Part shown: piece by piece, positions 1 to 39,318 of the stretch | How the letters are laid out: each line of letters begins with the position of its first letter | Numbering within the stretch: the stretch's first letter is position 1 | Origin: a virus | DNA length: 39,318 nt | Reading direction: 5' to 3' (one strand) | IMG/VR virus record: IMGVR_UViG_3300042691_035686 | Location: 1 to 39,318 of that record | Translations under genes and position numbers: made by a program | Notes under the pieces: model-generated | Databases searched by the model: none | Seen by the model: only the letters and a program-made list of their open reading frames with translations | Told to the model about the DNA's origin: nothing

Positions 1-3
1 ATA

Positions 4-1158
4 ATGGCATTAACATCCTTAGAAGCTATTGCTCAAAAATTAGATGAACAAAGAAATTCCGACTTAGAAAATATATTAAGAGTATCGGGTAGTTCTGCTA
101 TTTCTAAAAATGAATATGGAGTTACAGTAGTTGATGAAACAAATATAGCATCTTCTTTATTGTTTAAATCACTTATAGCACCAAAATATGATGAAGAAGA
201 AATATTAAAAGCTATTGATGTAGAAGTAAAAGAATTAAAACCGTTAATACCTGAAAAGAATCTAAATCTCGTTCCAAAACCATTATATGATGAGCAGGTT
301 TTGTTGGTAGAGGATTTAAGAAAACAGGTACAATCATTAACTGCTAAAGTTGAATCTCTTAATTCTCAAATAGTAACATTAAAGGCGGAAGTTCAAACAG
401 AAATAAACAATAGATTATCAATTGAACAAACTAATGATACTCTTGTAAATCAAATAGAAACACTTACAGGAACAATACAAGATTTTTCAAATCAAATACA
501 ATCGGCAGTACAAAAATCAATTGATGAAAGTATTTTAAGAGCTTCACTACAATCACAAAATACAGGATTTAAAGCTCAAATTGAAGCATTAATCCAACAA
601 ATAAATTCATTAAACTCAATCATTGAAGGTTTACAATCTCAATTAGGTGCAGTTCAACAACAGCAAGCAATACAGCAATCATCTACAAATACTGCATTGA
701 CTGCAGGTGGTGATGTTATAAACAAAGCCGTTATATTAAAAATAGATGGCCCAACTGAAGATAAAGATGTTAAACTTAGAGGAAATGGAAAATCTGGTTC
801 TTCAGAAGTAAGATGGTCAACTGGTGGGACTCTTAAATTTACAAATAACGATAAAGCAGCAGCGACCGTAACAATTACACATACAAAACCAGCTGGCATC
901 AACAAACGAAATCCGGATTGGCTAGTTATTCCTGAAACAAATTTTAGTATACCTGCAGGAGGTACAAAAGATATTGCATTAAAAATTGATTATAAGGCTG
1001 GAAACGGACAAGATTCAAAGCCAGGAGATTGGTGGGGACACTCTCATAGTCAAAATTATGATTCAACTATGAAGGTATCTGTTACAAAAGCAGATGGAAC
1101 AACTGAATCAAAAGATTACAAAACACGTTTTGGAAAAATGCATCCAAAATCATTCTAA
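4..1158 (+). CDS. Coiled-coil virion protein with C-terminal beta-sandwich domain (hypothetical)
   Basis: I do not recognise a named family. The 384-residue product has a mixed N-terminal region (about 1-95), a long heptad-rich stretch rich in Q, N, L and I (about 97-222) that should form an oligomeric coiled coil, and a C-terminal beta-rich domain (about 240-384) with the segments SSEVRWSTGGTLKF and WWGHSHSQNYDS, which looks Ig-like. A rod plus a globular tip is typical of whiskers, fibres or baseplate spikes in myoviruses, and the next genes encode tail or baseplate proteins, so a virion role is inferred. The ATG lies three bases from the window edge, so an upstream extension cannot be excluded, although the N-terminus reads as a natural start. 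The following gene begins 10 bases after the stop, so the two are probably cotranscribed. Confidence 0.75.
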   Translation: MALTSLEAIAQKLDEQRNSDLENILRVSGSSAISKNEYGVTVVDETNIASSLLFKSLIAPKYDEEEILKAIDVEVKELKPLIPEKNLNLVPKPLYDEQVLLVEDLRKQVQSLTAKVESLNSQIVTLKAEVQTEINNRLSIEQTNDTLVNQIETLTGTIQDFSNQIQSAVQKSIDESILRASLQSQNTGFKAQIEALIQQINSLNSIIEGLQSQLGAVQQQQAIQQSSTNTALTAGGDVINKAVILKIDGPTEDKDVKLRGNGKSGSSEVRWSTGGTLKFTNNDKAAATVTITHTKPAGINKRNPDWLVIPETNFSIPAGGTKDIALKIDYKAGNGQDSKPGDWWGHSHSQNYDSTMKVSVTKADGTTESKDYKTRFGKMHPKSF

Positions 1159-1168
1159 TATATAAGAC

Positions 1169-2509
1169 ATGAGCATTAAAAAATATACAAACGTTGAACA
1201 ATTAAATGATAAATCCGAAAATGAAGGTAAATTCATTCAAAAGGACGACTTATTTATTGTTTCAAAAAATCAAATAAAAGAAACGGATTTTGGTGATTGT
1301 AAATATGATGTTATGGAAGTTTCTATATACGATATAAACAACAATTTGTTACCACAAAAAACAGGAAATAATGTTGCATATATAAAAACAGGTGATATTA
1401 AAAACTATATGTTTAATGTTACAAATAAAGGTGGTCAAAAAGAATTAGCAATTGATATTGAAAAATTATTAAATGATTTAGGATTTACAAATGGAATATT
1501 AAAAGTAAATTTAAATTTTGTTAGATATAAAGTAGGTAGTGAAAATGAATTAGAAAGAGTTTGGATACAAGAAATATCTCCTTCTAGAGAAGAAATAAGA
1601 ATACTTCCTTTAAAAACAAAAGAAGCATCAATAAATGAAAAAACAAAAAAAGAAATAAACGATTTACAGTCTTTAAATAAAGAGTTCAAATATTATAAAA
1701 ATAGCGTACTAGATTTAATAAATTCTTTTGAAAATACTTTTTTATCTAAAATAGATGATTCTTTGGAAACAAAATACGGAAAAGACTTTTTTACTATTTT
1801 GAAAAAAGATTTTGGATTAAGTAAATTTGATTCAATAAAAAAACAAATATTTGATGATTTTAAAACATCGGTTGAGTACTATTTGTATAATAAAAATTAT
1901 GATATAGCCGAGTCAAACTTTGGAAAGCCGGCGGGAGAAAGATTTGGTGATTGTGATTCATACGATTTCCCTACATTAATAAAAGAAATACAATCTATAC
2001 TATTTAAATGTATTGATTTTAATCTAAAGGGACTAAAAAGAAGAGAAATAGGACTTAAGCAAACACCTAAAGAATTTTCAGTAGTTGAATTACAAAAACA
2101 AATTCAAGATAATTTAGATGCATTTGATATAGTTTCAAACGTAAATAAAAACACATATTCTCCTGATGGAACTGCCATAACACTTGATGATACGGTTGGA
2201 ATAGTTGTTACTCAGGAAACTCCTGTATACACTGCTAAAGGAACATTATTAAGTACACTTTGTAAAGGATATGATAGATATGGAAATTATGCAGATGGTA
2301 AAGGTGGTTCTTACGAAGAACTTATTGAAGTAAATTCTGCTACTTGTGGATATATACCCCCATCGCCCCCACCACCCCCACCACCATCTGGAGGCGGTAG
2401 TTCTGGAGGAGGTTCTGGTGGTGGAACCGTAACACGTGATCGTGGAACAGGAATGGGAAGAGAAGTAATTTATGATGATGGTTCGGAAAGAAGAGAAAAT
2501 ATAAAATAA
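1169..2509 (+). CDS. Structural protein with Cys-bracketed module and Pro/Gly-rich hinge
   Basis: The 446-residue product has no family I can name with certainty. Its N-terminal part (about 1-150) is beta-rich and the middle is helical (about 150-330). Near residues 358-394 lies a compact module with YGNYADGKGGSYEELIE between two cysteines (LSTLCKG and ATCGY). I associate this type of short repeat with phage tail proteins and Bacteroidota surface proteins. It is followed by a run of prolines (about 397-406) and a Gly/Ser hinge (about 407-420), then a charged tail ending at residue 446. Position between a coiled-coil protein and a giant baseplate-type protein suggests a tail or baseplate component. 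The next gene starts 23 bases downstream behind an ATATTTATA element, so this gene probably closes its transcription unit. Confidence 0.75.
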   Translation: MSIKKYTNVEQLNDKSENEGKFIQKDDLFIVSKNQIKETDFGDCKYDVMEVSIYDINNNLLPQKTGNNVAYIKTGDIKNYMFNVTNKGGQKELAIDIEKLLNDLGFTNGILKVNLNFVRYKVGSENELERVWIQEISPSREEIRILPLKTKEASINEKTKKEINDLQSLNKEFKYYKNSVLDLINSFENTFLSKIDDSLETKYGKDFFTILKKDFGLSKFDSIKKQIFDDFKTSVEYYLYNKNYDIAESNFGKPAGERFGDCDSYDFPTLIKEIQSILFKCIDFNLKGLKRREIGLKQTPKEFSVVELQKQIQDNLDAFDIVSNVNKNTYSPDGTAITLDDTVGIVVTQETPVYTAKGTLLSTLCKGYDRYGNYADGKGGSYEELIEVNSATCGYIPPSPPPPPPPSGGGSSGGGSGGGTVTRDRGTGMGREVIYDDGSERRENIK

Positions 2510-2512
2510 AAA

Positions 2513-2521
2513 ATATTTATA
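2513..2521 (+). promoter_or_regulatory. ATATTTATA element upstream of the giant baseplate-type gene
   Basis: This is an exact ATATTTATA in an A-rich context, ending 11 bases before the ATG at 2533. The same 9-mer precedes most other genes in the window that follow a gap. It is a candidate phage promoter core; promoter function is inferred. Confidence 0.5.
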
Positions 2522-2532
2522 AAAAATAATAA

Positions 2533-5500
2533 ATGGCAGTATCAGTAGATAATATACTAAGTGACGAAAACTTTGGTGGAGGAGGAAGTGCTGAAACAAC
2601 TAGTGGAGGCGGTTCTTCTTCTAATACAAATACGAATACAAACGGAACCATAAAACTTTATTTATCTTCCAATGAGAATACAGAATTTTTTGATGGTACT
2701 ACCAGTTTGGGATCTGGCCTTACTGTTACTTCACAATTTTCACCATCTTTAACATTTGGAAGTAGTAGAACGTATACTGCAAAAATTGATGGAAGAATTG
2801 CAAAAAATTATTTTAAAGTAAATGTTGATTCTTTTCAAAATGGATATAATCCCGTAACAGGTCAACCAACCTATCAGGAAAGAGTTATAATAAAAGAATA
2901 TGTATTGAGAGATGGAAGTGATACCGAATACGAAGAAAAAGATAGTAAACAAATAGCATCAACTACAATAAGTGAAGCTCTTTATTTTTCATTCAAACCA
3001 ATTACGGATGTTGGCTCTAACAATAATGTTAAAACAACATCAACGGTAAATTATGAAGTTGGATTTGGTTCAAATTTTAAAAATGAATTAGGTGAAATAT
3101 TAACTTTAGAGTATAAAATTGTAAAGGGGTCAGATATAATAGATTCCGATTCATTAAAGTTAGTTTCAGGAGATACAGATGGTAAAAATATTAGCTCTTC
3201 TAATATAGAAAATGCAGAAGTATACTTTAAAATAACAGGAGTACTTCCTTCCGGATTTTCTTATAAAACGATATACTACACTTCTGTAAATAATGCAAAT
3301 CTACACCCAACTGATTTTTCAAAATGGGAAATTGGAAATGCTGATTTTAAAGTTTCTGCAAAGGAATTAGAAAAAGGTGGAGTAGCGGTTTATGTAATTT
3401 TAGAAAGAAAAGAATTAGTAGCTAAACCGATTGTTGAATTAATAACTACTAATTACACCAAACAAGTAAAAGATTCGGATTCAGATACCTACGTTAACGT
3501 GGATTTTGTTGCAAAAGATGCGGATTTTGTTGATGTATATGTTTCTAAAGATGATGTAAGAAGAATAAATGCAGGTGAAGGATTTATTAAGTTATCTTTT
3601 AAAAATGATTTTAAAGGAATATTTGGCCAAAAGAAAATATATTTAGTTGCAATAGGTGACTTATATGGAACAGGTGAAAAAACAGAAGCAATAATAAGTT
3701 TTACCTCTGTAAATGATTTCCCTTCAATTACTGAAATAGTTTTTCCGGACACAATAGATGTACCATCTTTTTCGGATTTACAAATTGACTATACTATTTC
3801 ATATAAAACATTTTCTGCTTCAAGCGTTAACGTTGATTTGCTATTAAAAGATAAATCAAAAGTATCTTTATTTAAGAACTTAACGCCAAATAATGAATTT
3901 AAAATTAATTTAAGAAAATTAGCAGAAACATATCCAAATTGGAATGGTAGTGATAATGTTACATTAATTTTAAAACCATTCAATAAATCCGGTGATGTTG
4001 AATTAGAAGGAAATGAATACGAAATAATAACAAATATCGTATATCCTGCAATTCAATTAGATGAAGATATAATAAAAAAATCAATATACGATGCTTTCAT
4101 TGAAAAATTAAAGTTTACCGAGCCTGAAAAAGAAAGTAAATATCTTACACATTTGGCAAACTTTGGAAATTCAGAGCAAGTATTGATTTCATCTTGGGAA
4201 AGTGATGATTGGACGTTATCAACTAAAAAAATAGATTCTTTAGGAAATGAAGTTGTTGATAAAGAAGTTAATTCTACAATATTAAAATTATATTCACCAC
4301 TACCATCTAATATAAATACAAATTCAACTTTTTGGATTACAAAATTATTAACAAATCCATTAATTGAAACGGTTGTATTAAATGAACAAGATGATACTAA
4401 ATGTCCTCCTATAAAGGGCCCAAATTTTAGTGTAGAGGTGGATTTTGTTACTGGAAAATCTACTGGATATGAATCTTTAGATGATTTGATATTGAGTAGT
4501 TCTGTAAGTTCATCATCAAATTTAGTTTCAACATATTTAAGTTCATCATTTATTGATACCGACTCGTTAAACATTGAATATGCCAGTGGTTCGGAATATC
4601 TTTGGAATAATTTTGTACACTTTAGTTCTGCTAAGGAAAGAGTAGATAATTTTGTATATAAAGTTCAATTAATAGAAGCGTATGAAACTTTAATTGTTAG
4701 TGCTTCCAATGGCGCAGGTTCAATTGCGGAATTAAATGAAAAAGAAAGACAAACATTAAAGAAAAATCAATTAATACAAGGATTTGATGGATTTGAAAAA
4801 TTTTTATATACATCATCTTCCTTTACATTATCTACGGCTTCTTCTTTAACTTGGCCATATAACGGAAATGCAAGAATAAGTGCGGAAAATACTATCGTTA
4901 AAAATTGGTATGCAAATTTAATTGAACTTGCAGAAACATATGATGTTCAAAATCCAAACTGGGTTCAAAATAATATACCACAATATATTGTAACCAATGC
5001 AGAAAACGATAGTTTATTATTGTTCTTTTCAATGATTGGCCAACACTTTGATAACATTTATTATCATACCAAAGCTATTGAAAAAAGTAGAGGATTAGGA
5101 TATAAGTCTAAAGGTGGAATATCTGATAAAATTTTATTTGATACTCTTAAATCTCTTGGTTGGGATGCTAAAAATTTGGCAGCAGATGCAAAACTTTGGG
5201 AATACGCATTTGGATTAGATTCAAACGGAAGTACAAAATACGAAACTCCTGCAAAGAAAAGAACATATGAAGTTTGGAGAAGAATTGTAAACAACTTACC
5301 TTATTTATTAAAACACAAAGGTACACGAAGAGGTATTTACGCTATTATGTCTTGCTATGGTATCCCATCATCAAATCTTTCAATTTTAGAATTTGGTGGG
5401 CCAGAAGTAACGGATGAAACTAAAGGAAAATACGAATTTGACAATATAACAACTGGTTTAAAATTCACATCAGGGGCATATGTTCAATTTGATTGGAAAA

Positions 5501-7551
5501 ACACAGAAAGAAACAGAAAACCAGATACAATAGAATTTTTTGTAAAACCAAGCACTGCAGGGGATTATGATATTATCCAAAGTGATAATGGAATGGTGTT
5601 GAATATAAGTGGTAGTGGTGAATATGGTGTTGTAACATTTAACTATGTAGGAAACGAAGTTAAATCTTCTACATTACCTATATTCAATGGTAAGTTCTTT
5701 GGTATAGAAGTTAGTAGAGAAGTTAGTGGAAGTTATCATAATTTTGAATTAAATATTAGACAAGCGGATAAGGAAAGAACAATATTCCAACAAGCAAATT
5801 CATCATCAATACTTGCCGCATCTTCTGCTTGGAATAATGGTTCATATATTCGTCTGGGTAATGATTTTGTAGGTACAATAGATGAATTCCGTTTATGGTC
5901 TACTCCATTAGATAAAGAAAGATTCTATGAACACGTTTCATTTCCTGAAATGATTAATGGAAATCACGTATCAGCATCAACTGATGATTTATACTTTAGA
6001 TTAGATTTTGAATATCCAAAAAATTTAGCAGTTAGTTCTTCTTTAATAAATGTTGATACTAACATGTATTTTAGTGGAAGTCTTACAAGAAATGATTATG
6101 AAGAAAATATAGGAACTACAATATATTCTGTAAACCCTTCTGCATCTTTTAGTGCATCAGCTTATAATTTTGTATCATCTTATACATATCCATATCAATT
6201 TGAAGTTATAGATAGAACTGTTGTATTGGAAATGCCAGATGCTGGTTCATCTAGATATTCAACAAATAAAGTTCGTTTTGAAACACAATATACTTTAAAT
6301 GGACAAGAAATATCAGGAAGTAATGGTGTTGATTTATCTGTAAAAAGTAGAGCAACTAAAAAAGCATTTGACCAATCTCCTACCGATTCAAACAGAGTTG
6401 GTTTATTTTTCTCACCTACAAAAGAATTAAATATTGATATTGCTAAATCTTTAGGTGGATTAAATTTAGATAATTATATTGGTGACCCAGCTGATAGATA
6501 CAAAGATACTTACAAACGTTTAGATGATTTAAGACACTATTATTTCCAAAGATTTGATGGAAGAGATATCTACCAATACATCAATTTAATCAAACTTTAC
6601 GAGAAATCAATGTTTGATGATATCAAGAAGATGTTGCCGGCAAGGGTTAAAGCAACTACCGGTTTACTAATTGAACCACATTTCTTAGAAAGAAGTAAAA
6701 TAGCAAAAAATAAACCTACTGGTGAGAATGAACAGTATAATGTTGATATACATTATGATGAAACTACATTTGTTTTATCTGAAAACTCTCAAAGAGAAGC
6801 TTTTATAGATGCAAATTTGAGTGAAAATATTTTTGGAGAAAACAACCAATATGATGGAATAATTTATACGGCTTCAATTGATAAAATAGTATCAGATTCT
6901 TATCAATATGAAACAAATATAGGGTGTAACTCAACAACATTAGCTACTTCTGATTATTATCAAAAAACAGCTTCAATAGATGCGGGATTAGATGCCACAA
7001 CTATTCTTAGTGAAATTGATATTATTAATTCAAATTTAGTAGTTGGACAAACACCATATGAAACCGTAGGTTTTGGTATTTATGGACAAAATGGATATGC
7101 TATTAGAACATATATTGATGCGGATGGTATTACTAAAAAAGAAAGAATTAAAGTTGATTTAATTAAAGAACAAAAACAAAGAGATATTGTTAAGTATAAA
7201 GTTGTAGTTGGTGGTAAGGGAGATGAAAGAGGAGGATTAGAATTAACTTCTTCTGTATATTATGAAACTTATTTGAATATTCAACCATTTTCCGGTTCAA
7301 AAACAATAAACGCAGGAACGGGTAGTATAGTTAGTGTAACACCTTTAAGTGGATACTTACCAACTCATTATAGAAAAACTTCCGATTTAACAAGAGGATT
7401 AGAAAATTCTTTCTTTAGAGGTTCAAAAAATACAGCAGCTACTACATTAGATGGTACACCTCCTGTTGAAGTATTTACTACTAACCCTAATACTCTAAGA
7501 GTAAATAAAGCAGGTAGAGATGCAAGTGAACCAATTTTGGAAGTAGAATAA
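2533..7551 (+). CDS. Giant baseplate/tail structural protein with LamG-like domain
   Basis: The 1672-residue product starts with a low-complexity Gly/Ser/Thr/Asn segment (about 15-38) and continues as several beta-sandwich-like units. A helical block around 800-950 contains the segments LPYLLKHKGTRRGI and SCYGIPSSNLSI, which I recognise from large structural proteins of marine T4-like phages. A concanavalin A/LamG-type fold follows at about 965-1150 (VQFDW, TIEFFVKPS, GTIDEFRLWSTPL). Near 1370-1390 the segment PARVKATTGLLIEPHFLERSK resembles a conserved C-terminal element of phage tail proteins. These features fit a baseplate wedge or tail-tip component that may bind carbohydrate through the LamG domain. 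No enzymatic motif was seen. It is likely expressed late from the ATATTTATA element just upstream. The exact T4 counterpart cannot be stated. Confidence 0.8.
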   Translation: MAVSVDNILSDENFGGGGSAETTSGGGSSSNTNTNTNGTIKLYLSSNENTEFFDGTTSLGSGLTVTSQFSPSLTFGSSRTYTAKIDGRIAKNYFKVNVDSFQNGYNPVTGQPTYQERVIIKEYVLRDGSDTEYEEKDSKQIASTTISEALYFSFKPITDVGSNNNVKTTSTVNYEVGFGSNFKNELGEILTLEYKIVKGSDIIDSDSLKLVSGDTDGKNISSSNIENAEVYFKITGVLPSGFSYKTIYYTSVNNANLHPTDFSKWEIGNADFKVSAKELEKGGVAVYVILERKELVAKPIVELITTNYTKQVKDSDSDTYVNVDFVAKDADFVDVYVSKDDVRRINAGEGFIKLSFKNDFKGIFGQKKIYLVAIGDLYGTGEKTEAIISFTSVNDFPSITEIVFPDTIDVPSFSDLQIDYTISYKTFSASSVNVDLLLKDKSKVSLFKNLTPNNEFKINLRKLAETYPNWNGSDNVTLILKPFNKSGDVELEGNEYEIITNIVYPAIQLDEDIIKKSIYDAFIEKLKFTEPEKESKYLTHLANFGNSEQVLISSWESDDWTLSTKKIDSLGNEVVDKEVNSTILKLYSPLPSNINTNSTFWITKLLTNPLIETVVLNEQDDTKCPPIKGPNFSVEVDFVTGKSTGYESLDDLILSSSVSSSSNLVSTYLSSSFIDTDSLNIEYASGSEYLWNNFVHFSSAKERVDNFVYKVQLIEAYETLIVSASNGAGSIAELNEKERQTLKKNQLIQGFDGFEKFLYTSSSFTLSTASSLTWPYNGNARISAENTIVKNWYANLIELAETYDVQNPNWVQNNIPQYIVTNAENDSLLLFFSMIGQHFDNIYYHTKAIEKSRGLGYKSKGGISDKILFDTLKSLGWDAKNLAADAKLWEYAFGLDSNGSTKYETPAKKRTYEVWRRIVNNLPYLLKHKGTRRGIYAIMSCYGIPSSNLSILEFGGPEVTDETKGKYEFDNITTGLKFTSGAYVQFDWKNTERNRKPDTIEFFVKPSTAGDYDIIQSDNGMVLNISGSGEYGVVTFNYVGNEVKSSTLPIFNGKFFGIEVSREVSGSYHNFELNIRQADKERTIFQQANSSSILAASSAWNNGSYIRLGNDFVGTIDEFRLWSTPLDKERFYEHVSFPEMINGNHVSASTDDLYFRLDFEYPKNLAVSSSLINVDTNMYFSGSLTRNDYEENIGTTIYSVNPSASFSASAYNFVSSYTYPYQFEVIDRTVVLEMPDAGSSRYSTNKVRFETQYTLNGQEISGSNGVDLSVKSRATKKAFDQSPTDSNRVGLFFSPTKELNIDIAKSLGGLNLDNYIGDPADRYKDTYKRLDDLRHYYFQRFDGRDIYQYINLIKLYEKSMFDDIKKMLPARVKATTGLLIEPHFLERSKIAKNKPTGENEQYNVDIHYDETTFVLSENSQREAFIDANLSENIFGENNQYDGIIYTASIDKIVSDSYQYETNIGCNSTTLATSDYYQKTASIDAGLDATTILSEIDIINSNLVVGQTPYETVGFGIYGQNGYAIRTYIDADGITKKERIKVDLIKEQKQRDIVKYKVVVGGKGDERGGLELTSSVYYETYLNIQPFSGSKTINAGTGSIVSVTPLSGYLPTHYRKTSDLTRGLENSFFRGSKNTAATTLDGTPPVEVFTTNPNTLRVNKAGRDASEPILEVE

Positions 7552-7563
7552 CGGAATTTTAAA

Positions 7564-7578
7564 ATATTTATATTTATA
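7564..7578 (+). promoter_or_regulatory. Two overlapping ATATTTATA elements
   Basis: ATATTTATA occurs at 7564-7572 and again at 7570-7578. The second ends 21 bases before the ATG at 7600. This is the only tandem copy in the window, and it sits ahead of two structural genes that end in a strong terminator, which fits high expression. Promoter function is inferred. Confidence 0.5.
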
Positions 7579-7599
7579 TCAAACGATTAATACAATACT

Positions 7600-8223
7600 A
7601 TGGGATATTTAAGTAACACTGAATTAACAGTTGATGCTATTCTTACCAAAAAGGGTAGAGAAAAATTAGCAGCAGGTGGAGGAATTAACATCACTCAATT
7701 TGCTTTAGCAGATGATGAGATTGATTACAGTTTATACGAACCAGCTCACCCATTGGGTTCAGCTTATTATGATGCGGCAATTAAAAATATGCCAGTATTA
7801 GAAGCTAATCCTGATGAAACTCAGGTGATGAAATATAAGTTAGTAACATTACCAAAAAGCACAACTAGAATTCCTGTTGTTGAATTTGGTGTTCCTAACA
7901 TTTCAGTTAATCAAAGAAGTGGTGAAGTTGCATTATCTCCAACTACATCTCCAGCAGGTAATAGAAGTTTAGGTTATACTATTCTATTGGCAAATAAAAA
8001 TGCAGGTGATATTGTAGGAGAAGGAGTAACATCAGATGTTGGTTCAGTACCAGTATTTGTTGGTGATGATGTATCTGCAACAGCAGCAATCGCTAAAGGT
8101 TTATCTTTCAAATTTATTCCTAACCGTTCATTAACTTCAACTATCAGAACAACAATCACAGTTTATGGTAATGAAACGGGTGGTTCACAAACTATTCCAG
8201 TAACCGTAACTTACGTTCAATAA
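7600..8223 (+). CDS. Conserved phage virion protein (GYLSNTELTVDAILTKKGRE family)
   Basis: The 207-residue product begins with a segment I associate with a small structural protein widespread in T4-like marine phages: VDAILTKKGREKLAAGGG, then ITQFALADDEIDYSLYEP and DETQVMKYKLV. The C-terminal third (about 120-207) is beta-rich and ends in an Ig-like strand pattern. Its biochemical role is not known to me; position among tail genes suggests a tail or baseplate subunit. The gene follows a tandem ATATTTATA element and is separated by only 9 bases from the next structural gene, with which it probably shares a transcript ending at the terminator at 9480-9506. Confidence 0.8.
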   Translation: MGYLSNTELTVDAILTKKGREKLAAGGGINITQFALADDEIDYSLYEPAHPLGSAYYDAAIKNMPVLEANPDETQVMKYKLVTLPKSTTRIPVVEFGVPNISVNQRSGEVALSPTTSPAGNRSLGYTILLANKNAGDIVGEGVTSDVGSVPVFVGDDVSATAAIAKGLSFKFIPNRSLTSTIRTTITVYGNETGGSQTIPVTVTYVQ

Positions 8224-8232
8224 TAAAATACT

Positions 8233-9456
8233 ATGGCATTAATAAGAGACAATAGAGGAGCCCTTTTAGCAAGTAACTTATCACAATACTTAGCGACAGC
8301 TGCAAACACAACAGGTACTCCAGTAGATACTAACGAATTAGTTAGAATCGTAAACCAATTTTTAGGACAAGGAGAACAAATTAGTGCAGATACAAATACT
8401 ATTTCAAATGGTATTTACAAAAAATTTGGTGCAATTGATAAAGTAACAAACAAAACAGAAATAGTAACTTCTGGTATTTGGAGTGGTGATACCGGTTCAT
8501 TAACCGTAGCGTACACATCTTCAACACAAATTGCAGATGCAAGTGGTAAATACTATATTGATGTTTACAACGCAACACCATCATCGGATACAGCAGAGGT
8601 TCAATTCTCAATCGCATATGGTGATGTAAACGGATATGGTGCACCAACATTAACTCAAGATGATTCATCTACGATGCCAACTAAAGCGGTTTATAATCAA
8701 TTCAGAAACGTATTGTTAGATTCTGCAGACCCTTATTTTAGTGTATATAGTGGTTCAACTGCAGGTGGACATGATTTAACTAATTTCTACGCTATTAATA
8801 TCAATAGAGCAAGATACAAAGAAAGATTGGATCCAGGTAATATTTCATTGAAACTTTCTGGTTCAGTTGGTTTAATTACGTTAATTGATGATAGTGGTGG
8901 AACAGATGAAAATGTAACAACTGCGGGTAGAGTTTATAACATCGTTAGTGGTTCTTTAAACATTGGTTCTGCTTTAACATCTTCAATAAGCACATACACT
9001 GCATCAAACGGACAAGGATATGGTTTATTCTATCCTGATATGGGAGTTATTTTATTAAACCCATCTGCAATTAGTGCATCTGTTGGTGGTAATTTAGCAG
9101 GAGCAACTACCTCAGCTACCAGTGTTTATCATAATTTAACTGGTTCAATTAATTTATTCAAATCAATTAACTTAGGTGCTGATTTCCAAGCAAGAAGAAC
9201 TGAAAACGTTTCTACTTCACATTATTTCGTAAGAGCAAACAATAGAGAATTTAACTTCTCAAATAATCCAACATTCGTAACAGGTTCAGTTGGGCAATTC
9301 GTTCAATCAACATTTGAAAGAGACCCTAAAGTTTACATTACAACAGTAGGTTTATATGATGATGCAAATGAATTATTAGCAGTTGCAAAAACTTCTAAAC
9401 CAATTGAAAAATCATTTGATAAAGAAATTGCAATCAAAGTAAAATTAGATTTCTAA
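8233..9456 (+). CDS. Virion structural protein, paralogue of the next gene
   Basis: The 407-residue product is rich in Ser, Thr, Gly and beta-strand patterns, with no enzymatic motif. The segment FYAININRARYKERLDPGNIS and the C-terminal ITTVGLYDDANELLAVAK recur in T4-like phage structural proteins as I know them. The C-terminal part, including HYFVRANNREFNFSNNPTFV, is clearly related to the end of the following gene product (EYLLICEQDEFNVSTNPTAV and ITTIGLYDDNCDLLAVAK), so the two are paralogous at least in their C-terminal domains. A strong intrinsic terminator follows 23 bases after the stop, which is expected for an abundant virion protein. I cannot tell whether it is a tail tube, sheath or baseplate subunit. 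Confidence 0.8.
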   Translation: MALIRDNRGALLASNLSQYLATAANTTGTPVDTNELVRIVNQFLGQGEQISADTNTISNGIYKKFGAIDKVTNKTEIVTSGIWSGDTGSLTVAYTSSTQIADASGKYYIDVYNATPSSDTAEVQFSIAYGDVNGYGAPTLTQDDSSTMPTKAVYNQFRNVLLDSADPYFSVYSGSTAGGHDLTNFYAININRARYKERLDPGNISLKLSGSVGLITLIDDSGGTDENVTTAGRVYNIVSGSLNIGSALTSSISTYTASNGQGYGLFYPDMGVILLNPSAISASVGGNLAGATTSATSVYHNLTGSINLFKSINLGADFQARRTENVSTSHYFVRANNREFNFSNNPTFVTGSVGQFVQSTFERDPKVYITTVGLYDDANELLAVAKTSKPIEKSFDKEIAIKVKLDF

Positions 9457-9479
9457 TCGGAGAATATTAAAAATAAATT

Positions 9480-9506
9480 AACCCAACCCCACAAGGTTGG
9501 GTTTTT
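9480..9506 (+). terminator. Rho-independent terminator
   Basis: A perfect 9-bp stem (AACCCAACC at 9480-9488, GGTTGGGTT at 9495-9503) encloses a 6-base loop and runs straight into a T tract to 9506. It is much richer in G+C than its surroundings. It closes the 7600-9456 transcription unit. Confidence 0.9.
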
Positions 9507-9516
9507 ACTTTAAGAG

Positions 9517-9525
9517 ATATTTATA
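9517..9525 (+). promoter_or_regulatory. ATATTTATA element
   Basis: This exact ATATTTATA lies 10 bases after the terminator and 6 bases before the ATG at 9532. It would restart transcription after the terminator; promoter function is inferred. Confidence 0.5.
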
Positions 9526-9531
9526 TACGAT

Positions 9532-10488
9532 ATGTTAAAAAGAATACCTAAGTCAGATATTAGTATACGTCCATTCAAAGCGTATAAAGAATGGGATAAA
9601 ACTTCTGCAGGAGTAACTCTTCTGGAAGCAGTTGATGGAAATTATACATCAAATGATACAAACACAATTAGTACAGGAATATTAAGTGGTTCAGTATACA
9701 ACAAATATTCTGTTTTTGGACAACTTAGAGCACAATTTTACAACGGAAAAGAAGATGATCCTTTTTATAGATTAGGAAGTAAAACAAATGTATATGATAC
9801 CACTAACCCTGAAAGATTTTTAAGTGGTTCAGCAAAAGTAATATCAATTCCCCAAATATGCATAGGAGATAGTATAAAAAAAGGATCGGTTTTATTAGAT
9901 GATGCAGGTACAAAATATATAGATGATAAATATAGTAACTTGATTTTGAGTGGTAGTACTCAAAGAATTGGAAATGTATTTTATAATCATGGGTTAATTG
10001 TTATAACAAGTGGTTCAAATTCAAAATTAACTGGTAGCTGGGATGTTCAATATAAATCTACCGAAACCATATATGAGCACGAATATTTATTAATATGTGA
10101 ACAAGATGAATTCAACGTATCAACAAATCCTACGGCGGTTGTTACAATTGGTGGAGAAACCGAAACATATGTAGATGGTGATAATAGAGTTCAAAAAATA
10201 TATACTACTCAACCTGCAAAGTATATTCGTAAAAAATCAACAACAGAAACCGGTGCAGTTATAGATTATAGATTTGGTTCTTCGGTAAATTCTGCAATTA
10301 GTGGTGGATTTGAACATTGGGAAATGAGCTCATCAGTAGATTCTACTGGTTCATTCTTATCACCATTTATTACAACAATTGGATTGTATGACGATAATTG
10401 TGATTTATTGGCAGTAGCAAAATTGCCACAACCAATTAAATCTGAAAATGATCTGACTGTTAATTTTATTGTTCGTTTTGATACATAA
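9532..10488 (+). CDS. Virion structural protein, C-terminal paralogue of the preceding gene
   Basis: The 318-residue product is beta-rich. It contains IGNVFYNHGLIVITSGS and YEHEYLLICEQDEFNVSTNP, segments I associate with structural proteins of marine T4-like phages, and ends with ITTIGLYDDNCDLLAVAKLPQPIK, shared in pattern with the preceding gene product. This indicates duplication of a C-terminal domain. No catalytic motif is visible. It has its own upstream ATATTTATA element beyond the terminator at 9480-9506, so it is probably expressed independently of its paralogue. A baseplate or tail accessory role is inferred from position and similarity only. Confidence 0.75.
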   Translation: MLKRIPKSDISIRPFKAYKEWDKTSAGVTLLEAVDGNYTSNDTNTISTGILSGSVYNKYSVFGQLRAQFYNGKEDDPFYRLGSKTNVYDTTNPERFLSGSAKVISIPQICIGDSIKKGSVLLDDAGTKYIDDKYSNLILSGSTQRIGNVFYNHGLIVITSGSNSKLTGSWDVQYKSTETIYEHEYLLICEQDEFNVSTNPTAVVTIGGETETYVDGDNRVQKIYTTQPAKYIRKKSTTETGAVIDYRFGSSVNSAISGGFEHWEMSSSVDSTGSFLSPFITTIGLYDDNCDLLAVAKLPQPIKSENDLTVNFIVRFDT

Positions 10489-10491
10489 TTT

Positions 10492-10500
10492 ATATTTATA
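10492..10500 (+). promoter_or_regulatory. ATATTTATA element
   Basis: This exact ATATTTATA begins immediately after the preceding stop codon and ends 14 bases before the ATG at 10515, ahead of the DNA-processing cassette. Promoter function is inferred. Confidence 0.5.
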
Positions 10501-10514
10501 CTAAAACAAAAGAT

Positions 10515-10724
10515 ATGTCTAAAATATTAGAAACATACAAAGCACAACAATCAGCACTAGGTGTTGATAAAATTGGATTTGATGCAGGTGTAAATGCAAA
10601 AACACCATATACTACTAACGATTTGAAAAAAGCGGATGAGCAAGTATTAACTGCAGCTAAATTCAAAACAGGAAGAGGTGGTGAAATTAATGAGAAAAAA
10701 TACTCAGATACACTTAAGAAATAA
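10515..10724 (+). CDS. Small conserved hypothetical protein
   Basis: The 69-residue product is polar and lysine-rich. It contains IGFDAGVNAKTPYTTNDLKK and a C-terminal RGGEINEKKYSDTLKK. I do not recognise a function. It has an upstream ATATTTATA element, an A-rich leader without Shine-Dalgarno pairing and only 5 bases to the resolvase gene. Its coding character and tight packing support a real gene. It could be a small virion-associated protein, given the structural genes just upstream, or a companion of the resolvase. Confidence 0.65.
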   Translation: MSKILETYKAQQSALGVDKIGFDAGVNAKTPYTTNDLKKADEQVLTAAKFKTGRGGEINEKKYSDTLKK

Positions 10725-10729
10725 ACTTA

Positions 10730-11146
10730 ATGGCTAAGAAAAAAGTTACAAAAAAGAACAATCCTAAATGGGTTGCAAAAAAGTATGGATTTAAGTCAGG
10801 TCTTGAAGAAAATATTTCCAATCAAATCGCAGGTAGGGGAATTGAAGTTCAATATGAGTCGGAAAAAGTGGCTTATACTATACCTGCTTCTGAACACACT
10901 TATAATCCTGATTTTAAGTTACCAAATGGCATTAGGGTAGAAACAAAGGGTAGGTTTGTTCTTGCGGATAGGAAAAAACACCTATTAGTAAAGGAGCAAA
11001 ATCCTAATTTAGATATACGATTCGTATTTTCTAATTCTAAGAATAAAATCAATAAAAAATCCAAAACAACTTACGCTGATTGGTGTGATAAACACGGATT
11101 TAAGTATGCGGATAAGGAAATACCAGATTCTTGGTTTTCTGAGTAA
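10730..11146 (+). CDS. T7 endonuclease I-type Holliday junction resolvase
   Basis: The 138-residue product aligns along its length with phage T7 gp3, a homodimeric nuclease that cleaves four-way junctions. Recognisable segments are FKSGLEENIS, YTIPASEHTYNPDFKLPNG, VETKGRF, DRKKHLLVKEQNP, LDIRFVFSNS and CDKHGFKYADKEIP. The T7 catalytic residues Glu20, Asp55, Glu65 and Lys67 correspond to Glu26, Asp61, Glu71 and Lys73 with a constant offset of six. Length is close to the T7 enzyme (149 residues). The likely role is debranching replicated DNA before packaging, the task T4 gives to the unrelated endonuclease VII (gp49). It sits 5 bases after a small gene and before the primase and recombination genes. 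The family assignment is firm; the physiological role is inferred from the family. Confidence 0.95.
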   Translation: MAKKKVTKKNNPKWVAKKYGFKSGLEENISNQIAGRGIEVQYESEKVAYTIPASEHTYNPDFKLPNGIRVETKGRFVLADRKKHLLVKEQNPNLDIRFVFSNSKNKINKKSKTTYADWCDKHGFKYADKEIPDSWFSE

Positions 11147-11157
11147 AATACTTATGT

Positions 11158-11182
11158 AAATATTTGGTAATATCAAATATTT
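11158..11182. repeat. Inverted repeat ahead of the primase
   Basis: A 9-bp inverted repeat (AAATATTTG at 11158-11166, CAAATATTT at 11174-11182) with a 7-base spacer lies between the resolvase stop and the likely primase start. A degenerate form of the ATATTTATA element (ATACTTATG, 11148-11156) lies just upstream. It could be an operator or a weak mRNA hairpin. Confidence 0.4.
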
Positions 11183-11198
11183 GTTGTATATTACAGTT

Positions 11199-12140
11199 GT
11201 GTTGAAGCAAACTGATAAAAATATCGTAATATCCACGTTGTCTAATACGTTGGGTAGTTATTCCGTATTAAAGGGTAACGAATTGGCATTTTATTGTCCT
11301 TTTTGTAATCACCACAAACAAAAATTACAGGTAAACACCGAAACTCAAAAATGGCATTGTTGGACGTGTAATAGTGGTGGTAAGAAATTAACTTCTCTAT
11401 TAAAGAAATTAGATGTAGACCGTAAAACTATTTCTCTAATTAGAGAGATATACGGTGATTCTAATTATAATCCCCAAAATGAAGATGAAGGAACAAAGGT
11501 GTTCATTTCCCTTCCAAAAGAATTTAAACCCCTTAATGAAGTTCCTAAAGGGTTTGATCCTGAATATAAACACGCTATACACTATCTTACTGAAAGAGGG
11601 ATAACTGAAAAGGATATTATAAAATACAATATTGGATATTGTACAGAAGGATTATACGCTCGTAGAGTAATAATACCTTCATATAATTCAGATGGTTCAT
11701 TAAATTATTTTGTTTCTCGTTCTTATTATAGAGATGAGAAGATGAAATACAAAAACCCACCAATCAGTAAAAATGTAATTTGTTTTGAATCGCAAGTTAA
11801 TTGGAAAGAACCGATTATACTTTGCGAGGGTGTGTTTGATGCTATAACAATTAAAAGAAATGCTATCCCACTTTTAGGTAAGTTTCCATCTAAACAATTA
11901 GTTGAGAAAATCTTTATGAGTGGTGTAAACGACATCATTATTTCATTAGATAACGATGCAATGACCGAAGCATTAAAAGCAGCAGAATATTTTCGTAAGA
12001 ATGGAATAAATGTAAAAATGATGTATCTAAAAGATAAAGATGCAGCAGATATGGGTTATGAAAACTTTTATGAAGAACTAAAGAAAACTAAAGAATTCAA
12101 TAGTGAGGAATTACTATTGATGAAAATAAATCAATTATGA
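11199..12140 (+). CDS. DnaG-type DNA primase (T4 gp61-like)
   Basis: The product synthesises RNA primers for lagging-strand DNA synthesis. Near the N-terminus is a CHC2-type zinc-binding module (FYCPFCNHH, then WHCWTC). A Toprim catalytic core follows with the acidic motifs ILCEGVFDA and ISLDNDAM, then KDKDAADMGYENF, which recalls the gp61 C-terminal region. Length (about 313 residues) is near that of T4 gp61. The start is uncertain: there is no ATG, and an in-frame TTG at 11181, GTG at 11199 and TTG at 11202 are possible. I chose GTG because it leaves the upstream inverted repeat outside most of the coding region and still keeps the whole zinc module. The stop overlaps the next start by 4 bases (ATGA), implying translational coupling with the Mre11-Rad50 fusion. 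No helicase partner is in this window. Confidence 0.9.
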   Translation: MLKQTDKNIVISTLSNTLGSYSVLKGNELAFYCPFCNHHKQKLQVNTETQKWHCWTCNSGGKKLTSLLKKLDVDRKTISLIREIYGDSNYNPQNEDEGTKVFISLPKEFKPLNEVPKGFDPEYKHAIHYLTERGITEKDIIKYNIGYCTEGLYARRVIIPSYNSDGSLNYFVSRSYYRDEKMKYKNPPISKNVICFESQVNWKEPIILCEGVFDAITIKRNAIPLLGKFPSKQLVEKIFMSGVNDIIISLDNDAMTEALKAAEYFRKNGINVKMMYLKDKDAADMGYENFYEELKKTKEFNSEELLLMKINQL

Positions 12141-15100
12141 AATTAAAAAGAATTTATCACATCGCAGACGTTCATATTCGTAATGTTAAAAGACATAAAG
12201 AATATAGAGAAGTATTTACAAAGATGTTTGAAGAAATCCGTAAAAGAGGAACGGATGATGCAATTATTTATTTAGCAGGTGATATTGCCCACGCTAAATT
12301 AGAAATGTCTCCAGAATTAGTCAACGAAATTAGTTGGTTATTTAAAGAGTGTGCAAAAACTTGTCCTACAATTCTTATTACCGGAAATCACGATTGTAAT
12401 ATGAACAATATGGATAGAATGGACGTTCTTACTCCGATTGTAGACGCATTGGAATTAGAAAACTTTTATTATTTAAGAGATACACAGGTTTATTCAATTG
12501 GGGGAGTTGATTTTTCAGTATTCAGTATTTTAGATAACAAAGACAATTGGATTACTGCTGATAAATTATTTGGTAACAAAAAGATTGCGTTGTTTCACGG
12601 ACCTGTTGATAACTCAATGACCGATATAGGATATGTGGTAAGTAGTAGACATTTTACAACAGATATATTTGATGGATTTGATTTGGCTCTATTAGGTGAT
12701 ATTCATAAAAGACAAGAGATGATTTCACCAAAAGGTTGTAAGGTAGTTTACGCCGGTTCATTAGTTCAGCAAAACTTTGGTGAAACTCTTGATAAACATG
12801 GATTTTTGGCGTGGGATTTAGATACAATGACTTATGAAGAAATTGATATTCAAAATGATTATGGATATTATACATTGGATATTGATAACGGAAATGTTCC
12901 AATTGTAAATGATATGCCAAAATATCCTCGATTAAGAGTAAGATTATCAAATACCGATACCGCCGATACTAAAAAGGTAATGACTGAAATTAAAATGAGG
13001 TATGGCGTTGATGACTTTACAATTATTAGAACGGATTCTCTTTCCAAATTAAAGACAGGAAATAGATTAAACAGATTAGATTTTGAAGATGTTGCGGATA
13101 TTAATTATCAAAATTCATTAATAAATGAATATGTGGAAAGAATGATGCCATTTACAACTCCAGAAGATTTAGCAGGTTTAGAAAAAATAAATAGAGATAT
13201 TAATAGTAGAATTACTCATGAAGAAATATTAAGAAATATACAATGGAAACCAATTCGTTTTGAGTTTTCAAATATGTTTAGTTATGGAGAAAACAATAAA
13301 ATAGATTTCAATAAGTTAAATGGTTTAATGGGATTATTTGCACCAAATGCACAAGGTAAGTCATCTATATTTGATGCAATATCATTTTGTTTATATGATA
13401 AGAGTAGTAGAGCATTTAAAGCGGCAAATATCTTAAACAATCGTAAAACCGATTTTACCTGTCATTTACATTTCCAAATTGAAGGAATTGATTATCATAT
13501 TCTAAGAACTGCAAAAACAATTAATAAAGGTAAAAATGTAAAAGTTGATGTTGATTTTTATAGAATGGATGGGGATGAAAAAACCTCACTAAATGGAACG
13601 GAGCGTAGAGATACAAATGCAGTAATTGAACAATATGTTGGTAAGTATGAAGATTTTGTATTAACAGCATTATCTTTACAGGGTAACAACTCTATATTCA
13701 TTGATAAATCGCAATCAGAAAGAAAAGACTTACTTGCTCAGTTTATGGGATTGAACGTTTTTGATAAGTTATATGATACTGCTTTAGAAGATATTAGAGA
13801 AGTAAGTGTTCTTATTAAAAATTTTAAGAAAACAGATTTTACTTCGGAATTAGCAGAGAAAGGAATTGAAATAAAAGATAAAAAAAGTGAATTAAAAGAA
13901 TTGCAATCCGATTTAGATAATGAAGTAAAAATTAAAGATGGAATTGATAGTGAAATATTAGAATTGACAAGAGAACTTGCACCAATTGATTCTAAATTAG
14001 ATTTAAAAGTCTTGGAAGAAAAGAGAGAAGATGTTAAAAAGCAAATTAGTAATTTAGATAGTGATTATGAAATAAAAGAGGGTAAGATTGAAGAATATAA
14101 AACTCTTCTTACGGAAGTTTCGCAATCAATATCCGAAAAATCTAAATTTACAATAGATGGTACTGAGATTGATATAGAAATTGCTCACAATGATTTTGTA
14201 AAACAATCAAAAGATTTAGTAGAAGCAGAGAAGGTTTATCAAAAAGCAAAACAACAATTAGAAGTTGCAGAAGAAAAGATTAAACATTTGGATAATCATC
14301 AATACGACCCGAATTGTAAGTTTTGTTGTGATAATGAGTTTGTAAAGGATGCAATGAAAGCAAAATCCGACTTAGAAGAATTGCAAACAAACTCTGACCA
14401 CCTTTTAGATGATGTAAATTCTATATTAACAACTTTACAAATATTACAAGGTGTAGAAACCCAATATAATGAATGGAATGAATTAAAAGCAAAATATTCT
14501 AAAGGAAAGGTTATATTAGAAAAAACAGAAGCGGAATTAAATGGATTAGATACTAAGGGAGAGTTATTACAAACTCAATTAGATAATATTGAAGATGATA
14601 TTGAAAAATATTATGAAAACGAAGATACAATTGAGGCCAATAAGGAATTAGAAAAACAAATTAAACAGAAAGAAACCTTAAAGTTAGAAGTTGAAAAAAG
14701 AATTAAACAAATTAATAGGGATATAACTTCCGTAAATGGTTCTATTTCTTCATTATCTTCGTTTATAGAGGGTATAAAACAAAAGATGAATGAAGTTAAG
14801 GAATTAGAAGAAAAGAACCGCCTGTACACTTATTATTTAGATGCGGTGAAGCGTGATGGTATTCCATACGAATTGATTTCAAAAGCGTTACCTGTTATTG
14901 AAAACGAAGTAAATAACATTCTTGCACAGGTTGTAGATTTTGGTGTTACAATGGAAATGGATGGTAAATCAATCAACGCAAAGATTGTTTACGAAGACCA
15001 GGAGTGGCCACTTGAAATGTGTAGTGGTATGGAAAAATTTGTTAGTGGACTTGCAATCAGAGTTGCACTTATCAATGTATGTAATTTACCTCGTCCAAAT

Positions 15101-15292
15101 TTCTTAGTAGTAGATGAAGGATTTGGTACATTAGATGCCGACAATTTATCATCTCTATTTATGATGATGCAATATCTTAAAACTCAATTTGATTTTATAT
15201 GGGTAATATCTCACTTAGAACAAATGAGAGATATCGTAGACGGATTGATTGAAATTAAAAAAGAAAATGGATTTAGTAAGATTGATTTCTAA
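12137..15292 (+). CDS. Single-chain Mre11-Rad50 (gp47-gp46) recombination nuclease/ATPase fusion
   Basis: This 1051-residue protein joins two partners that T4 encodes separately. Residues 1 to about 350 are an Mre11/SbcD-type phosphoesterase with D11-x-H13, GD49, GNHD (83-86) and LLGDIHKR near 185. From about 370 a Rad50/SbcC-type ATPase begins (FEFSNMFSYGENNKIDF). It has Walker A APNAQGKSS (402-410), long coiled coils, a zinc-hook CKFC (727-730), a signature region MCSGMEKF (961-968), Walker B FLVVDEGFGTLD (from 989) and a final ISHLEQ. In T4 the gp46/gp47 complex resects DNA ends for recombination-dependent replication, and the same role is inferred here. The reading frame is open throughout, with no stop or restart at the junction. 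The 4-base overlap with primase implies coexpression. Its 3' end overlaps a convergent regulator gene by 20 bases. Confidence 0.93.
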   Translation: MKLKRIYHIADVHIRNVKRHKEYREVFTKMFEEIRKRGTDDAIIYLAGDIAHAKLEMSPELVNEISWLFKECAKTCPTILITGNHDCNMNNMDRMDVLTPIVDALELENFYYLRDTQVYSIGGVDFSVFSILDNKDNWITADKLFGNKKIALFHGPVDNSMTDIGYVVSSRHFTTDIFDGFDLALLGDIHKRQEMISPKGCKVVYAGSLVQQNFGETLDKHGFLAWDLDTMTYEEIDIQNDYGYYTLDIDNGNVPIVNDMPKYPRLRVRLSNTDTADTKKVMTEIKMRYGVDDFTIIRTDSLSKLKTGNRLNRLDFEDVADINYQNSLINEYVERMMPFTTPEDLAGLEKINRDINSRITHEEILRNIQWKPIRFEFSNMFSYGENNKIDFNKLNGLMGLFAPNAQGKSSIFDAISFCLYDKSSRAFKAANILNNRKTDFTCHLHFQIEGIDYHILRTAKTINKGKNVKVDVDFYRMDGDEKTSLNGTERRDTNAVIEQYVGKYEDFVLTALSLQGNNSIFIDKSQSERKDLLAQFMGLNVFDKLYDTALEDIREVSVLIKNFKKTDFTSELAEKGIEIKDKKSELKELQSDLDNEVKIKDGIDSEILELTRELAPIDSKLDLKVLEEKREDVKKQISNLDSDYEIKEGKIEEYKTLLTEVSQSISEKSKFTIDGTEIDIEIAHNDFVKQSKDLVEAEKVYQKAKQQLEVAEEKIKHLDNHQYDPNCKFCCDNEFVKDAMKAKSDLEELQTNSDHLLDDVNSILTTLQILQGVETQYNEWNELKAKYSKGKVILEKTEAELNGLDTKGELLQTQLDNIEDDIEKYYENEDTIEANKELEKQIKQKETLKLEVEKRIKQINRDITSVNGSISSLSSFIEGIKQKMNEVKELEEKNRLYTYYLDAVKRDGIPYELISKALPVIENEVNNILAQVVDFGVTMEMDGKSINAKIVYEDQEWPLEMCSGMEKFVSGLAIRVALINVCNLPRPNFLVVDEGFGTLDADNLSSLFMMMQYLKTQFDFIWVISHLEQMRDIVDGLIEIKKENGFSKIDF

Positions 15293-15458
15293 TCGTAACT
15301 TTATCAGCCTTCAACACACCTGATTGAGGTTTTGAAACACCGATGTGTTTTTTGATTAGATTTTCAACTAAACTTCCCATTTTAAACCCGTGTTCTTCAC
15401 AATAATTTTTGAGAAGTTCATGGGTTTCTTTTTTGATTTGTAACATTGCGTATTTCAT
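15273..15458 (-). CDS. Ribbon-helix-helix (CopG/Arc-like) DNA-binding regulator
   Basis: The 61-residue product begins with a short beta-strand, MLQIKKETHELLK, followed by two predicted helices, ELLKNYCEEHGF and MGSLVENLIKKHI. This is the strand-helix-helix pattern of dimeric ribbon-helix-helix repressors; the turn GFKMGSLVENLI is typical. The C-terminal tail (SKPQSGVLKADKVTIRNQSY) is probably flexible. It is the only gene on the minus strand in the window, and its last 20 bases overlap the end of the Mre11-Rad50 gene. Upstream on its own strand are an ATATTTATA element, a 17-base inverted repeat and two 13-base direct repeats, suggesting autoregulation. It may also control the divergent fibre gene. 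Family assignment is by pattern, and the targets are inferred. Confidence 0.72.
   Translation of the reverse strand: MKYAMLQIKKETHELLKNYCEEHGFKMGSLVENLIKKHIGVSKPQSGVLKADKVTIRNQSY
15335..15353 (+). terminator. Weak candidate terminator inside the convergent regulator gene
   Basis: A 6-bp stem (AAACAC at 15335-15340, GTGTTT at 15345-15350) with loop CGAT runs into further T residues 43 bases after the Mre11-Rad50 stop. It lies within the antisense regulator gene and the stem is weak, so it is only a possibility. Confidence 0.25.
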
Positions 15459-15464
15459 AACTTT

Positions 15465-15507
15465 TTAGTTTTCTTTAGTTTAATATAGAGTATATTAGTT
15501 TTCTTTA
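15465..15507. promoter_or_regulatory. Candidate operator: two direct repeats flanking an inverted repeat
   Basis: TTAGTTTTCTTTA occurs at 15465-15477 and 15495-15507, with start points 30 bases apart (about three helical turns). Between them is a perfect inverted repeat TAATATA-GAG-TATATTA at 15481-15497. The block lies between the ATATTTATA element of the minus-strand regulator and its start codon at 15458, where a repressor would block transcription. Ribbon-helix-helix proteins commonly bind such repeats; binding here is inferred. Confidence 0.5.
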
Positions 15508-15516
15508 TATAAATAT
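15507..15516 (-). promoter_or_regulatory. Minus-strand ATATTTATA element
   Basis: Read on the minus strand this is ATATTTATAT, 48 bases ahead of the regulator ATG. The motif follows the orientation of the gene it precedes, which supports strand-specific function. Confidence 0.5.
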
Positions 15517-15537
15517 GTGAAGTTTATTTTTTTGAGA

Positions 15538-15546
15538 ATATTTATG
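15538..15546 (+). promoter_or_regulatory. ATATTTATG element (one-base variant)
   Basis: This copy differs from ATATTTATA only at the last base and ends 12 bases before the fibre ATG at 15559. It is divergent from the minus-strand element at 15507-15516. Promoter function is inferred. Confidence 0.4.
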
Positions 15547-15558
15547 TAAAAAGATTTA

Positions 15559-18500
15559 ATGGCCATCCTTAAAAAAACTTTATTTCCTGAAAATTTAGAA
15601 AGGTACAATATATTTTTAGAAGATACTGATCCTAATAGTAGGTACTTTGGAATTACAGAACTTCCTGGAACTTTTTCTGGTGGTAAAAATTCATTTTTAA
15701 TTCAGGGTTCGGAAGAGCTTGTTGCAGATACTCTTATAAAAATAGAAATAAAAGATGCACAAGGAAATGTAATTTATCATGAACCAGGTGAAGGTATTCC
15801 GGAATACTATGAGGGAACTTCTAAAGTTGTTGCAGTTTACATATATCCTGATACAGCTTTTGGTCCTTGTACAATTACAATATTAGGAGAATTAAAAGAA
15901 TATGAAGATGCAAATGGTCTATTAACACCAATTCCATCCAATTGGGAAAACCAATATAACGTTAGATGGCAAAAAGTAGTAAATGTAAATCCTCTTATTG
16001 CCAATACAACAAAGATACGTTTTTATCGTAGACCAGCGGTAGATATAACAGAAACAATTTTACCAATTTATAATAGAAATGTAAATAGAGTAACTATAAG
16101 TGGTAGTGTTGATGGCGTATCAGTACAGCCGGTATCTGGTTCAAACTTTAGAACATTTAAAGGAGACACGATATACGAATTAAGAATTAGTGGTAGTAAT
16201 TTTTCTTCATCAATGGAAGGAGAAACAATTACAGTTACTGGATTAAATCAATCATATTCCACAATAATAAAAGATGTTGTTAATTCAAAAAAAGCATTAG
16301 CAACTTCACCATATTATGAAACATCTTCAAATGCTACAAACGCAGTACAATATGTAACAGATTTTGTTTCAGCATCGTTTAGTTTACCATATAATGAAAG
16401 TGTAACGTTAACAAACTCTGCTATAAGTTCTTCATATGCTAAAATAAAAATAACAAATTTAGAAACATTTAGTGGTGATGTAAATCGTTTGAAAATATTT
16501 GGAAAAAGAAAATCTGATATTGGTAATTATACTTTATTAGAAGATGTTCAATTAGAATCAAACGAATTATTTCAAACCGATGCATATAGTGGAAGTGTGA
16601 ATGTTAGAATCGGTCAATTTTCATCTCAAAAAATAATAGATGATTTTTGGAAATATAAAAAACATGAGGAAAATACATACTACACTCCATCGCAAAATAA
16701 TTCAGTTTTAGCATCATCTGTAAGATTGCAAGATGAAAATATATTAAACACAACTCAACAGCCTCAAAGAGTTTTTTATAACTACGAAGATATTGACTTT
16801 TTAAGTAATTCAGAATATCAATTAGATTTTAATTTATTATTACAATCTTCTTCATTTGGATACGGAAAACTAAATGTATTTGCGGTTGGACCGGCATTTG
16901 CAGAAACCGATAGTAATCTTGGTTTTGGAAAACTTTTAGGAGAGTTTAATGTAAGTGAATCTTTTAGAAGATTTGATAAACAACAAATTAATTTTAAACC
17001 AGATAGTGATGGGCAAGGACAGATATTTTTTAATATACATCAAGGAGATTGGTATTTATCAAATATAAGTTTAAGAGCTTCTCAGGAAACTAATTTTTCT
17101 CCAAATGAAGTTACTCTTAATGTAAACGTACCTACAAAAGTAAATAACGATACATATGATTTTCGTTTTGAATTTTATGATATAAATAATAACTATGTAC
17201 CAGTTACATTAGAAAAAGAAATAACATTTACCGGTGGAACCGATAGTGTGGTTAGAAAAGCACTTACAGTTACTCCGGATAATACACTTTTTAGTTTTTC
17301 AGGTTCAGGAGAAACAATAGGAGTATCTTCAATAAATTTTGATATTTCAAAAATAGGTTTAACTGGATCAGTTACCTTTTACTCATCGGCATTTGATGCA
17401 AACGGAGATTACATAAACCCATCGGTATATGCTGCAGAATCTTTTTATCCTGGATTATTGACAAATGTTACAGAAACATCGGCAACTCTTTTAGTTTCTA
17501 ATTTTACAGGTTCAATTACTTCATCAAAAATAAGTAGGGTACAATATACAGCATCCTGTGAGGATCAAAGAGATTTGGTAAATATTTATAGAGTTGACCA
17601 AGGGGCCGTGGGTGCAGATGGAATTGATGGTCAAAACTTTATAGCAGTAGCTAATAAAAATCAATTTGTTTACGATCCAGATGATAGAAATGTTCCTGCA
17701 CAACTTAACGATGTAATTGATATAAAATTAACAAATAATATAATTTCTGGAAGTATTTCAATAGCATCCGGTTCATACTTGCCAAGATTAGCTTTATTAT
17801 CTACAACATATGTCGGACAAACAACTGAATCGGTTTATCGTGTTTTTAGTGGTGATGACCAAAATGATGTTGCAATGCTTGGTACAAATGTTGCATCTTG
17901 GTCATATGATACTCCAAATCAATTCGTACATAAAGGAACTTATGTTTTTACAAAAGGTGGATATTCTTCTTCGGTTCAATTGGAAGGTGTTTTAAAGGGA
18001 GATAAAAGTAAAAATTTAAATGCAGTATCAAACGCAAATCAGTTTTTCTATAAAATGACCGATTTAAGTTTATCTCCTTCTGGACAAGCAATTACAATAG
18101 ATGTAAAAAGAAATAATTTAGGAAGTACTACAAATGTTATAACGGTAACAAGCGGTAGTGGTAAACCAGCATTGACGGTTGGTTCTAACAATGGGACAAC
18201 CGGTGTACAATCATATAGTATAAATGGTAGTGATTACCCATATTCGGCAAGTGCAACTACTTATACATTTACTGCTTCCGATTTAAACGCTGCAGTATAT
18301 AATGATTCTATAACCATTACACCTGTCATAGCAGAATCACAAATAGCGGTAAATGTATCAAATGAAAATACAACATTCCCTGCTTATTCGGGTGGAACTG
18401 TTTTTGGTGGATTTTTAGCAAGTAGTGGTTCTATTTCGGTTAAGGTTGGTAGTGAAGATATTTCATATGCATCTACAATTGGAAATAATAAATTTAGTGC

Positions 18501-21500
18501 AAGTATATCATCATCTTCAAATGTAACAGCTGTACTTACAAACAACAATTATTCAATAACTGGCTTATCGGATAATAGTGGAAGCATTAATTTAAAGGTA
18601 ACGTATAGAGATGGTAGAGGTAGTGATAGTGTATTTACTAAATTGGTAACTTATTCAAAAGCAAAAGCGGGTACACCAAATGTATTAGTTGCTGTATCAC
18701 CTGCTGCTCAAACAATAAATGCAAATTCAAAAACAAGCGGATCCGCAACTCCAATTGCATTGACAGTAACAGCATTGGAAGCGGGTACTAGTAGATTTAC
18801 TTCAATAGGAACTCCAATTTACACAAATGGATTAGCAGGTTCTGTTTCAACTAATACTATAACACTTAGTTCAACCGCATCGGATATAACGGGTTCAAAT
18901 GCACAAGTAACAATACCAGTAAATTATACAGATAGTGAAGGAACATCTGGAACAAAAACGGTAATAGCAACCGTTTCAAAAGCATTGGCCGCTCCTCCTG
19001 CAGTAGTTGTATCAATTGAAAAAGATGGTCAGACAGTAACAAAGAATACATCAAATGTTTATGGGACACCATCTACTTTTAAATTATCTGTAAATGAAGG
19101 TGGGAGTGCATACATATATGATAGTGTATCGCCATACAATGTTCCTTCTTTTAGAATAAGTTCAGTAACAAATGGAACTACTGCTTTATCAGAAGGAGAA
19201 ACTTTCGTAACCATAACACCGAGTACACCATCATCTACAAGTGGATTGATAGTCAGTATAACAGGTTCTTATACGGATTCGGAAGGAACTCAAACAACTT
19301 TTTTTAAAACACATAATGTAAATGTTGCATCGGATGGTACAAATGGTGCAACGGGAGCAACGGGTCCTGGAATTGTACTTAGAGGTGAATATGCAGCAGG
19401 AACTACTTATTATTACACAACTGTGGCTGGTTCATCAAGAAGAGATGCAGTTTATCAAAGTTCAGGTGGTATTACAAAATATTATGCAACATTACAAGAA
19501 ACAACTGGAAACGCGCCAACTGATGGTGCCAGTAATACATATTGGGAATATTTAGGAACTCAAGATTTTTTTGTTGCAGCCAAGATTGCAATTTTTGATG
19601 AATCGTATGTAAAAAATACACTAAATGTAGGAACAAATTCTGCAGGAAGTGCTGCTAATATAACTTTGGCAGGTGGTACAAATAAACCATTTGTTTCAAT
19701 TGGACAACCAACTCAAACATATGGAAGTAACGGTATTTGGCTAGGAATTAGTGGAAGTGGATTTGTTCCAAAAGTAAGTTTTGCAAGTGGTAGTAATTAT
19801 TTTAAATATGATCCATCTGCTGTTAATTCTGTTGAGGTTCAGGGGACGATTGCCGCAACCACATTGACAGCTCAGACGGGTTCAATTGGTGGTTTTGAAA
19901 TTTCAAATGCAAGATTAATTGGTGGTACTACCGGAAGTGGTGTAATATTAGATGGTGGTCAGGCAAGAATAATAGCCGGTAATTTATCAACAGCTGCTCA
20001 GGCAGTATTATCAACAGCTGGATTTCACGCTGGAAATACATCATTTAATTCTGCTCCATTTAGAGTAGATACTGCTGGTAACTTGACAGCCACTAGTGCA
20101 ACTATTTCTGGTTCAATAAATACAACTCAAGGAACTATCGGTGGATGGGTAATAGGTCAAAATAGTATTTCTAAAGATAAAGTAACATTGTATGCGGGAG
20201 GTACTGGTGCGGATAATTATATACAAATAACCGGTGAAAGTACTTTTGCTGGTAATCGTGTACTTATACATCCTGGAGCATTATTATCTTCTGTACCAGG
20301 TGCGGGAAGTGAAATAACCGCAACTACTGCTCAGAGTTATTTTAATATAGGAACATCAACACCACAAAACTTATATCTAACCGGATCTAGTACAAATGTT
20401 GCAGTACTTTCTACTACTTCTGCAAATATGTCACCAAGCCTTTCCACATCTTCAACATATTCTATAAATGCATCAGTTAAATATAGAATTGATTTGACAT
20501 GGAATAATGCTCCTACGCTGGAAACAACATATCTTGCAACCGCGGGGACATTTTCTGGTCCAGATCAAGCTGCTCAATATATGGCATATTATGTAAAATT
20601 TAATTTATCTCAAAACCCAACTACTTATTTAAATAATTATTCTAATATTAGTTTAGGATGGATTGGAGCTGGGTCTGGTAATCCTGTTACTGATTTTATT
20701 GCGTATTTTAATGCCATAAAAGGAACATCATATGGAAGCCTTCAAGACTTGAGTGGACAATATATTGATTTATATACATCGTTTGATTCGGTTACAGGTA
20801 CAGCATCAATTGTAAGTACACTATCATACGGAGGAACAACAATAGGATCAGTTACAAGGACAGTATCACCATCTACGACCAGTACTCAAGAAGAATTTGC
20901 AGATACTACATTTCAATTTATAACATTGGGAAAAACTACGAATCCATTAGTCATTAATACAACAAAAACAAATGGACTTACCGCAAATTATAGGAAAACA
21001 AGATGGCATGTTGATTACTATGATTCTTTTTATTTAAATGGGGCGGATTATATACCTGGTAATTATGTTATATGGGCAGAAAGTATTGGAGTTGATGGAT
21101 TCTCACCATCATCAACTACTTATTATGCAAAAGGATTATCACTAACTGCAAATAGTTTAACAAAACAAGTAGAAATATCGGAAAGAGGGTTTCAAGCTTT
21201 ATTTAATAATGCTCAAGATGCTACTGGTAACTTTTTTAAAGTTGAAGATATTAGCTCACCAACCGCTGCGAATGCAAATATTAAGTCATCTGGATATTTT
21301 TCACACTATGGTGAATTGCATGTAAAGGGAGATATTGCGGGATTTTCAACATCATTGGGTTCTGATCTACGATTAAAAAAGAATATAGAAAAAATTGATG
21401 AATCTGAGATAGAAGATATGGATAAATTAGAACCAGTAACATATAATTGGAATACTGATAATGATAATAAAAAACATTATGGATTTATAGCCCAGGATGT

Positions 21501-21654
21501 TGAAAAAATATACCCACACTTAACTGAAGGAAGAATTATGGGAGAGTATTTAACTATAAATTACAATGAATTAATTCCTGTAATGGTTAAACAAATTCAA
21601 AATTTAAAGAAAGAAGTAAATACTTTAAAAAAGGTTTTATCTAATGGCAAGTAA
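15559..21654 (+). CDS. Giant tail fibre with C-terminal peptidase S74 chaperone domain
   Basis: The 2031-residue product has an N-terminal part (about 1-180, with GGKNSFLIQGSEEL and YNVRWQKVVNVNPLI) of the kind that anchors fibres to the baseplate. A long series of beta-sandwich or Ig-like repeats follows, then short collagen-like runs (GADGIDGQN near 690, GTNGATGATGPG near 1260), a Tyr-rich carbohydrate-binding-like stretch, and stalk segments with TLTAQTGSIGGFEI-type repeats. The end (about 1933-2031) is an intramolecular chaperone of the endosialidase/peptidase S74 type: SDLRLKKNIEKI, then LEPVTYNW, HYGFIAQDVEKIYP and a final coiled coil. The autocleavage pair would be Ser1935 and Lys1940 by analogy with the S-x4-K arrangement of the family. 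It trimerises the fibre and is then released. The next fibre gene overlaps its 3' end by 11 bases. Confidence 0.9.
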   Translation: MAILKKTLFPENLERYNIFLEDTDPNSRYFGITELPGTFSGGKNSFLIQGSEELVADTLIKIEIKDAQGNVIYHEPGEGIPEYYEGTSKVVAVYIYPDTAFGPCTITILGELKEYEDANGLLTPIPSNWENQYNVRWQKVVNVNPLIANTTKIRFYRRPAVDITETILPIYNRNVNRVTISGSVDGVSVQPVSGSNFRTFKGDTIYELRISGSNFSSSMEGETITVTGLNQSYSTIIKDVVNSKKALATSPYYETSSNATNAVQYVTDFVSASFSLPYNESVTLTNSAISSSYAKIKITNLETFSGDVNRLKIFGKRKSDIGNYTLLEDVQLESNELFQTDAYSGSVNVRIGQFSSQKIIDDFWKYKKHEENTYYTPSQNNSVLASSVRLQDENILNTTQQPQRVFYNYEDIDFLSNSEYQLDFNLLLQSSSFGYGKLNVFAVGPAFAETDSNLGFGKLLGEFNVSESFRRFDKQQINFKPDSDGQGQIFFNIHQGDWYLSNISLRASQETNFSPNEVTLNVNVPTKVNNDTYDFRFEFYDINNNYVPVTLEKEITFTGGTDSVVRKALTVTPDNTLFSFSGSGETIGVSSINFDISKIGLTGSVTFYSSAFDANGDYINPSVYAAESFYPGLLTNVTETSATLLVSNFTGSITSSKISRVQYTASCEDQRDLVNIYRVDQGAVGADGIDGQNFIAVANKNQFVYDPDDRNVPAQLNDVIDIKLTNNIISGSISIASGSYLPRLALLSTTYVGQTTESVYRVFSGDDQNDVAMLGTNVASWSYDTPNQFVHKGTYVFTKGGYSSSVQLEGVLKGDKSKNLNAVSNANQFFYKMTDLSLSPSGQAITIDVKRNNLGSTTNVITVTSGSGKPALTVGSNNGTTGVQSYSINGSDYPYSASATTYTFTASDLNAAVYNDSITITPVIAESQIAVNVSNENTTFPAYSGGTVFGGFLASSGSISVKVGSEDISYASTIGNNKFSASISSSSNVTAVLTNNNYSITGLSDNSGSINLKVTYRDGRGSDSVFTKLVTYSKAKAGTPNVLVAVSPAAQTINANSKTSGSATPIALTVTALEAGTSRFTSIGTPIYTNGLAGSVSTNTITLSSTASDITGSNAQVTIPVNYTDSEGTSGTKTVIATVSKALAAPPAVVVSIEKDGQTVTKNTSNVYGTPSTFKLSVNEGGSAYIYDSVSPYNVPSFRISSVTNGTTALSEGETFVTITPSTPSSTSGLIVSITGSYTDSEGTQTTFFKTHNVNVASDGTNGATGATGPGIVLRGEYAAGTTYYYTTVAGSSRRDAVYQSSGGITKYYATLQETTGNAPTDGASNTYWEYLGTQDFFVAAKIAIFDESYVKNTLNVGTNSAGSAANITLAGGTNKPFVSIGQPTQTYGSNGIWLGISGSGFVPKVSFASGSNYFKYDPSAVNSVEVQGTIAATTLTAQTGSIGGFEISNARLIGGTTGSGVILDGGQARIIAGNLSTAAQAVLSTAGFHAGNTSFNSAPFRVDTAGNLTATSATISGSINTTQGTIGGWVIGQNSISKDKVTLYAGGTGADNYIQITGESTFAGNRVLIHPGALLSSVPGAGSEITATTAQSYFNIGTSTPQNLYLTGSSTNVAVLSTTSANMSPSLSTSSTYSINASVKYRIDLTWNNAPTLETTYLATAGTFSGPDQAAQYMAYYVKFNLSQNPTTYLNNYSNISLGWIGAGSGNPVTDFIAYFNAIKGTSYGSLQDLSGQYIDLYTSFDSVTGTASIVSTLSYGGTTIGSVTRTVSPSTTSTQEEFADTTFQFITLGKTTNPLVINTTKTNGLTANYRKTRWHVDYYDSFYLNGADYIPGNYVIWAESIGVDGFSPSSTTYYAKGLSLTANSLTKQVEISERGFQALFNNAQDATGNFFKVEDISSPTAANANIKSSGYFSHYGELHVKGDIAGFSTSLGSDLRLKKNIEKIDESEIEDMDKLEPVTYNWNTDNDNKKHYGFIAQDVEKIYPHLTEGRIMGEYLTINYNELIPVMVKQIQNLKKEVNTLKKVLSNGK

Positions 21655-24600
21655 TATTAGAATAGGTGATTTAGGTTCATCAGCCGGTTTAAATACTGCA
21701 ACTACTACCGTAAGTGGTTCATATGTTGCTACTCAATTTTTAACCGGATCAGTTAGTGGTATTAGAGATTTACCAAACACACCTGGAACATTAACTGGAA
21801 CTGGTGCAAGACTATATGGTGATCAGTATGAGTTTATAGAATTTGAAGGAAAAATTCCTGTTATTACAATAAATACATTAACATCTCCTGCTAATACAAA
21901 TCCTCAATCCGGTAAGAGATTAGATTTTACTTACACAATTACTGGAATGCAACCAGGTGAAACTGGATATGTAAAAATTTGGGTTAATGGTTCATATACT
22001 GGAACAAATACATCTACTATTAATGGAAATGTATCAGATGTTCCTGATTTTTATGTAGATAATTCAAATACATATATAATTCCAAATTCTACAAATACTT
22101 TAAGATTAGAATTAAGAATAAACTCATCAAATAAACAAGCAAACGATTCAAAAACAGTTTTTGTAAATGCGATTGACTTAACTATAACTTCTGTGGTACT
22201 TTCTCCATCTTTTACAGGAGCGGGTACATATAATTACACAACGGGTTCGGTTGGATTTACAGTAAATGTAGCAGGAGGTATATCTCCATACTATTATGAT
22301 TTCAATGGAGCAGGTTATGGATCAGCAGATGCAAATACTTCTACATTCAATAACGCAAGTACAACAACAGATGATGCATATTTAATACAAGTTAAAGATT
22401 CGGCAGTTCCGTTTGATACTGCAACAAATACACCAACTACTTTTAGAAGGCCAATAGCAGTATCTATTAGTACAACTACTTCTGCAGAACCGTATGTTGC
22501 ATATTCTGTAAATTCAACAGTGTCGTATAATGTTGATGCAGTTGCAATTGATTACGCATGGGTTGTAACTGGAGCAAGTATATCTACCGGAACAACTCAA
22601 AATTTATCACTTTATTACAATACATTAGGTGCACAATCGGCTAGAGTTAATATTACAAATAGTAGTAATACTAGTATAAGAAATCATGCAATTACTTCTA
22701 TAACAGTTGCAATGGTTTCTCCTTCAATAAGTGCAACATATAGTGCATTTAGTGAAACTTTTCTTGTAAATGTTACAGCACTAACTGCAGCTGCAGGTGC
22801 GGCCAGACTACGATATGATATAGATTATGCATTAAAAGATAGTGGTGGTTCTTATGGTGCATGGACTTCTTTGGTTTCAAACGGAACAAGTACAACACCT
22901 TCTGTTTCTATTGCAGGAAAAACAACAATTGCTCAATATGCAAAAGCAAGAGTTAGAGCAAGAAGAGCTTTGGCAGATGGTTCAAATGAATACCTATCAG
23001 GATATACAGAAACCGGAGATATATTAATACCACAAAAAGGTGTTTTAACAATTGCCGATCAAGATTATATTTTAACAGGTGCAAATAGAACATTTACTGG
23101 AACGGTCACAATCGGTGGATCAAACGATAATAGTTTTTCCGTAACAAGTGTATCTTCAACAACAACAGATAGTACGGTAACTGCTTCCGGAGCAAGAACA
23201 TCGGCCGGTGTAATAACAATAACTGTAAACAATCCATGTACTTCCGTAAACGATGGAACTTCAACACATACCGCTACAATAACAGATGGTAATGGTTATG
23301 TTTTAACTGATAACTTTACGGTTCGTTATAAAATACTTGCTAGTCAAATTGGGTTATCTGTTGAATGGTCAAACGGAAATCCATATAACAATACTTATAA
23401 TTTCATTTCTAGAACGATTAGTACGGATTTTACATTAGGAAGTTTTCAATATAATGATGGTACTGGTTATACAAATGTATATAGTGGAGGAACTTTTATA
23501 AGTTCTGATAATTATACTGCACCAACTGCAAATCAAACTTGGTATTATAGAGTAAAAGCGTCTGGTGGTACATATAGAGAATCTGATTTTAACGAAACTT
23601 CGGTATTGGTATATGGATATCCAAATCAAAGTTATGGATATAGTACATCGGTTAGTCCTACTGCATCTCCAACATTACAACAGGCAGAATCTTTAACTTT
23701 AACAGTCAGTAGAAGTAGCGGAAACTTTAATTTAATATCTGCTACTTGGACTCCAACTTTACCAAACGGAACAACATTAACTCAGCAATCCAGAAGTGAT
23801 GCACAAATATCAGATACGGCTGGTAGTTTTTCTTTTGATGCCGTTGATTTTTATAGATCAAATTGTGATCCGGATGCAGTTGGTAGTAGAACTCAAAACA
23901 TTACACTAAGATATAATATTGATGCATCTAAATACTACACTCATACTTTAGATCAAAATATAACAGTTTACAGACAACCTGGAAGTATTACAACTACCAA
24001 ACATAGTGGATTTGTATCAGGATATGCAAGAAGAGGTATATCTTTTGTATTAAGAACCACATTTTTTACTGGAGGGCCACCATACGCTGAATCATTTAGT
24101 GGAACATTTCACGCTTATTTAAATGATTCGGACTGGCCATCGTTTCCATCTGACCTTTTAACCCAAGTTGATGATGAAAATACTTCACTTGGATTTTTTT
24201 CTGGAAATAGTTTTGGTATAACATATGGTGATTCAACTTATTGTAGGAAATATTTTGAAAAAGATTTCGCTTATACATCTAATAGAAATATATCAGGTAC
24301 TACAAAGAATTATTATGGAGCAGAATATAATGTAGTACAATATACAACATTTCCAGAACCATTTTATAAATTTGTTTATGCTGGTAATGCCAATTCAACA
24401 AGTATAGGTGTTGTAATAAGGGGAAGAAGGGCTACGACATTCAATGCTGGTTATACATTTACAGCTACTGCAGATGGTGTTGGTAGTACAAATATAGGTA
24501 GTATAGGTGGTGGTAATTGGAGTAGTAATATAAAGGGTGATGATGGGGCATGTGATATTTCTTTAGATGGGTTAGTAATTACATATCAACGTTCTTCTGA

Positions 24601-26338
24601 TAACTCAACTTGGACAGATTTGGCAGGAAGTAGTTACGATCCAGGTTCGTTTGGTACATACTATTTTAGAGCAAAAATTCAAGATGATTGGGGAAATACT
24701 TTATATACAAATTCTACTTCAGTAACTACCAGAGACTGGGATTATTCTTTAACTCTTTCTGGAACAGATTCTACTCCGGATGTTAGAGTTACAGCAGGTG
24801 TTAATGTTTTTAGTTTTGTAAATTCATCTTATCCAAATAAATTTACATTTTCAACAACCGATCCAGGCGCTGGAAGTGAAACGGAATTTCCTATAAGTGC
24901 AGGAGTATCTTCTTATTTTTTAACAGTATCTGGACCCGAAGATTCTTCATTTCCAGGAGCTTATATGGTAACATCAAATAGCTCGGGAGCAAATAATATA
25001 ATAGATGCTATTTTTGTTGGTTCACCATACAACTATTGGGTGGGAACTTCATCTTCTAGTAAGAGTAGTGTAAGATATACATCAGTTACTGGCAGAAAGT
25101 ATATATTTTTCTTTTCAATGCCTGGATCATATGGTCAAACCGGTCTATTAACAGTTACAACTCAAAAAAGTAGTACCGATACTCAAAATCAAAAAAAGTA
25201 TTATTTAAGATGGAAAACGCCACCAGAAGTAAATCAGGTAACACTTTCTCAAATCGCAACAAATTGTAGTAGTATAACCGTAAGAGCCGCCATTGGAACT
25301 ATTAATACGGCAGATACTTTATATATACAAACTAGTCCGGATGGTGCGGGGTGGACAGATGTTCATGGTCCTATTTCAATATCTGCTAATACAAATTATG
25401 ATAGAACTATAACTGGTATAATTGGTACAATATACGTTAGAGCAAGAATTTATGCAGGTGGTACTTTAAAAACCACCTCAAATACCGTAACTTATACAAG
25501 AGTAAATGCAATTTCTGCAGTGGGTGGAATTGCGGTTCCATCAACATCATCAAATACTCCACTTTGTAGTACATTAACATATTCTTTTGCAAGAGCAGGA
25601 AGTGCCAATTCTTCAAACGCATATCAATATTATGTTACTTGGTATGAATGTTCTTTTGATTATGGTGTGGTTGGATCGGCAATCAGTCAAGGACTTAGAA
25701 ATTTTGATCAATCATATACGGTTAGTATGGGTGGAATTGCATGTGATACGCCATTGTATTATGAAGTATATGCTATATCTGAAACCAATTGTACAGGAAC
25801 GGCAAGAGATGCATGTTTAATATATAAATCTGCAAATTTAGGATGCGATTGTGGAGCAACTTGTTTGGCAAAAGGTACAAAAATATTAATGTGGGATGGT
25901 AGTGAAAAAAATGTTGAAGATTTGGTAGAAGGGGATTTAGTAAAAAATATTTCAATAGATGGGTTTTCCGAAGAAGAAGATGCATGGAAAACTTTTACAA
26001 CAAATCAATTTAATTATGTTGATTCAATGAGTGCTGTAAAGTTTGTGATTAGTGGTGTTTATCATTACCATTACATAATAAACAATAAATTAAAAATAAC
26101 TTTTGAACATCCTATATTTGTCAGAAGAAATGATGAATATAAGTTTTTAATGGCAGAAGATATCATTATCGGTGATATGATGTATAATGCAAATGGAGAG
26201 TGGGAAATGATTGAAGAAAAGATACGAGTTGATGAATTGGATGAATTTATAACATTGGGTGTTGAAACAAACGATACTTATTTTGCAAATAATATACTGG
26301 TTCACAACGTAGGACCTGGTGGTAAACAAGAATTATAA
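21644..26338 (+). CDS. Giant Ig-repeat fibre/adhesin ending in a Hint (intein-like) domain
   Basis: The 1564-residue product is mostly Thr/Ser-rich beta-sandwich repeats (Ig or fibronectin III-like) with an N-terminal SNIRIGDLGSSAGLNTATTT segment. Around 1290-1405 there are cysteines ending in LGCDCGAT. Residues 1407-1555 form a Hint domain: nucleophile-position Cys1407 in CLAKGTKILMWDGSEKNVED, LVEGDLV, a block-B-type TFEH (Thr1486 to His1489), and a C-terminal DTYFANNILVHN ending with His1554-Asn1555. Only nine residues follow, and the first is Val, not Cys, Ser or Thr. Intein splicing is therefore not expected, but N- or C-terminal self-cleavage as in bacterial intein-like domains is possible. 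The start overlaps the S74 fibre gene, so translation is probably coupled and both should belong to the same adsorption apparatus. Which repeats bind the host receptor is unknown. Confidence 0.88.
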   Translation: MASNIRIGDLGSSAGLNTATTTVSGSYVATQFLTGSVSGIRDLPNTPGTLTGTGARLYGDQYEFIEFEGKIPVITINTLTSPANTNPQSGKRLDFTYTITGMQPGETGYVKIWVNGSYTGTNTSTINGNVSDVPDFYVDNSNTYIIPNSTNTLRLELRINSSNKQANDSKTVFVNAIDLTITSVVLSPSFTGAGTYNYTTGSVGFTVNVAGGISPYYYDFNGAGYGSADANTSTFNNASTTTDDAYLIQVKDSAVPFDTATNTPTTFRRPIAVSISTTTSAEPYVAYSVNSTVSYNVDAVAIDYAWVVTGASISTGTTQNLSLYYNTLGAQSARVNITNSSNTSIRNHAITSITVAMVSPSISATYSAFSETFLVNVTALTAAAGAARLRYDIDYALKDSGGSYGAWTSLVSNGTSTTPSVSIAGKTTIAQYAKARVRARRALADGSNEYLSGYTETGDILIPQKGVLTIADQDYILTGANRTFTGTVTIGGSNDNSFSVTSVSSTTTDSTVTASGARTSAGVITITVNNPCTSVNDGTSTHTATITDGNGYVLTDNFTVRYKILASQIGLSVEWSNGNPYNNTYNFISRTISTDFTLGSFQYNDGTGYTNVYSGGTFISSDNYTAPTANQTWYYRVKASGGTYRESDFNETSVLVYGYPNQSYGYSTSVSPTASPTLQQAESLTLTVSRSSGNFNLISATWTPTLPNGTTLTQQSRSDAQISDTAGSFSFDAVDFYRSNCDPDAVGSRTQNITLRYNIDASKYYTHTLDQNITVYRQPGSITTTKHSGFVSGYARRGISFVLRTTFFTGGPPYAESFSGTFHAYLNDSDWPSFPSDLLTQVDDENTSLGFFSGNSFGITYGDSTYCRKYFEKDFAYTSNRNISGTTKNYYGAEYNVVQYTTFPEPFYKFVYAGNANSTSIGVVIRGRRATTFNAGYTFTATADGVGSTNIGSIGGGNWSSNIKGDDGACDISLDGLVITYQRSSDNSTWTDLAGSSYDPGSFGTYYFRAKIQDDWGNTLYTNSTSVTTRDWDYSLTLSGTDSTPDVRVTAGVNVFSFVNSSYPNKFTFSTTDPGAGSETEFPISAGVSSYFLTVSGPEDSSFPGAYMVTSNSSGANNIIDAIFVGSPYNYWVGTSSSSKSSVRYTSVTGRKYIFFFSMPGSYGQTGLLTVTTQKSSTDTQNQKKYYLRWKTPPEVNQVTLSQIATNCSSITVRAAIGTINTADTLYIQTSPDGAGWTDVHGPISISANTNYDRTITGIIGTIYVRARIYAGGTLKTTSNTVTYTRVNAISAVGGIAVPSTSSNTPLCSTLTYSFARAGSANSSNAYQYYVTWYECSFDYGVVGSAISQGLRNFDQSYTVSMGGIACDTPLYYEVYAISETNCTGTARDACLIYKSANLGCDCGATCLAKGTKILMWDGSEKNVEDLVEGDLVKNISIDGFSEEEDAWKTFTTNQFNYVDSMSAVKFVISGVYHYHYIINNKLKITFEHPIFVRRNDEYKFLMAEDIIIGDMMYNANGEWEMIEEKIRVDELDEFITLGVETNDTYFANNILVHNVGPGGKQEL
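25862..26308 (+). other. Hint-domain coding segment
   Basis: This part of the second fibre gene codes for residues 1407-1555, from the leading cysteine to the terminal His-Asn. The ends are set by the invariant residues of the fold. There is no sign of a homing endonuclease insert; the domain is only about 149 residues, a minimal size. Confidence 0.85.
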
Positions 26339-26340
26339 TC

Positions 26341-26805
26341 ATGAATTTACTTGAAAATATAAAATATAACGAAAATTTGATTAAAAAAATTATAGATTTA
26401 AAACCAAAAATAAATTCTATAACAGGATATTGCCCATCGGAAGAAATATATAAAATTGCGTTTATAGACTCTACAAAAGTTTTAAAACAACCAAATTATT
26501 TTAAAATTGATGGAATACTGTTTCATCCGGATTCTTATGTATTATATAAAAACGAAGAAGATCTTATAACAGAAATAAGAGTAATAGATTTATATAATCA
26601 AATAGAAATTGGAAATAAAATAAAAATATTAAACTATTATTTAAATGAAATAGAAATAAATAATATTGAATATGTTAAAATGCCTGTTACTCGTTCTGGA
26701 CATTTTTTAGATATAAAATGTTTAAATACATCTGTGTTTGTTCCATATACGGAAAAACAAATACTTATAAGAGATACAATTTATGTGTATCCAAAAGGAA
26801 AATAG
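26341..26805 (+). CDS. Hypothetical protein between the Hint fibre and the glycosyltransferase
   Basis: The 154-residue product is rich in Ile, Asn and Lys and seems beta-rich. It has segments ITGYCPSEEIYKIAFIDS, FKIDGILFHPDSYVLY and VTRSGHFLDIKCLNTSVFVP. I do not recognise a family. It starts 2 bases after the Hint fibre stop and ends 2 bases before the glycosyltransferase, so the three are almost certainly cotranscribed. Plausible roles are a fibre assembly factor, a fibre-tip subunit or a partner of the glycosyltransferase. It has no signal peptide or membrane segment that I can see. No motif decides between these options. Confidence 0.65.
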   Translation: MNLLENIKYNENLIKKIIDLKPKINSITGYCPSEEIYKIAFIDSTKVLKQPNYFKIDGILFHPDSYVLYKNEEDLITEIRVIDLYNQIEIGNKIKILNYYLNEIEINNIEYVKMPVTRSGHFLDIKCLNTSVFVPYTEKQILIRDTIYVYPKGK

Positions 26806-26807
26806 TT

Positions 26808-28214
26808 ATGGTAAAAAAGCTTGGTATATGTATTCCTTATAGAGATAGGGAATATCATCTTAAAATGTTGGTCCCACATCTTACAAAATTCTTAAACAAA
26901 AAAGGAATACCACATTCATTTTATATTGCTCATCAAACGGATGATAAATTATTTAATAGAGGTACAATGAAAAACATTGCAGCAAAACACGCATTTGAAG
27001 ATGGGTGTGATTATGTTGCGTTCCACGATGTAGATATGTTACCAGAAAATGATAGCTGTGATTATTCTTATCCAGAAAAATATCCAACTCATATTGCAAC
27101 GGCTGTTTCAAAATACAAATATAAATTAAATTACGAACAATATTTTGGAGGAGTTGTATTGTTTAACAAAGAGCATATTGAAAAAACCAATGGTTATTCA
27201 AATGATTATTGGGATTGGGGTATGGAAGATGATGACCTTTTTTGGAGATGTCGTTTTGAAGGGTTAACGGAAGATAATTTATTTTCGGAATATAATGATG
27301 TTTCTTGTTTTAATTTTAATGGTGAAACATCATATATAAAAATTCCAATGGATAAAAATATATCGGAACTTTTGTCAAAATCACATACATTATCTATTTT
27401 ATGTAATGTTGAAGAACAGACAGATAAATACAAAGAATGGTTAATAGGTTTAGATAATAAACAATTTGTTGAATATCCTATATTTGCAATGAACAAACAA
27501 AAATCATATTTTATAGGATTTAATAATTCAAGAGCAATAAGTTCTACATTATATACAGAGGATGATAATCAAATATATTCTTGGATAAAAAGAGGGTTTA
27601 AAGAATGGACATGGATAACAATATCGGTAGATTCAAACGAAAATAAAATATATTTTTATTGTAATTCTAGTTTAATAAAAAACACAAAAACACAAACACT
27701 CGAGTACTCTCCATACGAATATACTGGTGAATTAAAAAATTATATAGAAGATATCTTTATTGGAAAAAATCCATGTTCAGATTGTAATCCTATAATAGCA
27801 AAATATTTAAAAGGAAAAATAGCGGGAATTAAATTGCACAATGAAGTAGTTTTACCGAAAAATATAGAAGATTTTTTAAAGAACAAAAAAGATATAGTAT
27901 TTGATTTAAATGATAATACTTTATCTGAAATAAATGATGTATCTATAACAAAGGAAAACTTTATTGTAAGTAGTAATAATCTACCATATAGGAGAAATGG
28001 TAGATTTTATTCGTTACCACACCCAAGTGAAGGATTTGTAGAAGGTAGATGGGCTAAGGGAGAAACAACCGCTAAAAACGAAAAAAGATTTGTTAAAGAA
28101 ATGCAAGAAGGTAAAATTAATTATAAAAAAGATGGAATCAATCAAATTAAGTATGAATTGGTTTCAAAAGAGTTATATACGGACAATGCCTGGATGATAA
28201 ATGTAAAACTTTAA
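26808..28214 (+). CDS. GT7-type galactosyltransferase interrupted by a LamG-like lectin domain
   Basis: The 468-residue product begins MVKKLGICIPYRDREYHLKM, the nucleotide-sugar-binding start of beta-1,4-galactosyltransferase-like (GT7) enzymes. The metal-binding FHDVDML (Asp74-x-Asp76), YFGGVVLFNKEHI and YWDWGMEDDDLFWR (134-147) are all present. At about residues 168-385 a concanavalin A/LamG-like domain is inserted (FNFNGETSYIKIP, KEWTWITISVDSNENKIYFY). The GT7-like end then resumes (YRRNGRFYSLPHPSEG, WMINVKL). The enzyme should transfer a sugar from a UDP-sugar; donor and acceptor are unknown. An ATG at 26718 would add 30 residues and overlap the upstream gene by 88 bases, so I chose 26808, which leaves a normal 2-base gap. 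Its position beside two fibre genes suggests glycosylation of a fibre, or of a host or progeny surface. Confidence 0.87.
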   Translation: MVKKLGICIPYRDREYHLKMLVPHLTKFLNKKGIPHSFYIAHQTDDKLFNRGTMKNIAAKHAFEDGCDYVAFHDVDMLPENDSCDYSYPEKYPTHIATAVSKYKYKLNYEQYFGGVVLFNKEHIEKTNGYSNDYWDWGMEDDDLFWRCRFEGLTEDNLFSEYNDVSCFNFNGETSYIKIPMDKNISELLSKSHTLSILCNVEEQTDKYKEWLIGLDNKQFVEYPIFAMNKQKSYFIGFNNSRAISSTLYTEDDNQIYSWIKRGFKEWTWITISVDSNENKIYFYCNSSLIKNTKTQTLEYSPYEYTGELKNYIEDIFIGKNPCSDCNPIIAKYLKGKIAGIKLHNEVVLPKNIEDFLKNKKDIVFDLNDNTLSEINDVSITKENFIVSSNNLPYRRNGRFYSLPHPSEGFVEGRWAKGETTAKNEKRFVKEMQEGKINYKKDGINQIKYELVSKELYTDNAWMINVKL

Positions 28215-28245
28215 TTGGAAATTACAAAAATTTTCGTTATGTTTG
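28215..28245 (+). promoter_or_regulatory. Bacteroidota-type promoter candidate
   Basis: TTG at 28215-28217, a 20-base spacer and TATGTTTG at 28238-28245 match the -33/-7 pattern TTG-N19-20-TAnnTTTG known for Bacteroidota housekeeping sigma factors. It lies in the 84-base gap before the multienzyme gene. Transcription would start about 45 bases before the ATG at 28299. It also supports the host assignment. Confidence 0.5.
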
Positions 28246-28286
28246 GTTAAAAAAGTTACTAAAAAGCTAAAACTAAAGCATTTAAG

Positions 28287-28295
28287 ATATTTATA
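28287..28295 (+). promoter_or_regulatory. ATATTTATA element abutting a start codon
   Basis: This exact ATATTTATA ends only 3 bases before the ATG at 28299. That is too close for an ordinary -10 element to yield a leader for this start, so here the motif may have another role or the gene may use the host-type promoter upstream. Confidence 0.4.
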
Positions 28296-28298
28296 GTT

Positions 28299-31200
28299 AT
28301 GAATTTAATAAAAGAAGTGAATAAACCAGAAGTTAAAAAAACAGTAGTAATATATGCTGGTCGTTTTCAACCATTCCACAGAGGACATCATGATGCTTAT
28401 CAAAGATTAGTTTCTAAGTTTGGTGAATCAAATGTCTATATAGCTACATCTAACGATACATCTTCAGAAAAATCTCCATTTACTTTTAAAGAAAAAAAAC
28501 AGATAGCTACTCAAATGTTTGGAGTTCCTTCTTCAAGATTTGTTAGAGTTTCAAATCCATATAGACCCGTAGAAATATTAGGAAAATTTGATGGAAAAAC
28601 TACTGCATATATTGCAGCGGTAGGAGAAAAAGATGCTGATAGATTAAACGGAAAATATTTTAAACCATATAAGAATAAATCGGGTTATGGTTATGATGAA
28701 ATTGGTTATACATATCCTATTCCACCGGAGGCAAATCCAATTAGTGGTACTCAGGTTAGAAAAGGATTAGGAAGCGGTGATAAAGATAAAGCAAAATCAT
28801 TCTTTCTTAAAGCATACCCAAAATTTGATAAAGAGATATTCAAAATGATAACAGGTAAATTAAATGAAAATTTTATAAAAGGTTATCCATCAAAAGAAGA
28901 TGTTAAAAAAATACAAAAGAAAAACGATGATATTCGTTCAGTAGCTACTACGGATGATTCGTATGTATATGACCCAATTGGAGAAATAATAAATAGAATT
29001 GTAGATGAAGAAGCTTTTCAACATTTTTTAAAAGAATATTTGAATGAAGATGATGATGCAGCAACAATGGGATTAACTCATTTAGGAGGTGGTTATTATG
29101 GTAAAGATAAAAAAGGACCTGCAACACATAAAAGAGAAGATGGTAATATAAGACCATTAACACCTGCAGAAATAGATGCAGAAAAAAAGAAACAAATGGC
29201 AAAGGGCCCGTCCGATGCACCTGCAAATGAACCCAAACCATCACAACCTGGCCAACCGGTTAATAAAGGGGTAACTGCGCAGGGTAAAATAGATAAAAAG
29301 AAAGAAGAACCAACTAATAAAAAGGCCGGAGAAGAAATTCCTAAACCAGAAACACCACCAGAACAAAAATTAAGTAGTGGAGAATTAAAATCAGGTGCAG
29401 AAAAAAGAGCAAGTGGTGAAGAAAAAGAATTATCGGGTGAGGAATTAGAAACTAAAGAAAAATTAGATAAAGTATTATCTACTATGGATGAACAATCCAA
29501 AAAAGAAGTAGAAGATACGAATAATCCTGATTCCGAAGTAAGAAAAGGAATGTTTAATAAAGTAAAAGACTGGTGGGATAAAACTAAAAAAACTACGGTA
29601 GTTGGTAGATTTATAGAGAAAAAAAGACAGCAATATAAAAATACAGGTACCGCGATTAACAACTTAATGCATGGTAGACGTGTTGGTTCAATTGTAGATC
29701 CTGAAAGTGGAAATCATTTTCATTATAAACAAGTTCAAGAAAGAGATGAGAATGGTAAATATCTTTACGATGAAGAACCTATATACAAAAAGGATAAAAA
29801 AGGAAATGTTGTTAAAGATAAAGAGGGTAATCCAATTCAAGATAAAAATTGGTTAGGAAAACCAAAAACTAAGAAAATTCCTAGACTAATGGATGGAATA
29901 GATGAACATACCAAACATCTTGCACATGAATCCCAACACGCTGAACATGAACAAAAACACGCATTAGTTCACACAGGAATTGAAGTTGGATTCTTAATAG
30001 CAGGAGTTAGTATGGCGGGTGGTATAGCAGCTGGTGCTGGAACGGTTGGTAAAACGATAGCTAAAGATTTAGGAAAACATGCAACATTAGAAATTTTAGG
30101 AGTTGAAAACCCAATAGTTGCGGGTAGTGGTGGGCTTGCAGCTGCACACTTTACACATCATTTATTGGAAGGTTTGTATTTAAAAGAAAACTCTAACGAA
30201 ATAGATGAAACTAAATTGTTTTCAAATATTGTAGAAGCTACAATGGAAAAAATGAAAACATATAAGTTATCTGATAAACAATTATTGAAAACATTAGAAA
30301 AATATCAAAAAGAAAAACCTAAAAAAGATTTAGAAAATTTATTAAAAGAAAACCTTTCAGAAACAAAACAACAATCAATTCAACATTTCGTAGAGTTTGC
30401 AACTAAAAGATTAAAGTTAAAAGAAACTCCAAAAATTAATTTAGTTGGTGGTAGAGAATTTGCAGAAGTAAAAAGTAGTTTAGGTGGGTTTAATCCTGAT
30501 ACAAAAGAAATATACGTTGCAACCGAAGGCCGATTAACCGCAGATATATTAAGAACCCTTGCACATGAAATGGTTCATAGAAAGCAAGATGAGTTGGGAT
30601 TGGTTAGAAATCCAATGAAAGATGGTGCGGATGGTTCTCCAATAGAAAACCAAGCACATGCAGTTGCTGGAATATTAATGAGAGAATATGGTAGAGTTAA
30701 TAAGCAAATTTATAACGAAGATGTTAATGTAGATGTTGATAAAGGTGATACTATCTTAATGGGCAAATTCAAAAATAAGAAAGTACAGGTTAAAGATATT
30801 GGAAAAGACCAACATGGGATGCCAACTATTAATGGAAAGCAGGCAACTACATTTCGTAAAATAGATGAAATGGGATCTAAAGATGTTCATTTTTCTAATA
30901 TCATTAGATTATATAAAGATTCTAAATTCAAAAAAAGAATAAATGCATATTTGTTTGGTAACCCAAATGTAAATAAACCAAATGATGTTGCAAGAGCTTT
31001 AAGAAATATGGGATATGATGAAATAACTCAAATGGAAAAGGAGTTAAATATAAAACCAAATTTTGATGAGCAACTTGCAGAATTATATAAAGATATTGAA
31101 AAGTACTTATTAGAAGTAAGTGCATTATCAGGAGATGATGCACAACCGGATGGTAGTTATTTACCAAAAGGAGCTACAAGAAAACTTGACGGAAACGATG

Positions 31201-32573
31201 GTGCTAATAAAGGAGATGATTGGTTTTATAGTGGAGGATATACTCAAATGGATTTCCCAGTAGCAGATGGTATTTTTGGAGATGAAGATGAAAGTAGATT
31301 GACTGTAAGATATTCTGCAAGAAATCTACCTAGATTTGATGAAGCTCCAACTAAGTTCTTAAAAGAAGGTTTACTTTTAGAAGGTGGTGCATATGGACAT
31401 ATGAGCCATCCATTTGATGATATGGATTTAACTTTTGGTGACCTTAAAAATATTATCACAAAGGCACTTAATGGTGATTTGGGTGTAGTTAGAGAAAAAA
31501 CTGATGGACAAGCATTAGCAATTAGCTGGAAGAATGGTAGATTAATCGCGGCACGTAATAAAGGCCATTTACAAAACTCAGGAGCAAGTGCAATGGGTAT
31601 TGAAGATGTTGCATCAAAATTTGGTGGTAGAGGTGGACTAACTGATGCATACAATTTTGCAATGAAAGACTTATCTGCAGCTATTGCATCTTTATCTCAA
31701 AAACAGAGAGAAAAGATATTCGGAGAAGGAAGTAAATTTATGAACATTGAAGTAATTTGGCCTACATCTGTTAATGTTATTCCATACGGCCAGGCTTTAT
31801 TAGTTTTTCATAATTGTATTGAATATGATGTAAAAGGAGTTGCAATTGGTAAAGTGGATGGTGCAGAAAGTGTTTTAGCTGGAATGATTAAGCAAGTAAA
31901 CGCCGATGTTCAATCTAAGTATACTATACAAGGTCCACCAATTACAGAAATACCAAAATCAGATAACCTAAGTTCAAAGCAAGGAAAATATCTTTCAAAA
32001 CTATCAAAGCTACAATCTGAATTTAAATTAAATGATTCCGATAATGTTGCGGATTATCATCAAGCTTGGTGGGAAGATTTTATAAATAAAAAATCACCTG
32101 TAAAAGTTGATAAACTTACAAAAGAAGCATTGGTAAGAAGGTGGGCGTTTGGAGATAAGAGCTTTCGTTTAAATACAATATCAAACCCCAAGCTGCAAGA
32201 ATGGGCAATGGAGAATGATAAAGTAAATGTAGCAAAGCAACAAAAAGATAATATAAAACCATTTGAAGAAATATTCTTAGGAGTTGGTGCAGATGTTTTA
32301 GAATTTGTTGGAAGTGTACTGACGGTACATCCAGATAAGGCAATACGTTCAATGAAATCAAGATTAAAATCAGTAGCAGACCAGGTTAAAACTTCTGGAA
32401 ACCCTGCCCAAATTCAAAAATTAAAACAAGAATTAAGTAGATTGAATAAACTAGGTGGTATAGATAGAATCGTTGCAAACGAAGGAATAGTATTTTTTTA
32501 TAATGGAAAAACATACAAACTTACGGGTACATTTGCACCACTAAATCAGATACTTGGTATTTTTTATGAATAA
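28299..32573 (+). CDS. Multienzyme protein: nucleotidyltransferase, zincin and ligase-like domains (possible head polyprotein)
   Basis: The 1424-residue product has three enzyme-like parts. Residues 14-187 form a NMN adenylyltransferase/cytidylyltransferase fold: GRFQPFHRGHH (HxGH at 27-30) and ISGTQVR (148-154). After a Pro/Glu/Lys-rich linker and one hydrophobic stretch (about 564-585), residues 640-800 look like a zinc metallopeptidase: HEMVH (756-760) and a possible third ligand Glu783 in SPIENQAHA. From 1029 a domain I know from marine phages begins GGAYGHMSHPFDD. It carries a ligase-like motif I, KTDG (1067-1070), ARNKGH, a possible motif III NIEVI (Glu1151), EGIVF (1395-1399) and a weak motif V. 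L-x-E sites fall at boundaries: Glu190, Glu250, Glu624, Glu939 and Glu1028. T4 prohead protease cleaves after (L/I)xE, so a packaged polyprotein is inferred. The unusually long spacing between ligase motifs III and IV keeps that call tentative. Confidence 0.8.
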   Translation: MNLIKEVNKPEVKKTVVIYAGRFQPFHRGHHDAYQRLVSKFGESNVYIATSNDTSSEKSPFTFKEKKQIATQMFGVPSSRFVRVSNPYRPVEILGKFDGKTTAYIAAVGEKDADRLNGKYFKPYKNKSGYGYDEIGYTYPIPPEANPISGTQVRKGLGSGDKDKAKSFFLKAYPKFDKEIFKMITGKLNENFIKGYPSKEDVKKIQKKNDDIRSVATTDDSYVYDPIGEIINRIVDEEAFQHFLKEYLNEDDDAATMGLTHLGGGYYGKDKKGPATHKREDGNIRPLTPAEIDAEKKKQMAKGPSDAPANEPKPSQPGQPVNKGVTAQGKIDKKKEEPTNKKAGEEIPKPETPPEQKLSSGELKSGAEKRASGEEKELSGEELETKEKLDKVLSTMDEQSKKEVEDTNNPDSEVRKGMFNKVKDWWDKTKKTTVVGRFIEKKRQQYKNTGTAINNLMHGRRVGSIVDPESGNHFHYKQVQERDENGKYLYDEEPIYKKDKKGNVVKDKEGNPIQDKNWLGKPKTKKIPRLMDGIDEHTKHLAHESQHAEHEQKHALVHTGIEVGFLIAGVSMAGGIAAGAGTVGKTIAKDLGKHATLEILGVENPIVAGSGGLAAAHFTHHLLEGLYLKENSNEIDETKLFSNIVEATMEKMKTYKLSDKQLLKTLEKYQKEKPKKDLENLLKENLSETKQQSIQHFVEFATKRLKLKETPKINLVGGREFAEVKSSLGGFNPDTKEIYVATEGRLTADILRTLAHEMVHRKQDELGLVRNPMKDGADGSPIENQAHAVAGILMREYGRVNKQIYNEDVNVDVDKGDTILMGKFKNKKVQVKDIGKDQHGMPTINGKQATTFRKIDEMGSKDVHFSNIIRLYKDSKFKKRINAYLFGNPNVNKPNDVARALRNMGYDEITQMEKELNIKPNFDEQLAELYKDIEKYLLEVSALSGDDAQPDGSYLPKGATRKLDGNDGANKGDDWFYSGGYTQMDFPVADGIFGDEDESRLTVRYSARNLPRFDEAPTKFLKEGLLLEGGAYGHMSHPFDDMDLTFGDLKNIITKALNGDLGVVREKTDGQALAISWKNGRLIAARNKGHLQNSGASAMGIEDVASKFGGRGGLTDAYNFAMKDLSAAIASLSQKQREKIFGEGSKFMNIEVIWPTSVNVIPYGQALLVFHNCIEYDVKGVAIGKVDGAESVLAGMIKQVNADVQSKYTIQGPPITEIPKSDNLSSKQGKYLSKLSKLQSEFKLNDSDNVADYHQAWWEDFINKKSPVKVDKLTKEALVRRWAFGDKSFRLNTISNPKLQEWAMENDKVNVAKQQKDNIKPFEEIFLGVGADVLEFVGSVLTVHPDKAIRSMKSRLKSVADQVKTSGNPAQIQKLKQELSRLNKLGGIDRIVANEGIVFFYNGKTYKLTGTFAPLNQILGIFYE

Positions 32574-32581
32574 GACAATAT

Positions 32582-32598
32582 ATATTTATATATAAATA
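32582..32598 (+). promoter_or_regulatory. ATATTTATA element within a 16-base palindrome
   Basis: ATATTTATA at 32582-32590 is followed directly by TATAAATA at 32591-32598, making the perfect palindrome TATTTATATATAAATA (32583-32598). It lies ahead of the ATG at 32610. It has the ATATTTATA core in one direction and a T4-late-like TATAAATA in the same strand. Confidence 0.45.
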
Positions 32599-32609
32599 AA
32601 CAGTTACAA

Positions 32610-33278
32610 ATGGCAAAAAGAAAAAGTTTTGATGAGAAAAGTAAAGGGATGCACAAATCTCGTAAACTCATTATAGACACGGTTTTTGGAAGAGAAGATA
32701 ATACTCAAAGAGTATTTGGTTATGAAAAAGAAAGTGAGCAAAAAAGAAAAGTAGGTGAAATCTGGACGGATTCCGAAGGTAAAACTTGGGAACAAAAAGA
32801 GGGATTTAAAATAGCCCACTCAGAAATGGATGATGTTAGGCAGTATTTACAAAAATTAAATACTTGTTCTGATGATAAATGTGAAACGGCGAAATATAGT
32901 TTAGCTGACAAAAAACTAATCCGCAAAACCGGTTTTTGTGTAAGTTGTTTATCTAAACTAGAAACGAGTTTAAAATTAGATGGAACATATCCTTATTATG
33001 AAGATTATAAAATAACCAGAAATAAGCTGGCTTTTATAAGAGAATATAAGGATAGATTAGAAGAAGCGTTGGGGGGTGTTAAACAACAAATTGAAATGGT
33101 TAATGAAGATGGTACTATTTCAAAATGGGAGTGGGAAGTTGATATTGAAAAAGTAAAACAGGATTTAAAAAACGATATTAATAGTTCTTACGAAGCAATA
33201 GAATTATTAGTAGATAGAAAAAGGTTATTGGAAGAAAAATTGGCTGAGTTAAATCATCCAGAATTAATTAAAAAATAA
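32610..33278 (+). CDS. Hypothetical protein with zinc-finger-like cysteines, upstream of terminase
   Basis: The 222-residue product has a basic N-terminus (AKRKSFDEKSKGMHKSRK), four cysteines in NTCSDDKCE and GFCVSCLSK (C-x4-C, then C-x2-C) that could bind zinc, and a helical C-terminal half with the coiled-coil-like stretch VDRKRLLEEKLAELN. I do not recognise a family. T4 places the small terminase gp16 directly upstream of gp17. Here one further gene separates this protein from the large terminase, and its length is compatible with a DNA-binding packaging factor. That role is inferred from position only; a transcription or replication accessory is equally possible. It has its own ATATTTATA element. 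Confidence 0.7.
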   Translation: MAKRKSFDEKSKGMHKSRKLIIDTVFGREDNTQRVFGYEKESEQKRKVGEIWTDSEGKTWEQKEGFKIAHSEMDDVRQYLQKLNTCSDDKCETAKYSLADKKLIRKTGFCVSCLSKLETSLKLDGTYPYYEDYKITRNKLAFIREYKDRLEEALGGVKQQIEMVNEDGTISKWEWEVDIEKVKQDLKNDINSSYEAIELLVDRKRLLEEKLAELNHPELIKK

Positions 33279-33284
33279 AAAATT

Positions 33285-33932
33285 ATGAAAAAATTATTAA
33301 ATTTAAAAAACATCGCAATTGCGGTATTGGTAGTAATCGTATTATTAGAATATTTTAATCCAGGTGGTAAAATGCCAGGCAGAACTGTTAGAATTGATGG
33401 TAAAAAATATGAAGTAATTAAACATGATATAGATACTTTTGAAGTTGTAAAAACAAAAGTAGTTACAAAAAAAGGTGCAGATATTTATCACGAAACAATT
33501 GTTGAAAAAGAAGTTGTAATACCTACGATAGTAGATACAGCAGCATTATTAAAAGATTTCTTCGCTAAAAATGTTTATAAAGATACATTAAGATTACCTG
33601 ATTCATTAGGAACAGTTGCTGTAACAGATACAATCACACAAAACAAAATTTTAGGTAGAACATTTAATGCAAGCGTAAAGCAGAGAGAAATTAAAGAAAC
33701 TCTTATCGTTAAAGAATTACCTAAAACACAAGTATATTACGGTTTTAATGGTGGATTTAATAAAGCAGATGTTGTATCAAATATAGGTGCAGGTGTTATT
33801 GTAAAAACTAAAAAAGATAAGATTTACCAATTAGGTGCAGGTGTTGCAAATAGAACGGTTGATGGAACAAATGGTTCTTTATCACCATATTTGGGAGCAG
33901 GTGTATATTGGAAAATTAAATTCAAAAAATAA
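33285..33932 (+). CDS. Membrane-anchored hypothetical protein
   Basis: The 215-residue product starts with a short basic stretch (MKKLLNLKN) and a hydrophobic segment of about 17 residues (IAIAVLVVIVLLEYF), consistent with a signal anchor. The rest is probably exported: a Val/Thr-rich middle (about 40-150) and a C-terminal part with repeated short Gly-rich strands (YYGFNGGFN, IGAGVIVKTKKD, YLGAGVYWKIKFKK) that suggest a small beta-barrel or beta-sheet. I do not recognise a family. It begins 6 bases after the preceding gene and its stop overlaps the terminase ATG by one base, so it belongs to the packaging operon. A lysis or envelope-related role is possible, but there is no specific evidence. 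Confidence 0.7.
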   Translation: MKKLLNLKNIAIAVLVVIVLLEYFNPGGKMPGRTVRIDGKKYEVIKHDIDTFEVVKTKVVTKKGADIYHETIVEKEVVIPTIVDTAALLKDFFAKNVYKDTLRLPDSLGTVAVTDTITQNKILGRTFNASVKQREIKETLIVKELPKTQVYYGFNGGFNKADVVSNIGAGVIVKTKKDKIYQLGAGVANRTVDGTNGSLSPYLGAGVYWKIKFKK

Positions 33933-35539
33933 TGCAAGCTCAAGCTCAACCAAAGAAGAGCCTAAAAGAGATAATTGCTGAAGAATATCGTAAGTGTGGT
34001 GCAGACCCCATTTACTTTATGAAAAAATACTGTGTAATTCAGCATCCGGTGAGAGGAAAAATACCCTTTCACCTTTATCCTTTTCAGGAGAATTGTTTAA
34101 CGGATTTTAAAGATAATCGTTTTAATATTATTCTTAAAAGTAGACAGCTGGGATTATCTACACTTTCTGCGGGTTACATTCTTTGGAAAATGTTATTTAA
34201 TCAAGACTTTAATGCGTTGGTTATTGCAACTAAAGTAACAGTAGCAAAAAACCTTGTAGAAAAAGTTAGAGTTATGCACGATTTACTTCCTGTTTGGTTA
34301 AGAGATGGAAGTAATAGTTCTGTTGAAGATAATAAACTATCACTTAAATTAAAGAACGGTTCTCAGGTAAAAGCAATTGCATCTTCTCCAGATGCCGGAC
34401 GTTCTGAAGCCCTATCCCTATTAGTTGTGGATGAGGCGGCATTCATTAGAGATATTGATGAGATTTGGTTATCGGCACAATCAACCCTATCAACGGGTGG
34501 TGCGGCAATTGTTTTGTCTACTCCAAATGGTGTTGGTAACTGGTTTCATAAAATGTGGGTTGAAGGAGAAAATGGTTCAAACGGATTTAATAATATCAAC
34601 TTACATTGGACAGTTCACCCTGAAAGAAACCAAGCGTGGAGAGACGAACAAACCCGTATTTTAGGAGTTAAAGGTGCGGCACAAGAATGTGATTGTGACT
34701 TCGTAAGTTCCGGTGATACTGTTATAGACCCTCAATTATTAATGTGGTATAAGGATACATACGTTATGGACCCAATTGAAAAGACAGGATTTGATGGGAA
34801 CTATTGGAAATGGGAACATCCAAATTATAATAGACAATATATGGTAGTAGCCGACGTAGCAAGAGGAGATGGTTCGGACTATTCTACATTTCAAGTTATT
34901 GATATAGAAGATTCATCACAAGTTGGTGAATACAGAGGTAAAATTGAAACAAAAGATTTTGGAAATTTTTTAGTAGCTGTTGCAACCGAATGGAACAACG
35001 CTTTACTTGTAGTAGAAAATTCTAATGTAGGGTGGTCTACAATTCAACAATGTATAGATAGAGGATATGGTAATTTATTTTATATGAGTGTAGATTTAAA
35101 ATACATTGATGTTGAAAAACAAATGAGTAATAAATTTTATAGAGATGAAAAGAAAATGGTTGCTGGATTTTCAACAACATCTAAAACTCGTCCATTAATC
35201 ATATCTACTTTAGACACATATATAAACGAAAAAGATATTTTAATTCGTTCATCTCGTCTTATTGATGAATTATTTACATTTATTTGGTCAGCTGGTAGAG
35301 CAGAAGCTATGAAAGGATATAATGATGACCTTACAATGGCTATGGCAATTGGATTATGGGTTAGAAACACCGCATTGAGATTAAAGCAAGAAGGTATTGA
35401 TTTAACAAAGAGCATGTTGGGAGCGACTCAAATAAACAAGTATGAAGGATTGATAACAACAAACCATTTAAAACAAAATCCATATGAAATGGATTTAGGA
35501 AAAAAAGGAACAGAGAATTTAACGTGGTTAATTGGATAA
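33932..35539 (+). CDS. Terminase large subunit (T4 gp17-like)
   Basis: The 535-residue product is the DNA-packaging motor ATPase and headful nuclease. The N-terminal ATPase has the terminase-type Walker A KSRQLGLST (69-77), Walker B SLLVVDEAAF (around 162-171, Asp167-Glu168) and the coupling motif LSTPNG (195-200). The C-terminal RNase H-like nuclease has VADVARGDGSDYS with Asp308 as the first metal ligand, a middle acidic residue in LVVENSN and the late acidic motif YNDDLTMA. Length is a little below T4 gp17 (610). It docks on the portal encoded two genes downstream. The start ATG shares one base with the preceding stop. This assignment anchors the T4-like classification of the window. Confidence 0.95.
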   Translation: MQAQAQPKKSLKEIIAEEYRKCGADPIYFMKKYCVIQHPVRGKIPFHLYPFQENCLTDFKDNRFNIILKSRQLGLSTLSAGYILWKMLFNQDFNALVIATKVTVAKNLVEKVRVMHDLLPVWLRDGSNSSVEDNKLSLKLKNGSQVKAIASSPDAGRSEALSLLVVDEAAFIRDIDEIWLSAQSTLSTGGAAIVLSTPNGVGNWFHKMWVEGENGSNGFNNINLHWTVHPERNQAWRDEQTRILGVKGAAQECDCDFVSSGDTVIDPQLLMWYKDTYVMDPIEKTGFDGNYWKWEHPNYNRQYMVVADVARGDGSDYSTFQVIDIEDSSQVGEYRGKIETKDFGNFLVAVATEWNNALLVVENSNVGWSTIQQCIDRGYGNLFYMSVDLKYIDVEKQMSNKFYRDEKKMVAGFSTTSKTRPLIISTLDTYINEKDILIRSSRLIDELFTFIWSAGRAEAMKGYNDDLTMAMAIGLWVRNTALRLKQEGIDLTKSMLGATQINKYEGLITTNHLKQNPYEMDLGKKGTENLTWLIG

Positions 35540-35545
35540 TTTTTT

Positions 35546-35554
35546 ATATTTATA
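35546..35554 (+). promoter_or_regulatory. ATATTTATA element
   Basis: This exact ATATTTATA lies in the 22-base gap after terminase, 7 bases before the ATG at 35562. Promoter function is inferred. Confidence 0.45.
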
Positions 35555-35561
35555 AGTTGAT

Positions 35562-36614
35562 ATGACGCAATTAACAAAAATATTGAAAGAAGATTTAGAT
35601 AAGTGGTTTAAAGAAAAGTGGGTAAACATTGGTAAAAAAGTTGATGGAAAACACCCACCATGCGGAACTTCCGGAGAAAAAAGTGGTTATGCAAAATGTG
35701 TACCGGCTGCAAAGGCTGCTGGAATGAGCAAAAAAGAAAAAGAATCTGCAACTCGTAGAAAAAGAGCTGCACAAAATGCGGCAGGTAGAGGTGGTAGTGA
35801 TAGTAAAGGGCAAGGTAAGAAACCAATATATGTTTCTACCAAACCTAAAAACGAAGATTGGAGTGAAAAGTATAAAAATAGTATAGATTGTAATAACCCA
35901 AAAGGTTTCAGTCAAAAAGCACATTGTCAAGGACGTAAAAAACAAAATGAAATGACCATAGAAGAAAGAGTAAATTTATTTTTAGAGAAGAATTGTCCAA
36001 CTGATCCACAAAAATGGGCAGCTTCCAAAGCAGCAGCAAAATCTAAGTTTGATGTTTATCCTTCAGCGTATGCAAATGGATGGGCGGCTAAAAATTACAA
36101 ATCTAAAGGTGGTGGGTGGAAAACATGCAACGAAGGAGACTCAAATGCATTGTGTGAATGTTGGGATGGGTACAAAGAAGTGGGTGGAAAAATGAAAGAT
36201 GGTAGAATGGTGCCAAATTGTGTACCTATAAAAGAAAGCATTTCAGAAGTGGAAGAATATGATGTAGAAAACGAACAAGATACAAAAGACTTTATTAAAT
36301 TTATGAGAGAATATACTCAACAATTGGCAGAAGCTAATTGTAATTGTGTTTATGAAGCAGAGTATCAGGGTAGAAAAGTACAATTAGGAAAACCAATGCA
36401 AGGAGATGTTAAGAAGTTTAAAGTTTATGTAAAGAACGATAAAGGAAATGTTGTTAAAGTAAATTTTGGGTTCGGTGGTTCATCTGCTAAGGGTAAAAGA
36501 ATGGTTATTAAAAAAGATAATCCGGAAAGAAGGAAAAATTTTAGAGCTAGACATAATTGTGATAATCCAGGTCCAAGATGGAAAGCTAGATACTGGAGTT
36601 GTAGAGCTTGGTAA
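35562..36614 (+). CDS. Basic Cys-containing modular protein, possibly DNA-binding head protein (DUF5872-like start)
   Basis: The 350-residue product is strongly Lys/Arg-rich. Residues 1-85 (DLDKWFKEKWVNIGKKVDGK, CGTSGEKSGYAKCVPAAKAA, SATRRKRAAQ) resemble the DUF5872 module I associate with phages and large DNA viruses. A second module follows at about 145-185 (CPTDPQKWAASKAAAKSKFD, then YPSAYANGWAAKNYKSKGGGW). A third (about 195-225) has GGKMKDGRMVPNCVP. The C-terminus (about 325-350) reads RARHNCDNPGPRWKARYWSC. Function is unknown to me. High basic charge and position between terminase and portal suggest a capsid-internal or DNA-associated protein. L-x-E-type sites, for example FLEKN after residue 135, could be cleaved by the prohead protease. 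The DUF name is from memory of the pattern and is tentative. Confidence 0.75.
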   Translation: MTQLTKILKEDLDKWFKEKWVNIGKKVDGKHPPCGTSGEKSGYAKCVPAAKAAGMSKKEKESATRRKRAAQNAAGRGGSDSKGQGKKPIYVSTKPKNEDWSEKYKNSIDCNNPKGFSQKAHCQGRKKQNEMTIEERVNLFLEKNCPTDPQKWAASKAAAKSKFDVYPSAYANGWAAKNYKSKGGGWKTCNEGDSNALCECWDGYKEVGGKMKDGRMVPNCVPIKESISEVEEYDVENEQDTKDFIKFMREYTQQLAEANCNCVYEAEYQGRKVQLGKPMQGDVKKFKVYVKNDKGNVVKVNFGFGGSSAKGKRMVIKKDNPERRKNFRARHNCDNPGPRWKARYWSCRAW

Positions 36615-36638
36615 ATCCAATTATTTTTCGTATCTTTA
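36608..36638 (+). promoter_or_regulatory. Bacteroidota-type promoter candidate upstream of portal
   Basis: TTG at 36608-36610, a 20-base spacer and TATCTTTA at 36631-36638 match TTG-N20-TAnnTTTG with one mismatch. The TTG overlaps the end of the upstream coding region. The same spacing is seen at 28215-28245, which raises its credibility a little. Confidence 0.35.
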
Positions 36639-36657
36639 AAAAAATTATATAAATAAA

Positions 36658-38406
36658 ATGGCAGATAAATCAGTATTAGGAAGGTTACAAAAATTATTTT
36701 CAACAAACACCATTGTTCGTAAAACACAAGATGGTGTAAAAGTAGTTGATACGGATGAGTGGCAAAATATGACCACCAATCTGGTTGACCGTTTTATGAA
36801 ATTAAAGGTTACAAATTATGGTTCAGGAACCATTGAATCATCAATGGCATATCAGCAAGTTCGTATAGATCTTTTTAGAGATTACGACTCAATGGATACA
36901 GACCCAATACTTTCATCGGCATTAAATACATATGCAGATGAATGTACGGCTAGAAATGAAATGGGAAATGTTCTTAAAATTCATCACGAAGATGATAATG
37001 TAAAGCAAATATTAGAAAATCTTTTTTATGATATTCTGAATGTAGAATTTAATCTTTGGCCTTGGACTAGAAATTTAGTAAAATACGGTGATTTATTTTT
37101 ACAACTAGAAATAGCAGAAGAAGAAGGAATTGGTATTGTAAATGTAATGCCATTATCTTCATATGAAGTTAGTAGAGTTGAACAATTTGATTTAAAAAAT
37201 CCACAAAGAGTTAAATTTGTATATGCACCATATCAAAATCCAAATGGAGCATATGGACAGAGTGCTAAAAAAGAATTTGAAAACTATGAAATAGCTCACT
37301 TCCGTTTAAACAATGATTCTAACTTTCTACCATATGGTAAATCTATGTTAGAAGGTGCAAGAAGAGTTTGGAAACAATTAATGTTGATGGAAGACGCGAT
37401 GTTAATTCATAGAGTAATGAGAGCACCTGAAAAGAGAATATTTAAAATTGATGTTGGTAATATTCCACCAAACGAAGTGGATAACTACATGCAAAAAATT
37501 ATCAATGCATCTAAAAAAGTTCCTTTCGTAGATGAAAGAACAGGTGAATATAATTTAAAATACAACATTCAAAACCTTATTGAAGATTATTATATGCCGG
37601 TACGTGGTAATGATAATGGTACTTCAATTGATACATTAAAAGGTTTAGAATACAATATGATTGATGACATTAATTACTTAAAAGGTAAATTAATGGCTGC
37701 ACTTCAAATTCCTAAAGCATATTTGGGGTTTGAAGAAGATACAAATGGTAAAGCAACTCTTGCGGCAATGGATGTTAGATTTGCAAAAACCATTGAAAGA
37801 ATTCAAAGAGTTATGGTTTCAGAATTAACAAAGATTGCAATCATTCATTTGTACGCTCAAGGTATTGATGATGACCGTTTAACAAACTTTACATTAGAAT
37901 TAACTATTCCATCCAAAATATATGAACAAGAGAAAGTTGAATTATATACTTCTAAGGTTGCATTAATTCAACAAATGCAACAAACAAAGATGTTCTCTAA
38001 AGAATGGATGTATGAAGCGATTATGGGAATGGCTAAAGATGAACAAGATGAACAAACTCTTTCAATATTAGAAGATACTAAACAACAATTCCGTTTAACA
38101 TCAATTGAAACTCAGGGAGTAGATCCTGCAAAAGAAACAGGTACAGAAGGTCCAACAAATGTGGAAGAAGAACTAAATAAATTAAAAGCAGAATTAGAAG
38201 AGGATGGTGTTGGAAGACCAAAAGATCCGGTTAGGTATGGTAAGGATGACCATCCGGAGGGAAGAGATCCATTAGGAATTAAAACTCTTAAATCAAAAGA
38301 AGGTTCTGTTAAAAAATACGTTCCAAAAAATTCATATTTAGAAGTTTTCAAAGATATGAATGGTAATAAAAAGAAGATTTTGACAGAAGATTTAACAAAA
38401 GAGTAA
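36658..38406 (+). CDS. Portal protein (T4 gp20-like)
   Basis: The 582-residue product forms the dodecameric portal at the unique capsid vertex, where assembly starts and terminase docks. The T4-type pattern is clear: DYDSMDTDPILSSALNTYAD near the N-terminus, VKYGDLFLQLEI, VMPLSSYEVSRVEQ, IAHFRLNNDSNFLPYGKSML, then RVMRAPEKRIFKIDVGNIPP, YYMPVRGNDNGTSIDTLKG and LKGKLMAALQIPKAYLGFEE. Length is near T4 gp20 (524), with an extended acidic C-terminal tail ending ILTEDLTKE. Directly upstream is an AT-rich leader with TATAAATA two bases from the ATG and a host-type promoter candidate at 36608-36638. Gene order terminase, basic protein, portal matches the T4 packaging module in outline. Confidence 0.96.
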   Translation: MADKSVLGRLQKLFSTNTIVRKTQDGVKVVDTDEWQNMTTNLVDRFMKLKVTNYGSGTIESSMAYQQVRIDLFRDYDSMDTDPILSSALNTYADECTARNEMGNVLKIHHEDDNVKQILENLFYDILNVEFNLWPWTRNLVKYGDLFLQLEIAEEEGIGIVNVMPLSSYEVSRVEQFDLKNPQRVKFVYAPYQNPNGAYGQSAKKEFENYEIAHFRLNNDSNFLPYGKSMLEGARRVWKQLMLMEDAMLIHRVMRAPEKRIFKIDVGNIPPNEVDNYMQKIINASKKVPFVDERTGEYNLKYNIQNLIEDYYMPVRGNDNGTSIDTLKGLEYNMIDDINYLKGKLMAALQIPKAYLGFEEDTNGKATLAAMDVRFAKTIERIQRVMVSELTKIAIIHLYAQGIDDDRLTNFTLELTIPSKIYEQEKVELYTSKVALIQQMQQTKMFSKEWMYEAIMGMAKDEQDEQTLSILEDTKQQFRLTSIETQGVDPAKETGTEGPTNVEEELNKLKAELEEDGVGRPKDPVRYGKDDHPEGRDPLGIKTLKSKEGSVKKYVPKNSYLEVFKDMNGNKKKILTEDLTKE

Positions 38407-38423
38407 TAAACTAATAGAAAAAT

Positions 38424-38432
38424 ATATTTATA
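38424..38432 (+). promoter_or_regulatory. ATATTTATA element
   Basis: This exact ATATTTATA ends 21 bases before the ATG at 38454, in the gap after the portal gene. Promoter function is inferred. Confidence 0.5.
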
Positions 38433-38453
38433 TCTGATTAATTATATCAATTG

Positions 38454-39318
38454 ATGAAAAAAATTAAACATTCTAAATTTAAAAATACTGGTTTTATATT
38501 TGAATTACTAGTAAGACAAATTACTGCAGAGATAATGTCTGCAAACAAATCCGTAGCTGAAAAAATTCTAAAAGAATATTTTAATTCTAAAAAAGAATTA
38601 TCTAAAGAATTGAAACTATACCAATATCTTATTAATGAAAAATATAATTCAGAAAGTAAAGCTGAACAATTCATCAATACAATATTAGAAGCTCGTAAAA
38701 GATTAGACGAGAAAAAACTTACAAAAGAAAAATATAATCTTATAAAAGAGATTAAAGAAACTTACGATTTGGATGAATTTATTAAATCTCCAATTTCTAA
38801 TTACAAAACATTAGCATCTATTTATAAAATATTTGAAACAGTAACTTCCGAAGAACAATTTGATCCAACGGATATAGTTTCATCTCGTTTTACAATTGCA
38901 GAAAATATTATTAATTCTTCTATTCAAAACAAGGATGCAAAGATTAAAGATGCAGTATTAGAAGAATATAGAAAGCAGGATGAAGATTTAAGAGCAGTAT
39001 CTTATAAATTATTAGTAGAATCTTTTAATACAAAATACAAAAACCTTACAGAAGAACAAAAAGGATTATTAAGAGAATATATTAATAATATTAACAATAC
39101 TGGAAAATTAAATGAATACGTTAGTAATGAAGTTTTCAATTTAGTTACTAATCTTAAAGAAGTTGGTTCAAAAATTTCAGACAAAGTTACAAAAATTAAA
39201 TTAGCAGAAACGATTGCAAATATTAGAAAAATCAAATCTGTTAAAAAAATTAAAGAACAACATTTATCTGCATTGATGATGAGTTATGAATTATTAAAAG
39301 AATTAAAGGAATCAATAA
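38454..39318 (+). CDS. Conserved helical protein downstream of portal (incomplete at window edge)
   Basis: The frame is open from the ATG at 38454 to the end of the window (288 codons) and continues beyond it. The product is almost entirely helical and Lys/Glu/Ile-rich. It starts MKKIKHSKFKNTGFIFELLV, a beginning I associate with a protein encoded beside the portal in T4-like marine phages (KNTGxxFELLVRQ). In T4 this position holds the small prohead core genes 67 and 68 and then the protease gene 21, so a prohead core or head-assembly role is possible. No catalytic motif is visible in the part present. The ATATTTATA element upstream suggests it starts its own transcript. Confidence 0.75.
   Translation, partial: MKKIKHSKFKNTGFIFELLVRQITAEIMSANKSVAEKILKEYFNSKKELSKELKLYQYLINEKYNSESKAEQFINTILEARKRLDEKKLTKEKYNLIKEIKETYDLDEFIKSPISNYKTLASIYKIFETVTSEEQFDPTDIVSSRFTIAENIINSSIQNKDAKIKDAVLEEYRKQDEDLRAVSYKLLVESFNTKYKNLTEEQKGLLREYINNINNTGKLNEYVSNEVFNLVTNLKEVGSKISDKVTKIKLAETIANIRKIKSVKKIKEQHLSALMMSYELLKELKESI

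What the first reader, a model, noticed from the sequence alone, without database searches (positions are those of the whole stretch)
12137..15292. Mre11 and Rad50 fused into one phage polypeptide
Seen in sequence: one uninterrupted frame holds all Mre11/SbcD motifs (DxH, GD, GNHD, GDIH) followed by all Rad50/SbcC motifs (Walker A, CxxC zinc hook, signature, Walker B). Established knowledge: T4 gp47 and gp46, SbcD and SbcC, and Mre11 and Rad50 are separate chains that assemble as a 2:2 complex. A fixed 1:1 fusion constrains how the nuclease moves relative to the ATPase heads, and may show which C-terminal Mre11 contacts are dispensable. I am not aware of this as a described arrangement, but I cannot search.
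Basis: partly seen in the sequence, partly recalled or inferred. Interest (0 to 1): 0.75.

Follow-up and report, generated by a model that had tools for sequence, protein, structure and literature searches.

The report
Known-type Mre11–Rad50 fusion in phage
One phage gene makes a single protein that joins the two halves of the DNA-break-processing enzyme Mre11–Rad50; this joined form was described in 2011 and is common in aquatic viruses, but some gut phages seem to have cut it apart again at a different place.

Summary
In detail: window 12137-15292 (+) is one 1051-aa frame with a complete Mre11 (nuclease, cap, Rad50-binding helix-loop-helix, HLH) followed by a complete Rad50. It is no artefact: 169 of 170 distinct IMG/VR contigs examined hold both domains in one frame, and the joint is under in-frame selection. 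The arrangement is not new. Yoshida, Claverie and Ogata (2011, PMC3175470) described it for Mimivirus, plasmids, eukaryotes, a Bacillus phage and aquatic phage scaffolds with the same kinds of neighbour genes. New to my searches is a related clade of large gut phages in which the nuclease core is a separate chain of about 277 aa, while the rest of the cap and the HLH stay on a Rad50 of about 800 aa (9 of 10 records). This suggests a fusion that was cut again at another joint. Verdict: new member of a known kind.

The parts
12137..15292 (+). whole fusion ORF, 1051 aa, 121 kDa, Mre11 then Rad50
12149..12847 (+). Mre11 metallophosphoesterase domain (residues 5-237), motifs DVH, GDIAH, GNHD, FHG, GDIH
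   Evidence: Pfam Metallophos 5-191 E 8e-12; structure match to SbcD 7dog_A Z 24.9, model 3-298
12860..13030 (+). Mre11 cap domain (residues 242-298)
   Evidence: model elements E242-250 E263-271 H275-289 E295-298; inside the 7dog_A match
13031..13099 (+). flexible hinge between cap and HLH (residues 299-321)
   Evidence: pLDDT under 50 at 300-315
13100..13207 (+). helix-loop-helix, Rad50-binding (residues 322-357)
   Evidence: helices 322-336 and 342-357; role inferred from known Mre11
13208..13240 (+). fusion joint, about 11 residues (358-368)
   Evidence: pN/pS 0.23 over residues 321-371
13241..13753 (+). Rad50 N-lobe with Walker A APNAQGKS (residues 369-539)
   Evidence: AAA_23; 7yzo_D Z 30.4, model 370-1051
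13754..14848 (+). Rad50 coiled coil (residues 540-904)
   Evidence: helices in the model
14315..14326 (+). zinc hook CKFC (residues 727-730)
   Evidence: both Cys kept in 52 of 53 rows of A3, one gap
14849..15289 (+). Rad50 C-lobe with SGME signature, Walker B, D-loop, H-loop (residues 905-1051)
11181..12140 (+). DNA primase, next upstream, ATGA overlap
   Evidence: phrog_47 E 2e-54; upstream in 163 of 173 relatives
10730..11146 (+). endonuclease (phrog_945; T7 endonuclease I-like by recall)
   Evidence: E 2e-53; upstream in 128 of 173 relatives

Best explanation
This is a virus-type Mre11/Rad50 fusion of the kind first described for Mimivirus R555, in a T4-like tailed phage. Shown: one frame; full domain set; conserved architecture; the only AAA_23 (Rad50-type) match in 13 large relatives; primase, endonuclease, terminase and T4-like portal genes on the same contig. 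Inferred: two chains dimerise through the Mre11 nuclease domains and through ATP-bound Rad50 heads, giving the ordinary 2+2 machine with the HLH tied in cis to its own Rad50. It would process DNA ends and hairpins, resect ends for recombination-dependent replication as T4 gp46/gp47 are thought to, and hold ends through the zinc hook. The fusion probably arose by loss of the stop between adjacent D and C genes, and mainly secures co-expression and joint inheritance rather than a new mechanism.
For: Domains and fold. Best viral structure matches are giant-virus proteins, first a Tupanvirus protein of 1379 aa (25% identity, 1316 columns), then Tenacibaculum phages pT24 and PTm1 (PTm1 single CDS). 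Published R555 features match: H in GDxxH, D for His206, primase and gp3-type endonuclease neighbours (against 6, 127). One AAA_23 match in each of 13 of 13 records of 125-274 kb. T4-like portal E 4e-74, terminase. E. coli sbcD/sbcC lie end to end with a 4-base overlap, from which a fusion is one step. T4 gp46/gp47 thought to resect ends: PMC3016280, passages. The SbcC subunit is essential in giant phage SPN3US: PMC5105663, passages.
Against: No expression, biochemistry or oligomer evidence. The metal-ligand change GHxH to GDIH could alter nuclease activity. pTM of the model is 0.47, so the placement of the two halves is not established. Mimivirus R555 itself was not in the sequence collections, so no tree with it was made. 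The samples favour fused forms: queries were fused and only the best 80 hits were kept.
Confidence: 0.8

Rival explanations
1. The frame is open throughout but two proteins result, through internal initiation or cleavage at the joint.
For: In-frame Met380 just after the joint is Met in 46 of 53 aligned rows. None of 19 gene starts checked in the window has a Shine-Dalgarno match longer than 4 bases, so internal starts cannot be judged by that sign.
Against: A start at 380 would cut off the first Rad50 strand (369-378). Met336/337 are Met in only 30 and 28 of 53 rows. No stop is seen in the joint of any fused relative.
Confidence: 0.08
2. Assembly or sequencing error joins two genes.
For: None found.
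Against: 169 of 170 distinct IMG/VR contigs and the isolate Mel-JY01 show the same frame; the GNHD-to-Walker A distance is 319 aa in nearly all close relatives.
Confidence: 0.01
3. The protein has lost or changed its nuclease function (GDIH for GHIH) and works mainly as a DNA-tethering SMC-like ATPase.
For: Asp at the first motif-V ligand in 53 of 53 fused rows; His in 6 of 6 separate pairs and 9 of 9 gut-clade chains read.
Against: All other motifs are kept; nuclease domain pN/pS 0.14; Asp can bind metal (inference).
Confidence: 0.1

Closest known systems
Mimivirus R555 and the Mre11/Rad50 fusion proteins of Yoshida, Claverie and Ogata 2011 (PMC3175470)
   Same: N-terminal Mre11, C-terminal Rad50, cap and HLH kept, short joint, GDxxH, Asp for His206; phage scaffolds with primase and gp3-like endonuclease
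   Different: Shorter (1051 against 1351 aa), so a shorter coiled coil (inference); in a phage, not a giant virus of eukaryotes
Microcystis phage Mel-JY01 WWT39521.1 (annotated AAA domain containing protein)
   Same: 42% identity over the full length, primase upstream
   Different: Annotation does not mention Mre11 or fusion; a 58-codon-scale small ORF lies between primase and fusion
T4 gp47/gp46 and E. coli SbcD/SbcC
   Same: Same domains and order of genes
   Different: Two chains; canonical GHxH in motif V; T4 has 46.1 and 46.2 between the genes
Short-joint phage fusions (Rhizobium phage RHph_Y65, E. coli phage IME392, Vibrio Va2, Thermus phiLo, Cobetia Carin-5, Acinetobacter Ab1-TPeters)
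   Same: One CDS, Mre11 then Rad50
   Different: Separate clade in both trees (100/99 and 100/100); GNHD to Walker A only 243 aa in IME392; one common fusion origin is not rejected (p-AU 0.18 Rad50, 0.35 nuclease)

Membership tests
R555-type Mre11/Rad50 fusion | Mre11 and Rad50 domains in one frame, in that order | tested here: met
R555-type Mre11/Rad50 fusion | cap and HLH retained with a short joint | tested here: met
   cap 242-298, HLH 322-357, joint 358-368; compare 9-12 residues in PMC3175470
R555-type Mre11/Rad50 fusion | GDxxH and Asp for His206 | tested here: met
   GDIAH, GDIH; R555 as stated
R555-type Mre11/Rad50 fusion | sequence clade with R555 | tested here: inconclusive
   R555 sequence not held; giant-virus proteins are the five best structure matches, no tree made
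Mre11-Rad50 / SbcCD | metallophosphoesterase motifs I-V | tested here: met
   motif V is GDIH, a variant of GHxH
Mre11-Rad50 / SbcCD | ABC head: Walker A, signature, Walker B, D- and H-loop | tested here: met
   Walker A lacks the first Gly, signature is SGME
Mre11-Rad50 / SbcCD | coiled coil with CxxC hook | tested here: met
Mre11-Rad50 / SbcCD | ATP-dependent nuclease, 2:2 assembly | not testable with these tools
   no biochemistry
T4 gp46/gp47 | two separate chains | tested here: not met
   one frame; T4 genes separate

The most novel reading that the evidence does not exclude
The viral fusion is an ancestral state that some phages have re-cut elsewhere. In a clade of large gut phages the Mre11 nuclease core (about 277 aa) is a free chain encoded elsewhere, while the second half of the cap and the HLH remain covalently on Rad50 (about 800 aa). 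Two other relatives (L084, L108) are cut inside the nuclease just after motif V, one with an endonuclease ORF inserted. If so, the unit that must stay whole is HLH plus Rad50, and the nuclease is the part that can be detached.
Probability: 0.7. Interest if true: 0.5.

Novelty: new member of a known kind. Interest (0 to 1): 0.35.

Why it matters
A single-chain Mre11-Rad50 that is the only Rad50-type ATPase found in large phages is a convenient experimental form of a machine usually made as a complex. The natural variants (fused; re-cut at the cap; cut inside the nuclease) would let one ask directly which joint between nuclease and ATPase matters. The fusion itself is already in print, so the surprise for a specialist is small; the re-cut forms are the part worth following.

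Tried and rejected
Assembly artefact: rejected by relatives. Internal start by Shine-Dalgarno: uninformative, since the window's gene starts lack such sites. Group I intron in L084: Rfam gathering search of the locus and E-value search of the insert region gave none, nor in L108. Two independent origins for long- and short-joint fusions: suggested by both trees but not established, as the AU test does not reject one clade (p 0.18 Rad50, 0.35 nuclease). Gut clade nested in the fused clade: nested in the Rad50 trees (95/86 and 98/91, starred, with a long-branch warning), sister in the nuclease tree, and a fused clade without it is not rejected (p 0.099). Plasmids: 32 records, none covering 80% of the query. 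Bacterial genomes: 2 loci, L119 (a 3.9-kb contig with primase and fusion, perhaps phage) and L120 (gut clade). PMC12363816 (Jug phages; one passage seen) mentions split terL and nrdD and holds none of the words Mre11, Rad50, SbcC. PMC7824862 (jumbo phages; passages) calls SbcC and SbcD nearly universal and in the passages shown says nothing of a fusion. Literature on re-split Mre11/Rad50: the searches showed none in their listings. PMC3175470 was read in parts 1-3 of 5 and by passages.
Full report
OBSERVATION. The window holds one open frame, 12137-15292 (+), 1051 aa, starting in an ATGA overlap with a primase gene. Pfam finds Metallophos at residues 5-191 (E 8e-12) and AAA_23 at 378-639 (E 1e-8); PHROGs finds SbcD over 3-334 and SbcC over 332-1050. 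Two are variants: Walker A APNAQGKS and signature SGME.

ANATOMY. An AlphaFold2 model from 51 aligned rows (mean pLDDT 82.9, pTM 0.47) shows a metallophosphoesterase domain (5-237), a cap (242-298), a loop with pLDDT under 50 (300-315), two helices forming an HLH (322-336, 342-357), and Rad50 from about 369, with a coiled coil 540-904 that carries the CKFC hook. The Rad50 part aligns with E. coli SbcC 7yzo_D (Z 30.4, 349 residues, rmsd 3.4), the Mre11 part with S. aureus SbcD nuclease and cap 7dog_A (Z 24.9, 275 residues, rmsd 3.3). The relative placement of the two halves is not established (pTM 0.47).

REALITY AND SPREAD. Of 342 relatives found in IMG/VR the best 80 were kept; 80 of 80 hold both domains in one frame. 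A broader profile scan found 575 or more and kept 80; the 77 new loci are all fused, but 17 repeat earlier contigs. With the scans seeded by Mel-JY01 and by a 735-kb phage, 170 distinct contigs were examined (counted by eye): 169 fused, one (L108) split. Many are near copies, some are cut by contig ends, and fused queries favour fused hits. Against 15 close relatives pN/pS is 0.23 over residues 321-371, 0.14 for the nuclease, 0.18 cap, 0.14 Rad50 N-lobe, 0.51 coils and 0.08 C-lobe, so the joint is translated and kept. In 13 of 13 records of 125-274 kb there is one AAA_23 match, in the fusion; other metallophosphoesterase frames of 219-278 aa occur in six of them, so a second, separate nuclease is not excluded there.

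CONTEXT. The primase lies next upstream in 163 of 173 relatives with at least 1.7 kb of upstream sequence, the endonuclease upstream in 128 of 173; the ten without the primase are L085 and its kin. Further along the window are a terminase and a T4-like portal. The record is a 39-kb virus record. None of 19 gene starts checked has a Shine-Dalgarno match longer than 4 bases, 4 of 19 have one of 4 bases; this fits a Bacteroidota-like host by recall but proves none.

WHAT IS KNOWN. Yoshida, Claverie and Ogata (2011, PMC3175470; parts 1-3 of 5 read; passages) described this fusion for Mimivirus R555 and twelve further proteins, including one of Bacillus phage 0305phi8-36, and found R555-like genes abundant in aquatic metagenomes, most likely in viruses and some probably in phages, on scaffolds with primases and gp3-type endonucleases. 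They say that the fusion in the metagenomes was confirmed for only a few long sequences. They noted Asp for His206 and expected a joint of 9-12 residues. The window protein fits each point. Structure search of viral models places giant-virus proteins first. R555 itself was not available for a tree.

[quoted passage not shown] furiosus, links it to the nuclease part (PMC8824468, passages). The fusion joins HLH to Rad50 and leaves the corresponding loop free. So the claim that the fusion restrains the nuclease has no support, and no Mre11 domain is missing.

RE-CUT RELATIVES. L120 (a contig of a Bacteroidales MAG) and nine IMG/VR loci (L198-L206; two pairs nearly identical) hold a frame of 276-316 residues with the nuclease and only the start of the cap. 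In 9 of these 10 records a separate frame, 791-808 aa (571 aa in one cut by its contig end), matches the cap/HLH-Rad50 profile from its first residues; the tenth is a 33-kb record without a match. 'Gut' is my label, from the Bacteroidales MAG and by recall of the sample kind; no call gives the habitat. The N-terminal 125 residues match the fusion's cap-end and HLH by profile comparison (probability 95.4, E 1.9e-8, 81 columns), while two control regions of the fusion give 0.9 and 0.6. A model shows strand-helix-strand, then helices 74-87 and 95-106, then the first Rad50 strand, in the order of the fusion (fused rows were in its alignment). Separate phage Rad50 proteins (Staphylococcus VL14, Moorella, T4) have no such extension. 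Since the HLH belongs to Mre11 elsewhere, the simplest history is fusion, then a new cut inside the cap. A three-chain intermediate is possible but needs more steps. Rad50 trees put the clade inside the fused group (95/86, 98/91), the nuclease tree beside it, and the test does not separate these (p 0.099). L084 and L108 are cut after motif V and lie within the fused group in both trees; L084 has an inserted ORF with a TnsA-like endonuclease domain and no recognised intron.

MOTIF V. Position 188 is Asp in 53 of 53 fused rows of A3 and in 5 of 6 short-joint fusions (Carin-5 has GHIH); it is His in 6 of 6 separate pairs and 9 of 9 gut-clade nucleases read. These rows are related, so this is a correlation by descent, not a test.

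VERDICT. Observation confirmed; arrangement known since 2011; new member of a known kind. The re-cut clade is a new variant as far as the searches show.

Noticed in passing
L120 4998-5831 and L198-L206; Rad50 at L206 191-2611 (-), L205 67-2487 (-), L223-L226: Clade of large phages with a free nuclease core and a Rad50 that carries the cap-end and HLH; the two genes lie on opposite strands or kilobases apart.
   Followed up: yes
L084 2953-7175 (LR756508, 484 kb): Fusion gene interrupted just after GDIHK by an ORF (3674-4588) with a TnsA-like endonuclease domain; no intron family found.
   Followed up: partly
L108 2983-3654 and 3644-6223: Cut at the same place without an endonuclease ORF; two overlapping frames with an added stretch of about 40 residues. 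A sequencing frameshift is not excluded.
   Followed up: partly
L212 1405-3888 and 3885-4442 (Yersinia phage YerA41): Short-joint fusion annotated as two overlapping CDS, the second holding only the Rad50 C-lobe (827 + 185 aa).
   Followed up: no
L017 5947-9135: GNHD reads GNQD, a change of the catalytic histidine, in an otherwise intact fusion.
   Followed up: no
L219 3462-6491 (Listeria phage LMTA-57): One 1009-aa CDS 'recombination exonuclease' in a herellevirus, while two other herelleviruses seen (L208, L210) carry two genes; separate fusion or sequence error.
   Followed up: no
window 28299-32573: 1424-aa ORF near tail-like and packaging genes with an N-terminal cytidylyltransferase domain.
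   Followed up: no
window 15559-21654: 2031-aa ORF ending in a Peptidase_S74 chaperone domain, tail-fibre-like by recall.
   Followed up: no
window, 19 gene starts: No Shine-Dalgarno match longer than 4 bases.
   Followed up: no

Follow-up and report, generated by a model that had tools for sequence, protein, structure and literature searches.

We infer, with a probability of roughly 0.73, that a single gene of a freshwater T4-like phage (IMG/VR record IMGVR_UViG_3300042691_035686) encodes a modular "polyvalent" polyprotein that is packaged in the head, cut apart by the prohead protease, injected, and plausibly active on the host side. This reading is built on domains, conserved sites and module exchange that were observed in the chain and its relatives, and on a protease gene observed in relatives. 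The stretch of DNA analysed, referred to as the window, is 39,318 nt long, and more than 440 relatives of the 1424-aa chain were found in IMG/VR. The gene and its parts are as follows (arrows mark predicted points of cleavage):

28299..32573, + strand: modular polyprotein gene, ATG start, 1424 aa, single ORF
28299..28316, + strand: putative capsid-targeting peptide MNLIKE↓, residues 1-6, with the predicted first cleavage site E6 (42/42 relatives, likeness to T4 Alt)
28317..28868, + strand: N-module, residues 7-190, assigned to the HIGH-superfamily NMNAT/cytidylyltransferases (HRGH, ISGT; PF01467; phrog_395)
28860..28868, + strand: site E190 (KLNE↓NF), 42/42 relatives
28869..29048, + strand: variable spacer, residues 191-250, holding sites E229 (DPIGE↓) and E246/E250 (FLKEYLNE↓)
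29049..30170, + strand: residues 251-624, a disordered Pro/Lys-rich linker followed by a helical/beta domain (AlphaFold model), ending at E624 (LLE↓GL)
30171..30362, + strand: helical spacer, residues 625-688, ending in sites E684/E688 (LLKENLSE↓TKQ)
30363..30698, + strand: zincin module (gluzincin), residues 689-800 (HEMVH at 756-760, invariant core in alignment, fold comparison)
30699..31115, + strand: small domain(s), residues 801-939, a cargo insertion region with insertions and swaps in relatives, ending at E939 (LLE↓VS)
31116..31382, + strand: optional module, residues 940-1028, absent or replaced in many relatives, ending at E1023/E1028 (FLKEGLLLE↓GG)
31383..32570, + strand: C-module, residues 1029-1424, covalent-nucleotidyltransferase/RNA-ligase-like (EKTDG 1066-1070, EGIVFF 1395, YKLTG 1406)

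A preliminary description of the sequence had placed an adenylyltransferase-type domain, an HExxH zincin and a KxDG domain in one ORF of 1424 aa, and all three were confirmed and located (HRGH, HEMVH and EKTDG). The N-module scored 27.3 bits against PF01467 (cut-off 21) and matched phrog_395 with an E-value of 4.9e-13; its profile matches among structures were NMNAT and phosphopantetheine adenylyltransferase, and the superfamily signature is present as HRGH at residues 27-30 and ISGT at 148. Judged by its sequence, this module is a HIGH-type, NMNAT-like adenylyltransferase, for which neither the substrate nor NMN adenylyltransferase activity has been shown. In the zincin module, E783 lies downstream of HEMVH, is 100% conserved across relatives and is the probable third ligand. 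Fold comparison of residues 686-798 placed metallopeptidases and related folds on top (6mdw, Z 7.6; 4jiu, 6.6; 4jix, 6.4), with Foldseek E-values that were not significant; the modelled fold appears nearest to SprT and the minigluzincins, at a best Z of 7.6. The KxDG motif I of the C-module and its downstream EG.VF and K motifs were invariant across 30 sequences, distant phages included, and the top, weak fold matches of its model (pLDDT 62) were T4 Rnl1/Rnl2 and Trl1 (E 0.24, Z about 5). PDB sequences searched with C-module and zincin profiles gave no relevant match.

Residues 251-624 contain a hydrophobic Gly/Ala-rich stretch near 555-620, and the region is missing from short chains among the relatives. 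Foldseek gave no significant match for the 838-residue middle region, and residues 380-625 matched no known fold within that large model, a result that does not by itself establish a novel fold. Cargo modules inserted in relatives had only sub-threshold Pfam matches (e.g. RegB, E 0.014-0.021). In architecture the chain fits the polyvalent proteins, since it unites at least two unrelated enzymatic domains and varies in its layout among relatives.

Five L-x-E ends had been proposed as cleavage points in the preliminary description: E190 (KLNE↓NF), E250 (YLNE↓DD), E624 (LLE↓GL), E939 (LLE↓VS) and E1028 (LLE↓GG). All five are present as claimed; the list omitted E6, E229 and E684/E688, and E250 proved to be FxE in many relatives: the Glu is 97% conserved, yet Phe frequently occupies P3 (YFGE↓). 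By raw count, (L/I)xE motifs barely exceed chance, with 20 in the chain against 13.9 ± 3.3 after shuffling (p = 0.05) and, for L-x-E alone, 13 against 7.8 expected (p = 0.045); a spacing control over 42 chains likewise gave no notable overall excess (1.15-fold). The real signal is comparative. Across 42 distinct, non-redundant relatives, (L/I)xE was kept at E6, E190 and E1028 in 42/42 each, at E229 in 40/41, E624 in 31/32, E688 in 36/42, E939 in 19/24 and E1023 in 32/39. The flanks of conserved sites vary, and at the E190 and E1028 joints P2 varies too while the motif remains invariant. At the last joint, (L/I)xE↓GGA was found in 51/51 distinct border sequences, among them a divergent set with 66-68% identity. 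A conserved site is not thereby shown to be cut, because some conserved sites look structural: E709, kept in 41/42 relatives, falls within the zincin fold, where its role is probably structural rather than that of a cut site, and the same is perhaps true of E857. Two further sites were poorly conserved (E1217, 50%; E1301, 33%), and the terminase and portal likewise contain conserved (L/I)xE, but within highly conserved folds.

Among the relatives, modules in the middle of the chain come and go or are exchanged for others, and the earlier suggestion that sites lie at domain borders was borne out by where homology breaks. Break points fell within 3 aa of an (L/I)xE in 31.8% of cases versus 6.5% of random positions (∼5-fold); the highest of 300 simulations reached 9.3%, and control motifs gave 4-21%. 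The relatives are not independent, a caveat to this statistic, which is also inflated by the tendency of BLAST ends to stop at conserved motifs.

The N-terminal peptide is of the type MN(L/I)xE and occurs in 31 sequence variants of 4-6 residues, all 42 relatives having (L/I)xE. Among 60 distinct chains the first (L/I)xE was at residue 4-6 or 10 in every one, versus 8% of ORFs of at least 150 aa. T4 Alt starts with MELITE, which the MNLIKE of the chain resembles, and gp21 cuts Alt at ITE-6 and again at LTE-619 (PMC5694885). We regard the hexapeptide as a putative packaging tag; its likeness to Alt is one of sequence, and targeting activity has not been shown. This Alt-like peptide, overlooked in the preliminary description, is an additional point of support. 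A free-standing C-module begins MKFLKSYEEFLNENLILE↓GG, resembling the MKTYQEFIAE↓A of T4 IPII/IPIII.

A gp21-like protease had been predicted downstream of the gene. An S77 (gp21-type) protease was indeed found near the portal in relatives, ∼2-2.5 kb downstream of it and beyond the end of the window; a PF03420 search of the window, which stops short of the protease gene, was unmatched. The protease exceeded the PF03420 cut-off in 12/12 records of the first set of relatives and was present in 6/8 records of the divergent set; 35 protease sequences were recovered from relatives by BLAST, all with GELDHP, and the head maturation protease of the relatives matched phrog_207 with an E-value of 5e-53. 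Where T4 gp23 has its site, the capsid protein retains QLLDE↓ATRTG. Overall, the polyprotein reading was upheld in those parts that sequence can test, namely the borders, the survival of sites through changes of cargo and flanks, and the S77 protease. Three neighbouring genes provide context:

33932..35539, + strand: terminase large subunit (phrog_2, E 6e-46)
35562..36614, + strand: neighbour protein near DUF5872, with N-terminal tag MTQLTKILKE↓D, resembling that of the chain
36658..38406, + strand: T4-type portal, gp20 (PF07230, E 4e-74)

From its tag, the protein near DUF5872 is possibly packaged as well; most of its relatives start with MNEDLDKW and lack the tag.

In the mechanism we propose, the chain would be made late, together with the head proteins, and MNLIKE would bring it into the prohead core as a capsid-targeting sequence. 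During head maturation the S77 protease would cut after (L/I)xE at E6, E190, E229-250, E624, E684/688, E939 and E1023/1028, with predicted products comprising an NMNAT-like adenylyltransferase of ∼21 kDa, a helical/hydrophobic module of ∼41 kDa, a zincin module of ∼29 kDa, an RNA-ligase-like enzyme of ∼44 kDa and small optional modules. Retained in the DNA-filled head, these pieces would accompany the genome into the host. Plausible ways in which they would then protect the incoming phage include NAD+ restoration, repair of RNA that host nucleases have cut, and proteolysis of host or DNA-linked proteins. We lean towards the further view that the maturation protease is here a true polyprotein protease, such that one tag would pack an exchangeable multi-enzyme kit that is cut apart for injection, much as in retroviral Gag-Pol.

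Proteomics is absent for any phage carrying the chain, a point against the main reading. The chain might instead be packaged and lose only its hexapeptide, perhaps with one more piece as in Alt, its internal (L/I)xE motifs being features of flexible linkers or helix caps and its enzymes staying joined in the virion. An overall motif count near chance, the trimming of T4 Alt at its two ends only (PMC5694885) and the fact that prohead-protease cuts known so far mostly clear propeptides (13/14 in SPN3US) rather than separate enzymes (PMC10052503) all favour this explanation, and the first and last of these weigh against our main reading. We nevertheless consider it unlikely, given a motif that is invariant at E190 and E1028 despite varying P2 and flanks, and cargo exchange that happens at the sites themselves.

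It is very doubtful that the embedded zincin cuts the chain and that the (L/I)xE sites are incidental, even though most chains contain a zincin and MPTase self-processing has been predicted for polyvalent proteins by Iyer et al. 2017 (PMC5512222). Ten divergent chains and the two-module chain of the cultured Microcystis phage Mel-JY01, all without HExxH, keep their (L/I)xE joints, and zincin self-processing was therefore rejected as the main mechanism; furthermore, the joints fit a gp21-type rule and the zincin fold appears nearest to SprT/minigluzincins. A late cytoplasmic enzyme fusion, neither packaged nor cut and conserved only at domain boundaries, would suit enzyme domains typical of metabolism and the lack of direct proteomics, yet it seems highly improbable in view of the Alt-like N-terminal peptide, the tag-like N-termini on neighbours and homologues, and the finding of NMNAT relatives in virions (PMC9602691).

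Compared with known systems, the packaged polyprotein we favour shares with T4 Alt and IPII/IPIII a short N-terminal peptide closing with (L/I)xE (MELITE↓, MKTYQEFIAE↓A) and, in our chain, putatively capsid-targeting, a co-encoded gp21-type protease (here in relatives) and predicted delivery with the DNA (PMC5694885, PMC3012670). Each of those, however, is one protein trimmed at an end or at both, whereas the chain has ∼7 joints between several enzymes. Scans of the chain against Pfam and PHROGs detected no ADP-ribosyltransferase (ART) domain like that of Alt, though a divergent ART could escape them. The polyvalent proteins of Iyer et al. 2017 are similar in that a phage chain joins several unrelated enzyme domains, often a zincin among them, with predicted co-injection and reshuffled architectures, but there embedded peptidases are credited with processing, while the joints of our chain fit the prohead protease; the pairing of NMNAT with an RNA-ligase-like domain was not found in the passages searched (PMC5512222). 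The inner-head proteins of phiKZ and SPN3US (cut by gp175/gp245) resemble the chain in a related head protease, multiple sites per protein and injected cargo, injection being inferred for our chain. The motif of the phiKZ head protease is (S/A/G)xE. That of SPN3US, unlike ours, is AxE, with cuts that mostly clear propeptides (PMC10052503).

Internal head proteins have so far been known singly, and prohead proteases mainly for propeptide trimming; the open-access literature on prohead protease and polyprotein yielded no account of a multi-enzyme chain processed by gp21. The packing together of many different early-acting enzymes would be explained by a single tagged chain whose joints carry protease sites, and such a chain would link the concept of polyvalent proteins to head maturation as in T4. 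As a sequence rule, an N-terminal tag combined with (L/I)xE joints would help in the search, across hundreds of uncultured phages, for counter-defence enzymes that are injected, and the NMNAT/RNA-ligase-like pair points, by inference, to defence through NAD+ restoration and RNA repair from the first moment of infection.

The N-module shares its PHROG family, phrog_395, with the NMNAT of cyanophage S-SCSM1 (ORF91), which mass spectrometry detected in purified virions (PMC9602691); together with S-CREM2 ORF154, it makes the cyanophage NMNAT/cytidylyltransferase virion-associated by this method (PMC9602691, PMC10665884). Long cyanophage phrog_395 NMNATs start with T4-type targeting peptides, e.g. 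MKSFLQFLKE↓A. The cyanophage virion proteins stand alone, whereas the N-module is fused, and in some cyanophages a zincin (S-SRM01) or a gene annotated as tRNA ligase (P-SSM2) is a separate gene nearby.

The 1424-residue chain (28299-32573, plus strand) is best read as a packaged polyvalent polyprotein separated by a prohead protease (probability roughly 0.73). The preliminary description had proposed such a capsid-internal polyprotein; the proposal survives as the best reading, resting on conserved joints, module exchange, a protease in relatives and N-terminal tags. The prohead protease would cut the packaged chain apart at its joints, after the T4 gp21-type motif (L/I)xE. A host-side role in NAD+ restoration, RNA repair and proteolysis is inferred from domain types only. 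Cultured relatives allow the idea to be tested directly, which makes the polyprotein of high interest. The modules (chain residues) and neighbouring genes (window positions) are:

Residues 7-190: N-module, nucleotidyltransferase of the HIGH superfamily (PF01467 above cut-off; phrog_395; structures of NMNAT and phosphopantetheine adenylyltransferase)
Residues 251-624: unassigned; disordered Pro/Lys-rich linker, then a helical/beta domain that includes a hydrophobic, Gly/Ala-rich stretch (predicted model)
Residues 689-800: zincin, HEMVH and invariant E783
Residues 1029-1424: C-module, KxDG type; EKxDG, RNK, EG.VF and YKLTG invariant in 30 sequences
33932-35539: large terminase
35562-36614: tagged neighbour near DUF5872, between terminase and portal, N-terminus MTQLTKILKE/DLDKW (slashes mark putative cuts)
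36658-38406: T4-type portal

Structural comparison of the zincin placed SPRTN-type 6mdw (Z 7.6), abylysin (6.6) and jannalysin (6.4) in the top rows, over about 85-101 residues. The C-module motifs were invariant down to 35-40% identity (30 sequences); its fold model was poor (pLDDT 62), and scores were weak both for T4 RNA ligases 1 and 2, which topped the Foldseek list, and for Trl1, Rnl2 and archaeal RNA ligases, among the first rows of the VIA comparison. The module is thus called RNA-ligase-like on its motifs and weak support from the predicted fold. The Gly/Ala-rich hydrophobic helical stretch of the middle module (residues ∼555-620) is kept in type in relatives while its sequence varies, and could be membrane-active during ejection.

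All five L-x-E sites named in the preliminary description (Glu190, Glu250, Glu624, Glu939 and Glu1028) are present exactly as named in a chain of the claimed length. The excess of (L/I)xE was only marginal (20 versus 13.9 in shuffled sequence, p = 0.05); that list might therefore reflect selection, and conservation was taken as the test. IMG/VR contains more than 440 relatives; in an alignment of 42 of their full chains, redundancy removed, (L/I)xE was retained at E6, E190 and E1028 (42/42 each), E229 (40/41), E624 (31/32), E688 (36/42), E939 (19/24) and E1023 (32/39), with middle residue and flanks of the conserved sites varying. Where surroundings were poorly conserved, Glu reached 95% conservation or more at 5 of 11 (L/I)xE sites versus 4 of 51 Glu positions outside the motif (Fisher p = 0.006). 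The N-termini comprised 31 variants of 4-6 residues (MNLIKE, MNLNE, MSLKE, MINE, others), all with (L/I)xE. At the last joint, E1028, all 51 distinct border sequences from a more divergent second sample (C-module identity down to 66-68%) ended (L/I)xE/GGA, with dissimilar upstream sequence (SVISE, ESLNE, VSLLQE, SLLLE). In terminase and portal, taken as controls, conserved (L/I)xE also occurred, but inside stretches 85-100% conserved throughout. Not all conserved sites need be cut; in the zincin model, for example, E709 sits between helix 1 and strand 1.

N- and C-modules were always present and the middle was variable, full chains of the first set ranging from 937 to 1816 aa. Inserts (60-440 aa) that do not resemble the window chain lay at or near E190, E250, between zincin and E939, and between E939 and E1028. 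Among 670 distinct break points from all-against-all comparison, 31.8% fell within 3 residues of (L/I)xE versus 6.5% of random positions (highest of 300 simulations, 9.3%; control motifs, 4-21%), with the caveats that relatives are not independent and that local alignments tend to stop at conserved motifs. In one phage record (L061), a cargo module at residues ∼960-1160, between zincin and C-module, matched the T4 endoribonuclease RegB below threshold (PF10715, E about 0.02).

A gp21-like protease had been expected just downstream; the window itself ends before it, and in relatives (35 sequences) an S77, gp21-type prohead protease follows ∼2-2.5 kb after the portal, carrying GELDHP and almost always ISSRGxG as well. 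It exceeded the cut-off of its Pfam profile, PF03420, in 12/12 first-set and 6/8 divergent-set records, and matched phrog_207, head maturation protease. The clade's capsid protein kept QLLDE/ATRTG in 15/15 matches, inferred by position to correspond to the T4 gp23 propeptide site.

T4 Alt begins MELITE and loses these six residues by a cut at ITE-6, with a second cut at LTE-619 (PMC5694885); chains of this clade start in much the same way, with MNLIKE, MNLITE or other variants. T4 IPII and IPIII begin MKTYQEFIAE/A, and divergent chains M..xFLVETILGE/AA or similar. A free-standing C-module homologue in a 462-kb phage starts MKFLKSYEEFLNENLILE/GG, by sequence a T4-like tag joined precisely where the chain has its border. 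In two relatives, (L/I)xE fell in the first 10 residues of just 8% of ORFs with 150 aa or more, several of these being the chain itself, scaffold, protease and tagged proteins; M(I/L/T)KLxDLLKE/ or close variants were common to unrelated proteins of these genomes, among them the 35562-36614 protein of the window. Most relatives of the 35562-36614 protein start MNE/DLDKW or similar, without tag, and the window protein looks like a putative case of a packaging tag gained at a fixed joint. The tag M(I/L)(K/R)LKxLLKE/E was seen in unrelated ORFs of phage records (L098 ∼7837, L099 ∼1618 and L104 ∼13792, minus strand; L197 ∼18335, plus strand); it is possibly a capsid-targeting sequence family of the clade, and if so would list its injected proteins.

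Cyanophage long-form cytidylyltransferases belong to phrog_395, the family of the N-module (S-SCSM1, E 1e-104). All 11 long forms examined carried T4-type tags, one of them FxE (MKSFLQFLKE/A, MKNFHQFITE/A, MKSYKEFLSE/A, MKKFSDFLTE/A, MRFLDFIKE/A, others); short forms had none. In S-SRM01 a stand-alone zincin homologue adjoins a cytidyltransferase tagged MKNFHQFITE/A (3941-4339 and 4572-5894), and in P-SSM2 the fourth gene downstream of the cytidyltransferase is annotated as a tRNA ligase; from these neighbourhoods, the polyprotein appears to fuse functions kept as neighbours in other T4-like phages. In Flavobacterium phage immuto, gp088 (511-3234, 907 aa) has two HExxH motifs, a weak Pol-beta NTase match and a region resembling NMNAT (PF01467, E 0.03); by sequence it is a putative further multi-enzyme chain in a cultured phage, and a lead.

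That the chain is not packaged seems quite improbable. Mass spectrometry of purified virions identified ORF91 of S-SCSM1 and the cytidylyltransferase of S-CREM2, and the authors suggest that these proteins may be carried in but point out that they could also come over from the lysate (PMC9602691, PMC10665884); these detections provide independent experimental support from homologues. Self-processing by the HEMVH-bearing zincin is held equally improbable, since HExxH is missing from ten divergent chains and from Mel-JY01, which still keep the joints. A packaged chain trimmed at its ends only is unlikely, if less so. In its favour, of the 14 known cuts in SPN3US, 13 take off N-terminal propeptides (PMC10052503); against it, the window chain has conserved sites at enzyme joints. 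For the preferred reading of a polyprotein cut at those joints, T4 internal proteins, polyvalent proteins and prohead proteases are already known; the open-access literature searched yielded no description of several enzymes joined in one chain with exchangeable cargo and with prohead-protease sites at the joints.

The window, a virus record of 39,318 bases, is part of a T4-like myovirus genome, with SbcCD, primase and endonuclease recognisable. By portal, the closest cultured phages are Microcystis phage Mel-JY01 and immuto, and the nearest relative among contigs fetched (G001/L020, 209 kb) has 96% portal identity. The host is probably Bacteroidota, inferred because several relatives carry a ribosomal protein S21 gene near the protease/capsid region, as do the Bacteroidetes phages described in PMC9723584. 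Just upstream of the polyprotein, 26718-28214 encodes a group-7 galactosyltransferase-like domain fused to a weak laminin-G/lectin-like domain.
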